Assembly: GCA_020080175.1 (NCBI GenBank)
Contig: JAGHQL010000014.1
Location: forward strand, 161,610-225,609
From: Glutinoglossum americanum
Taxonomy: Eukaryota > Ascomycota > Geoglossomycetes > Geoglossales > Geoglossaceae
Direction of reading: 5' to 3'
DNA: 64,000 nucleotides
Shown here: positions 1 to 64,000 of the stretch, piece by piece
Layout: every line of letters begins with the position of its first letter
How positions within the stretch are numbered: position 1 is the first letter of the stretch
Notes under the pieces: generated by a model
Told to the model about the DNA's origin: nothing
The model's database searches: none
Seen by the model: only the letters and a program-made list of their open reading frames with translations
Program-made: the position numbers and the translations under genes

Positions 1-105
1 TATACATCCGCAAACAGGTATGCGCGCATATTCGTACCAACTAGTCCGCCTTGAAAAGAAATCACCAGCCTTATCTAGCCACCAGGGCGGGGGCTCCCCT
101 CACCA

Positions 106-835
106 ATGTCGGACACCGCTCATCACCTACAAAATATACCACTAACAATCCGGGCGCAAGTACAACTATATCAACTAGACGCACCACCCATCCAACCAGA
201 AATAAACGGTTATACCAACTCCTCCTACAGGTTGAACATGGACTTGGAGCGAAGCCACAACGATCTTTTCCCTTCATATACTAGTGGAGGCTCAAAGGGA
301 AAGCAGAAGGCTATGGATCAAGACGACTACATGGACGACGGACAAGCCCCACTCTACTACTACCAAAACGCCCCTCCCATCTTCGGAAAAAACAACCAAA
401 CAAACACGATATCCTACCCTCTCTCTCCCCCCGAATCCGAGCCCAATTTCCCCAGCCCATCCTTCTCCTCGTCGACCCAACCCCTCACATACCAAACCCA
501 AAGCCCCCCTTTCACCTGGCCCTCTCCAATTCCAAACGCCAGACAAACATACACATCCTACCCCCTCTCTCCGCCCCAAAGCGAATATGGCGGTACTCCC
601 GGTCCCGCTAAACCAGCAGAAGCAGAAGCAGCAATAACAGTCCCAACATCACCGGCCATGACCAACCAGCAAACCTTCCAGATCATGGTGCGCGATCTAG
701 CCGGGAAGACAGTGACGTTGGATGGGATAAAACCCACGACCACGCTAGCGGATGTGAAGAAGAGCTTTTCGGAGAAGGAGGATGTCCCGATTTATGAGAT
801 ACGGTTTATTTTCGAGGGGAAGGAACTAGAAGACC
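106..835 (+). CDS. Ubiquitin-like domain protein, 3' end apparently lost
   Basis: An open frame starts at the ATG at 106. About 185 residues of Ser/Pro/Tyr-rich, low-complexity sequence (two SYPLSPP-type repeats, a KGKQKAMDQDD patch) come first. A ubiquitin-like fold follows from about residue 190: FQIMVRDLAGKTVTLDGIKP, then an ADVK...IPxYEIRFIFEGKELED core that matches the first two thirds of ubiquitin. The frame then meets a good donor (GTGAGT at 836). I found no downstream exon resembling the expected TLSDYNI...LRGG tail. The one splice I can build (acceptor near 885) gives only a few residues before a stop. Either the 3' exon was lost next to the repeat-rich block, or the protein ends in a half fold. 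It resembles fungal proteins that carry a non-conjugated ubiquitin-like domain. The partner and role are unknown. Confidence 0.55.
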
Positions 836-1755
836 GTGAGTGTTGTCCCCCATCTTTTCCCACTATTCTCCTTTCGGCTAGGGCTTCATATTGTAGAGTA
901 GCTGTATATTTCGTTTGGATAATAGTTAACGCCCTCTTAGATCTCCCGGTCTCTCAATATAATGTCCATTCGGTAACTATTTCCCCCTCTCCTTCCTTTC
1001 CCCAATTAGGTAAGTGGATCACTAAAATTTTGCGCGAAAATAGGGTAGCACTGTCCACCTCGTCACGCGCCTGCGAGGCGGCCAGGGGTAGCCGGGGAAA
1101 CTGGAGCGACGAGGCCTTTTTAGTAGGGTAGATGGCTGGGGAGAGAAGTGAGATTGCGAGCATCTTATCTTCTATTTGCAGCAACGTCGGCTGGTTTTGC
1201 ACCCCATGCCTAGGGTTGTTTCATGGACATTTACTAAATCACAATTTTGACCTTTCTTTGGTTTAAAGAACGTTTTGGCCACGATACCATACCTTCGTTT
1301 TCTGTTAGGAGTCTGCCATCTGCTTTGTTGTCACGTATTTCCTGTACCTACCAATTGGACACCATCCACTCGATTCAATCTTCTCTTCAACTCTCATCTT
1401 TGCCCGAGGGTTTTTCTCGCAGTCCCAACAACAGCAGGGAATCTAGTTCGCTCGATTAAAACCGGTACCGGACGCCGATCCCACTTAGAGAATCTATGAA
1501 ACCCACCCCAATATCACCATGTGGGTTATTCGGCAGACAACCCAGCCACTAACTAAGGGCTGTGCATAGCTCTCCTTCAGTCCAACTGACTCTCTAGTCA
1601 TAACTTTTTCGCGCCACAAAAGATCCGTACTCGAGGCGCGCTAACAAAACCGACCCTATGTTGCTTACCGGAGAGTCCTCAAACACCAAAGAGAAGGAGT
1701 CGAGGGAACGTGGACATGAGCTCGCGAAATAAGTGGCCCCGTTCTAGGTAGTGTT

Positions 1756-1815
1756 TGCGAAGACAAACAAGATGTCTTCGCAGACCCACGCAAAGCCCCC
1801 TCGTTCACGAAGACA
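1756..1815. repeat. Inverted repeat with CGAAGACA motif
   Basis: TGCGAAGACA at 1756-1765 and its exact reverse complement TGTCTTCGCA at 1773-1782 are separated by 7 bases. A further CGAAGACA lies at 1808-1815. The same core recurs as a perfect palindrome near 20.66 kb. It may be the terminal inverted repeat of a small transposon relic or a protein-binding site; the sequence alone does not decide. Confidence 0.6.
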
Positions 1816-2474
1816 CTGCGTTCGTCTCTGCAGACGCCCATATCACACAGCAAATAAGCTGTCTGTGAAGGCTCAGTGCCGGATCACGAACTTACCAGCG
1901 AGCTTCGAATTGTAAACGCATCGCCATCGATCCAGCCGGGTTCCAGCATTCGCACAACCCTCCCCTTTCGGCTAACCGACTAACAAAGCTAGCCCATTCT
2001 ACGACCGAGCTCTCAGTTCTGCCAAGATAATTACCTATCCAATATCGTGCATGGGGAGCCCACAGGTAAGTAAACAAACGAAAAAGGGGTAAGGATCGAC
2101 ACCAATATACTAGTGGTCGGCATGGTCCGTAGATCGGGGGCTGGACATACTCCGACACGATGCTGTTGGATGGCAAACTGCATTGTAGATGAATCAAAAA
2201 GGCGGATTCGCTCGTGTAGCGCAAATTTTGGTCTTTAGGCGGTACACAATTATTATTAGTTAGTCACTTCTTTCACTACGCATTTGGTCAATGCCAGATT
2301 TTCTGCATCCTTGCCCAGCCAAGACCAACCGACTAGCTGGCCATGAGGAATACTAGCAGAGTGCTATGGACAATTGCCGAACCCCTCGCCTTCTCGCCTT
2401 CCCGCAATGTACTGAACCTTCACATTATGGAGGGCATTTCTATGCCCACGATTATATCCCTATGTAGTATTAAT

Positions 2475-2575
2475 ACCGACCATAGGCTTGGCAGGGGCAG
2501 CTTTATTAACGAGCTTGATCCCATTGCAATTAACCATCCTTCTACCTACCGGTTGAACTTTTGCCTCAGTATTTT
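2475..2575 (+). repeat. Dispersed repeat, copy 1
   Basis: The stretch around GGGGCAGCTTTATTAA, followed by a diverged ATCC...TTCTACC and GTTGAACTTTTGCCTC, recurs at about 44028-44120 as GGGGCAGCTTTATTAA ... TTCTACC ... ATTGAACCTTTGCCTC. Both copies are in the same orientation and diverge mostly at single bases. No coding potential is seen, so it is probably a transposon or LTR fragment. Confidence 0.6.
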
Positions 2576-5193
2576 TCTAGCCAACACGGTAAGAGAATTT
2601 AGGTCGTGGGGCATCCTTGTTCTTTGCCGTAAGGTGCACACCCACTATGCTACCAAACCCTTCGGGATATAGTTCGATCGGGATATCATATAGCGGCGGA
2701 GGGCCGGCGCCTCAGATAGCTCTTGACTTTAGCTTAGCGAATTCCTTAGTAGGTCGGGGGAGGCTGCTTTTAGGGCAATTCACAGATAATTAAAAGCAGC
2801 GGCCAAAGGATGTTGCAGATTTGAGTAGTTCTTAGGCAATTAGTGACGGTTATCGCATGACCGGTTCTTCTGTGATTACACAGAAGTTTCTCACGTTCCA
2901 AGATTTACTCGATGCGTTGTATGTATGTACGTATAGGGCGAACCCATAAATTTTTAGATCATGCTATTGGCCGCGGGGGATCCCCCAATTTCAAACGCCT
3001 TCACTACCATGACTTAGAGGGGAACCCTCAGTGTCTCCTATCATGCTTATCTGTTGAACGGAGGCCATAGCACGAAGGTGGAGAACAAGCATTCAATAGA
3101 GTTTCAAAACGGCTAGTTCTAAGAGTATGATACTATATAAATGAGGAGAGAGACAAGCATGAAATAGTCGTTAACACCGAACGGACTACCCAGGACCAAT
3201 AGCAACGCCACAATGACACACAGTGCTCCCGGGTTGCACACCCCGTAACACTATCTCATCTCCACTATACAGGTTAGGGTTTCCTTTCCTCGCTAGGTGG
3301 GAAGACATGAGATCAATCCAACCTATTGATCTTTAGGTTATCCTCACAGGGGGGGTAGTAGCGCTATGGAGTGGTGTGGCAGGAAGAAAGGTAGTCAATT
3401 GACTGTATATAAAAGGCGCCCCTAATAGAATACTAGATCGGGGAGCTTGCCATGGATTTTCTGTGATCCTGAGGCCCCAGTGGGGCGTCCGTATCAACTG
3501 CCGGATCAGTGTTGTAGGGATGCTAATCGCTAGCCCTTGAGAATGTAATGCAGGCTCATTTCAAACACGAATCAATACCAGGAATGCTTGCTACCATGGC
3601 CAAGACATAATATTAATTAAAGAATGACGGTAAAGAACGTAGCCGATATATTGGCATTATCCGAGACTACTGGAATCTACAGCTGCACATTCCAACATAA
3701 TACCCAAATTACAAAAATACAATTAGACTTAAGCCAACCCCAAGGGGCATGGTTTCCGTTCTCGTGTCTCGTTAGTATGCGTGCCAGAAACGCTGCACTC
3801 AGACGAGGCAGGTGGATCGGTTTGAAGGCGTGCCTACCACCCTGGGAATGAAGAGATTTAAAACGTGACTATCCCTAGTACCAGCATGTTCTTAGCCTTT
3901 AGTTATTGGTCTCGGTGAAAACCATTTAGCGCGAGACCCACCTTGCTACTCGGAAACTTGCCGGGGGGCTTTACGAATATACAAACCGCCGCATAAAATA
4001 AATGCGCACTTCTAGAACTCCATTAGGTTGCCGGACTTATGCGTATCAAGAAGCATTCACAACACTCCGGGTGCCCTTTTTGGCTCATCGTAGTCGCTCC
4101 CAGTAGCACTGGGAACTCGATGCTTCTGAGACCTTCTCCAACCAAGCTTCCTCAATATTAACCGATATTTGTTTACTAGGGTTTTTGATTTTTTCCCAAC
4201 CGGAATCCCACTTTTACTACCGCATACCACAACTCCCTTTACCAGCGACAACCCACCAATGCTTACTCTGGTTAAGGCTTTTAACCGGAATTGACGGACG
4301 GGCCGCTACGAATTTAAAATTGCTGCGCTAACACGCAAGCCTACGCCACACTCTCAAGTTAAATGTCATTCTGTGGGTGGAATTATAGCCTTACGCGCCC
4401 GGTCATCATGTCGAAGGGATTTCACTAGCCCGAGCGCTCAGTACCGTAAATCTGGGGCAAACTCCAGTTAAGGGCTTAGCTAGAAATGAGCTCTGTTTTG
4501 GTGAGAATCGCTGTAAGTAATAGCGTAAACTCGTGGTATTCCGGTAGAAAAAATCGAAGATCGTGGAGGGGTGAATACCCCAACCATAAATTTCTGTATT
4601 GATGATTAATCTAAAATTTAGCGCCGTAACTGGAAGTGCGCATTCACTTGGGGTTTTGGGAAACCCGAAGATTAGATTTGGAGAAGTTATATTCGGAGCT
4701 AATCGGCCTAATTAGAACCTTTGGGGGCTTAGGGGAGCGTTGACCCGTTGTGCCATTCCATGAGAGATACGAAAACGGACCGCTAGACTATCTGCATGGA
4801 CTCGCCTCTTATTGGCTATGCCGATTACTAAGCATTGTCGTCCGCACTTTCCAGCCGACGCTGCTCCAAAGGTGATACGGCATATGAAAATTCCAGTCCT
4901 TTCTATTCTTAGGCGACCCTCACATACGACCCACCGAATAGCGACTCCAACAATGTTCGATAACTAGGACAACTAGACGGCTACCCTTCTGCCAAGAGCT
5001 CTATCTTTTCCGTATCTAATGTCAGCAGTGAGTTACCCAAGGCTAGCCGAGTGATCAAGAAACTTTGATGTGCCCCCACGAACGTCTCGCTCTGGTGAAC
5101 GGTGGTCCGTGCGCCGCTTGGTGAAGACTTGGCAGCTACCCGTCAGTTTTCTTGTCTCCTTCATCTCGCATGGACCTTCGCATGTATTAGGGC

Positions 5194-7211
5194 ATGAAGA
5201 TTCTTCATCGCAGCGGCATCATGGTTTTGAGACCTACGATGGCGATGATGAGACGGATGGCCATTTCGGCCGGTGTTGTCATCGTTGTTGGGTTGCTCTA
5301 CCGTGTGTACTTCGGTCGGGTGGTCGTGTCGACGACCGACTGGCCGTCGTCCCTAGGACATCACATCATCAACGACGATGACGACTTGAATCCATCATCT
5401 CCGTCCACCTCATTCCATCCTATCGATCTCCTCGTTCTAAAAGCCCAAAAACAATTCCAATCCCTCCTCTCAAAGAAAACTTCCGACCTCAGGAGCGCTG
5501 CTGCCGCTTATCGATCGCGTCGGGGGCGCCATCCACCCCCTGGGTTCGACATTTGGTATAACTTCGCAAAGAAGCACAACTCCCTCATGATCGAAGATTT
5601 CTTCGACCAGATCTACCATGACATTACTCCCCTCTGGGCACTCCCTCCTTCCCAGATGCGACGCGATATTCGGGGTCAAGATAATAATTTTATTCGAATA
5701 CGGAACGGGATTGCGACGAAGCAAGGAGACTTTTGGAGGATGCAAACATGGAGGGATATGATTGGGGAGATCGCAATGTACTTGCCGGATATGGATATTG
5801 CGCTTAATGTTATGGATGAACCGAGGTTGTCCGTGAAGTGGGAAGATATGGAGGAGTATATGAGGAAGGAAGGGGAGGGAAGGAAGATGGCTACGAAGGG
5901 GGATGTTTTGTCGGAATATTCAGGTGAGTTCCTGAGGCGTGCTTGGAGCTGGAGTTGGTCGTACTAATGGGTTTGTGTTGGATATAGGAGTTATTGAAGG
6001 GGAGGATGATGCGACACCTGAAGAAGAGTTCGATTGGGACCGTTCCGGTTTGTCAGGCCCCGCGATCATCCGCGAGCATTAACTAACACCTTTCTTTCTG
6101 CGCAGCCCCATACTTCCCATTAACTCGCCTTGCCTGCCCCCCCAACAGCTCCGCCCGCCTCGCGCCCTTACTCCCGACCTTTTCCGCCAAACCCACTATC
6201 ACCCTCCAACACACCCTCCCCCACACCTATAAGGGCTACATTTCCAATTACACCCTCTCGGGCTCCATATGCCACCAACCAGACCTCCAAGGCCTGCACG
6301 GGGCCCTCGTATGCCCCATCAGCACAAGATCCACTTCGCGTCTCTTCCCCCTTCTTGGTGGATCAAAGCTCATGACGAATAGCGAAATCCTTATACCTGC
6401 TCCTATATACTGGGAAGACGACCCGAGGTACGCAACTGGCGATTCTAGGGGCAAATGGGGGAAGAAGGCACCGAGAGTTACATGGAGGGGAAAGGCGAGC
6501 GGGGGGAGGGATATGGCGGACAATTGGAAAGCGTTTCACCGACATCGGTTTGTCGCCATGACCAACGCGTCCCAGATCCGGCGTGTGGAGAGTTGGGCTG
6601 AAACCCCACTGAACTGGGTGCATCCCTCGGGCATCTATAATCTCTCCGCTTTGAAAGCAGGGCGCTTGGGGGACTGGGTGGAGAGTTTTGCGGATGTGAC
6701 GTTTACTGGCTTTGCTTGTCCCGAGAGGGAGGGCGCAGTGTGCCCTCATACGCAACCGTATTTCTCGATAGCCAAGACCTCGCCTCTGAACCAGCAATTC
6801 AAGAGCAAATACCTCATCGACATCGACGGGAACAGTTTCAGCGGCCGATATCGCTCGTTCCTCCTCTCCAGCAGCCTGCCTATCAAAGCGACGATATTCC
6901 GAGAATGGCATGACGCGCGGTTGATACCCTGGAAGCATTTCGTGCCCATGGATAATCGGTTTGGTGATTTGTTTGGGATTATGGAGTATTTTTTGGGGTG
7001 GGATGGGCGGAAGTTTGGGAGCGGGAAGACGGGGAGGAGGGTTAAGGGGCATGATGAAGTGGCAAGGAATATTGCGACGGAGGGAAAGGAGTGGGCAAAG
7101 CGGGTGATGAGGAAGGAGGATATGTTGCTTTATACGTGGAGGGTGTTGCTGGAGTTTGCGAGAGTAATAGACGATAGGCGGGAGAGGTTAGGGTATGTGG
7201 AGGATTTGTGA
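5194..7211 (+). CDS. CAP10/GT90 family glycosyltransferase, type II membrane protein
   Basis: Three exons (5194-5923, 5988-6047, 6106-7211) join in frame to 631 aa. Both introns have standard GT...AG ends and branch sites (ACTAAT, TAACTAAC). A short cytoplasmic N-terminus precedes one membrane helix (residues about 22-40), as in Golgi type II glycosyltransferases. The lumenal part begins with GFDIWYNFAKKHNSL and carries the CAP10 hallmarks: an early D/R-rich block, then LIPAPIYWEDDPRY, RVTWRGKASGG, HRFVAMTNAS, and an acceptor-side YFSIAKTSPLNQQFKSKYLI followed by a DIDGNSFSGRYRSFLLS-type block. This matches fungal beta-1,2-xylosyltransferase/CAP64-like proteins that use UDP-xylose or a related donor in capsule or glycan synthesis. 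The exact donor is not readable. A start at 5221 or 5230 is also possible. Confidence 0.9.
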
Positions 7212-8121
7212 GGTCGTGCCTGTCCGCTCTCCGTGTATATTCTATATCGCTCCATATACCCATCGAGCCGTAATTCGTTAGGATTTTCTTTTTGGTCGGG
7301 AAAAGATAGGGTTTGTGCCCCAGGCACGGATGCCAAGCCTCGGGACGGGTCGGGGAGATTTGGGTTTACCCGTTAAAGCGGCGGCCATGCGGGAAGAGAG
7401 CTCGGAACCACAATGGAGAGGTTTAGGGCTGGGAATATGGGCTTCGCTTAAATTCTTTGTCGCGATGCATTGTAGCTGAAAGACGAAAATGTTGTGTACA
7501 TAGCCTCACGGCGTTGACTTTGCCTCAGTGTGTCCCTCCAAGTTGCCGCTACCGATATGCACTATGTTGTGGGAGATAGGGCGAGGCTGAGGAGTTTTCA
7601 TTGCTTGGAATAATTTTGGTGGAGTAATGGGACGGGGATGGGATGGGGGTCTGTTGCCGAGGTGGTACAAGGCTGGCGAGGCTGCGATACTCCTACTTTG
7701 TGGTGTATGCTTCCCTACCCGGTTATGCAAGAAACACTGGCCTGGGCCCTTCACACCGCATTTCCCTTTTCAGCAGATGCAGGGCGGAGCCACGCCATCT
7801 TAGCGCGGGATGCTCAGCTCCGGGGAGTGAGTCAAGCTTCGCCATCCATGTGGGCGTGATCCTGCCGCCTTTTAGATCGGGACAAATCAGCTTCCGAGGC
7901 TGTGCACCGGCGTGATGATTTTAATCTAGATTGTTAGGGGGGTGACACATCATCATTCTGCAAGAGCCTCGAGCGGTAAAGCTTGGGGTTTCTGCCTGGC
8001 GTTAAGTCCGCCGACATGGGCTCGGCACTATAAAAGCCAGTCCCCAACCTCACGAGGTATTTTCGTTTTGACAAGGTGCCTCCCTTGCTTGGACCCGCCC
8101 ATCTCACAGATCGTAGCCGAA
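7212..8121. other. Intergenic region before the SesB-vWA gene
   Basis: No gene is seen. The right end contains a TATA-like element (8029-8036) and probably the 5' UTR of the next gene. Confidence 0.5.
8029..8036 (+). promoter_or_regulatory. Probable TATA box of the SesB-vWA gene
   Basis: A consensus TATAAAAG lies 86 bp upstream of the chosen ATG at 8122. That distance is usual for fungal promoters, and the site supports this start over the in-frame upstream extension. Confidence 0.5.
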
Positions 8122-10397
8122 ATGGCTCCTGACTTTGGCCTTACCCTGAAGCTTACGAGTTTGCCCCTGGAGACCACCGAAAGCGATGTGCGACGTTACC
8201 TCCGAGAGTTCCCCGACATGAAAGACAAGTATATAAAGAAAGTTAGCGAGCCTTGTCCTTACTCTCGCTTGGCTCAAGGCTCTTTGGGTTCGGTCGTGAC
8301 GTTACGAAATCGCGGCATTGCCCAAAAGCTCTACGATCATGTTAGAAGAGATCAGCGGAATTTCCACGCTGAGCGCGGGGGCGGCTATTCGACTGTTGTC
8401 ATTGATTCCGAATTTCTCGATCTAACAACGCTATACAGCTCAACGAAAGGGCCAGGAGGGAAACCAACTGTGGAGTAAGTGTCTCCTGCGGTTTTTTCTC
8501 ACGTGTGTTCTAGGCTAACTACTCCGCCGAGGGTTTTAGTATAATCGGAGTCCATGGCTTGTCAGGTCATGGCTATAATTCCTGGGTCTACCTTGGAGGA
8601 ACTGATAAGGATCGAATAGAAGTGATGTGGCTTAAGGACGTACTACCGGGGATTCTAGAGAACGAAGGGATATACCCAAGGATCATGGTCTATGGCTATC
8701 GATCGAATATTTTCACAAACACGAATGCGGCCAAACTTGTTGAACCCTCTATTAATCTCTACAACTGCTTGAATGCAGCACGGCATGATACCAATCGCCC
8801 GCTGTACTTTTTCGGTCACTCTATTGGGGGAATCATCATTAAACAGGTTCGTCCGCCCGTTCTTTCGCTCCAAATTAGTTCATAGTAGTGATAACTTCTC
8901 GATCAGACTGTTTGCATCATCGATGAAAATGCGGCATCGAAAAGTCACCCCGTGAGAGGCTGCGTGTTTTTTGGTACACCTCATCGCGGCTCAGCGAGCG
9001 CCGAAACTGCCCGTGCTTTTTTGACGCTTTTGGCTCTGTTTACCCTTCGTAACCAAGGAAATGCAAATATAGTAGTAGATATACAAGAGAAGTCGCAGGC
9101 GCTCGCAGACATAAACGGGAAGTTCCTTCAGGTTAGGCATAGGGATAGCATAGGCGTGCTCAGCTGTTTCGAGCAAGTCAATTCTTACAATGGGCAAAAG
9201 GTTTGTTGCAAATAACAGTCGGCATGCATGTATTAGTGGAAAGCTAAATGCTAGGTAGATCGTGACCGAAGACTCAGCACGCCTAGACTTTCCGACTGCC
9301 CTACCACCGTTCCCAATCGATGCAAACCACTCCGACATGGTTAAATTTGCTAGTTCCAGCCATCAGGGATTTGATCAGGTCATTTCAGCGCTTCTGGAGA
9401 TTATGACTCGACCACCACCCAGACTAGTCGTTGCGCCTGCCATTTCCAGGCCCGCCAGGATTCACGACCCTCATGCTGGGCGCAAACGACTCGAAAACAA
9501 GCTCAGGTTCCTCTCGAAGTACGACACTGTCTTTATGATAGATGATTCGACCTCGATGGGGAGCTGGGAAGATGAAAACGATCCCACCAACACGTACTGG
9601 ACGCAAACTAGAGATATCTTCCTGAAGCTAGTACCGCTCGCGATCCAGCACGACCGGGATGGTATAGATATCCAATTCCTAAACGCCACATGGTATAATG
9701 AGGAAAACGTAAAGTGGAAGGCACGCGTCGAGTATCTCTTCAACGAAGTCCAACCCGATGGCACAACGCCCATTGGCTTCGAACTTGAGGGGTATCTAAA
9801 GAATTACCTTAGGCGATTGGAGAAGGACATGGACCTCAAGCCTCTAAATCTGATAGTGATTACTGATGGCGCCCCAGACGACTACGAAGAGATGGAAAAG
9901 GCCATCGTAGGTGCCGCTCAAAAAGTGCAACAGTTGGGCGCTAGAGACCGCCAGATTGGCATACAGTTCGTGCAGATCGGGAATGAGGACGAGGCAACGA
10001 AATTCCTGAAGAGACTAGATGACGACCTAGGGAGGAACAATAAGACTCTAGATGTCAGTAACGATCCACCCATTCACTCTTCCATTTGTCGTGATTTCGA
10101 AACTTGGGCGTACGGTATGCCGCTAACACTAGCTATCCGCAGATTGTGGACACGGTCAAATACGACCCCGACGGTGGAGAGGAAATGATCATGAAAATCC
10201 TCCTCGGCGCCATCAAGGACGAATACGACCACCAACCCGCGGCGAACGGAAACGGAAGTAACGTCGGCAGCCGCCCCGTAGGTCTAGCGAGCACACCCGC
10301 TTTAAGGTCATCGGCCTTCGAGCAGGATTTTAGTGCGTTGGGGTTGACAGAGATGGGGAGCAACAGCCGGAGGCCTACGGGGTTTGGGCAAAGATAG
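8122..10397 (+). CDS. SesB-like alpha/beta hydrolase fused to a von Willebrand A domain
   Basis: Five exons (8122-8474, 8540-8846, 8907-9200, 9259-10053, 10143-10397) give 667 aa. Residues 1-117 form an RRM-like leader (LTLKLTSLPLETTESDVRRY). Residues about 118-360 form an alpha/beta hydrolase of the fungal SesB type: oxyanion loop VHGLSGHG, nucleophile elbow GHSIGG (Ser about 212), FFGTPHRGS, and a late His in ANHSDMVKF (about 342). All expected catalytic elements are present. Residues about 405-600 form a vWA domain with an intact metal site: MIDDSTSM (DxSxS), a Thr in DGTTPIG, and ITDGAPDD. A disordered tail follows. SesB-like domains normally sit in front of NB-ARC or NACHT in fungal NLRs; here the NTPase and repeats are replaced by vWA. 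The last donor is GTCAGT, which is weak, but only it keeps the vWA frame. Role in incompatibility or defence is inferred from the domain family. Confidence 0.85.
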
Positions 10398-11157
10398 CGA
10401 GGTACTTGTGGGGTATGTTTTTTTTTCGGATCAGTGTTGGGATGAGTCGGCTGTAGTTTGGTAATTAGTTATCCCATGTTTTTACACTCCAATCTTTGAA
10501 CGGGTGACACCGTCATTAGTCAATTGCAATGATACCATCCCCTACCGTTTTTCTTATTTTCCCCCAAGGTTCTCGAATCAACAACTTGGATTAGAGAGGT
10601 TACTTAGCAATTTGTGCGAAATTTCTCCCTTCTGGGTTCTGGATTTTATCGAGAAAAATAGTTGGATTGGACCAATAAGAGGAGAGGATTGAATGCCCGT
10701 TGACGGCGCGTTTGATGAGCAAGCGTGTGGGTCGCGTCCCCAAGAAAATGGTGGACTCCCGTTAACCTGCACACGCAAGGCTAATGCTTCCATGTTAGAA
10801 ATAGTATGAGCCTGGACTATTCTTTTAATTATTATAGATGAGCTTAATGTGAGATCTTGAGGCGGCAATTGCCGTCTCTCAAGTCGAACCGAGGAGGGCA
10901 GGATTTAAGTGTTCCTTAGTGGTCGGCAAGCACACCTCAATATGCAGGCGGATATGCAGGTGTTCAAGGCTGGGATGTCCAAAATTTCCTGCTGGTTGGG
11001 ATGGACCAATGATAAATCGGAGGCGACAACTGAGTGCAGCTGAAAAATGCCAAGGGCTGGATGCGGGGGCTAATGAGCCGCGGTCTCCAGGTAAACCTCC
11101 AGCGACCGAACAGCTCTTGAGAGCTTGCCATCGACAAGTTATCCAAGAACTTCCAAA
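10398..11157. other. Intergenic region between the two SesB-fusion genes
   Basis: About 760 bp with no gene seen. The two flanking genes run in the same direction. A T-rich tract just after 10420 may belong to the 3' end of the upstream gene. Confidence 0.5.
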
Positions 11158-14100
11158 ATGGACGACAGAGCCGATGCTGGTAGTGGCCATTTTGTTAATA
11201 GTGCCGCTAGCGGCCCTAGTTTTGTGACCTACGAGCCGGGTTATCTGCACGGACGGCTCCCCGGGAAGGGCGTTTGGGGCAGAACGGAGGTTGAGTATGA
11301 TCCACCGGCCAGCACAGCGTGTCTAACATCGCGCTAATTGTGATGAGCCTCATATTAGTGCTATCGGTGTCCCCGCACTTGGAGGAGATCCAATTGAGAC
11401 TTGGAGGTCCAGTTCTCGACACGACGAATCTTACGATGCTGACACACCGGACGAAACCACCAGCACCCAAGCGGCGCTCTTATCGTCAAGCCTGGTATAT
11501 CCTGCGGTGAGCAGGCAATCCATTGGACCGACTAGTCCAATTTGGATAATAAACGATATTCGCAAGGATATCCCGACAGCCCGGGTACTCTTGTATGATC
11601 ATGGGGAGCTTGAAGAAAGCGACAGGTTAAAGGATCTATCCCTTAGGCTTCTTGAGTGCCTTCGTGATTTGCGAAAGCGTGATGTATTACGATTGTTTAG
11701 TGCGCATGAGAGCGAAGAATTCTCACTGATTGGAGTGCTAGGGTGAAAACCGCCCCTTCTTCCTTATATGCCACAGCACCGGAGGCCTTGTGGCAAAATT
11801 TGCCCTGATACTGGCTCATCGGCGGGGGGGTGAGTATAGATCGCTGGCTGCTGACTGCTTTGGAATATCCTTTTTCGGTTAGTGTCGCGGCTGAACACCA
11901 AACACTCAACATAAGACGCTAATATACTTCCAGCAACCCCTCATAGAGGATCGAGTTACCTGTCGCAACCAGCTTTTACAACAAGCATCTGCACAGCTAT
12001 GCGTTTAGAGAGACCACTACCGGAGAGTCTTCGAAGCGAGCTCCAAGTCGGTAGTGAGCTGTTGCGCTCAATGATATCTGAATTCAGACCCCTGGCAGCT
12101 GATTTAAAGGTTTGGACTTTTTACGAGACCGAAGATACAGACTTATCAATCCCATCAACATCTTTGGAAGACGTTCGTTTACTTGCTCCCATAGCCTCGA
12201 TCAAATCAACAATCCTAGATTTGTACAATGAGGTCGACTATCCGTTACCAACGGACCACGTTGGTTGCGCGTCTTTCTCAGGAAAGACCACCCAAACGAA
12301 GGAGGATTACCTTCACCAATTGAAGGAGGCTACCGAGCTCGCACTTAGGCTATCGGGTGTCAAACACAGCGAGCTGGAGCTTAGGGAGAAGGTGAAAGTT
12401 GATATTCATGGGTTCTACATGCGCGGTGCCGGTGAGCCGATAAGACTATGGTCGGCTCATCGGACCCTTCAAGAGTTCAGGCAACTGGGTCCGTCAATGT
12501 GCCTGGAAGAACGCTTGAAAGATATACCGGGGGATCCACGTCCAAACCAAATGCGCAGGGCCACATCCTTGGATAACAGGGCGCCGGGAAACGGAGCAGC
12601 TACGACTCCGAACCAGGCGGCGAGGAGTGCAACACCAAAACTAACTGGTGACGCTTCGGGTCCAAAGCCCCCTTTTGGTGATGCTTCAGCTCGGCGTAGG
12701 TCTCTATCAAGGATTAGAAATCTTATGCCATCTCCAGGGTTCTCCTCACAGAAGAATACCATGCAGCCTCAGGCAGAGATCGCTACAAGCGCGATACCTA
12801 GAGAAACTGTCCCAAGCGTCATTGTTCATCAATCTTCAGACGGCCCAAATGATGGGACACAGGAACCAGCAGCTCCGCAGGAACCCCTACCGGGTCGGAA
12901 GTCCACTGACTCTTCAATTAAATCGGCCTCTTCTGGGGGCATACGCGAGCCTGGAAGTGCTGCACAGGCAGTTTCTGAACCCGACTCGGGAAGCAAGCTA
13001 ACCCCTGTTGGCTTGGGACAGGGCACTGGTGCAAGGACACAACTGCTTCGGTTACCGGGTTCTGAGGCCCTTAAACCCATAGGCGGGTCAGGCAGGAGAG
13101 CAAGTGAGCAAGGACGCACAACTGGGGGGTTCGGCGCACCGCAAGTACCACAGTTTGTCAAGCCAGAGGCTACGAATAGGATATTGACCTGGATACATGT
13201 GCCATTCAATAATCCTGCGTGGGTTTTGGTAAGCCGCTAACTTTGTGGAGGCGGGACTTCTACTAACGGCAACAGGACGTACTGGAAAGGATCGCCATAG
13301 ATGACCCGAAGGACTCATACGAGAAGCTATTGGATTTGCAAAATTGGACATCTAAATATGTTCGGAGGCGCCACTCTGAGCACCACACGTGTTTTCTCAA
13401 GCCAAGTTGCTCGTTTGTATCGTCTGAACAAAGTGGGTTTATCTATAAGCGTAAATGCGATGCTGAGTATGCTGACAGTTTACAAAGGAGCAACGCCGCC
13501 TGGAACGCCAAGTGCCGGTGGTCCTGCCAGCCCGCAGATTTCACTCTGCCTTCCCTACCTGCATTGGGATACCTACAAGCTACTCGTCAAGCGGAGGAAT
13601 CTCGTAAAGTACAGAATGTCGCACGGCCGTTCTCGACCAGTCCCCGAAAATGTTTGTAGAATGGAATTGGAGCACAGGGTAACCTGGGCTTTCCTAGGTC
13701 ACGACCCACCCTTCAACTGCCGTAGGACATTGGACCAATTTGGCTACCCTAACCTCCATGATACAAGGGCCAGAGATGACGACCAAATGCTGTATAAGAT
13801 GACAAAACAACGTTGGAAGAAACTCTTTAGAGATGCCTCTAACATTCCTAAGCCTAGTGCGGAACGAGGTGGAGACGTTTCAGATGATGAGCAGCAGGAT
13901 ACAGATGAGGAGAAAGTAGATGGCGAAGAAGAAAGTATTGATGGTTTATTAGATGGGACTGTACTCATGGTCGACCAGCTTTGGCTGTGGGTTGTCAGCG
14001 ATAGTACGTCGCCTTTGCTAAACCTTACAATCGAGATCTTGCAACTCCCCAGGTGCTAGTTTACTGGCTAATGTCCATAAATCTTCTAGAAACTACGGCT

Positions 14101-15694
14101 ACCTTTTTTCCACGAGTAAGTAATAGCCTAGGTAGCAGCTCTCATTCGGTACCAGCTACCTAACGATCCTACAGAGACAATCTAAACCTATCGAGGGTAG
14201 GTTACATCAACAAGCGGACCTACGAAACAGTATATACAACGAAGTAAATGGCGACCTTGGGTGCCGTTGCGAGAACTCGCTCGACCTAGCAGCCTTAGTG
14301 GCACTACACGCAGTGACGGTATTGTTTGAGCGTTCGTCACATGACGACCTTGAGGTATTTCGAATCTTCGAAGAGTCAATCAGCATACTTGTAAGTTCTA
14401 CATACCTATATAGTCTAGAAGCGACTGCTTACGCCTAACAGATCGAAAAAATGACTAGGTCTTTTAAAGACTTCCGGCTCCAAGGCTTCCGCGACAAACG
14501 CGTAGACTACGACTCCGACAACCACAAAGTAGGCATCAAGGAAAAGCACAAGCGGGAAGGCGAGATGTCGGAGAAGCAGAACCGCGACGACACATCCGCG
14601 ATGTTGGAACTTCGGGACATCGACGATGAGCTTAACACGCTAAAGAGACTCTTCAAACAACAGACTGAAACCATCACGCGGATGCAGGACATTTATCGGG
14701 ATAAGGATAAGGTCAAGCCTGAGTTGTCGGCAAACGGTCTGCCGATTCTAAAAAACGCGCTGGAGAAGCTGGAAGAATACACTGATCAGGTTGATCAAAT
14801 GCTAGAGACCGCAAACAGGACGCGAAAAGATGTACACAGACCACCCAAGTCTTTAGATGTTCGCGAAACTGAAACTGACGACCCACAGTTTGAGAAACTG
14901 TTGTACCTCAAGCAGAGACAAGCCAACGTCGATGAAGCGCGCTTAGCAAGATATCATGCTGATTTAGCAAGCATGCAATCTCGAGCTGTCATGATCTTCA
15001 CCGTAAGTTTTTACCCGTAGGGGCCATAGTAAGCGTACCGTGGCTATATGCTAATCTTAAGACTAGGTGTTCTCAGTGATCTTTGTAAGTCGTGGAACTC
15101 AACTTGGGGAAAAAAGCGCAGAGCAGGAAAGTTAATTAGTATATTTTTTTTATCACAAGCTTCCGCTCACCTTCTTCACGGGGTTATTCGGCATGAACCT
15201 CAGGTAAAAGCAGCCTTTGTGTGAGAAATCGGACATGATGTTAACTAGCCAACTACCCAGGGAGTGGAGCAACACCCCAACAGATACCTCCTGGCACACT
15301 GTCGCCAAACTCGCGAGTAAGTCCGCCCCCTCCCCCCAAAAATGAAATAAAAACTCCTGATCCAACGCAACTAACCACTACCACCACAATAGTACCCATC
15401 TCCTTCCTAATAGTCTTCATAGCCCTCAGCATAGCCCTCAGCACGCGCGTCCGGAAATCCCCCAGAGAAGTCTCCAAAGCCTTCCGCAGTCTTCTAGGCT
15501 GGGTGGGCGGCACGCGCCCGCGCTCTCGCGGCGGCGTGCGGGGTGCGGCTCCTCGGAGGAAGAAGAAGAGGAAGGATTTGGCTTTGGAGGATGATGATTT
15601 TTGGGAGGCGCATGTTGAGGGGCGAGAGAGGAGGTATAGGATTCCGGGGCAGAATCGGAGGGCGGTGGGGAAGAGGAAGGGGGAGGGGCGCTAA
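11158..15694 (+). CDS. SesB-like alpha/beta hydrolase fused to a CorA-like membrane module
   Basis: Thirteen exons (11158-11294, 11359-11683, 11742-11877, 11934-13228, 13276-13432, 13479-14003, 14090-14115, 14175-14390, 14442-15002, 15067-15084, 15160-15203, 15261-15316, 15393-15694) join in frame to 1265 aa. The hydrolase is at residues about 40-290: VPALGGDPIETW in place of the usual HGLGG, nucleophile elbow CHSTGG (Ser about 166), TPHRGS, and TDHVGCASF with the late His. A 250-residue Ser/Pro/Gly-rich linker follows. Then comes the fungal CorA-like region: WIHVPFNNPAWVL, LPYLHWDTYK, DTRARDDDQMLYK, VDQLWLWV, TTATFFPR and a long coiled region. Two membrane helices end it, the first closing with GMN (about 1143-1145), followed by a basic cytoplasmic tail. 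CorA proteins conduct Mg2+ or related ions as pentamers. Here the likely role is an NLR-like trigger coupled to a membrane effector, which is inference. Confidence 0.85.
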
Positions 15695-16481
15695 GAGGCG
15701 GGTGGTTGGCTGGGTTTTGGGCTTTGTTTTGTTTTTGGTCATGGATATTTAACGTAGGGTCATTCCCGGGTTCTGGCAACGGTGGGGCTTAGTACATCGT
15801 CCTTTACTGCAACACACCACTTAGATAGCCCTCGAAGTAGCAAACCAGAGTCGGAACAAGCAGCACGTACTGTTCCCGCCTAGCCGCCTACACCACCGAG
15901 GAGGACCGGGTCCTTGAATTAGGACAAGTAATAGATGGTAGCTGGTGCGGCAGTCAAAGAACAGGGCCCAAACTCGCCGACGCGACACTTCCAGATCGTA
16001 ACGCGCTCGGCATTATACCACCACCATACATCGCGTCTGAGGGCGCGCTGGACGGTGATGCGCGTAACCCCAGTCCCCAGCAAAATTTCCGTATACGGTC
16101 GTGGGAAACCACGCTTACGTAACCGATAGGGCCAATAAGGATATTTAAAAGTCGTCGGCGCTCCCATCGCTAAGCGGATTAATCTCCCCATGTCCCTCTT
16201 TGGCCTTCCCTCTCCTTTTGCTTTTTTTCTGGCTGGCGGGAAGCTATTGGACCTGTCCGCATTGGGAAGGCGGCTCAATATATTGGTGCGCCGCCGGAAT
16301 CTTGGCGTTGGGTGGGACCGAGCGAAGCTGGGATGTTTACCTATTAGTTTAGTTAGGGCTATAACTCCAGCCTTGTTCCTCTCTGTCGTCGCGGTTTTTT
16401 TTTTTCTCGTTTCGACGGACATCTGGCTGTGTGGTGACGGCTGCCATTCCTTTACCGCGGGGTTTCCTGGCCGTTGTGACG
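15695..16481. other. Intergenic region
   Basis: No convincing gene. A 167-codon open frame on the minus strand (15919-16422) lacks recognisable motifs and covers the promoter of the next gene, so it is not annotated. Confidence 0.45.
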
Positions 16482-17740
16482 ATGGTGCAGCCGGTTTTCG
16501 TGTTGGGCATTGTGATGGAGATTGGGTATATTGGGTTGGCTGCTATGGCTGGGCTTCCTCTGAATGCTAAACAGGGATGGTGGATCACGTTTACCGTCTG
16601 TGAGTTTGGGTTTCGAGGCTCATCGTACATGTTGGGGTGGATTTTCTGACTTTGGAAGTAGTTCGGATTGTTTATAGTGCGATGCACATAGTGGGTGGCC
16701 TGTACAATGGAGTCGTTATAAGGCCTGAGTTCCTGCTCTCCTTCAGAACGGTGGAGCTTTTTGCCCTCCCGATGCTTGCCCTCGGCGTGCTAGACCACCT
16801 GCGCGAGATCCTCGATCAATCCGAGTCCAAACTCTCCAAAACCCTCAATTGGCTTCAGCTACCCTCGCTCACGAGTATTTTCCTCATCCTGCTGGGAGCG
16901 ATGTTTATAGGAGTCCAATCAATGGTTCATGCGCATCTGCCAACATCTGTTCTGTGGCAGGCGGCACTCATCATCACAGTTTTGAACGTTGGGTTAATGA
17001 TTCCTCCTGGCATAATTTTGTTCAAAAGCTACAAAGTCCTCACGACTCCCCATTCAGTCTTACTTAGAACCTTTCCTGCCATGGTACCAATTCTGGTCGT
17101 CCGTTTGGCATGGCCAATTAAGAGGGTGACTCTACCCACCGTTATTAACTTCCCATCGCGGGGGAAGGCCTTTCTTCAGCACGTGGCACTTGATTTTGTT
17201 ATGGAAATGCTCCTGCTGGCTATCTGGGGCATTAGCTCATTCCTGATCGACTCCTGGGAGGAAAGGCGGAAACGGGAACTAAATAAGCTGAGGAAAGACA
17301 TTGCTGCCACGGCATCTGAAATTCTACGAAAGATTCCAGACAATCCAAACAGTCGTGTCCACAGATTCCACTGGACAGATGATACCCGTTCGGCACTCCT
17401 CCAATACCTTTCCGCGAACGACATCAACCAGAGACGAAATACCTTATGTTCATTAGCCGAGATCTTAGCTGACGGGATCGAGCTAGAGGAAAAGCCGCAA
17501 CAACCTCTCTTCAAACCCACTTTACGAACACTAGGAGAAGAGGGAGGATATGACCGATACTTCCGAAAGATTGACATAGAAGCTACAAACTTGTACATCC
17601 AGGCTTTCCTGCAAGTACCCCTGGTCCCGGGTGAGGTTCCTATGGAGAGGCTACTCGTAGCGAGCGCCGTGAACAGGGCGGTTTCGAGTATTGAGCAGGA
17701 GCGAATTCTGTCCTTCTATTCGATGGTCCAAAATAGCTAG
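16482..17740 (+). CDS. Polytopic membrane protein of unknown function (DUF7702-like topology)
   Basis: Two exons (16482-16599 and 16662-17740; 62-bp intron with a CTGAC branch site) give 398 aa. Residues about 3-250 hold six or seven hydrophobic helices, including VFVLGIVMEIGYIGLAAMAG at the N-terminus and FRIVYSAMHIVGGLYNGV across the splice. A charged linker (EERRKRELNKLRKDIAATA) leads to a soluble C-terminal region of about 150 residues. Helix number and the RIVYSA/LALGVLDHLREI pattern recall fungal seven-helix DUF7702 proteins, but the similarity is loose. The gene directly follows the SesB-CorA gene on the same strand. I cannot assign a function. Confidence 0.7.
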
Positions 17741-20645
17741 TGACAAACCGGGGCACTACGAGAGAGGCTACTAGAGGGTCGGTCGCTCGGATCCGTCTTC
17801 GGGCAGTTAATCACCAGACGCCAATCGACAGGTGGCGGGTTTTCGAAGGAGTGATGACCCCTAATCGTCAAGGTACACGAATGTTAGCCGGTACACTGCT
17901 GAGCGCTCTATATGCCGCTTCCCCCGCAGAGGCATTTTGGATGGCAGTGTAATTACATTTGTGTTCTCACGTCACCTTTAGAGCGTTACGGTGGGGTAGT
18001 GGTGCGCGGACATAACGCCATACGTCACTGTTATGCACTCGGAGACTCGGGGTTACCTGGTGCTGTGCCGAAACGGTGACCATAAATGAGGGCCCACTCC
18101 GTTTTATTCAACGCCACGAGGTCCTCAGTATCTGGTTGGCCTACCATGACGCTCAATGACCTCTTCCAGCCGTTTAGGTACTTCATCAACCAATTTTTGA
18201 TGGTGGCGGGTGCGGTTTTTGCCCATTCGTTGTAGGCCGCTTCATGTAACCCACCTATCTCCACCCCCAATTAAATTAAACCAGTATAAGGGATGTGCAA
18301 GCTATAGTCCCGCTTCCAAAGAGCCCGATAGAAAGTTTTTGCGCGCTCTTATGCTTAATTCCCATCGAGAATTCCCAACAGAACCATAGTGACAACCACA
18401 GGGGCAGCCCCAGCCAGCTCCCACTATTTCTTTCCCAAGCGCGACGGCAGTGTGGCTCCATTTCCTGACGTCCTTTGAGATAACGACATTGCTAGCTGGT
18501 GGAGAAAGAAGGTTCGATTTCGACCTTTTTCTCGGCGCCTGCCAAGGAGATGCATGCTTCCCATACCACTAGAATAGGCTAAATGATGGATAATTAGTAA
18601 GCAGTAAAACAGCAACTATCATTAATTACCCAAGCGGGTTTAGTCGATTCCTAATGAAGCAATCTGAGGCCTTTGCTAGCCTAAATTAAGCCAGATTAGG
18701 CAAAACATACCTCAGGCACCTCTCTTCCAGTATAACAAACCACACCAGTTCTCGGCTTTTTGGATTTACGTTACCACAACTCACTATTACCTTTCCCCAT
18801 TCCAAATGGGAACCAAGCCGTACCAACTGAGGTTGCTGTCGCCTTGCCCTAGGTCAGTGGGTCTGCCAAAGACTACCCTGAGATTTGTGATAATCTCGGA
18901 ATGCCGGGAGTTTGCGACCCCAAGTTGGTACCATCAACTCTACTCGTGTTATTCTAACTCCCGCCTGCCAAGCTCTGAGATTGGGTTACAGCTTTTTAAT
19001 TTAAATTATGGAGAGTACTCAGAGTGTAGTAAGGGGTATAGGTATGCGTAAAGGGTTGAGATGCTCTCGAGAGTCGGTTCGCCTCTTTGCATGTACTAGC
19101 CAAAGCTCCAGCTTGAGGTTGGGCTATACGATCCCAAAGGCGGTTAATCACTCTTCGCTAGAAGTTATTTCACTTTTAATTGTTAAAATGTGGGGGTGTT
19201 GGGTTTGCCTAATAGCCACGAAACCGAACAAAGACAAGCTAACTATATTATAGACAAATTGGCTCTATGGGGAGCTCTTGAGATCAAAGACGGTACAGCT
19301 ACCCTTAACACGAGTTCCGGCCAAGCGATATCTCGCGTAAAGGGGTTATCTTGAACCTGGAGACTTTTTAGAAGCTAGCTCTTTGCCGGGCCATGTTCTC
19401 AACATCAAACTTAATGATTCAAATTAGAACATGAAGTTTTATAAGACCCACGAGGTTACACCTTACAATTTTCTTAGCTACCATTAGAGAAGAGATTTTA
19501 GTGTTCCCGTCATGACGTCCATACCGGCAACCCGAAAGCAAAGAATTCCATGGCAGTAATTTCCCCGACACGCCTAGGGTTCTACTCACTCAACGGCTCA
19601 ACTTGCGCTATTTATGGATTGACGCACCGCACACCACCCAGTGTGACCCACAAGACTAGATTAGGGGGCCGGCGCTCATGACCTATGTCACCCGGGTGCA
19701 TCTTAAAACTCGCCGTTGCGAAATCTGAAGACGGAGGCGGGACATTTGCGCGAGCTCCGCGTTTGGAAAATGGCATACATTCACTGTCCTGAACAAGAAT
19801 GAAGAAATGACTATTCATTTGAGTCTCGAAATTGACCACGAACTCCTAGGTTACAGCTCAGTGCAACGTAGGAGCACCTCTCAATTGGTCGGCAGCTACG
19901 TACCCTCTACTTCGGAAAGCATGGGCCTCTGATGAGCATACAAACGGCGAGGCCGCCTATTTCCTTCCTAATCCGATCACGTAGAAATCCTGGGCAGGTA
20001 GCTTCTACGTTTCAATAGATTGAATGTGCACAAGCAGATGGAATCCATCGTCCAAGGATGCAGAAGGCCTTAGACGTCGAAGCCGAACTGCAAATCCGAA
20101 GTTTCTTTAATACATCTGAACGAGATGGAGCCACAGTCAAGCAGCGGCACTGCGTCCCTCACCTCCAGAGGATACCGTTCAATGCAGGCGAATCTGACAT
20201 ATTTCCCAGCCTGTCAGGGCTCGTAAAGCATGGGTAGGAGCAAGCCGGGCACAAGGATTTGGCTAGTCTTGGGAGTTCGATATTGGGAATGAACTCTGTT
20301 GGAGGATACATAAATTAGCCCAGGGCAATAAGGCTTGTGCAGTACACTATGCAGCCGACTACACGCTTCAAAAATATCGAGGGCTATCCTAGCCTTAGAT
20401 CTTAGCAGAAGGATTTGTTTCCAACCCTTAGTCACCGCGTCGCGGATTTATCGGTCCTAGGCTTGATCCTACAATTCACTCAATTACCAAAAGCAAAATG
20501 CAATACTCCTGGATAAGATCCATCCGGTTAGATATCTAAAGACCGCCGATTTCGTTTCCTCTGTGAATCTTAAGGTGGGGATGGATTGAATAACCGAATT
20601 ACACACATAACTCAGCCACGTGCGGAATGGCAGGGCAAATGTCTA

Positions 20646-20674
20646 CGAAGACATGGGGCCTGTCTTCGAAGACA
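20646..20674. repeat. CGAAGACA/TGTCTTCG palindrome cluster
   Basis: CGAAGACA at 20646-20653 is followed by TGTCTTCGAAGACA at 20661-20674, which is its own reverse complement. The same octamer forms the inverted repeat at 1756-1782. It may be a transposon terminus or a regulatory palindrome. Confidence 0.6.
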
Positions 20675-22339
20675 AGCGAAATGTACCCCCAACCGAGGAT
20701 GCTACCTGTGTGATTAGATGTATGATGGCGCACCACCGCAGGAGCTGAAGAATAACTAAAATTTAGATACCGCGAGTACCGGTACCCCTTATCTATGTAC
20801 TGCTCTCTATTCCGGAAATTATCAGGTCCAACAGCTCCGTTTGTAACCAATCTTACGAGACGCAAAAAGTTGAAAGCGGTATATGACTTGGTATCTAACT
20901 CGAATCGTAGAACTGCGCGTCCTATCGAGTAGATAGTGACTTTGTAACTATCGCCAAGTGGGATATAGTGATCACCTAATTTTATCTAGGTGTATGGTTT
21001 GTCTGCTAAGCCACACGCCGTGACTTAGGAACACTCGAACCTCTATGACCTCGACCATACCAACCCTAACATGGACAAAGTACACCGCACCCACGCCGCC
21101 CAGAGCTCAGGAACACGCCCCTCTAAAATGCCTTACGCATATAGAACAACACCGAAACTCCACATAACCCTCCCCGGCCTATTCGACTCCAGCGCACATC
21201 GGAACACGCCTCCGGGAAGGGAAGCAAACAAGAACATTCCCCGTCCTCCACGGTTAGAAATACTCACCAAGTAGTATTTGTGACGGCAGGGACTCCGGAA
21301 ATGGGGTCGTTTGCTGTCGTTTTTCGAGGTGCTCCTTCTGCGATAGCGACTTACCTTTTTGCGCTTAGAAATATAACCTATGAGGTGATGACTTGCAGTA
21401 GTCCATATCGAGAGCTAGTCAGCTGTAAAGTTGAAAAGACATCCTGAAGCAAAACGATGCTCTGGACGTATCAGGTCTTCCGCCATAGCAGAAAACTTCT
21501 TTTTCGCACTGCATATCATCTATTTCAGTTTCCCTCTATTCCCATTCAATTCATTGCAATTATGATCTCCTGCCCTGGGGAATTACCGTCAAGTTCACGC
21601 ATGAGCACCACCGATATAGTAATACCGATCCGCTCATGGCGCCTAAGACGTAGACAGCTCTATACTTTGTCTATTAGCCCGAGATATGGGAAACGAAGAT
21701 AGGCAGGTGATGGGAGCTGAGGTACATGCACGGACGCCGCAAGTTTAGGAAATACTTCATCGAAGAGCAACGTTAGCGGTGGAGGTGGAAATGGACGAAG
21801 AAGGTCGATGGGAAAGGTTTAATGCTGTGTTGGTGAGGGTCGACAAAGCAGCGATCAGACGATGCGAGCTTGCCCGATCGGGGTGGGTCCAGTTAACTCC
21901 TCATTCATTCATTCGTAAGCGTTTGCTGCTAGGAGAAGACATTCCACAACAGCGAATTACCCAGCACAGTGACCTAGCGATCTACCGTATCAAAAAAAAT
22001 CAGGCATTTCGAATAGCACGGACGGCGCGACTAGCAAAAAGTCCGAAGACCTCAGTTAAGCCTTCACAATTTACCTAGCAAATAAAAAATGAACCCTCCA
22101 GAAAACTCCCCACAGGCCAAATTCAATAAAAACAGACCGGCCGAACGCAGCCCAATAACCGTACCCTAAAAATCAGCCTTTTTCACCCCGCCCAACCCCC
22201 TTACCAAAAGAAAAACCCACTTCAACTAAACCAACAAACCCCCAAAAAACCCCACCCAACCCAAAAAAATTAAACAAAAACTCCACAAGACCCCACAGAA
22301 AGACACCAAAAAAATGACGCGCGCACGATCGCCCCAACA

Positions 22340-22800
22340 AACTTCGCCGCCTCACTTTTCCGTCCGCCCAACCAGAACCCCGGCCCAAACCCCCTCTTCG
22401 CCTCACTTTTCGCACGAGCAAGAAAAGGTGGTGTGCGGGCCGCCCAACCAGCGCCCCGGCCAGGCCTCGCGAAGACGCCCATTCGTCCTTCCGTCCCGCC
22501 TCACTTTTCCGCGAGCGAACACCCAGCGGGTTTCTCGCGAGGAGTCCGGAAACTCCAGCTCGTGCGAAACGGGGCCGATTTTCGCGCGGGGAGTTTGTGC
22601 GTGGTCGGGGAGCGCTCGGGCGGTGGGGTTTTCGGGGGGTTTGTTTGTGGGCGGTTTGGAGGGTGTTTTGTTGGGATGGTGGGGGGGGGGGGGTTTGGAG
22701 TTGGGCCGCCCTGGTTTTTGGGGAGTGTCCGCCTCGCGAAATGCGCCCCGGAATGGTGTGGAGGGCGGGGATGAGCGGGGATGTGTGAAGAAACGTGGAA
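22340..22800. repeat. GC-rich island with a repeated 13-mer and a G13 run
   Basis: CGCCTCACTTTTC occurs at 22348-22360, 22399-22411 and 22497-22509. CCGCCCAACCAG occurs near 22364 and at 22440. A run of 13 G lies at 22681-22693 inside a G/T-rich strand that follows a C/A-rich one. The open frames here are low complexity and not protein-like. The island stands out sharply from its AT-rich flanks. Confidence 0.55.
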
Positions 22801-24014
22801 ACGTGCCATCGATCGAACTTAAGTGGCTGCACTGCAATTTTAGCGTACTCGAGGCAGTGAGTTTGGTTCATCGTGGCCTGGCGTGCGTATATCCTAGTCT
22901 AGCGACGATAAGACGTTTAGGTTATTATATTTTATTGGATTTAGGGTGTCTTAGGTGAGCTTGAGTCGTTAGAGATTATAGGTGGAACGTGTGGTTTATG
23001 TATCGTTCTTTTTCTTTTTAACGGTAAATGCTACTGGTCTTATTGGACACTTCGCATTGTGAGATTTAATAGTTGCGGACCATTCAATTTGGGGGTTTTC
23101 TTTGCATACCCGTCAAATGGTTTGTAGAAGCGGTCGGGCATGATAGATAGATTTGTAATCGTCATGTCAATTTGGGGTATTGGGTATCATCGCTGATATC
23201 CAGAGACCTGATGCAAATAAATCCTGCGTTTTATGGTGTTTTAATTGAGAATCTATGGCTCGCGCAATATCGGGGGGTTAGATGTATGTATGTAGCTTTT
23301 TCATGTCCCGGTCGAGAAACTTGTTGGAGTTGGCTCGCTGCTTTTAATATCACTCGTGGTTGGGTATAGAATGTCGCTGTAGGTTATATGGCCTATTGTG
23401 ACTCGCGGGTAACATCCCTCACCGCTAATAGCAGGGTAGAGGGGACATTAAACAAACTCTAGCTTTGCATTATTTGTAATGCTTTGCCGCTAATGCTTAT
23501 ATACACCGGAAACGCTATTTGCTGTTGTGAGCTAGACGCGAGAATGTAGAATAGACTCGAATTGAATAGACAGAATGCACAGAAACGCCCTCTATACAAG
23601 CAAGCGCAGCAAGCAGCAGTTCTGAGACCGGAAGAAGCCCCTATGCAAAGCACGAGAACCACTTTCACGGGAGCGTGCGTGCTGCCGAGCTGCATACCCG
23701 CACCTCCACTACAATAATTCCAACACTATGCATTTATGCATTGCTGTGTGTACAAAAATTCCACCACAATCACGGTGCCTCCCGGAGCCTAAAAGAGAGA
23801 CGAATTCCATGTAAATGGCAGACGGTTATCGTGGAGTGGATAGGCTGGGGAACAAACAGCCGCTGCCCAACATCGCCCGAGTGATGGCACCTCAGTATTC
23901 AAAGGGTAGAAGGGGTATTTCAGTCGAACTCTAGGTAGTAATGCGGGTAGGAAAGAAGATCGTGTGCGTATTTATGGTGCTTGAAGTTGTTTCGGGATCA
24001 GCAATACCTTGCAA

Positions 24015-25335
24015 TTACCCAAGCAGGTCGCATAGCTGTATGTTAACTCGATGTTGGAGTCGGTTTCGCACGTTCACGCAGTGACTTTGCCTCCTCTTCC
24101 CTGCCTGCTCATCGTATAGGCCGGTAAGGAATCCTAGCATTTGCAGTGTGTTGGGATGCTTAAGCCCAAGTGTCTTCTTCCGGTAGGTAGACTGGGAAAG
24201 AAATCCGATATAGTCAATGTTTGAAGGCCGTGGGCGTTGTCGAAAATGAGAAGCCAATTGTTGTTACCGTCTCAGGCCAGCCAATTCTTCGTAGCCTTCG
24301 CTATCAGATTTGGAGTATCACTGTCTGGTATGATCTGTCCGGTCTGATTGACCAAGCCGTCCATGTCCAAATGGCGTGCAATCCTGTCGTGAGGTAGAGG
24401 TGACGCCATTGACCTCCTTGCATAGAATTGGATAAGTTGCTGCATGAGACTTAGAAAGCTTCCGATCGTCTCCTGGTGACTCTGTGCATCGCTCTAGATA
24501 ATCGACGTGAAGACGCCTTGGTTTATATAAGCATATTCACGAACAGGCTGAGCCTTACGCATCCCCCCCAGCGCCATATATCACGATGGGTGTGGAATTG
24601 TTCTTGTCACTCTTAACCCCGCCGACAGGGTTGTGGAGGCGCTTTAGGCCTTCTCGTCAAGTAAACTTTGATTTCTGCCATGGCTGAGGTTCAGAGGAAT
24701 ACGATATTCGTTTATCAAATCTTCAGTTCCAAGAGCTGCGGCCGTGGAGGTAATGATTAGTGTATGTAATAGCTATGCTGATTTACGAGTTGAATTTGCG
24801 AATATAATTTGTGAAGAGCTATATTAATAGACTACGCGCTATTAATTTTCTCCTGGCGCACCCAGTTCCCCACAATCCTTTCTTCCGCATCCTTGCACAT
24901 CAAGAGTATATGGTTAGCAGCAGTCTGAAAATCGCCCTCAGAGGAAGTTCTGAATTTCACCATTGTGATATGGCTACTTCTGATTTCGATGGCTTCCGCA
25001 TTTGTGGCTCCAGCAACGATAGCCGATGATTTGGGGACAACCCACTGAGGTATTAGAGTCGCGCTAGATATAGCTCGTGGTGACTCGCCATTGCTGAAAA
25101 ACCTGCTTTGAGTGGCGTTGGGCAAGTCTCGTAGCAGAACTTGTTGAGGAGGCTGGCGCTGATGGCCTTATACTATTCTAACTGGATCTCAAGCCATTTA
25201 GAGTCCCCCCCCCAGGCGCTGCAAGAGGTCGTTGTTGGTGTGCCAGTATATGGATGCCACATCGACTGGCAGTTTCCCCTGGGAACGCCGTTCCCCCCGT
25301 TGAGACCATGTGTGAAGACGAGACTAGGAGGCATT
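24015..25335 (-). pseudogene. Relic of a SesB-hydrolase / NB-ARC / TPR NLR
   Basis: Reading the minus strand from right to left gives: an oxyanion-type VFTHGLNGG (about 25300); SKWLEIQLE followed by a stop and then YKAISASLL with FCYET (about 25140-25210); VVPKSSAIVAGATNAEAIEI and HITMVKF (about 24930-25060), the diagnostic end of a SesB-like hydrolase; GGMRKAQPVREYAYINQGVF (about 24510-24570), a damaged NB-ARC P-loop with GKT turned into RKA; WLLIFDNA (about 24230-24260), the Walker B strand; and KKTLGLKHPNTLQM (about 24120-24190), a kinesin-light-chain type TPR. The blocks are in the canonical order but separated by stops and frameshifts. The middle of the hydrolase, including the nucleophile elbow, is missing. 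This is the remains of a classical SesB-NLR. Confidence 0.7.
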
Positions 25336-26275
25336 GTCAAGCTAGTCAGGGCGCGGCAGGCACCAAACTGCGGTTGGCCACTTGCCACACCGCAGGTCCC
25401 TTTTCAAGGTCTACGGGGACTTTCAAGCCGAAGGCTTCCTCATCTTCACTCTGCAGACCTACCGGGGGTGGGGTGGAGGCGTTAGGTTCGATAACTCATC
25501 CGATGTTTATCACGTCTCTTCTAATTGCTGTTGCTTTTTCTTTTTAAAATTTAAGCCCTTGAACATGATTTCGGCGGGTTCATATGAGGTAAGAGCTAGA
25601 GTAGTAGGCCAGAGCGCGCGTTGACTAGGGATTGTTCGGCTCGAGTCGTCTGGTACCTGCTCGCTTAATAGCCTTAACAGACTATTTAAATGACGGGGTT
25701 AGTTACGCCGCTTTTAACTTGATAGAGAGTAGCTCAAAGCGGCCTACGGAGGCTGCGACAAAAGTGATAGTAATTGGTCGTTTTAAAAATTTCCAGTCAA
25801 GTTGAATGCCTAAATTACGGCTTCGAAGCAGGAACTGCCGCGAATTGCCCTAGGTTTCGGTTTTGGGCGGGTATATTGCTCCCAAGTATTCCGGCCCAGT
25901 TGCAAAGCAACCCGCTCAGTATTTGAGATTTATATCATGCTGTGCCATGTGTTACAGTCAATGATTTTTTGGCACACCGCTGGTTGAAGCTCTCAGCTAT
26001 GCGTGCACTTAATACCACGATATGATGTGTTGTCGGGAGGATTTTCCAGGTATGAGTTCCGTAGGAAGATTCCTTATCATAGCGGCGTCCTCTAAGAACC
26101 AGGTTTTGTGTACAGTATTCTACATGCGAACTATAGATGGGGTAGGTCTCCTTACGGAGGGGTCTGGAGGAAGGGCTCTATGGACCAGAGGCGGCAAACT
26201 TGAATTTGCCCGATCCCGGGTGATCACTAAGGCCTCCCACATTTTGCACTTTCCTTGTAGCCACAAGTAGTTGCC
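25336..26275. other. Intergenic, no gene seen
   Basis: Open frames here are short and motif-free. The left end may include further 5' remains of the decayed NLR. Confidence 0.45.
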
Positions 26276-27646
26276 TCACCGCGCACCCGCCAACTGAACG
26301 GCTTGCAAAATAACCTGGATGAGAGACAGTAGAATCCCAGAGCCACCGATGATTATCACTGCCCAGAAAGTGAACCACTGCGTAGAATCTCGTTTGTCTC
26401 GCCAGAGCTCTCTCCACCCTCGCGGTTTCATCCTTGACATTTGGTGGTGGAGACTCGCGATACGGCTTCGTAGGACTGGGAAGTCCCGAAGTGGGCGGTA
26501 GAATGCCTGGTCTTGAGCGAAGGCAAGGCTGTCCATGCATTTGCGGCCCCCGCATAATAACGACAGGAGGGGATCGTGGCCTTCAGGGGGTAGCCCTTCA
26601 AAAGGATCCATTGATCGGAAAAGCCGCCGCGACTGCCTGCTTTGCCCAAAGAGAAGCCGGTACGAAAGGAGGATTTCTTGAAGGAGCTGCGTGACATCCG
26701 CCTCTGAAGCCCACTCCGTAGAACACCCATTGTACGAGGCGCAGCTGAAAGGGGCCATTAGGACACAGGTTAGATAGTATGCAGGAAACATGAACCTTGC
26801 TCACCTGTGGATAACCCCTCTCGAGCTAATATCGCCATACGAGGGAATATTCGCAACGCAGAAGGATGGGTAACGAAAGAGGAATAAGGTGTTTGTTGCC
26901 GTATCGAACTCCAAGTGGGGTGCCAGTACATCCACCCACTTAATCCGGATCTTCGCAATCGATTCGAGCAGATACCCGTTGAACTCCCCAGGATCTATGA
27001 TTGTCAGGCTCTCGAAGGCTTGCCGGTCCTCCACTTTGTCGCCGATACATGTATTTTCTCGGGGAAGCATGACGCCGAATCCGAGTAAAAAGTCCGACAA
27101 GCTGTGTTTCGCAGAGGCCTGGTCCTGCTTGTACGCCATGAACGCTTGTCCCGTGAACCCATCTAGAACATCGGCGATTGCGAGTTGCTGGGGCGGACAT
27201 GTCCCAAATGATGGCGAGTAAAGCATGGTCTGCCAACCGAGTAGTGCAAATACAAGACCCCTCGCATTTTCCCATATCCCACCAGCATCAAGAGCAAGAA
27301 TTACATCTGAGTTGAGCAAGTGGGCGACAATTTCGTCGATACCGAAGCACTCTCCAGTCCTTGCGTAGTTTGCTGTCTCGAGAAAAGCAGTCATGATATT
27401 GGAGGGCTGCTGGAGCTGATTGGTGATTGATTGCGGTAAGCTCTCGAACCGCCGTTCGAGCCACCAGGTGTACCACTGGATTTGTGGGTCAAAATTTGTT
27501 GTACCTGAGTCGCTCTTCGTTCCGTATGGGAATATTGACAAGGCCAGGGATTTTTCCGTTATCGTATTTGATGAGGAAGGGTTTCCTGTGGATCTTTCAG
27601 TACTAGGGAAACGCATAGTAGAGGAGGCATTTACTGCTACTCCCAC
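26276..27646 (-). CDS. Fungal protein of unknown function with a C-terminal membrane anchor
   Basis: Two exons (27646-26805 and 26744-26276) with a 60-bp GTGAGC...CAG intron give 436 aa. After a short N-terminal region comes WYTWWLERRFESLPQSI, then a helical region of about 300 residues without a motif I recognise. The C-terminus has a basic stretch (MKPRGWRELWRDKRDSTQW) followed by one hydrophobic helix (FWAVIIIGGSGILLSLIQVI) close to the stop, as in tail-anchored proteins. Proteins ending in RDKRDxxQW(Y/F)TFWAV plus a helix are common among lineage-restricted fungal hypotheticals. No function is known to me. It lies between a decayed NLR and DPP III. Confidence 0.72.
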
Positions 27647-28294
27647 CGCCCCCCTGCGCTAACAAGGGCTTTGAAGGACTCCCTTCCTGCACTACTACTG
27701 AATCTAAGGGTGAAGACATTAAAAATCTCCTCGCTGAAATAGTAGACTATGCGTGTAGAGCCTACTACTTTCAAAGAGGTGTTTTTAGAGAAGGCCCCGT
27801 AGCCTCCAGATAAGTAGTTGGCGGGTCAGTTTCATAGCATCCCTTTGTCGTAGGAATCAATGCAGCCGCGCGGTAGCCTAAAATAGGTATCGCAGTTTCA
27901 TTCGGAATGTGCAACTTACCGCCGCCACAGGGGTAAGATAGAGTGGGCCGGGTGTCAGTTTCGGGGTGGCTGAAACCCCCGGTGAACACCGGCGATTGAA
28001 GGAATGGGCCTTAGCGCCGTCGTTCGGGGTGGCTGATCCTCATTGGTCGTTCATTCCGAGTTGGCCCCCACTTCAACCCGTAAAACAGCGCTGGGTTCAC
28101 CCCCACCTGCCAACACCCACCTCCTCGTATAACTAACCGTAATACCTTAATAATCGCCCGGAATCAACAGCATTGAAACAGCGGCGTTTCCACGGCTCCA
28201 ACTAGCCTCATTGGTTTTGTACTAGCGACTAGAGTAGTCTTCATATTCTTCTCTAAGTTATCTAAGGTGCAACTGCGGGGTTGCTGATATCGAA
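27647..28294. other. Divergent intergenic region
   Basis: This is a shared 5' region between the minus-strand anchor protein and plus-strand DPP III. It contains a 14-bp direct repeat TTCGGGGTGGCTGA at 27960-27973 and 28023-28036. No gene is seen. Confidence 0.5.
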
Positions 28295-30779
28295 ATGGCC
28301 ATACCAACGGACAAATCCTTTATCCGCTCACTGTCCAACTATGTTTGTTCGCTCGACATCAAAGAACCATTTGACAACCTTACCCTCAAGGAAAAACTTT
28401 ATGCGCATCATATGGCCCGGTGAGAAACTCGACGCTCTCTCTTTAAGATATGCTGATAATATCTGTGTGCGAATTAGCGCAGCCTGGCATGGCACGAGGA
28501 TTATACTCCGACAAGTCTCGCCCGAGTCAATCGCAATATTTGACTTCATCCTCGAAGTGTATCGCTCGTGCGACGGAGACTGGTCAAAGCTAGCTATCCA
28601 AGTCAATGTTTCCCACGAGAGCCTGACCAATTTCTTGGGGTACGCCGCCGTGTTTCTCGCAAACATAGGAAACTACTACGTAAGTTTTTGAGGAAGCTCC
28701 TAGAAAGGCGGTCACTAATAACTAGCAAAGGGGAAAGGGGATCAGAAAATCGTTCCCGAGACTTCAATCGACGACCTGCAGAAGATCTCAACAGTATCTG
28801 AAGCTGCATCAAGGCTATACCAGGAATTCTCCCACTCAATTTTAGCCAGGCCGCCACATAATCTAGGATTCCCTAGCGATATCGCCCAGAGTACGTATTA
28901 TCCAGGAGAATCGCGGATTAGCCGTGATGAGATTAGCCTCATTACGAAGGCTATGGAGAAGCACTCCATCTACCCTGAGAATACCCGACTACATAAACAT
29001 TACAACAATGGAAAGCTATCTTTTGACATTCTTCAGGCATCTGTAGAGGTCGACGGCCCTGCCCAGGAACTTTCCCTCCCTGGCTCTGGGGAATTCGCGC
29101 GTCTACTCCGCGGTGACCACTCACAAGAACTTGAAAAGATATGCTCATGTCTGGAAGAAGCTCTCAAATACGCCGCAAACACACGACAGTCGCAGACCAT
29201 CTCTAAATACCTGGTGAGCTTCCGAACTGGGGATATGGAGGCCTACAGAGAGTCTCAAAGGATCTGGGTGAAGGACATGAAACCGGCGGTTGAGAACATC
29301 CTTGGTTTCGTCGAGCCATATCGTGATCCGTTCGGTGTCAGGGCGGAATTTGAAGGAGTGGTTGGCATTGTAGACGCAGAGGAGACTAGGGTTTTGACGA
29401 CCTTGACAGAAAATTCGACGTTCTTTATTAGGCGCCTTCCTTGGGCCGAAGGTCATACTGAAAATGACGGCAAAGGACCATTCGAGAAGGACCTCTTCCA
29501 CCCTCCGGATTTCACGAGCCTTCATGGTAATAATACCTTGTTCTTAAAGATAGAGGGAGCTGTTCTGACTGCAATATAGCCCTTGCCTACTGCTCCAGCA
29601 TCATCTTCCTCGGCATAAATCTTCCCAATGTATACTCCCTTGCTACCCGTACCCGCTAATCCGCAGAATCTAATACTACAAATAGTTCAATGACATCCGC
29701 CAAACCACAGGATTCAAAAACGTGATGATTACCAACAGACACAAATCCGTCATGCGGCCCCCAAACACCTCCCTCATAGCGGAGCCCGAACTTGCCACTT
29801 ATGACGCTCACAAACTCCCCGCTTGGCGCCTTCAGATTACTCTCCACGAGCTGCTTGGCCATGGGACCTCAAAGCTTCTCGCCCAAGAAGGGCCAGGCAG
29901 ATACAACTTCGATATTAGCAGTCCCCCAATCAACCCCCTAACCGGGAAACCGATCGAGAAATGGTATCTTCCAGGAGAAACTTGGACTGGCGTTTTCGGG
30001 AGTCTAGCTACAACTGTGGATGAGTGCCGAGCGGAATGCGTAGGATCGTATTTGATGGCTGATAAAGATCTGCTTGCTCTATTTGGCTACACCGACGACT
30101 CGGAGATTACAGCTGATGATTGTACGTAAATGGTTGCCTTGAGGTATCAGCAGGTATATACACTGACACGTCGTGTTCAGTAACCTACAACTTATACTTA
30201 CAGCTCGGAGCAATCGGGCTCCGCTCGCTGGCAAACTACATCACTGAGGACAATGTGAGTGCGACCCCTCTCACAACATGCTTTCGACACAGAAAAGCTA
30301 AACTAGCCCTAGAAATGGGGCCAAGCTCACGATAGGGTACCCCCCCAGCTAACCCAAGTACCCGAACCCCTACTAACCCCTCTCCCTAGGCCCACTTCGC
30401 CATGTTCCGCAGCCTCCTCGCCGCAGGCTCCAACCTTTTAACAGTCCAACACTCCCTCTCCGCAAAAACCCTCCGCATCACCCTCGATAGGACCAAAATC
30501 CTCTCGCACGGAAGGCCAGCAATCGGCAGCCTGCTTCTAAAGCTCCACATCTACCGATGCACAGCCGACATCGAGGGCTGTAGGGCCTTCTATGAGGAAC
30601 TCACAAAGGTCGACGGTGTCGCGCTGGAATGGAGGAGCATCGTGATGGCGAATCAGAGTCCGAGACAGATATTTGTGCAGGGGAATACTTTCTTGGATGA
30701 TGAGGCGGGCGTGCGGCTGAGAGAATATGAACCGACCCCTGAGGGGTTGATTCGAAGTTGGGCAGAACGGCAGGTTTGA
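28295..30779 (+). CDS. Dipeptidyl peptidase III (M49 zinc metallopeptidase)
   Basis: Seven exons (28295-28419, 28478-28679, 28731-29526, 29580-29629, 29686-30121, 30181-30254, 30390-30779) join in phase to 690 aa, close to the usual 690-740. The enzyme removes dipeptides from the N-terminus of short peptides in the cytosol. Diagnostic sequence includes SPESIAIFDFIL near the N-terminus, DIRQTTGFKNVM, the zinc motif HELLGH (about 445-450), and DECRAE (about 503-508), the second metal/catalytic motif. The first Glu of the usual EECRAE is Asp here; the metal-binding Glu is kept. GINLPN before the active-site region and AHFAMFRSLL near the C-terminus also fit the family. Every intron boundary falls where the family alignment needs it, so the gene looks functional. 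I see no sign of a secretion signal. Confidence 0.92.
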
Positions 30780-31151
30780 AGGTTTTTTTTATTGGGGGAT
30801 AACCGTTCATACAAGCCGTACGCTTGCCAGTATAGCACAAATCACTTTTAGTTGCTCTTAGCCCTGAGCCTTCTGGCCACGGCGACTGTAGATGAATTGA
30901 CATGTATTTCTTTTTCGCTGTCTAGAGCAGTGAGAGAATGCTCTACTTTATGATAATCAATATTCTATGGTTCTTGGAATTAGCTATACTACGTTAGGAG
31001 TATCTTGGTATTCAGCTTATATAAGCATACTCATCCCAGACTTGCAAGGGGTGGCACCATTTTTAAGCGCTGTGGCAAATAATGGATCTCGCTGTTTTTA
31101 ACTTCGGGATGTGGTGACCAGCGAAAGTGATGAGCCCCGCACTTGGCAATC
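30780..31151. other. Intergenic region between DPP III and the NLR
   Basis: About 370 bp, T-rich just after the DPP III stop. No gene is seen. Confidence 0.5.
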
Positions 31152-34100
31152 ATGAGACCCACCGAACACAACTTCAACCACCATCAGAACATCAACCGTC
31201 TCGCAATGAAGAAGGGGTCAGCTATCTTGCCAGAGATGTTCAAGTCAACTGCGTAGGTGCCCTACCGCAAAACGAAGACTCGGTTCCTAGCTTCGCTGAC
31301 CCGCGCGCTAACCATGCAGTCCAAGGAGCCCTCCTCCATACCAAAAACTCTCGGAGTATCGAAGCCCTCTCCTAGACGAGGCCATGAACCGCTATCGTTC
31401 TGAACTCAAAGATGGTGGTGACTTTATCCTTGACGGCGAGGGCGTTGAAGGACTTCTCAATCAAGCTCGGGCTCTCGAGCCCAGGTTATCCCGCAGAACT
31501 GATTCTTCCTCCGCATCGCTTACACGAATCGAACCGATGCTCTCTCATATGAACAACTTTGCTGCTATATTAGCGGTCTGCTTTGGGGCCGACGCAAAGG
31601 TTGCTGCGCTAGTATGGGGAAGCATTAAAGTCATTCTTCGTGTAAGTACTCGTGATTTCTCTGCGGTTGTTTCTTGTAATTGGCTGGTAGACTGATCCCT
31701 CACCATAGCTAGCGTCTCCGACGCAAGACATCCTGAGCGACGTGCTTGATATGCTGGAAGAGATAAGTTGGTCTCTTCCACGTTTCACCACGTACGAGCA
31801 AACATTGCCTATGGATGAATCCTTCGAATCCTCATTGGTGGCGGCTTACACGGAAATGACCTGTTTCTGCGCACGTACCATCAACTTCTTTCGCAGTCAC
31901 CCACATTGTAAATTACCCCATGAAAGCCAATTTCATCTCACTTCTTATTAACATTGTCAAAGACCCATTACTTCGGAAGGGATGGCCTCAGCTCAGCGAC
32001 GACTTCCAAAGAACAATCACGCGACTCAAGCGTCTATCGCAGATTGTTGAGACGGAAGCTGAGGCCGCGCGTATGCGGCTTGAAGGCGAGAGACATACCG
32101 AGGTCTTGTCAGTAATGAAGGCGTTTGGAGATAAGCCAAAGAAGGACGTTTTACCATGTTACTACTTACCGCCTAGTATCGGTGAAAAGCTTATCGGGAG
32201 GGAGAATGAGCTCAGCCAAGTAGCTGATGCCCTTGACCCGAAGGAGGGTAACCCCCAGAGGAAATCTCTGGCCGTGTGCGGCATGGGTGGAGTTGGAAAG
32301 ACTACGATCGCTCGGCGATACGCTAACATCGCCCGCGACCGATACGATGCGGTGTTCTGGATTTCCGCAGACAACATGACCAAGATGACTCAGAACTTTC
32401 TAGAGGTCGCCCAGAAGCTTGAGCTGGTTCCTGGGAATCGCAAAACCGAAGATGCTGTTGCAGCAATGGCCAAGGTGAAATCGTGGCTTGCAGATACAAG
32501 TGAGTTCCCAAACCCCCTATGGACCACCTCTCAGACTAATACCGATGCAGGCTGTCGCTGGCTTGTGGTTTTTGATAACGCAGATGATCTGGAGATTTTG
32601 ACATGTGCCTGGCCCCCTGGCATATCCGGCTCCATCCTCCTAACGACCCGTGATTTTACCGCTGGCTTCAGTCCCGCAGCGACTGGCCTGACCATTCAGC
32701 CGTTCGATGACGGAGTAGCCTGTGCTGCATTTCTTGAATTACTAGGTCAGTCGAGTCCTACTCAACCGAACATAGATCTAGCCAAAAAAATCACCCATGA
32801 TCTCGGAGGCCTTCCTCTAGCCCTCCGACAAATCAGCGGATTTATCCTGCAGCAGCGCCTAGCCCTCAAGGACTTCCTCCCCCTCTACGAACGCAACGCC
32901 GCAAGGATCCACACGAAGAAAGCCGGGCTGAGTGACTACCAACACACCCTAAGCACAGTGTGGGATCTTGCACTTAGTAGCCTTACAGGCCATGCAAGCT
33001 CCCTGCAGAAACTCCTCGCGTTCTTTGATCCTGATCAGATAGCCGAGGAGATCCTGACGGCGGACGGACCGTCCAAAGTTGGTGGAGACGAATTCGATTT
33101 TCTGACGGACGAAATGGAGTGAGTAACATCCCCAATTATTCCCACGCCAGGGGACCAAAACAAAAACTAACGCTACTCAGCTTTCTTGATGCGAAAGAAG
33201 TGCTTCTTCGAGCCGCATTAGTCGACAGATCTGAGGGTAACGCAAACCTCTCTGTCCACCGCCTAGTGCAAACGACAGTTATCAGGGGATTATCTACCAC
33301 GGATAGAGAAAGATATTTCAATCAGGCTATTAACCTACTAGTGACTATTTTCCCGTGCGCTTGGAAGGACGGCACAGGGTACAAGTACACGTTCACGTCT
33401 TGGGACAAGTGCGAGATGTGTTTACCCCACGTCCACTTTCTAGTTGCTCAAGCAGCCAAATACAAAATCCGCGCCAGCGACCGGGCTATATTCGCAGAGC
33501 TGCTGATGCGTTGCTCATGGTAAGCGCTCTAGTTTCTAGAGGCGAACTGGCCAATCCCTTAACAACCTTCTGATAGGTACCTCTATGAATGCGAACGCTG
33601 CCACCAAGCCCTCCCTCTCATAACTGTTGCGCTCCGGGAAATAACTGACCAACTCTCTCTGGCCTATACCATAGCTACTGATATCCATGGGCTCCTTACA
33701 CTAGATACTAATCACCCCCGCGAAGCCGCGCCCTACTTTCTCTCTTGCCTCAAAACCCAAGAGGCAACCCTCCCTCCCAATAGCCCGTTCATCGCCACAA
33801 GCTACAGCCATGTCTCGCTAGCCTACACCGAGCTTCGGGAATGGGAGAAAGCTGCCGAGTACCAGCAGAAAGCCATGGATATCCGAATCGCGATCAATAG
33901 TCCAGTGATCGGGAATTCATATTCTAATATGTCTAGCATACTCCTTGGAATGGGAAAGCCGGATGAGGCGGAGGAGATGTTGATGAGGTGTCCGTCGCTC
34001 AAGGACATGACCGATGAGAGTTTCTTGAGGACAGATAACCCCCGGTTCTCCAGGTATGCTTACCTTACTCTCCTCCATCTTAAGCTCTAGTGAGTAGTAG

Positions 34101-34638
34101 GGGGTGGTAGTCGCCCAGTACTGACCAGCGAGCCAGCGACATGGTCCTCCTTAGCCGGATCCGAGTCCACCAATCCCGCTACGACGATGCATTACGCCTT
34201 CGCTCAAAGGCCCTCGCCTTCCGCCAAAAGACCTATGGTGACAAATACAAGACTTGCGACTCTCTATACCAAATCGCCGATCTCCTCCATAGGAGAGGTG
34301 ATTCGGCCTCCGCAGTGTAACCACCCACCTTCCTCCCCACAGAAGGCACCCGTCTTTATACTAGCCAACTAACGTTTGTCTCATCCCGCAGCAACCTCAT
34401 CGAGAAGAGCATCGCATTTCTAGAGAACCTAACAGAGCCAGAAGGTTACCAGGCACGTGCATATTTCAAATTGTGGCAGATATATTCTGGGTTGGGAAAG
34501 GACCTAGAGACGGAGAAACTGTATAAGGGTAGGGCGATCGAATTGCTTTCTAAATGTCGCGGGGAACCCGGCGGCGGTCCCGGGGAGGACCTGGAGGAGG
34601 AGGCGTTCAATTCGCTCGTGCCGTGGATGTTATGGTAG
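31152..34638 (+). CDS. NB-ARC / TPR NLR-like protein
   Basis: Nine exons (31152-31252, 31320-31641, 31709-31907, 31963-32499, 32551-33118, 33181-33519, 33577-34053, 34137-34316, 34392-34638) join in phase to 989 aa. Residues about 40-250 form the helical N-terminal region typical of fungal STAND proteins (DEAMNRYRSELKDGGDF, AALVWGSIKVILR). The NB-ARC follows: GRENEL, P-loop GMGGVGKTT (about 314-322), WLVVFDNADD (Walker B), LLTTRD and GGLPLALRQI. A winged-helix-like region with FLDAKEVLLRAALVD and VHRLVQ comes next. The C-terminal 350 residues are TPR-like (YSHVSLAYTELREWEKAAEY, MSSILLGMGKPDEAEEML, HQSRYDDALRLRSKALAFR). All NTPase motifs are intact. Such proteins oligomerise on ligand sensing in fungal non-self recognition. 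The intron at 32500-32550 is 51 bp, in frame and stop-free. The first exon and start are the least certain part. Confidence 0.88.
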
Positions 34639-35435
34639 GTTTGAGCGGAAAGTAGAGGTGGGTGGCGATGTTCCGAAAACCCGGTGGGCGATGTGACGGG
34701 CCTAACTAGCTAGATACGTGATAGTGCGGCAACAGAATAGGGTACGTTGAACCGGGTATATTGTTGAGGCTGTCGATCTGCAGGCCAGATGCTCAGCGGA
34801 CTATGACCACTCTCTCAGGCAACTTACCCCTGACGGCCGCCGGCCCGCCACGAGTATATGGACCTCAAGGCTCGCTCGCTCGCTTGTATCTAACTAATTC
34901 AATCCGCTCTACTGAGTCTGTGTTAGATGCTCTATAACTGCTCCTATCACCACAACTATATAGTTCTGATGACACTATTCACATTCGAGTGTTCTTCGAG
35001 CCATCTTTGTTTAGGGGCAGGGCAGCTTGAGGGTTTTTCTTGAAGGACATAGGGGGTAGGGGCGGGACCACAATCGTTGAGACCTTTACGTGTTACCGCC
35101 GGGTAGGTAGTCAGTCTTGAGCGCTAGCCCTAGGCTGTTAGTAGATGCATACAATGACTCTTAGTGGCTCCACGAGAGGGGGTCATCGTGTCACATGCAG
35201 ATCCGGAAGCATCTATGCTGCTCCGCATGCCTACCACTCAGGCGGAACCGTGCTGCATTCACTTTTCTATTCCCTTGCTATTTACGCTTTCACCCCGAGC
35301 ATAAGAACACCCGGGACCGCTCGCCTCGCAATAACCTAGTTAATCTAATTCTATGCCCTCCAGTCTACCCTACAAAACCCAGCCCCGCCCATATGACAAC
35401 ACGACCAACCAATCAACCAGCCAACATCCAGATAT
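34639..35435. other. Intergenic region with a dispersed repeat
   Basis: This lies between the convergent 3' ends of the NLR and the HET gene. It holds a repeat copy at about 34755-34870. A GAGCATAAGAA...TCTAAT segment near 35300 resembles the end of the 61.9 kb copy. Confidence 0.5.
34755..34870 (+). repeat. Dispersed repeat B, copy 1
   Basis: GAGGCTGTCGATCTGCAG, CTCAGCGGACTATGACC, TTACCCCTGACG and a diverged GCCCGCCACGAG recur in the same order and orientation at about 61898-61998 with scattered substitutions. The element is non-coding. Confidence 0.6.
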
Positions 35436-37274
35436 TTACACCAGTACAATCTCCTTCAATTCCCGCTCAGTCCCACCCAGAAGCTCAAATACCTCTCCAT
35501 CCATAATGCCATGAACGTATGAATCCCCGAGGATAGCGTAGCATCTCCTTGAGCACAGCTTTATCGCCGCCCTAATCGCCCGCGGGAAGTCCGCGCCTTG
35601 CATCAAAAATCCAAAGGCCTTCCGCAACTGGCTCGCTCGAGATAGAGGGCGTATGATGTACGGCACGCTACCGCCAGCCAGGACGACGACCAAATCCCCC
35701 TCCTCGCATTTCTGCGGCGCAAACCCAAAGTACCCTTTTTCCGTCGTGAAAAATCGTCTGCCGTTGGTCGCCGTTTCGGTGTCTAGTATGATGTGATTGG
35801 TTTCGTTATCCCAGAGCACAGGGTTAGGGTAAGGAGACGCTGTGAAGGCCGCCCATCTGGAGTATCTCGATAGGTCCGTTGAGCCTTTGAGGCGTCGGCT
35901 GGACCGGCCGGAGTCCTTCAGGGACGTCTCGATGCCTCCGCACAACGTGTGCCAAAATGCCACTAGCCGCGAATCGCTGGTTTGGCAGTATAGTCCTTCA
36001 GACGAGTTGTCGAGGCCGGCAAGCCTGTGCAGCTCTTTTAGGGACCCCGGCTCTTCGTTGTATTCGAGTAGAGACGTATCGCCGGTGGCTGTGACCGCGT
36101 CGAATATGACGCCTCGTGTAGCAAGCATCCCGTGAGAAATGAGCTTGACTTCAGCAGGCATGTCGAGAGAGGCGGAGAACCATTTAAGATTGGCCAGCCG
36201 ATTCTCGTAGACTTCGTCCCATGCAAATGACCCGGTCCAATTCGGTATGAATGATGGCAGTTTGGGGTTTTGATGTTCAAACAGATGGCTGAGGAATTCG
36301 AGTTTTCCGGTTCGCTCGACGGACTTGATTGCGACAGCTTCGCATACTTGCTCTGGGGAGAGCGTGTAATCGGGCTCCACAAGATTAGCATATTCCCCGG
36401 TCCCTAAGCCTAGCATGCCGTATACCCTGTCCCGAGGATCAGTAACCTCTCGTTTGCAAAAGGTTGCTATTCCACCGAGTACGCTATACGAGTTGTCTCT
36501 AGTCTTACTAATGAAGTCCAATCTAGCTGGCCGTGTGAAGGATTCCGTCAGGCTCAATTCAGATTCTGGATGGGGATAGTCTAATACGTTTTGCGCGCAG
36601 CACCGATCTTTGTGACTCCAAAAGTTTTCCTTGGCCATACACATTGTCTCACGAGTGACCAAACTTCTGGAACATTGGAAAACCAGCTTTCGGGCCAGGA
36701 TGAATTCTTGAACTGTCCATGTGCGCTTCCACCAAGGCAGGTCGAAGAGGCGGATAACGTGTCCAGAAAGCTCCATAGAATCTAAATCTAGTCCGTTCAC
36801 ACTAATACTTGGGTTTAGCGACGGGTCCAAATGGAGAGTTTCATCCTCCCCCAATCTTCGCAAGAGCTCCATTGCCATATCGCTACCATGCCAGCCTTCG
36901 CCCAGCCAAACGACAACTTGAAAAGCTTGTCCATAAATGTAACTCATGAGGGAGACCTGATACGTTCTCTCTCTGAGATCAGACTGGTTAATACAGAGGG
37001 CATCGACCCAGAGAGCCCGCTCCTGGTCTTGAAGCTGCAAATGCCTCAGAGCCGAGTGGAGGTTTGCAGTGATGGGAACTGAGCGTCCCTCAACCTCGAG
37101 AGAGCGAGAATCGTTGATATCTCCCCACACATATGACAGAGCCTCGTAGTGAGGTTTATCGTCAAGCAAGACGACGGTGAACCGACATCTGATCGCATCG
37201 TCGTCGGATGGGGCTGGGCTGAGGTGCATCAGCCGAATGAAGTTTTGGTCGGTGTCCAGTGGAGTGTAAGCCAT
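35436..37274 (-). CDS. HET domain (heterokaryon incompatibility) protein
   Basis: A single exon of 612 aa from the ATG at 37274; the open frame extends 45 codons further upstream, but MAYTPLDTDQNFIRLMHLSP is the usual HET protein start. The HET domain occupies residues about 40-200: HYEALSYVWGD, LWVDALCINQSDLRERTYQV, MSYIYGQAFQVVVWLGE, then LPWWKRTWTVQEFILA. The C-terminal half has the common FFTTEKGYFGFAPQKCEEGD and DLVVVLAGGSVPYIIRP elements and ends with CYAILGDSYVHGIMDGEVF. HET proteins act in the cytosol to trigger regulated cell death after non-self fusion. The gene is intact and lies next to an NLR on the opposite strand, a frequent combination in accessory fungal regions. Confidence 0.92.
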   Translation of the reverse strand: MAYTPLDTDQNFIRLMHLSPAPSDDDAIRCRFTVVLLDDKPHYEALSYVWGDINDSRSLEVEGRSVPITANLHSALRHLQLQDQERALWVDALCINQSDLRERTYQVSLMSYIYGQAFQVVVWLGEGWHGSDMAMELLRRLGEDETLHLDPSLNPSISVNGLDLDSMELSGHVIRLFDLPWWKRTWTVQEFILARKLVFQCSRSLVTRETMCMAKENFWSHKDRCCAQNVLDYPHPESELSLTESFTRPARLDFISKTRDNSYSVLGGIATFCKREVTDPRDRVYGMLGLGTGEYANLVEPDYTLSPEQVCEAVAIKSVERTGKLEFLSHLFEHQNPKLPSFIPNWTGSFAWDEVYENRLANLKWFSASLDMPAEVKLISHGMLATRGVIFDAVTATGDTSLLEYNEEPGSLKELHRLAGLDNSSEGLYCQTSDSRLVAFWHTLCGGIETSLKDSGRSSRRLKGSTDLSRYSRWAAFTASPYPNPVLWDNETNHIILDTETATNGRRFFTTEKGYFGFAPQKCEEGDLVVVLAGGSVPYIIRPLSRASQLRKAFGFLMQGADFPRAIRAAIKLCSRRCYAILGDSYVHGIMDGEVFELLGGTERELKEIVLV

Positions 37275-37728
37275 GGCGCATATTCGAGCCCTCGAAGAAT
37301 ATGAATTGAAATCGCCAAGAGGCGCGGGAATAGTTTTTATATCATGATTGAAGTTGAGCAGGGAAGCTAGAGGCGAGAAAAGATGGACAGGCAAAGCTGC
37401 CCCTGCCAAGCCCGTGACTAATAGCTCTCTCGCTAATCCCCCGCTAAATTAAGCACCACAACCCCGATACCACCGGCTCACTCCCGAGGAATTGTGCATG
37501 CATCGCAGCGTCAAAACCAAAGCCCGCGACTCCATCCCTAGGATTGCTGGTGCATAAGCTAACCAGCCACGCAGTGTTGGTGCCCGGCCTCTGGGGGAAA
37601 AGAGGGACCCTCACCGTGGAGCCGCAGCATGCCAGGACCCAAGCACTCACGGTTACTACTTTTTATAGATTAGAAATTACCACGACCACGTCTAGATATA
37701 TACACACACACCCACCCATCCCCTCGCC
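37275..37728. other. Upstream region of the HET gene
   Basis: About 450 bp between two minus-strand genes. No gene is seen. It should contain the HET promoter and the 3' end of the next gene. Confidence 0.45.
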
Positions 37729-40238
37729 TCAGCCCGCCGCCTTCCCGTCGCCACCCCCCCCGCCATCACCGCCACCCACCGGCCACAACCCAGCATACCT
37801 CCCGCCCCTCACGATCCCCCCAACCTCCCCCTCGACCCCAAACGCGCAATGCGCGACGCCCCCGGCCCCGCCCTCCACCTCCCCAAACTTCAGCCCGACG
37901 CCCCGCCCGCCCCACCTCCTCCGCCCGCCCAGACACGCCCCGCGGCTCAGCGCGTCCAGCGTCGGGTTGCGCGTGGTGGCGACGATGCGCGAAAACGCCA
38001 CGTCCGAGTCGACGCCGTTGGCGCGCATGGCGGCGAGGCCGGCCAGCAGCGAGGCCAGGGCCGCCGCGATCACGCCCGCGTACGCCGGCCAGAGGTTGTG
38101 CACGTTGTAGTGGAAGAGGAGGGCGGTGCGGGATTTGGTGCAGGGGGCTGGGGTGAGGGTGTTGATTATGAGGTGGGTGTCGGAGAGGAGGGTTATGAGG
38201 AGGTCTTCGTAGTAGTGCTGGAAGGCTTCTTGGAGGTTTGGGACGGGGGTCTGGGGGTCGGTTAGCGGTTTCTCTTTTTTCTTTTTTTTTTCTTTTTTTT
38301 TTTTTCTTTTGGTCTTGTAATCTAGGGGGTTGGTTAGTGGTGGTTGGGTGGTTTCTTACAAAGTTATGCTGGTCCACGAGCCTCGTCCCTGACGCGTCGG
38401 TGGTCGCTATAGGCACCCCCGCCGCCTCTGGCTTGCCGGGCGGCGTTTCCCACGAGATGGCGCCAGTGAGGGGAGACCGGATCAGGAAGCCGAGGGAGTG
38501 GTAGGCCGCCGTGAGCTTGTAGCGCGGGACGTTTTCGGCCGGGTTTGGGCGGACCCAGTTGGATTCTGGGAGGCTGGTGTTCGAGTCCAGCGTCCCGTTC
38601 GGGAACTTCCCTAGGGTCGTGTCGATGATCGGGCGGAGGAACGTCTTCTTTGTGACTTTGGCGTCCTGCTGTCCCAACACGTGGCTAAATAGGAATTCGT
38701 AATCCGTCTCGTAGTGTTCGCACTTGAAGATCTTGGGGGTCTTGACCGTCGTCCAATTCGCTGCGTATTTCGAATCGGCTGGGTATTTCTCGGTCGTGTT
38801 GACGACGTACCCGATCCACACTACGGGCTCCGTCTTGAAGACTCCGAGGTCGGAAGGTAGGTCGCCCCCATCGATAGGCTCTCCGTACTGGGAGGGAGTC
38901 TGGGGGTTGGGGTATTCGCCTTGGTCGACGACGGCTTGGTAGATGTTCGCTCCCTCAGGCGCTAGGCTGCTCGTGTTAAACGGCGCACCCATCTTGGCGA
39001 GCTCGGTGGTGTTGGAATCTACGCCGCTGGCCAGCTCTGTACATTTATAACCGGGCCCGGTGAACTTGACGTGGTACGTGCAGTTCCAGCCTGGTCCGCA
39101 AGCCTGCTCGGAGACTCCCTCTCGCTGGATGGGCTTTCCCCAGTACCTGTTCATCGAGTCCAAGCGGATTGCGTTCTTGCTCGGTCCCGTCCAGTAGTCG
39201 AACCAGCCGGGTTTGGTGGCAAATTTGTCGGTGGTGTTGGACAGGGTAAGGGAGATGCCGAAGGAGCCGTCGATGTCGGGGGGGTGGCGGTAGTTGTTGT
39301 GGGTTTCCGGGGTGAAGTTTAGAGTTGGGACCGCGGGGCAGATGGTTGCGTTTGTGAGGGTGACGAAGCCGGATGTGAGGGCGGCAGGGGAAAGGACGGC
39401 CGCTAGCGGGATGAGCCTTCACGTTCGTGTCAGTTGAGGTTTCCCGCGTGTAGGGCTAAATCGGGGCGATTCCGCCTCACCAAATAGCCACGGCCATGGC
39501 CGTGGCGACCTTTGCTTCCCGGATCATCTCCCACTGGAAAAACAGGGTCGGATCATCCGCAACCCCAAACAGGCCATCGATGGCACCCAACCCCAGCGTC
39601 TTCCTCCGAAAAGTATACCAGATCCGCTGCCGATACGAAAGCACCACGCACCCCACGAGCGTCGCCTTTGTGAACACAGCCATCGCCGTCCCGACTCTGA
39701 TCTTCTGGAGCTGGTCGTGCGATTCTTGGCCGGCCAGAGAGGCGTAAAATAGGTGGTGGGACATGGCGCCCAGGATGCCGAGGATGAAGAGCGCGATCAT
39801 GCTGAAGGGTGTCCACCAGTGGATCCCCCATACCTGCTCGTCGTCGGGAGCGGCGGGCGGTCCCCCAGGGTGGCCCCGGAGCAGGTATTGCGTGTCGGAC
39901 ATGGACGAGGTCCGCCCCGTCGTTCGCGAGTCGAGCGTGTTGACCGAGTTTGACGAGTACGAGGCCACGGATTTCCGCGCGGGGACCTCGCGGAAATTCC
40001 GTGGGATCGGCGAGTACTGTTGCGTGGAGCCCCCGCTGCCGCGGAAGAAGGGCGCCTGGGGCGAGGCTGGGGAGTACGGGGAGTACGGTGAGCCGCCCGA
40101 CTCTCGGCGCCGGTGCCGCTGCTGGAACGAATCCATCTCGAATACATTCGTGTGGGATGGAGACTGGATTTCCGGGGAGAGCGTGAGAGGCATCGATTGC
40201 CGGTTCGACTGCCACCCGTACGACGACCTATCCGCCAT
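37729..40238 (-). CDS. Four-helix membrane protein with a glycosylated extracellular domain (fungal 'deformylase-like' family)
   Basis: Three exons (40238-39481, 39416-38360, 38250-37729) join in phase to 778 aa. Residues 1-135 are Ser/Pro/Tyr-rich and cytosolic. Two helices follow (FSMIALFILGILGAMSHHLF, TAMAVFTKATLVGCVVLSY), then a third (ATAMAVAIWLIPLAAVL). An extracellular region of about 370 residues carries at least eight N-x-S/T sites (NAT, NTT, NCT, NTS, NWT, NGT) and Cys pairs. A fourth helix (AYAGVIAAALASLLAGL) and a Gly-rich tail end the protein. This layout matches a widespread fungal family often labelled formylmethionine-deformylase-like in databases; that label does not reflect a demonstrated activity, and no deformylase metal motif is seen. 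The second intron (109 bp) is almost pure purine on the coding strand. Confidence 0.75.
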
Positions 40239-41999
40239 TATTCGGGGAGCGTCGTGCAGGCGATCGGAATATTAAGAATATTAAGAACGCTAAGAATACC
40301 AAGAATGTCAAGAAGATTACAGAGAGGAAAAGAGTAGGTAGGAAACGCAAGGCCGCAAGGTGGCCAAGCGTAGCCAGACGGTTTAGCTTCGACGAGGCAC
40401 CGCCCGGAAGTGCAAATTGCGAGCCAAGAGCCTTATATACGATACGCCGCAGCCAAGCGCGCCGGAATGTTTCAGCCTCGTCTATTATCATCATTCACCA
40501 AAGGCGGCGTTGCGGGTCAAGAGCAGGAATTGTTTTGGGAGATTGTTGGCGAACGGGTGTGCACGCCAAGACAAAGCAGGCGTTTGGGGCAGGTTTGACA
40601 GGTTTTGGGCAGGCTGGGCAGGGTTGGCAGGCTGCAAAGGCTGGGGAAAGGGACAGGTGGGGGCCGCAGCCAAGAGGCCGCCGATGGGCGCCAACCCGGG
40701 GAACGGTGGCTGCGCGCATAGCTGCAGAGGGAATCGAAGGAGGAGAAGGATCAATTGAGGGCTGTACAGGCCACAATCGAACAGAAAAGCGAGTGCCGGG
40801 TCGATTGCGAGCATCTCACGCCTCTCGAACCACGCACCCCTTGTGCGGACGAGTTCCAAGACGGGGTGGCAAACTCGCCAACCCTAAACCCCCGGACGCC
40901 ACGCGCTGACTCGCCACCAACGAGAAGCGCGAGAGACCACATCCAGAGACACTGGCGCAGGTGACCCGATCCTCCACGTCTCCCTCTGCCGACGAGGCAA
41001 AGCAGGACGGGCGGAGCGAAAACACCCAGTGCGTCCTGGGCAGCCGGAACCGCGAAAAACGACCCCGTGTGCCAGGCTCCAGCGTTTTCGCCGCACCCAC
41101 GACGCTCTGTTCCACGCGTCGCCGAGCCTGCGCAGCGGCGGGGTGAGACACTCCCCGGGGCTGCTTTTGCGCGACGGCTTTCTCCGCCGCGGCTCGACGC
41201 GAGCGATTCCGGGGGCGCCGGGCCTGGCGGTTCGTCCCGGGCGCTGCTAAACCGGCGGGGCTTTTGTCTCGGTCTGCGGCGCTGGCGCCGTCCTCCCGGC
41301 AAAAAAAGCTTGGTTGGGATTCCGCATCGTGGAGTCACGGCTGGTGTGGTGTGGTGTGTGCGATAATCTCCACCGCGTGTATGGAGAGGGCTTGTTCACG
41401 CTTCTGGGGATTTAGTCGCATCGGCGCAGCGACAGCGCCAGGAGCGGGAGCGGATCGGCGAGGGAGATTACCCAAGAGGCGTTTGATGCAAAAAAAAAAA
41501 AAAAATTTTTTTTCTCTTTTTTAATTTCCGGCCCCTCATAGATAATTTTCACGCGTCAAGAATTTTGGCAGGAAGGCCGACCCGGAGAAACCACGCGGTA
41601 GGGGAAACCCTTGAGATTTTTTTTTTTAAAGGGCTAGTTTCTGGCTATTCTACCCTCTCATACGATAAATATTTCGGAAACTCGGGGGTTGCGTGCGGTG
41701 AGTAAATTTTAACTTAGCTTGCGCGAACGGATCCTGCTCGTCGAGTCCCTGCGAAAGACTTTTGTACCGAGTTACTGCTTGGATGAGTGGTGACTTGTCG
41801 CTAATTGCCAAAAATAGGTAAGCCATCCTCTTGGTCGGGGATTGGCCTGTGTTCCCTATCCCAAGGTTTTGGAAGGTATGGGTGAGGAAGAGAGGGGCAA
41901 GAAATAGTATATGGTGTATTTTCGAAAGGTAGTAAGAAAATTAACAGCCGTATTGTCGTGACTCGGTAAATTCTGCAGTATCCGACTAAACCAAGAAAA
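40239..41999. other. GC-rich upstream region and A16T8 tract, no gene seen
   Basis: The first 1.1 kb is GC-rich with many overlapping low-complexity frames on both strands and no protein motif. A TATATAAG on the minus strand about 195 bp upstream of 40238 may serve that gene. An A16T8 tract (41490-41513) marks a switch to AT-rich DNA. Confidence 0.45.
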
Positions 42000-43645
42000 A
42001 GGCATGTCGCTGTAGTCATCATCCTTATTTTGAGCTTGATTCCGGGCTGTTTTTTTCCACGGTGTTTCTTGAGATGAGCTTTCCCTAGCTCCTCAAGAAC
42101 TTCGACACACCCGTCGTCGTACGTGTCTCTCCTGGTGATATCCATGTAGGTCTCGCACTTTAATGAAAGAACGGTTGGGACTACCCCACACTCCGGCGGC
42201 TTCTCAACAGCCGCCTGTTTATACTCTTTTGCTCGGTATCCTGCAGCAGCAAAATGAAGGGTACTCCACCCTAGATGCGTCTCTCGAACTGTTGGATCCG
42301 CAGATCCACGGTCCAGCAGGTGGACTAGAAGTTCCGCATCTCCTGCGCATGCGACGAAGTGCGGCGGCGACCGGTAGTGGGCTAACACCAAAATTGTCTT
42401 GAAAGCTTATATGTTCGCACCGTGTGACAGAAGTAGTTCCATGACGGGCACATGCCCATGAAGGCTCCCTAGGGTGAGAGAAGTCTGGCTAGAGGCATTT
42501 AAGGCGTCAACCGCCGCCCCATGCGAGTGGCGCCTCGACCAACTTGGCGTTGCCTTTTGCTGAAGCTTCGCACAAAGCATTGTCGATCCCGGGCAGCGTA
42601 GTTACATTAGCGCCAAGCGAGGTAAGGGTTATAGTAATAGACTCTCTATCTCCAGCTACTGCGAAGAGTGAGGCCGTATGTCCAGATATGTTTGGTAGAT
42701 TGACAGATGCTCCTAAATCCAAAAGGGTTGCCGCGATGGCTTCTGGCGGGACGGAGATACCGTCATGAGCGACGTGGTTCCTGAAGCGGATTGTGCATCC
42801 ACATCTGCTCCCAAGACAACAAGCTCCCGAACTAGAGATGGGATACCACTATCAGCAGCCCAAAGTAGTGGTGACCATCCTTCACTGGTCTGAATGTTCA
42901 CATTCGCCCAGCGAGCCAAGAGCTTTGAGATCAACACCTCGTTGGAATGGATAACATCACTGGTGAGCGCAATAACCCCTCTTCTATCCTGCAAGTCGAT
43001 ATCCGCGCTAGCAGCCAGGAGTAGATCTACAAGTATCTCACTACTAGCTCTGGCTGCTAGGAGTAGTGGCGGCGATCCCAAATCACCCAGAGCATTTGGA
43101 TCGGCGCCGCGATTTAAAAGTTCTTCCGCAATCCGAAGATGCCCTACATTAGTTAGTAGGGGTTCCAGCAACGGGAAGACTGTGACACATACCGGATTTG
43201 TGCACTGGTGTATACACTCAGGGCGAGCAAATGCCCTCGCAATGTGCGTTCGAGATGGCGAACATGCTTTTCTCGAAACAAATACCATGGTATCTTCCTC
43301 CACTCTCGCTTTACCCTGTTACCCCTGCCATTCAATAAGGTTTCCGTGTACGACCTCGATCGCCGCAGGAACGCCCCAACGATCCGGCCACAGATTTGTG
43401 TCTCCGTAGTGATGCCATTGATTATCGACGATGCCTTCCGCCTTTCTAGTAGAGAGGTGACCTTTTCCTAATCGTAGAATACTTTCTCGGCCTCTTCGAG
43501 AGCCTTGGTTGGCGAAGCTAGGAGCCGGATGAGAGAGCGAAGTTCATGGGTGGAACCGCAGCTCTACGAAAGTGCCTTGCTCAGGTCATTCAGGGGTTTA
43601 ATGACAGCAACGAAATCTCCCACAGAGAGTCCGAATGGCACAATC
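42000..43645 (-). pseudogene. Decayed Fungal_N / ankyrin-repeat gene
   Basis: On the minus strand the reading starts near 43645 with VPFGLSVGDFVAVIKPLNDL, the signature of the fungal N-terminal STAND domain (Fungal_N). It continues through TKALEEAEKVFYD, a stop, and LLERRKASSIINGI. Ankyrin repeats follow from about 43180: LRIAEELLNRGADPNAL, SPPLLLAARASSEILVDLLL, SPLLWAADSGIPSLVRELVV, GASVNLPNISGHTASLFAVA, HGHVPVMELLLSHGANI and GDAELLVHLLDRGSADPTV. Continuing the repeats requires frame changes near 42750 and 42530 and passing a stop near 42400. The original protein would have been an NTPase-less or NTPase-lost ankyrin receptor. Some breaks could be introns, but the in-frame stops inside repeat units argue for decay. 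Confidence 0.72.
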
Positions 43646-44806
43646 CTGCCTGCATTCTCACTTAAGGTTTTCCAATGGTTGTGCTCAATAATATTAATCT
43701 GGGTGGTTTTAATCCAGCTCTATGCCGCATTAACGGTGGAAGCTCAGCCGCACTGAAGTAGGAATATCACGTGATTAACACGCTCCACAGCGACCAATAA
43801 AGAATGGAGGACGACCCCACAGTGCAAAGGAAAATGCCCCAAGAAATGGCTAGCGTGGTGTGGGTTAAAAGTATGTGCATAGAGGCATGCCTCATCTATA
43901 TCCTTGCAGGTGAGCCGATCCCTAGCGCCTGATTTTAAGATAACCATCAGCTACCAGGTAAACGAGCTATCCACGAACTTCCGGAGAGCTTCCTCATCGC
44001 TAGTACTAAGTTAGTTTAATGTCATAAGCCTAGTAGGGGCAGCTTTATTAATGAGGCTTATCCCTATTCTAATTCAACGTCCTTCTACCCACTGATTGAA
44101 CCTTTGCCTCGGTATATAGGAGGTAGCTAGTGCTAAGATAGAGGCAGTGCTGAGAGCATAGCTGCACACACACCGACGCTCCCACGCTAGTGGAGATGCT
44201 ACCGAGAAACTTTGTTGGTTAGAGCACTATAGCAAAGTTCACCATGCAGGGTGTGTGTAGTTATGCTGGCTCTGCCAGGCATGTACTCGTGCGGTACGTA
44301 ATGGCAGCGGTTGACTAAATGCTGTCGGACTGAGTGTTCGACTGGTAGGCTGTTATACCTCCTGGATGTTACACTCAAGTTACTCAACCAACGGACTCAA
44401 TGTGCGATTCTGGCCTACCACTATCAGCAATAACGGTAATTATTAACTGCGGGATTTGCTCGTTGAATGCAATTGGGGTGATCGCGAATTCTATAACACT
44501 ACGGGTCTTATTTACCGGGCATGTGGTAGCTCCTAGATGACTAATCATGATGGGGTATAAGAAGGCGTTTCAGAACACTTGCCCTCCACATCTCTTCAAA
44601 TTGTCACTGCGAGGCCGGCCTCCTGTTGTTGGAAGCAAGCCGATGTTAGCTCTGGTGTTAATTATGCCATGACGCTAGTGCCCCAGCCTCGCCCTAGCGT
44701 TAACACTAGGTCTATTTATTCTGTCCATCTCCTACTTCTCATGTATTCTAACCACACTACGTAATACAAGACTTTCTGCTTAAATGCTCTGTTTCTCAAC
44801 ACCAGT
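43646..44806. other. Intergenic region with a dispersed repeat
   Basis: No gene is seen. It contains the second copy of the repeat first found at 2.5 kb (about 44028-44120). Confidence 0.5.
44025..44125 (+). repeat. Dispersed repeat, copy 2
   Basis: GGGGCAGCTTTATTAA and the TTCTACC...TTGAACCTTTGCCTC end match the copy at about 2475-2575 in the same orientation. The copies lie 41.5 kb apart and differ by scattered single-base changes. Confidence 0.6.
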
Positions 44807-45559
44807 ATGAACGCCAACTCGAAAGCCAACTTCTTTTCTCTCCCCCCCGAGATTCGGGCCGAAATATACGAGCTCTCTCTAGTCTTACTAAAAGATACCA
44901 TCTGGGTTAAATCCCCACTCAAAAAGGGCGAAGCCGAGGACCCCGACATTGACTCTTTCTTCAATGATCCTATCCGACGCCTCTCGCCTGCCCTCCTGCG
45001 TGTTAGCCGCCAGATCAACTTGGAAGCCACGCCCATATTCTACAGAAAGAACAGCTTCGGCTTCATCGGCGACAGCCCCTACACTGATCTGCGCGTCTTC
45101 CTCCATGAGATCGGGGAAGCGAACCGAGCCTGCTTGGGCCGGCTGGATATCAGGCTGCCAATAATAAAGAAAGTGTGGGTATCTCCCGTTGACGGGGCTA
45201 GCTTTGATCCCAAGGATACGGAGCAGTGGCCTCAGTTCAACACGTCTCTTGTACAGCGGTATTGCTTCACAGGTGAGGGGGTTGAAGAGGCGCTGCAGGG
45301 CCTCGAGCTGCGGTGCCCCAATCTCAAGGGGATCTGGTTGCGGGTGGGGTTCGATGATAAGATTGGCGCTGAGAAGTTGGAGGCGTTAGAACGGCTGCGA
45401 CGCATTGGAGAGGTGCGGGTTGTTGTCCTCGAGTTGCCGTATGTCGAAGGGAACGCATATATAAATGCCACCCGCGGCGCACTCGATATCCTTGAGGGGT
45501 GGGGCTGGACCATATGTCGCAATAATGGGGATTCACCTGAGAAGTGGTTTCTCTTTTAA
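44807..45559 (+). CDS. LPPEIR-start (F-box/2EXR-like) protein, paralogue A
   Basis: A single exon of 250 aa. It opens with FFSLPPEIRAEIYELSLVLL, the short helical motif that starts fungal F-box/2EXR-type proteins. Then come LSPALLRVSRQINLEATPIF, FYRKNSFGFIGD, CPNLKGIWLRVGFDDKI and VVVLELPYVEGNAYIN, ending KWFLF. The order and spacing of these blocks are shared with two minus-strand genes in the window (48607-49383, 49913-50704), including the WVN/KSP stretch, the NxFGF(I/A)G element and the K(W/Y)FL(F/Y) terminus. The role is unknown. If F-box-like, it would recruit a substrate to an SCF ubiquitin ligase, but no substrate-binding repeat is visible. Confidence 0.75.
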   Translation: MNANSKANFFSLPPEIRAEIYELSLVLLKDTIWVKSPLKKGEAEDPDIDSFFNDPIRRLSPALLRVSRQINLEATPIFYRKNSFGFIGDSPYTDLRVFLHEIGEANRACLGRLDIRLPIIKKVWVSPVDGASFDPKDTEQWPQFNTSLVQRYCFTGEGVEEALQGLELRCPNLKGIWLRVGFDDKIGAEKLEALERLRRIGEVRVVVLELPYVEGNAYINATRGALDILEGWGWTICRNNGDSPEKWFLF

Positions 45560-46719
45560 TTTTGCTGTTCATTTTATAGGCGGGGCAGCGGTTCGTATTC
45601 TGTGGTTGCGAAGACTAGCTAACATGTGTGGAGGTTGGCTGGTGATAACACTGCGTATGAGCACAGCGCCCACTTCCAAAATCACTACGGTGGGCTGCCG
45701 TCCCTGGCCATTTCTAAAGCCGTTATTAGCGGAATGGAGGTTATTTCTTTGAAAGCCCGCTCCCGCTGTCCACTTAATTAACTGTATTTTAACACTGAGC
45801 ACTGTTGCATTTCCCTCTCCTGCTCTGTTTGATTGTCATATTGTGTTCCATATTGGTCATTGTACTTCATGCCATCTGGAGACTGCCAGGTCCGGTCTCC
45901 TTTTTCTTCTTTCCGTCCATATCTATGCCACAGTCCTATGCAGTTTGAGCTGATGCAATCGCTTCGCCCATCCCGAGCACGGCAACAGACCCGCTGCAAT
46001 GCAACATGCAGGCCACGACAGGGTATGTATTCTGCGAGCAAACATGCCGAAAGGACAAACGTATACACGAGACGCCGAATTAAAAAGTAGCTCGCAAACC
46101 CTCCGAGTTCTACATCCGCAACAGCCCCTCACGCACCCGGCAAACAACCGCACGCCCACCCTCGTGCTCTATAACTAGCGATTGTCGAGACAGGGATGGC
46201 GTAGACGGAAGAGTAGCGAGGGTAACGTTTGATTGACGATCTGTATGCGAAGCTATACCGAAGGCCAAGTCAAGTAGAGGAATTGATGGGGTTTGGATAG
46301 ATAGTGTTAATACTGGCACTGCAGGACTGCATTGGTTATTCTCTTGACGACCTAATCTCTGAGAGGTGGAGTCGCTGTGGTAATCAATGGTGGTGTTCAT
46401 TTATGGCTATCGTTTTAATCACTACCTATGCCTTTGCAGACTCTTGATGTACAATCCTCGCCGAACGATGTAATCCCGATCCACTGTTGGTTAGTTACAG
46501 TGGGTAAACACATGAAGCCTCGCGCCCGCCCAGCTTCACATGCGAAACAAATCATCGAAGTGGCGTTACGCTAGGATGACCCCGCACCTCACCTCCATCA
46601 CCCCCATCGCTCAATAAAACCAAATCAAACTCCATCCCCAAACGAGCTTCTCTGCGTTTTTCTGGCATACACGGTAATCTAACTAGATTTAAAAACTAAT
46701 AACCAGCTACCCGGCTGCC
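45560..46719. other. Intergenic, no gene supported
   Basis: About 1.2 kb. A 96-codon minus-strand frame (46110-46400) has no motif and is left out. Confidence 0.45.
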
Positions 46720-47941
46720 ATGGCGGAGACGACAATGCGCGCCTGGACGCACACCCAAATCGGCGTTCCCTCCAAGGTGCTGAGTCTCAAACCCGACGTC
46801 AAGAAGCCAGTTCTGACGAACCCGACGGACGTCCTCGTCCGCATCACCCACGCGTCGCTCAGCCCCGGCGCCTCGCTGATGATGCAATTCGCGCCCTTCA
46901 TCTTCCGGCACACGCCTGCGATCCCGGAGGTGGATTTCTCGGGCACCGTGGTCGCGGTCGGGTCGTCGGTTCCCGAGTCCCGGAATCTCTCCGCGGGCGA
47001 CGCCGTGTTCGGGTCGATAACTCTGGGACCGCATCTTAAGCGGGGGGCGGGCGCGTTGGCGGAATATGTGGTTGTGGATCATACGGGCGTGGTTAGGACT
47101 CCGGATGGGATGGATGCCGGGGAGGCGGCGGGGTTGGGAGTTTCGGGGTGTACGGCATTGGTGCTTGTTAGGGCGGCGGAGTTGAAAGCTGGGGAGAGGG
47201 TGTTGGTTTATGGGGCGAGTGGGGGGGTTGGCGGGTTTGTGGTGCAGATGTGTAAGAACGCAGTTGGGGAGGAGGGGAAGGTTGTGTGTGTTTGTTCGGG
47301 GAGGAGCGAGGAGGCTGTTAGGGGATTGGGAGCTGACGAGGTTGGTTTGGTCTGAGAATTGTCTTCTTTCCGTCCTCTCCCCTGATTTCTAAGGGTACTA
47401 ATACGCCTTCCTACCAAAAAAAGATCATCGACTACACCGCCCACTCCTCCCTCCCAGCCTACCTAAAAAGCCACCACTCCTCCCCTCCTTTCACATCCAT
47501 AATTGACGCCCACGGCTCTTCAGACCTCTACCTTAATTCCTCCGACTACCTTGCCCCGGAAGGCTCCTACGTCACCGTCGGGGTTGCTCACAGCGACTAC
47601 ACGGTCCCAAGCATGCTCTACGCTGTATACTCGATGCTCTGGAACGCGTGGGTGCCGCACTGGCTGGGCGGCGGGGAAAGGAGATACGTGAACGCGAATG
47701 TCACGGCAAATTTGGAGATGTTGGAGGAGTTGGGGAGGTTGGTTAGAGAGGGGAAGATTCGGGTGTTGGTGGATTCGAGGTGGGATGGGAGAGACGCCTT
47801 GAAGGTGAGCGGATGGCTTTGCCTTGGTTAAGGAGATTGAGGAAAGAGTTGACTGGTTGGGATTGTTAGGCGTATGAACGGCTGCGTGGTCGCCATGCGA
47901 GAGGCAAAATCATTGTCAAGATTTCCCCGGATTCTTTGTGA
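46720..47941 (+). CDS. Medium-chain NAD(P)H quinone reductase-like protein (RTN4IP1-type)
   Basis: Three exons (46720-47340, 47424-47804, 47870-47941) give 357 aa. The N-terminal GroES-like fold starts MRAWTHTQIGVPSKVL and includes VLVRITHASLSPG and VDFSGTVVAVGSSVP. The Rossmann fold has GVSGCTALVLV and VLVYGASGGVGGFVVQM, the NADP(H)-binding glycine loop. The C-terminal part (WNAWVPHWLGGGERRYVNAN, LGRLVREGKIRVLVDSRW, KAYERLRGRHARGKIIVKI) fits zinc-independent quinone oxidoreductases of the RTN4IP1-like group; the catalytic zinc ligands of alcohol dehydrogenases are absent. The enzyme would reduce quinones or enals with NADPH. The first intron uses the rare donor GTTGGT, but no other splice keeps the GADE-IIDYT junction. 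The gene looks intact. Confidence 0.83.
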
Positions 47942-48606
47942 GATGCAAGCGCGCTGGGTCTCCTGCCCATTCTTATCTTTGCTCGCAGCAACGATGATAG
48001 CGACGCAGGGACGACAAACTCCACCTGGCTACCCAGCAGAATCCCCCTTTCCCAAGTTTCCCGTCTCTAGTTTTTGGGCGCGTGTGTTCGATTATCATGT
48101 CACCCCCTGTATCGGCTACCTGATCTTGACAACTAGTGGTATTCTGATATCCTAACTCCTCCAGCTGTATTCCCAATACCCTAACGAAATCTCAATCCTC
48201 CGCTTATTAATACCCGCTGTTTGTATGACTGATATAATTTAGTGTATGTGCATGTACGTTTCACTGGCTCATGAGGGTGGGCGGAGGACTGGAGACGCGG
48301 AGGGGTTGGGTCGTCTACCTGCCGGTGTAAGGATTGGAACTCCTGTCGTTGGGGGGTTGTGACCCCGGTGGGGGTTTGAGATTGTTATTGGCTGTATTCA
48401 CGTCGATGTGTATAACACGGACATTCACGCCACAACCTCTATGTGGTTCTCATTACTATGTCACCTAGTTCTAACATATCTGGAATTCATTTTACTCTCG
48501 ATGGGTGGCGGTTTCTTCCTCATTTAATCTTCTGACATTATGGCCATTAACGGCGACCAACCCAACCAGGAAACACCCAGTTATTCCAGCAACAGCAACA
48601 AAATTC
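47942..48606. other. Intergenic, no gene seen
   Basis: About 660 bp between convergent 3' ends, with no open frame of interest. Confidence 0.5.
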
Positions 48607-49383
48607 CTAATATAAAAACCACTTCTCTTCTGGGCCAGCCTCGTCGCGATACTCTGTCCACCCCCACCCGCCCGTCAAGAGGGCCAACGCATCCTCCGTA
48701 ATGCTCGCATACTTATCACCAAGATTCGGCAACTCGAGGTAAACGACCCTCAGTGACTTGATGAGTTGGAACTCCGACAGCGCCACAACGCTCTGCATCG
48801 TTATCTTCTCGTCCAACCCAATGCGCAGCCAGAGGCCCCAGAGGCCGGGGCATTCATTCGCCAAGCGGTATAGTGCGCTTTTTAGGCCCTTGGCCGAGAG
48901 GTGGTGACACCTGGTAACTGACTGCTTTTCCTTGGACTTCCACCATTGGAACATATCCACCACCGAACCGTCATACTCACTCACCCACCCCATCTTGATC
49001 TTCGGAATGTTGATGTCCACTCTTGCCAAACACTCTCGGTTCGACTTCCCAATCCTATCCAGGAAGGAATTGAGATGTTGATATGCGTACTTACCGGCGA
49101 AACCGAACGCGTTTTTGCTATAGAAGATTGTTGTCGCTTCTGTGTGGATCCGGCGGTTCACGAGGAGAAGAGCTGGCGAGAGTCCCAAGATCGCGCTGTT
49201 GAAGAATGCATCGGCGCTCTTGGCGACATGGCATTGGGCGCCGTCGAAGGAGGTTGTGAAGATGGAACCTTCGCCTCTGCCGCATGGTGGAGGGTTTACC
49301 CAGACGGTGTCGGGGGCTATGAGGCAGAGTTCATAAATCTCGAGACGGATTTCGGGAGACAGGGAGAAGAAGGTGGCAGTCAT
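48607..49383 (-). CDS. LPPEIR-start (F-box/2EXR-like) protein, paralogue B
   Basis: A single exon of 258 aa. It starts MTATFFSLSPEIRLEIYELC and continues with APDTVWVNPP, LSPALLLVNRRIHTEATTIF, NAFGFAGKYAYQHL, CPGLWGLWLRIGLDEKI, VYLELPNLGDKYASI and GWTEYRDEAGPEEKWFLY. The blocks are collinear with the genes at 44807 and 49913. It differs from paralogue A mainly in the middle (a WWKSKEKQSVTRC insertion). It is transcribed in the same direction as the next paralogue 530 bp upstream, consistent with a tandem duplication. Function unknown. Confidence 0.75.
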   Translation of the reverse strand: MTATFFSLSPEIRLEIYELCLIAPDTVWVNPPPCGRGEGSIFTTSFDGAQCHVAKSADAFFNSAILGLSPALLLVNRRIHTEATTIFYSKNAFGFAGKYAYQHLNSFLDRIGKSNRECLARVDINIPKIKMGWVSEYDGSVVDMFQWWKSKEKQSVTRCHHLSAKGLKSALYRLANECPGLWGLWLRIGLDEKITMQSVVALSEFQLIKSLRVVYLELPNLGDKYASITEDALALLTGGWGWTEYRDEAGPEEKWFLY

Positions 49384-49912
49384 ATTGGGAGCTTTTCAGC
49401 AATGGGTTAGAATATTTGGTATAGATGGAGGTAAACTTTGGGACTTGGTTTGTGGGTGCGTGTTAATTGGGAGGTGAAATGTGGAGGATGGAGGGCCAAA
49501 CCTGAGAGAACAACTTTTCTATCCTTATATCCGAGTAGCGGTCCCGTAGCTAGTATGGCTTTGTTGGTGCCAACTGCGAATTCGTCGGAACAGGAACAGA
49601 GTTAGTCTCCAATAACACTATCCATACCATTCCTACCCAGCACCATACAGCAAGTTCTACCATAGACGTCTACCTGAACTCCAACATAGAAGAGGAAGAG
49701 CGAGCAAATGCAACAAAGTCACTATGAAGTGCTCATTCTCCCTCCTAGACCCCGTGCATGTTAAGGTCATTGCGAGTGGTGAAATTTATTGAAGAACTGC
49801 TCCCATCACTTCACCCGAACGTTCTGAGTTTGTGCATAACACCACAGCGCAACACCACCAATCCAAACCTAAGAAAAACCATTTGGCCTGCCCATGCCCC
49901 GAAACGAAGAAT
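49384..49912. other. Intergenic between paralogues B and C
   Basis: Promoter region of paralogue B and 3' end of paralogue C; nothing else is seen. Confidence 0.5.
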
Positions 49913-50704
49913 CTAAAACAGAAAATACTTCTCAGTTCCCACCTCATCATCTGAAAAATCCGCCCACTCCCACTCCCTCAAAACAGCAAACGCATCCTCC
50001 TTGATATTCGCATATTGGTTCCCCTCGACATGCGGCACTTCGAGGATGAAAACCAGCACGGACTTCATCCGTCGAAACCGCTTCAACGCCACGGTCTTCT
50101 CCACCGTGATCAGCTCGTCGAACGGAATGCGCAGCCAGATACCCCAGAGATTCGGACACTGTGCTTCTATGAGCCGGAGGGATTCTTCGACGCCCTCGCC
50201 TGCGAGGTGGTAGCGCAGGGCGAGCCGCTTAGGGCGCCTGGTCCAGGATTTGTCGTCTTTTGGGTTGAAAACGGTAGTAGGTCTACCCTTTCTGACAGAC
50301 ACCCAGCCCCTCTGTATGGTCGGAAGCTTGATTTCTATTCGTTCTAAACGGGAGCGGTTCGCCCTTCCGATTTGCCATAGGAATCTGAGGAGGTCCGTGT
50401 ATTGGGCGTCGCCGATAAAACCGAACACATTTTTGCTGTAGAGAATTTCTGAGCTTTCCTTGTGGATCTTTCGGTTTACCAGTAGGAGGGCGGTTGAGAG
50501 GCCTCGGGTGGGTCCGTTGAAATAAAAGTCAGCGCGACTGAAGACGTCGCATCGTTTACCGTTGATAGCGGCTTTGACGCTAGGTTTTTTGACTGCGCCC
50601 TTCGAGATAGGTGAATTTACCCAGACTGTGTCTTCGTCGTAGAGAACGAGCATGTAGATTTCCCGGCGGATCTCGAGCGGGAGCGAAAAGAGGCGAGACG
50701 TCAT
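49913..50704 (-). CDS. LPPEIR-start (F-box/2EXR-like) protein, paralogue C
   Basis: A single exon of 263 aa. It begins MTSRLFSLPLEIRREIYMLV with DEDTVWVNSPISKGAVKKP, then LSTALLLVNRKIHKESSEIL, KNVFGFIGDAQYTDLLRFLW, CPNLWGIWLRIPFDELI, FILEVPHVEGNQYANI and EKYFLF. It shares the FIGD and HVEGNxYxN elements with paralogue A and the DxVWVNxP element with B. This suggests three old copies of one gene, with A inverted relative to B and C. Function unknown. Confidence 0.75.
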   Translation of the reverse strand: MTSRLFSLPLEIRREIYMLVLYDEDTVWVNSPISKGAVKKPSVKAAINGKRCDVFSRADFYFNGPTRGLSTALLLVNRKIHKESSEILYSKNVFGFIGDAQYTDLLRFLWQIGRANRSRLERIEIKLPTIQRGWVSVRKGRPTTVFNPKDDKSWTRRPKRLALRYHLAGEGVEESLRLIEAQCPNLWGIWLRIPFDELITVEKTVALKRFRRMKSVLVFILEVPHVEGNQYANIKEDAFAVLREWEWADFSDDEVGTEKYFLF

Positions 50705-51369
50705 GGCGAGTATCTGGTGTGGGCAGGTAGCCCTAATGGTGTCAACTTTAGGGCTCCGTAATTATTGGGTCAACGGGGAGGTGTGGAGGAGTAAGCGTTA
50801 GGTTCGGTGAATTTGGATATTTTATATTTTAGTGATTAGTCATGCTCCGCAACCACCGGCGAAGGGGACTCCAGGTGGTAAAACCATAGTGTTAGCGCTG
50901 CTGACTTCCCCCCTGAGGATCAAAATCGCGCCGCCGGAAGAGGGAAGACTCGCGGGGGGCACAATCCAAGCATCCGCATTTTCGTCAGTACGGATCGACG
51001 GCTCATAACAAGAATAGATAGAACCTGGATGAGACTTCGAGGAAAGGTGGGATCTGAAACCAAACCTAAAAGCCGAATAGCTGAGGTGGCGGTCATGGTG
51101 CTTCCCAACCAGGAGTATAGTACAAGATTACTTCGTACAACCTAAGATCTTTCTTGCGGTTTCAAAAGCGGCAATCTGTAGACCACCGGTGCACGGAGAT
51201 TATCAACGCCGCCGCATACGCCACGCAACCGCAGCGGGCTTACGTGTCTAGCGACGGAGGGCTCCCACCGATCCTTCGCCTAGAAACCCTCACGATAAAT
51301 AAGGCATTTAGCCTTCCCGCTCAATATGGCCGATGAAACCGCACTACAGAGGAATAAAAAAATTAAAAA
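50705..51369. other. Divergent intergenic region
   Basis: Shared 5' region between paralogue C and the TMEM205-like gene. No gene is seen. Confidence 0.5.
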
Positions 51370-51963
51370 ATGAGCAGCTTGATCCCCTCCCCCTTCCGCC
51401 GTCTCGCACCCTACCACATCCTCCTCTACGGCGCCCTCCTGGGAGCCTCGCTCTATCAGAGCCTCATCAACACCAAGGTCGCCTTCCGCGCGATCCCCAT
51501 GCCCCAATTCCTAGGCTACCAGAAGATGATCTTCCCCATCTACTTCAAGCTGCAGGTCGTGCTGATCCCGCTAGTGGCGGTCACGTACCCGAACGCGTCA
51601 CTGCGGGGATTATTGAGGGAGAGGGGGCTCTGGGTTCCGTTGGCGGTGGGGATGGGGTGTGTCGCTGGGAACTGCTTCGTGTGGGGCCCGAGGTGTTTGA
51701 AGGCGATGCTGGAAAGAGGTATGGCGGTTTTTGTTTCTTAGGCTGTACGGGGTTCGGTGGGCTGATGTGTGCATACGCCTGTGACAGCGTCTGAAAAGGC
51801 CAGTGCAGAGGTCCCTGCCGGCGACCCAAGTGCCGCCGATCAGGCCTTCACGAAGAGCCACGCTATGGCCATTCATTTGAATTTCATTGCTTTGGTGTGC
51901 ACTATCTGGTACGGGTTTTCGCTTGGCTCGCGGGTTACGGTTAGGAAAATGGCGACGCTATAG
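51370..51963 (+). CDS. TMEM205-like (DUF4149) membrane protein
   Basis: Two exons (51370-51718 and 51788-51963) give 174 aa. Four hydrophobic segments are visible: YHILLYGALLGASLYQSLI, IYFKLQVVLIPLVAVTYP, GLWVPLAVGMGCVAGNCFVW and HLNFIALVCTIWYGFSLGSR. The elements FRAIPMPQFLGYQKMIFPIYF and WGPRCLKAMLER, and the conserved KSHAMAIHLN before the last helix, are typical of fungal DUF4149/TMEM205 proteins. The intron is 69 bp with a GTATGG donor. The family is found in ER or plasma membranes; its biochemical role is not established. The gene appears intact. Confidence 0.85.
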
Positions 51964-52997
51964 TGCTAGGAGGACAAAAGAGGTAGAAGGAGCGGCACAC
52001 CCCTATGTACTGACTCAGGAATGTGGGCGTCGCTTTGCTAATGCTCATGTTTTGCCCTTTCCGCCGCTAGATCAGCAGTTTGTGGAAATGCTCCTAGTTT
52101 AGTGGCGCTGGCTGCAATTACAGCAAAAGCTAATTTTAGCTCCGCACTATGGGATTTTGCTATCCCATAATACGTCGCTATTGTTTTCTAGCGGTGGGCT
52201 GTCTAGGGCTAAGCCAGCTCAGTTATCTTGCCACTCGACGACCTTCTCAACATATTGGGTATTTTCCAATCTAGGCGTCTTTGCAAAGTAATGCAGGTGT
52301 TAAGGATATGAGGGAATGGCTCTTGTGGACATTGATGCGTGGTTGTAGCTCTGCGCTGAGTTCAGGGGCAGAAAGCAGGTAAGAGGTAGCTGATCACAAA
52401 GTGATGACTGAACGAATTGCACATACCGAACAGGTTCGTAGGCGTAGGGTAGATCCGGTTGGCTAAATCAACGGGAATACGATGAGAGAGTGGGTTTTAA
52501 CGCCTGGGGAGAGGTCGCTGTCCGACAATCTTAGCACGCCTCCCAGGTGCGGCCTTACAGTCGACACCCCTTCCCAGCGTACCTTACCTGTTATACCCTG
52601 CCCTATCCACATCCGAACCAACCCCCAATCGCCAATCAACGAAAAATGAATTATACCACCCAGAGTATTCCTAAACAGCAGAGGACACATAAAGCGCCTG
52701 TGAAATACGAGAATTCTGAAACCGGGTTTAATCCACCTATTTTGCAGCCGCAAACTCACCACATTCGTCAGGACTACTCCAAGCTATCTTACCTTAATAT
52801 CACTAAACTCTCCCAATTTATCTCGAGCAAGCGACCGTGGTGCAAGGTAGAAGGAGATATGGAACAGCCAGCACCAAGAGTGGAAGATCGGTCCAGTTCC
52901 CGCCACCAATACTCAGAAAAATACACACTCAATTCTACCGTGACGGAGCTAGCTCACAATCCCTGGCCGCATATAGATAGCTAACCAGCACCCCATC
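51964..52997. other. Intergenic, no gene supported
   Basis: A 145-codon frame (52547-52984) has no ATG at its start and no motif. It ends 14 bp from the convergent secreted-protein gene and may be 3' UTR of that locus. Confidence 0.4.
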
Positions 52998-54646
52998 TTA
53001 CGCTCGCCACTCGTAATAGTACCCATCACCTACCGAACTCGTAACCGCCGCCTTCGCCGTCGTAGCCACCGCCGTCGTAGTCGCCGCCACCGTCGCCGCA
53101 GCAGGCTTAATCTTCCCATCAAGTATAGACTGCAGAACCTTCGTATTGATACTCGCCGCGGTCACGACCCCACCGCCATCCGCCGCAACGCTGACGGGCG
53201 GGCCAACCCCAAATATAGCCTCGCATCCCAGAAACGGCACGGGCCCGAAACTCTCCCCGAACCGGTTCGCCAGGAACGTGAAGAGGTTGTTGGCGGCCGC
53301 GGGGTTCGGGGACGGTCTTTTGGCGAATAGCTTGGTGTTTTGCGCGATGAAGAGGCCGCCTGCTGCGAAGGAGCGGCAGTATGTCGTTCCGCTTGCGTTG
53401 GCGGCGGAGCCGGGGGGCTGGCCGACGCCGAGGCGGTAGAGGTTGGTTTTTTCCAGGGATTGGGTTATGGTGCCGTTTGTGTTTATTGTGGAGAAGGCGC
53501 CGTTTAGGGGAACGAGGGCGGGGCCGGAGGAGGGGGGGAAGAAATTGGCTTGGAGCTCCTGTTGGGCGTCAGTGGGCTGGTTGGGGGAGCGGCGTGGTGG
53601 GGCTTACGTTCGTGGCTAGGGAGGCGGTTTTTCCGGTTGGGGAGGTGAGGGAGGAGCTTTCGAGGACGGCGCAGTCGAGGGCTGGGGAAAGGTGTTTGTT
53701 TAGGAGCGCGTTATCGGATCCATTGCTCAGAACTAAGCGCCGCGAGAATAAGGTAACGAAGATACACGTCAGTGATTGCAACGCTGACATGTGCACGTCC
53801 GAGTTTTTCTCTTCGCCGAATTGTTTCTAGATAACAGCTTGGGATATTCGACCTCACCTTCAGCATCCGGGTTCGCCTTGGCCTTCGCGGGAGTGTTCTG
53901 CGCGAGGATCGTCTTGTTGATTAGGAGGTATGTTGTGTCTACGTTGTCGCTCTGGTCTTGGTCCACGACGCGGAAGTCGCGGACCACGGGGCAGGGTTGA
54001 CTGCCTACTCCTGTACCGGGGGATGCAATTTTCAGCTTGCCGGCTGAGAAGGCGGCCTTGGTAGCCTAGCGATGCGGATATTAGCGGGTGCTATAGTTGG
54101 TTTTAGTTAGATGGACGGGCACCGTGAAAAATGCTGGGCCGTTGCAGTGAGCAAACTAGGTATTCCGGCTCTTGGTCAGCATTATCGGACTGTAGAATAT
54201 CTTCCGTCCCGCAGGACATCCCTTACCTGCCCAAATAACGAATCACCTAGCCCATTCACGCACGCCTTAATATCCCCCTTCAACAGCACCGCACCCGCAT
54301 TCGAACCAAACCAAATCCCCACTGCCGCTCCATACGGAACCGTCACCGGATCCGGCGCTAGGAAGTCCTTGCCCGCCTTATCTCCGTCGTTCACAACCAG
54401 CGGGTTGTAGATGGAGATTTTGTTGGTTGAGGGGTCGAAGATCGCGGCTTCGACAAAGGTGCCTTGGTCCGCGAATTGGCGTTGGTCGCAGCCAGCTACG
54501 CGATAGGGGCTTGAGAGGCCTTTGGACGAGAGGGGGTCGGTAGGGACAGTTAGGGTACAAGTTTGGGCGGCGGCGAGGTGAGGGAACTGGAAGGTAAGGA
54601 AGGAGAGAAGAGGCAGAAGGAGGCTTTTGCGTTGACCTGATAACAT
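52998..54646 (-). CDS. Secreted fungal protein of unknown function
   Basis: Four exons (54646-54227, 54065-53858, 53732-53608, 53558-52998) join in phase to 437 aa. The N-terminus is a clear signal peptide (basic start, LLLPLLSFLTFQF, cleavage near HLAAAQ). The mature protein has CTLTVPTDPLSSKGLSSPY, PYRVAGCDQRQFADQGTFVE, VNDGDKAG and then DNVDTTYLLINKTI. After exon 3 follow NGAFSTINTNGTITQSLE, YRLGVGQPPGSAANASG and TYCRSFAAGGLFIAQNTK. The C-terminal 70 residues are Ala/Thr/Val-rich (KPAAATVAATTTAVATTAKA), like a linker or an O-glycosylated stalk, ending YYYEWRA without a GPI-type hydrophobic tail. I know similar conserved secreted hypotheticals in ascomycetes but no activity. Confidence 0.75.
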
Positions 54647-56102
54647 GGTGCGAAAGCTCTGTCCGTCTCATATATATACTTATCTCGATTGAATTATCAA
54701 TGATAAATTGAGGCTTGTCTCCCCTCCTTAAAAGCTTAGCTCTCTTGGCCTCCCCAGCCAAGAGTCAATGATATATACATGTCTAGCTCCCCAAGGAAAG
54801 AAAGAGCACCATTCCGAGGAAGCGACTAAAGATAACCTTCTACCGTGGAAATTGCGTCGGTGGAACGGAGTTGGTTGCTTTGAAACCAGCTCGCTTGCGA
54901 GTGGCCCAAGGGGTGGGATGGGGTAATAAGTAGTGGCGGGGAAAGTGTGGAGGCCAGCAGAATATGCTCCTTGGATCCAGGACTTGGCTCACTCTGGTGG
55001 GGGGCCATCAGTGATTGGGTGGGTCAAGCCAAGGGGTCGGCAGGCGGATTAAATCTCGGCTCCAATCTAAAAGACCAAAGTCGGTATATGTAGATCTACC
55101 AAACTAGTCCTCCCGCGGATGCTATAGAGCGGGCCCCTCGCCCGGCACTTGAGCTTAATCAATCCATGACAGACTAGGGCAAAATTTTCGCGACCTCCCC
55201 CACCCCGCTCTTTATCTCGCACGCATACTTTATTTATTTCGCACGCTCGCATCTTTTTATATGCTGATGAGCGCATACTAGAATACTAGAGCCTAGCGAC
55301 GGGATGATGGTTTCTGTATTAAGAGGTTTAGCCGGTTGTTGACCCGCCTAGAGAGGGTGATGGTGGTTATTAAGGGAGAGCCATATCCTATTGTAACTTG
55401 TCATGGCTAAGTGAGCGACTTGTGCGGCGTCAATTGGCGAGGTTTTTTCTACATATTCCTGCACGTTGGCTAGCCGCAAGTAAGTGGACTTTGCGCTCCG
55501 TGCGTGTAAGCTCGGTAGATTGGTTAGTGGGAGTTGCATTAGAAGTTCCACAAAGCAGTATTCCACAGCGGTTACGGGTTTGAATGAAAAGGCTTGGTTC
55601 AGGGGTGTAGGCCCTTGTCGGAGGCGCAGGTGGGGGGGTTAGGTTGGCGGCCCAGCTCGGCGGAAAATATTCTGTCCTGCAAGTGGCTCAGGTATGTAGA
55701 ATACCTAGCTGGGGAAGCGTTTTGTATTTTGTAAGCATTACTTGTAGGACAGCGGTAGCCAACTGGGTAGGTTCCCGCCTAAGTGTAGGGACTTCTATAT
55801 TTGGGTGCTGGTGGGACTACCTCGTGGGAAAACCGATAGAGGTTATCAGCCCGCATGTAGAAGGGTATTGAAAATTTATATAACCCCGTTCAAGAATTTC
55901 CCTGCTCTGTTTATCCGTTTTATGGGTTGGCGAGTGGAGGGTTAGTTTACCTTAAAGCACGTGATGCCTCACTAAGATCGTGTTCATATAACCGAAGGTT
56001 TCCGCGCCAACGTTATGTCCTCATGCTCAACGCCGTGATTCCTAAAATCCCGATTACCGCACCTAGCGTCACCCCCTCCCAGCTGGGGGTATTTGCAACG
56101 CT
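54647..56102. other. Intergenic, no gene seen
   Basis: About 1.45 kb. A TATATATA lies just upstream of the secreted-protein ATG (near 54670). Short frames lack motifs. Confidence 0.45.
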
Positions 56103-58752
56103 ATGAAACCTCTTATTGATGCGGTCCGTGAGACCCCGATCATCGATCACCATGCGCACAACCTGCTCCTCCCATCGCACATCGCCTCCCGTCAGTTCCT
56201 TTCCATTACCACCGAGGCGAACGGACAAGCTCTTGAACACACAGCATCCACGCTTGCGCATATACGCGCGGTGAAGCAGCTCGCACACGTACTAGACAGC
56301 TGTGAACCCACATGGGAAGCGGTACAAGATCGAATTAGGGAGGAGAGAAACGTAGCGGGCGATAACTGGGCACGAAGGTGCTTGTTTGGGATTGAGAGTG
56401 TCCTCATCGACGATGGATTGGATGAGGACACGGTGTATCCATATAGCTGGCACGACCGGCTGGTGAGGTCAAAGTGTAAAAGAATCGTAAGGATTGAGAA
56501 GGTAGCAGAGGAGGTCTTGAAAAAACATCTCAAGCAGCACAAAGACCCCAATGCGGTTCGCTTTATTAAATCGCCATCAGAGGTGATAGGAGACTTCTTA
56601 GGCAAGATCGGGGCTGCAATTAAGGATCCGGAGGTTGCAGGCTTCAAATCCGTTATTTGCTATCGTACAGGCTTAGCCATCCCCGACTTTGGCGGGCTGG
56701 ACTTTCCTGCTGCAATTGAACCGCTCTTTAATGGGAACAACGAAAACTCGATAGATCCTGACCGCCTCGAGGACGAGTGCTTGGGGCCTTATTTCGTCCA
56801 TTTGACCGCCAGATTACTTGCACAGAGCGCCTCCGGCTCGCAACTCAGCAAACCACTCCAATTTCACACTGGGCTTGGCGACAACGATATCAGTCTCCAA
56901 CTCTCGTCTCCTTCTCACCTCGAGTCTTTCATTGAAACGTATCCCGCTGTACCCGTGGTCCTCCTCCATGCAAGTTACCCTTTCACAAAAGAAGCCGGCT
57001 ATCTCACGAGCGTGTACAAGAACGTATTCATGGATATTGGTGAAGTGTTCCCGATGGTGAGTCAGGATGGCCAGGAGCGTGTGGTAAGAGAAGCATTGGA
57101 GCTGTGCCCCACCGAGAAATTGATGTGGAGCACGGATGGACATTGGTTTCCGGAAACATTTCTGCTTGCTGTCATGCAGGTCCGGGATGCGATGGAGAAG
57201 GTAAGCCTTTCACTTTTGAAAAGCCGCTGCGTGGTCTAACGGGCATTAGGTCTTGACTGAATATGTACTACGTGGAGCATTGGATGTCAACCAAGCGGTC
57301 AAGGCTGTAGAAGATATTTTCTTCAATACATCCAACAAGTTATACAAGCTCGGGCTCTCTCTGCCCTCGCCCTCGCAAGCCATGCTACAGCGCAACTACC
57401 CGTGGGCGCCCAGTAGCGATTCCAAGAAAATTGACCCAGCACCCTTCATCCGCTTCCTATCTGAGAACCCATCTACAAAATATCTCCGCCTCCAATGGCT
57501 TGACTACACTGCCACAAATCGCGTCCGAATCTTACCAATAAACCACGCCCTCTTGCTCTTCCGGGAAGGAAAATCACTTGGCATCACGAAGGCCGTCCTC
57601 GGCTTAACCCAGAATGACTTAATATCCCCCGGATTTGGCGCCACGGGGGAGTATTCCCTGACCCCCTGTTTCGAAAGCCTCCGGCGCGGACAGCGCTTCG
57701 GGTATGCAACAGTACAATGCGAGTTCCGCGAGAAGACTAGAGAGGAAGTAGCTATTTGCCCTCGGACGGCCCTACGTCGGATCGTGGAGAAAGCGGCTAC
57801 CCATGGGTTGCAATTCTTGATCGGCTTCGAGATTGAGGTCGTGTTCATGGGCGTCTCATTCAAGGATGGCTTGTTTCACTACGGTGAGAACGCCCTCAGC
57901 GAGGGTCACGCATGGTCTACATCGCGAGCTCTACAAAGCAACGATGTCACGACCCTCATCGAAGCAATCCTCGACGCTTTCGAAAACTCATCCATCGGAC
58001 TCCAGCAATTCCACCCAGAAAGCTCTCCAGGTCAATACGAATTCGTCCTCGACCCCCTCCCCCCCCTCCAAGCCATCGACACCCTTCTCGCAGCCCGCGA
58101 AATTATCTCCACACTCGCTGCAACCCTCTTCCCTCAGCAACCACTCCGCGCGACATTCATCCCACGTCCCTCCCCCAACGCTGCAGGAACAGGTGCGCAT
58201 GTCCATATCTCGATGGCACCATCTGCGAACTGCGATATGTTTTACGCAGGGGTCCTGAAACACTTACAGGCTATTGTGGCATTCACTTATTCGAACTCTT
58301 TGAGCTACGAGAGGGTCAAAGATGGGATTTGGGCCGGCGGAAGCAGGGTCGCTTGGGGGACGCAGAATCGCGAGACCCCGTTGAGGAAGATTGAGGATTC
58401 GCACTGGGAGGTCAAATGTGTGGATGGCCTTGCGAATATGTACCTTGCATTGAGCGCGATCCTCGGGGCAGGTCTACAGGGTATTCTTGATAGGGAAGAG
58501 TTGATAATGAAAGATTGTCTAGCCGATCCGAGCACGCTGAGTGCCCGCGAGTTACTATCCCTAGGAATCCAGGATAATATCCCTGCGAACTTTCCTAAGG
58601 CTTTAGCGTGTTTGAGGAGGGATGAGGCGCTTAAGGGGGCAGTGGGGAGGGAGATGGTGGATGCTTATTTGGCGGTTAAGGGGAAGGAAGGAGAGATACT
58701 GGAGGGCATGGGGGAGGACAAGAGGAGGCAGTGGTTGATTGAGAGGTATTGA
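56103..58752 (+). CDS. fluG: FluG-type amidohydrolase / glutamine-synthetase fusion
   Basis: Two exons (56103-57200, 57250-58752; 49-bp intron) give 866 aa, the normal FluG length. Residues 1-390 are an amidohydrolase_2 domain starting TPIIDHHAHNLLLPSHI, with FHTGLGDNDISL, VVLLHASYPFTKEAGYL and LMWSTDGHWFPETF. Residues about 430-866 are a glutamine-synthetase-like domain: LRLQWLDYTATNRVRILP, FLIGFEIEVVF in the Glu-rich active region, FHPESSPGQYEFVL, GTGAHVHISMA and NRETPLRKIEDSHWEVKCVD. In Aspergillus, FluG is needed for the extracellular signal that starts conidiation. Some homologues act in secondary metabolism, so a plain housekeeping label is not certain. The gene is intact. Confidence 0.92.
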
Positions 58753-59037
58753 GGGCTGTTCTTGTTGCGGTGTGGTACGTGGGCGTGTGCCTAACTATTG
58801 CACGGCGTGGAAGAATAAGCTCAGCTACGATGTGACACCGCTGCTTTATATAATGCACATGAGGTCCCCAGTCTGACTCGCACCTGAGCCTACGATAAGT
58901 CACTGCTTTAGGGAACGTTGTTAATCTGTAGGTGAGCGCAAAGAGTGTAGCACCACGTCCAATGAAAGCGAGTCTATACGGTATCCGGAGACTACGCCAC
59001 CGTATTCGACCATCTCTCCTGCGAATGAAGCATAACC

Positions 59038-59735
59038 ATGCTAGTCCCATTCAGCTTCCCGATCAACGATTTCATCGCAGGTCTCATTCTCATCAAGGAC
59101 ATTCTTAAGGCCCTTGATGATGGTACAGGTTCTTCAACCGAATACCGCGGGCTCATCCAGGAACCCTCCAGCCGCGAGAACGCACTCGTCAAAATGACTA
59201 ACTTGAATTTAGGCGAGATCCAGCAATCTCAGCATACTGCCGTTGAGCAGATAGCGGCTCAATGTCAGAACACTATCAACGAGTTCATAACGAGGGTTAA
59301 GAAGTATCAGCCCATTCTCCGATCTGGCGGTCCGTCGCCGGCGTCGAGGGATAGCACTCGCAAGACCCAGCGGGCTCTCTGCGAGGGGGCGATATATATA
59401 AATGTAAACTGAGAGAAGGGCTTAGAGGGAATACTTCATCTCTTTCTTTGCTCTTGACGACCGGCCAGATGTAAGGGTTATAGAGTAATGTCCACCCTTT
59501 AATCTTTGCGGCGCCTAGCTCCATGCCTCCTCTAGGATAAGGAGCGCGTTCCGATTGCTAGCGGCAGTAGGAGGTCGACTGTGTCTCAATACCGAAAACT
59601 AGACGAACAGAGTGAAGAAATTTTCGGCCAGGGGAGGGCTTTGCGTACAATCCAGGGCAGCATACAGGAGAGCCACAACGTCCTTACCGAGAGCAAGAAT
59701 ATTCTCGCCGCCCATGGGAATCTCTTTAGAGTGCT
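59038..59735 (+). pseudogene. Truncated Fungal_N-type gene of the ubiquitin-like family
   Basis: 59038-59390 encodes MLVPFSFPINDFIAGLILIK, STEYRGLIQE, TAVEQIAAQCQNTINEFITR, KKYQPILRSGG and RKTQRALCE. This is the helical N-terminal domain of a large fungal family whose members end in a ubiquitin-like domain. The expected next helices are missing and a stop follows. From 59581 the frame resumes with YRKLDEQSEEIFGQGRALRT and SIQESHNVLTESKNILAAHG, which belong to the middle of the same family. No ubiquitin-like part follows on this strand; the next gene is unrelated. An apparently intact relative lies at 62750-64000 on the other strand. Confidence 0.65.
59600..59735 (+). repeat. Duplicated gene fragment, copy 1
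   Basis: About 125 bp nearly identical to 61512-61640: the GAACAGAGTGA start, GGGGAGGGCTTTGCGTACAA core and CCGCCCATGGGAATCTC end are shared. Differences are scattered single bases. It codes for the DEQSEEIFG...AAHGNL segment of the Fungal_N/ubiquitin-like family. Confidence 0.7.
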
Positions 59736-60210
59736 GAATAAGCAAGGAGATGTGGAGTTTGGGGCCATGGCATTTGGGTGGAATATTGAATGGCGCGAGA
59801 AAACAGCAGAGTTTTTACACTGGAAACAAGGAAGATGGACTGCAACCAAGAGAATCGACTGGAATACTGAGGAAGGCTGACTCTGCGGTAATACAGCTCT
59901 ACCGCCTCGCCTAGTGGGTGGCCGAGGCGAGCACAGCCTTTGTTGCGTTTTGCTTTTGACATGGTCGCAGGTCTAGATCGCGCGTCACCCACCGGCTTCG
60001 CCAACACCAAATTGGACGCGAACGTGCAAGAGGACAAGGCTGCATTCATCAGCCTCGCGAGGAGTCGGGAACTGGGATAGTGGGGTGGTCAGCTGTTAGG
60101 AATTTATATTCCTGCCTTCCTGCCTCTCCAACTTGAGCAAAACCCAAGAGAAAAGAGGTGTCGTACCTACATTCAATACCACCAAGCAACGGCAAATCGC
60201 AGTCGCTTTG

Positions 60211-61268
60211 ATGTACCTTTTAACTCCATTATTCGGCATCAGCTGGGCCGTTGTTCAGGTTGTCATTGCGCTGCCCTGGAAAGGCGCCAAACCAGCGCCA
60301 ACTGGCGTCAGTGAGCCAGACTACAGAGGACAAAACCCAGAACCTACGTCGCCACCAGCAATAGAGATTTTTCGGCGACTGAACCCTAATAGTACAATAT
60401 GTGGATATGTTAATGGTGATCGAAGTTCGTTCCTCCAAATAATATATAGTATACCTTGCAAGAATCTGCCCATTCAAGGCTTTATATTCCTAGTGACTGA
60501 CACGATAGGATGGCAGCACAACCAACTCCCTGTGGTTCATCACTCACATGCACCTCCAGTTGCGACACTGCTCAGATAGAGAATGCTGTTCTATATAGCA
60601 ATGACGCAATATTCACTTCCTGCATCCCAAGTACTTTACTCTGGGGATGCGATACAGCTTGTCTGGCAGACCCGCATATCGAAAAATGGTGAACTTTTTT
60701 GCCCAAAGCGGAGATGCTCTGCTCATGCTCAAGAATCGCTTGCTGACATTTAAAGCAAAGCGGTTCTCTCTTTCCTTTCTGCACCAGTTGGTCCGGCCTT
60801 GGCAAAACGTATTATCTCTGTACTACATCGACTGTTTCTAGCCAAGTCAGCCTGAATCTTGGCACACCCGTACCCATGACTCCCATCACCGGTACGGGCT
60901 CCCTTGATAGCTCGAGCCACTTTTCTAGCCCAAGCTCTTCGATCGCCTCTACACCCTCTCTAGCCAGCGGTTCCCAACATCTCTCCGCTGGATCCACAGT
61001 CGGCGTAGCTGCTGGAGCGCTAACTGGCCTGGCTGCACTTGCTTTGGGCATCGGCTCCATCGTTAGACACATTAGACGCAATAAAAGATGTGGGGTCGCA
61101 GCTAGAGGAGAGACTTTGCCACCAGTTTCAGAGCTTAAAGCACAGCCGCCTCTACCAGATGGTGCCCCGCTGCCATCTACGGACCGATCTTTCCCAGGTG
61201 AGAAGATGGCCTTCCCACATAGGTCTCGACAGCTATCCACTACTGTTCCGGACCCACCTGAACATTAA
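60211..61268 (+). CDS. Cys-rich single-pass membrane protein
   Basis: The proposed exons are 60211-60428, 60509-60688 and 60761-61268, giving 301 aa. An N-terminal signal sequence (MYLLTPLFGISWAVVQVVIA) leads to LNPNSTICGYVNGD, PCGSSLTCTSSCDTAQ, TSCIPSTLLWGCDTACLADP and FPFCTSWSGLGKTYYLC. This Cys spacing recurs in many fungal surface proteins with a CGY...C...C...YYC plan. A Ser/Thr-rich stalk follows, then one helix (VGVAAGALTGLAALALGIGS), a basic stop-transfer (RHIRRNKR) and a short cytosolic tail. The second intron joins the IEK-C codon convincingly; the first uses a weak donor (GTTCCT) and is the doubtful part. The architecture suggests a cell-surface sensor or adhesion protein. It sits inside the broken Fungal_N cluster. 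Confidence 0.6.
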
Positions 61269-61511
61269 AAATTGGTATTCTCTGCAAAATGGTTATGTCC
61301 CATAGCCGCCATAGTGGGCTATTTTAGGTGTTATAACCGTCACATCGGCGCTCATAGTTACGCCTTTAAGTTTTCTATATAGCCAGAGCGATCTGCACAT
61401 CGCTAGAATTCAAGTGGTTTCCAACAGTGAGGATCAGAAGCCCTATGTCGCCTAACTCGTTAAAGGTTATGTATAAATAGAGGTAATTGTAGCCAGAATT
61501 ATAGACAATGT

Positions 61512-61640
61512 ATGAACAGAGTGAGGAAATTTTTGGCCGGGGGAGGGCTTTGCGTACAATCCAGGGCAGCGTACAGGAGAACCACAAAGTCCCCGCCGAG
61601 AGCAAGAATGTTCTCGCCGCCCATGGGAATCTCGTGTGTA
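61512..61640 (+). repeat. Duplicated gene fragment, copy 2
   Basis: Second copy of the 59600-59735 fragment, same orientation, 1.9 kb downstream. It remains open in the homologous frame (EQSEEIFGRGRALRT) until a stop near 61670, but has no start or continuation, so it is a gene scrap rather than a gene. Confidence 0.7.
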
Positions 61641-62749
61641 TCTCCGAGACTATTACCACGAGAGTTCTCTGATTACCGGGGCCCGAATGCTTCACCATAG
61701 ACCAGGAGTGTTGAATCGGGGATATGATTCATCGAAGGAAGTTAGAATGGACGAGGTACGTGCAATGTAGAATAGAACTTCTATTCTAGCAGCCTCGTAT
61801 CCATAAATGGATACGAGGTGCCAGGGCTAAAGAGAGGCCGGAGCGAACCCTAATGGCAGGTTCCGCACTACCCCAGAATAAGCCATTTCCAACATTACTG
61901 AGGCCGTCGGTCTGCAGATCCAATACTCAGCAGACTATCACCCCCTTCTCTAGTGTTTACCCCTGACGATCGCTAGCCCACCGCGAGCATAAGAATCTCT
62001 AGGTCCGCTGTATCTACAGAATCTAATTGGTTTCATTAAGCTTATATTACATGTTATTCGACCACTCACATCCCAACGAGGCTAGAATGCGTGCCTCCCT
62101 CGAGGACCTAAAACTGGTAAATACAAGAAGTAGCAATAGTAATGAGTGTCCCATGCAGCGCGTTAGGAGGCCAGTATAACAGTAGTCGGGAGACTCATGA
62201 AGACCACGGCATCAACAAGCCTGTAATACTCCAGGCGAAGGAGAGGCCTTGGTTGAGTGGACTCGGGCAATGGCGCAGTCACGGATTTCCAATCCGACAC
62301 AAGGTGCTTAGAGCGATGGCAAAGTAAGAGTGGACCTGGCTTCTCAAGCAGCGCCCGCCTTGTGAGCAGCAATCCACCTCTAAGACTACTTACAACGGCT
62401 TGATAGTAACGTGATTAAAAAATTCCTCTTTTTCACTTTCACTTAGCTCACCCACTTCCTCTCCACCATCCGAGGGCTCAAGTTCAGGTTTTTTCGCTCT
62501 GGGGCGACGCGTTCTCCCCGTTGCTTTTCCCTTCTTTATACCTCCAGCTTCCCTTGCCTTATTGCATGTAGATATTTCGTCGTTTCCCTCACCCAGAATA
62601 AGCCTATCCACAATTCGAGGTAAAAAATCTCGCTCAAGGCCCATGTAAGTAGGACTTCGTGTGGGTATACTAGCAACCCGCCCAAAAAGAATGGTAATGG
62701 TATGTTAGGAGGTAGATGGGCTTATCAGGGCCTATGACAAGCGCCCGGT
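61641..62749. other. Intergenic region with dispersed repeat B, copy 2
   Basis: It holds the second copy of repeat B (about 61890-62010). A minus-strand 84-codon frame (62390-62644), rich in Lys/Arg then Glu/Ser, has a start and stop but no recognised family. It may be a small gene or the end of a decayed element. Confidence 0.4.
61890..62010 (+). repeat. Dispersed repeat B, copy 2
   Basis: GAGGCCGTCGGTCTGCAG, CTCAGCAGACTATCACC, TTACCCCTGACG and GCCCACCGCGAG match the 34755-34870 copy in the same order and orientation. Confidence 0.6.
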
Positions 62750-64000
62750 CTATTGTAGCACACACCCGATCTGCCCACGTGCGTGCTGCGGTATATAGTA
62801 AGACTCTCCCATATCCGTGTCTGAGCACTCCTGGTCGACCGTGTTCCCCTGTGCGTGTTCAGGCTCAATAACGCGTACGCGCTTAAACTGCTGGATTTCG
62901 TCATCAACAGCGTTAGCGCCTTGTCGGTTGCCGTGGTCACTGCTGCTGGGTCTTTTTCGCTTCCCGGGTCGGATTGTTACTCTAGGGGCTAAGGTTGGTA
63001 GTTCGACAATTCGCTGGTACCATAGCCCGCAGTTAGGGCTTTGGGGTTTTTATTAGTCACCAGTGTTCTCCACTTTGTATGAGAGAGCACTCCATACCAC
63101 TCAATACCAGAATCGTTATGCCCATCGTGGTCGGAATGGCAACCGGGACATATGCTATGTGGGATCTTTGTCTTTTTGAATACCATGCTCATGTTGACTT
63201 TCCGCCCGGGCAAGAACACCGAGTCCCATGGGGCTGCGAGGTTGATTTCTCGGTTGGTGTGCGACTCCTGCATGACGTACTCACCGGCTTTGAACTTTCG
63301 GAGGCCAGGGACATGGCGGAATCGGACTTCTATGACTGCTTCGAAAGCCTGGGCAAGTTGTTAGTGTCGAAGGTAACCTTGACTTACAGAGCATCCATCC
63401 AGTGAGACAGGGAACATATACTTCACGGCAGTTGATGAATTCTATATGAAAAGGTGCAACCCTGCCATGTGCGTCTTCGAAGAGGACAGGTTGTTGACGT
63501 TCTATTTGTGGTGGGATGTTTCTCTGTAGCTTCATTATCAGGTCATACATGTGCATATTGGTAGCGCTAATTGAGCCACACGGTTACTATCCTGCTGGAA
63601 GAGATATAGCGTGCTCAGAATATTAGTGATTTTAGTCCTGGGCGGCTTACAGAAGCTTCGTCATCTGCGTCGCGCAACTTGGGTCTATATCAGTATCATG
63701 AACCTCCCGACAGCAGGCAAGAGCCCACTTGCCTAGCGATGGCCCTAGTAATAGACAAAAGCAGATTCCCATGTGCGGTAAGGACACCATTGTTTTTCTG
63801 TACGTTACTCTGGATACTACCTAGTGTTTCACCCTGGGCGTCGCTCTTTTGACTCTGTTCGTCTAGCTTGCGACGTTGTAGAGCTGCCGAATTCCTATGG
63901 GTCATTGTTGTGGATATGCTGCGCGGCCGCTGGAACGGCATTAAAGTGGCGTTGTCGCAGGAAGGCGGGCCACGACACCCGGAACACGGAATAGGAGCAA
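62750..64000 (-). CDS. Ubiquitin-like / zinc-ribbon fungal protein, 5' end possibly beyond the window
   Basis: Five exons on the minus strand (64000-63729, 63664-63651, 63566-63422, 63348-63098, 63038-62750) join in phase. The second exon is only 14 bp but gives the family-typical RAIARQ-MTKLL-ATNMHMYDLI junction. Order of parts: a helical stretch KLDEQSQKSDAQGETLGSIQ with TAHGNLLLSITRAIA; MYDLIMKLQRNIPPQIERQQ and PVLFEDAHGRVAPFHIEFIN; the ubiquitin-like fold FEAVIEVRFRHVPGLRKFKA...GEYVMQ; APWDSVFLPGRKVNMSMVF; a zinc ribbon CPGCHSD...CPNCGLWY; and a basic tail (RPGKRKRPSSSD, EIQQFKRVRVIEPE). Members usually start with a Fungal_N-type domain, which may lie past the right edge; an in-frame ATG at 63941 is the alternative start. 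Its role is unknown, and the domain mix suggests regulation related to STAND receptors. Confidence 0.73.

What the first reader, a model, noticed from the sequence alone, without database searches (positions are those of the whole stretch)
8122..10397. SesB-like hydrolase joined to a complete von Willebrand A domain
In fungal NLRs the SesB-like alpha/beta hydrolase normally precedes NB-ARC or NACHT. Here one gene has all hydrolase motifs (GHSIGG, TPHRGS, NHSDMVKF) followed by a vWA domain with an intact DxSxS...T...D metal site, and no NTPase. A metal-dependent protein-binding domain in the receptor position would make a recognition protein without an oligomerising NTPase. I do not recall a characterised protein with this layout, but I cannot search databases.
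Basis: partly seen in the sequence, partly recalled or inferred. Interest (0 to 1): 0.75.

Follow-up and report, generated by a model that had tools for sequence, protein, structure and literature searches.

The report
Fungal lipase fused to Ter-type vWA
A real fungal gene joins a lipase-like enzyme of the kind used in fungal immune receptors to a metal-binding domain whose relatives here are in viruses and cyanobacteria, without the usual ATP-driven switch, so it looks like an unusual stand-alone effector whose trigger is unknown.

Summary
Five exons at 8122-10397 (+) encode one 667-residue protein; each exon scores as coding only in its predicted frame. The front is a SesB-like serine hydrolase with an inferred triad (S212, D323, H342). 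The back is a vWA domain with intact MIDAS residues. One exon carries both the hydrolase's His and the vWA core, so these are not two genes. No P-loop is present.

The vWA's relatives found here are small stand-alone proteins of cyanobacterial plasmids (34%, E 6e-22) and viral contigs, mostly TerF-like and in a minority beside TerC, plus giant-virus proteins. Its model is good (pLDDT 84.8). Six of 11 plasmid relatives of the hydrolase lie in NB-ARC, AAA or ABC-three-component loci.

SesB effectors without an NTPase are already known; they carry amyloid motifs, not found here. Best reading: an NTPase-free lipid-hydrolase effector gated or placed by a TerF-like vWA. Function is inferred. No fungal collection could be searched, so rarity is untested; a giant-virus 'carboxylesterase' may share the layout.

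The parts
8122..8474 (+). exon 1: start codon and N-terminal region, residues 1-117, no family found
   Evidence: first in-frame ATG after the upstream stop; TATAAA-like stretch about 90 bases upstream; no Pfam hit in this part, weak PHROG hit only, E 0.11
8475..8539 (+). intron 1 (GTAAGT...AG)
8540..8846 (+). exon 2: first part of SesB-like hydrolase with nucleophile motif GHSIGG (S212, codon 8820-8822)
8847..8906 (+). intron 2
   Evidence: stops in frame if read through
8907..9200 (+). exon 3: hydrolase continued, FFGTPHRGS
9201..9258 (+). intron 3
9259..10053 (+). exon 4: end of hydrolase with inferred D323 and H342 (NHSDMVKF from 9325), linker, and the vWA core; this exon shows the fusion
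9517..10214 (+). vWA domain, residues 405-607 (interrupted by intron 4); MIDAS D413, S415, S417, T488, D521
10054..10142 (+). intron 4
10143..10397 (+). exon 5: C-terminal end of the vWA (IVDTV...LLGAI), tail without a PP or sigma amyloid motif, stop

Best explanation
The gene makes a 667-residue protein with no transmembrane-like stretch. Its SesB-like serine hydrolase (most likely a membrane-lipid or phospholipid esterase) is the output. Its C-terminal TerF-like vWA takes the place held by NB-ARC/NACHT plus repeats in SesB-type NLRs, or by the amyloid motif in stand-alone SesB effectors. I propose that the vWA binds a divalent metal and through it a partner (a membrane-linked protein, or an ATPase supplied in trans), which brings the hydrolase to its membrane substrate or releases it, giving lipid breakdown as a stress, conflict or cell-death response. 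Shown: gene model by sequence, both domains, intact catalytic and metal-site residues, no P-loop, kinship of the vWA with TerF-like proteins, and kinship of the hydrolase with bacterial conflict-type proteins. Inferred: lipid substrate, metal binding, partner, trigger, and any role in cell death.
For: Gene and fusion. Triad columns shared with three plasmid relatives, one labelled NB-ARC with WD40 repeats (Gloeothece), one with AAA_35 (Nostoc), one Enterobacter protein with DUF676. An Opitutales relative has an AAA domain above cut-off in the same protein. Four of 11 plasmid hits belong to ABC-three-component loci, one of the four by label only. A PADLOC candidate-defence profile matches residues 203-304 (E 9.8e-4). 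vWA: 3 cyanobacterial plasmid proteins at 32-34% over 99%, which pass Pfam VWA, VWA_2 and vWA-TerF-like cut-offs. 12 loci in viral contigs from one scan and 56 of 60 stretches found by a family signature carry this vWA. All 11 members of alignment A4, the window's own included, match phrog_5359; 10 of 11 match vWA-TerF-like at E <= 0.01. TerC in 6 of 44 neighbouring ORFs, one TerD and one TerB. AF2 model pLDDT 84.8, pTM 0.81, vWA folds as top PDB matches. The region also holds NB-ARC, TPR and HET ORFs.
Against: No expression, biochemical or genetic evidence. The nearest NLR-type ORFs start more than 20 kb away and share no convincing similarity with this protein's tail, so no partner is identified. 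HET and NLR genes are common in such fungi (recalled), so neighbourhood is weak evidence. TerC neighbours are a minority: 5 of 65 non-duplicate vWA stretches by tblastn with one TerC query, and giant-virus vWA proteins match about as well as the Ter-type ones, so the Ter link of this copy is uncertain. Five of 11 plasmid relatives of the hydrolase show no NTPase or ABC-three-component link. The hydrolase fold was not modelled.
Confidence: 0.45

Rival explanations
1. Housekeeping or stress-related lipid esterase (SERAC1/PGAP1/DUF676-like) in which the vWA is only a scaffold or targeting domain; no part in immunity or cell death.
For: Weak Pfam similarity is to general esterase families (DUF676, Hydrolase_4, Thioesterase). 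SesB-like domains are related to SERAC1, a phospholipid esterase of human metabolism (passage of PMC4986451). Housekeeping-type ORFs also lie in this window (M49 peptidase, glutamine synthetase).
Against: Seven of the 12 bacterial relatives (11 plasmid records and one Opitutales genome) are in NTPase-bearing or ABC-three-component loci, and the vWA relatives sit on plasmids and viral contigs; both collections are biased towards mobile DNA, so this is only suggestive.
Confidence: 0.3
2. Effector arm of a vWA-ATPase system: an AAA+ ATPase encoded elsewhere acts on the vWA in trans, as in bacterial MoxR-vWA conflict systems, where effector and vWA share a polypeptide and the ATPase is separate.
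For: Effector plus vWA in one polypeptide with a separate MoxR ATPase is the described layout of those systems (passages of PMC8195603; PMC7159879, which also links alpha/beta-hydrolases to them).
Against: In those systems effectors are typically C-terminal to the vWA; here the effector is N-terminal. No MoxR-type gene is annotated within 6 kb of the 3 cyanobacterial vWA genes (gene tables incomplete), and no MoxR-type family is among the Pfam matches of 44 neighbouring ORFs, where TerC recurs. No whole genome is held for the window.
Confidence: 0.15
3. Two adjacent genes misread as one.
Against: Exon 4 (9259-10053) is one open frame holding the end of the hydrolase with its inferred Asp and His and the vWA core, with the best coding score of the five exons. 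Without it the hydrolase would lack D323 and H342.
Confidence: 0.02
4. Chance product of domain shuffling, or a decaying gene with no present function.
For: The region may hold remnants: a SesB-like fragment with no intact gene recognised around it lies at 24835-25403 (-).
Against: All five exons are open with gene-like codon use, and the catalytic and MIDAS positions are kept.
Confidence: 0.08

Closest known systems
SesB-like / NB-ARC or NACHT / repeat NLRs of ascomycetes (e.g. Podospora Pa_2_10340, Pa_6_7270; named in PMC4986451)
   Same: N-terminal SesB-like alpha/beta hydrolase (by motif; the SesB motif set is recalled, and no fungal SesB sequence was in hand to align)
   Different: No NTPase and no repeats; a vWA follows instead
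Stand-alone SesB effectors with amyloid motif (SESB of Nectria haematococca, SBP of Chaetomium globosum)
   Same: SesB-like hydrolase without its own NTPase (passages)
   Different: No PP or sigma motif found in this protein, no adjacent NLR; vWA in its place. Other amyloid-motif families were not tested
TerF-like vWA proteins / phrog_5359 of viral contigs and cyanobacterial plasmids
   Same: Whole vWA domain, 27-35% identity, similar DIVDT-type C-terminal end
   Different: The 62 distinct vWA ORFs measured are stand-alone, 150-323 aa stop to stop, some cut by the end of the stretch; none shows the hydrolase motifs
Bacterial SesB-like hydrolases in STAND-type (NB-ARC with WD40; AAA_35) and ABC-three-component loci
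   Same: Same triad columns and TPHxGS block in the three aligned
   Different: An NTPase in the same protein or next gene; none of the 10 fetched stretches holds this vWA
Terrestrivirus A0A3G4ZKR9, named 'Carboxylesterase', 594 aa
   Same: Contains a vWA that matches the window's model (TM 0.73, 24% identity); the name suggests a hydrolase in the same protein
   Different: Sequence not in hand, so the hydrolase and the order of the parts could not be checked
MoxR-vWA ternary conflict systems
   Same: vWA and effector in one polypeptide (passages of PMC8195603)
   Different: Effector on the other side of the vWA; no MoxR ATPase seen; TerF-like vWA

Membership tests
SesB-like alpha/beta hydrolase | nucleophile GHSxGG, TPHxGS block, acid and His near the end (Ser-Asp-His) | tested here: met
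   H98 S99 G101 G102, T131 P132 H133 G135 S136, D210 and H229 of the segment (residue 1 = 114) are invariant with three bacterial relatives
SesB-like alpha/beta hydrolase | significant profile match to a hydrolase family | tested here: inconclusive
   DUF676 13.2 bits against cut-off 20.3; relatives L006 and L007 pass one hydrolase family each (LCAT, DUF676)
Fungal NLR (NOD-like receptor) | central NB-ARC or NACHT with P-loop | tested here: not met
   no NTPase family, no Walker A motif
Fungal NLR (NOD-like receptor) | C-terminal ANK, TPR or WD repeats | tested here: not met
   none
Amyloid-signalled SesB effector | PP or sigma motif shared with an adjacent NLR | tested here: not met
   no match to PP, sigma A or sigma B patterns (nor to a rough HET-s pattern of mine); tail has no match elsewhere in the window better than E 0.9. 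Other amyloid-motif families not tested
vWA domain | vWA fold | tested here: met
   pLDDT 84.8; 78 PDB matches at E <= 0.001, the 50 listed at TM 0.40-0.60 of the query, led by vWA and I-domain entries
vWA domain | MIDAS residues DxSxS...T...D | tested here: met
   D413, S415, S417, T488, D521, invariant or nearly so in 11 rows
TerF-like vWA (Pfam PF10138) | match above the curated cut-off | tested here: not met
   20.4 bits against 29.4 for the window; the 3 cyanobacterial relatives pass. I therefore say TerF-like relative, not member
Ter system | TerC, TerD or TerB genes nearby | tested here: inconclusive
   none among 29 distinct window ORFs scanned in Pfam, a part of the window only; seen near some viral-contig relatives
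MoxR-vWA system | MoxR AAA+ ATPase partner | not testable with these tools
   no genome held for the window

The most novel reading that the evidence does not exclude
A fungal cell-death or antiviral effector in which a TerF-like, metal-dependent vWA of phage/bacterial (and giant-virus) kinship replaces the NOD switch of a SesB receptor: an NTPase-free innate effector built from two prokaryotic conflict modules, with a counterpart in a giant virus.
Probability: 0.2. Interest if true: 0.75.

Novelty: new variant of a known kind. Interest (0 to 1): 0.5.

Why it matters
If the effector reading is right, the SesB output module of fungal NLRs can be run by a third type of controller besides the NOD switch and amyloid templating, and TerF-like vWA proteins of viruses and bacteria would have a eukaryotic relative with a testable output (lipid hydrolysis). 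It also makes the question of what such fungal vWA domains do directly testable, by mutating one metal site and one catalytic serine in a single protein.

Tried and rejected
Single-sequence AF2 of exon 4 gave pLDDT 36.8 and was not used. phmmer of the whole protein and of the hydrolase against PDB found nothing, and of the vWA one chance-level hit; profiles A2, A3 and A4 did match vWA or esterase chains. NCBIfam: one chance-level hit. Viral-contig scan with the whole protein: no match. Viral-contig scan for FFGTPHRGS coding DNA: 0 stretches. A3 in viral contigs: 2 weak hydrolase loci, not pursued. A4 in viral contigs: 13 loci, 12 of them on the contigs and one new weak one. The genome-contig scan used a two-sequence hydrolase alignment: 53 stretches matched a pattern and 1 was confirmed. 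vWA search of that genome: no match, which shows nothing by itself. Whole genome of the window: not held. pdb_via: not available. The 6 weak Streptomyces phage hits of the vWA were not examined.

Considered and rejected: two-gene reading (exon 4), amyloid-signalled effector (no PP or sigma motif). Integrin-type recognition ancestry is not favoured, because the closest kin found are TerF-like and giant-virus proteins, although integrin I-domains and other vWA domains match the fold at a distance. The idea that residues 1-117 form an RRM/ferredoxin-like domain comes only from my reading of the sequence and was not tested. That this vWA type occurs as stand-alone proteins in other fungi is recalled, from no call.

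Literature: ten searches answered. I saw no paper in their listings or in the passages read that describes a SesB-like hydrolase fused to vWA. The listings were capped at 6 to 20 papers, papers were seen as passages found by term and not read whole, supplements were not read, and most subscription journals are not in the library.

Correction of my own selection: of 105 neighbouring ORFs listed, 46 are at least 150 aa; I scanned 44 of these, and two (L094:6993-7451 and L100:6559-7014) were left out by oversight.

Full report
WHAT IS THERE. Reading the + strand of 8122-10397 and joining five exons gives one 667-residue protein with no internal stop; all four introns are short and GT-AG. I trained a codon score on five other ORFs of the window. 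Each of the five exons scores positive in its predicted frame and negative in the two others, and the spliced coding sequence scores 0.135 against -0.36 and -0.35 in the other forward frames and -0.12 to -0.40 on the reverse strand. The start at 8122 is the first in-frame ATG after the upstream stop. There is no transmembrane-like stretch (best 19-residue mean 1.3) and no Walker A motif. The decisive point for the fusion is exon 4 (9259-10053): one open frame holds the tail of the hydrolase, with inferred D323 and H342, and the core of the vWA domain.

THE HYDROLASE. Pfam sees it only weakly (DUF7379 E 0.009, DUF676 E 0.064); a PADLOC candidate-defence profile matches residues 203-304 at E 9.8e-4. 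With tblastn the segment finds 11 of 72,556 plasmid records at E <= 1e-3. In alignment A3 with three of these, the H, S and Gs of GHSxGG, the TPH and GS of TPHxGS, the DS of IVTEDS and the H of NHSDMVKF are invariant columns, which gives an inferred triad S212-D323-H342. By label or fetched neighbourhood the 11 records are: one protein labelled NB-ARC, with WD40 repeats in Pfam (NB-ARC is not among the 25 of 71 families shown there), one with AAA_35, three labelled ABC-three-component (two of them fetched), one directly beside such genes, and five others: one unannotated stretch, two records with the same hypothetical protein, one labelled alpha/beta hydrolase and a 1373-residue hypothetical protein with DUF676 as its only match above cut-off. 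I fetched 9 of the 11; H12 and H19 were not fetched. A further relative, from an Opitutales genome, has an AAA domain above cut-off in the same protein. None of these 10 stretches contains the vWA by tblastn. A profile of A3 matches esterase and lipase chains of the PDB at E 0.003.

THE vWA. Whole-protein Pfam E is 0.005, below the cut-off; the isolated domain gives 2.6e-4 for VWA and 6.5e-4 for vWA-TerF-like, still below their cut-offs. tblastn finds three cyanobacterial plasmid proteins (Calothrix, Synechocystis, Cylindrospermopsis) at 32-34% over 99% of the domain, E 6e-22 to 3e-16, which pass Pfam VWA_2, VWA and vWA-TerF-like. In phage records there are only 6 weak hits of 50,697. A scan of viral contigs with the four-row alignment gave 12 loci, two of them partial matches. 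A DNA signature for F-x-Q-[IV]-G-x11-L-D-D-x-L gave 60 stretches, of which 56 carry the family by tblastn at E <= 1e-3. In A4 (window plus 10 viral-contig relatives, 27-33% identity) the invariant or nearly invariant columns include all five MIDAS positions; all 11 members match phrog_5359 and 10 of 11 match vWA-TerF-like at E <= 0.01. AF2 on A4 gives pLDDT 84.8 and pTM 0.81. Foldseek returns 78 PDB matches at E <= 0.001; the 50 listed have TM 0.40-0.60 of the query and are led by vWA and I-domains (TRAP, CMG2, inter-alpha-inhibitor, BON1, proteasome subunit, integrins). These TM values are moderate.

WHERE THAT vWA COMES FROM. I listed 105 ORFs next to 59 distinct vWA genes of viral contigs and scanned 44 of the 46 that are at least 150 aa long. 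By Pfam, TerC (6 of 44) and an HNH family (2 of 44) are the only recurrent families, with one TerD and one TerB; other neighbours are phage-type replication and nuclease genes. With one TerC query, 5 of 65 non-duplicate vWA stretches have TerC. This is a minority signal, but it agrees with the TerF-like profile. The Ter system is described as a phage and xenobiotic resistance network in which the TerF vWA protein belongs to components forming sub-membrane structures (passage of PMC7824862). The 62 distinct vWA ORFs measured are stand-alone (150-323 residues stop to stop, some cut by the end of the stretch), and none shows hydrolase motifs.

A POSSIBLE PRECEDENT. In the library of viral structure predictions the four best matches are giant-virus VWFA proteins (Satyrvirus, Terrestrivirus, Yasminevirus; TM 0.78-0.85, 30-36% identity), so giant viruses are as close to the fungal domain as the Ter-type relatives. 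Rank 7 is a 594-residue Terrestrivirus protein named 'Carboxylesterase' with a vWA matching at TM 0.73 and 24% identity. If the name is right, hydrolase plus vWA also exists in a giant virus. Its sequence was not in hand. This counts against a claim of uniqueness and for the layout being functional.

COMPARISON WITH KNOWN SYSTEMS. SesB-like domains are among the commonest N-terminal domains of ascomycete NLRs (passages of PMC4986451, PMC9815663, PMC12258605), and five STAND genes with a SesB-like domain are reported as up-regulated in Podospora incompatibility (passage of PMC3689799). They also occur without an NTPase as SESB and SBP, proposed to be activated through amyloid motifs shared with a neighbouring NLR (passages of PMC3321046 and PMC5485727). 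Here the PP and sigma patterns given in PMC3321046 are absent, and the tail has no match elsewhere in the window better than E 0.9; other amyloid-motif families were not tested. A vWA is listed among Podospora NLR domains (figure legend in PMC12881547). So the parts are known; the pairing is what is unusual. Its frequency in fungi cannot be tested here because no fungal collection is searchable.

MECHANISM. Most likely the hydrolase is the output and the vWA, by metal-dependent binding, controls where or when it acts. The two main sub-models are membrane placement (Ter-like) and an ATPase acting in trans (MoxR-vWA-like). The main rival is an ordinary lipid esterase with a scaffold domain. The neighbourhood (NB-ARC, DUF7779 and TPR ORFs at 31860-34087, HET ORF at 35439-37448) fits a conflict role but is weak evidence.

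VERDICT. Observation confirmed; interpretation partly supported and refined: the second domain is TerF-like, and stand-alone SesB effectors are not new. A new variant of a known kind, moderately interesting.

Noticed in passing
11158-15690 (+): A second, different alpha/beta hydrolase gene directly downstream (ICHSTGG, TPHRGSS; 22% identical in the pairwise alignment), apparently reading into a coiled-coil-like region and a CorA-like end (LPLTFFTGLFGMN, then a hydrophobic stretch; the GMN motif is recalled): another hydrolase with a non-NTPase partner. Exon joins after 13659 were not settled, and Pfam did not detect CorA in the one C-terminal ORF scanned.
   Followed up: partly
24835-25403 (-): Fragment resembling the end of another SesB-like hydrolase (HITMVKF followed by SSEGDFQTA) with no intact gene recognised around it and no Pfam hit; may be a remnant.
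   Followed up: partly
31312-34638 (+): NB-ARC, DUF7779 and TPR ORFs, apparently one NLR-type gene; the one upstream ORF scanned matched no Pfam family.
   Followed up: partly
35439-37448 (-): HET-domain ORF (E 2.8e-33).
   Followed up: no
44765-45556 (+), 48610-49395 (-), 49916-50761 (-): Three 2EXR/DUF7730-type ORFs within 6 kb (the middle one below both cut-offs), perhaps a small local expansion.
   Followed up: no
L041-L100, signature positions as listed: The signature F-x-Q-[IV]-G-x11-L-D-D-x-L picks out a vWA family of viral contigs (the A4 members match phrog_5359, function unknown in PHROGs) in 56 of 60 stretches, some beside TerC: it could be annotated as a Ter-type vWA.
   Followed up: partly
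BFVD A0A3G4ZKR9: Giant-virus protein named carboxylesterase that contains the same vWA fold; possible hydrolase-vWA fusion outside fungi.
   Followed up: partly
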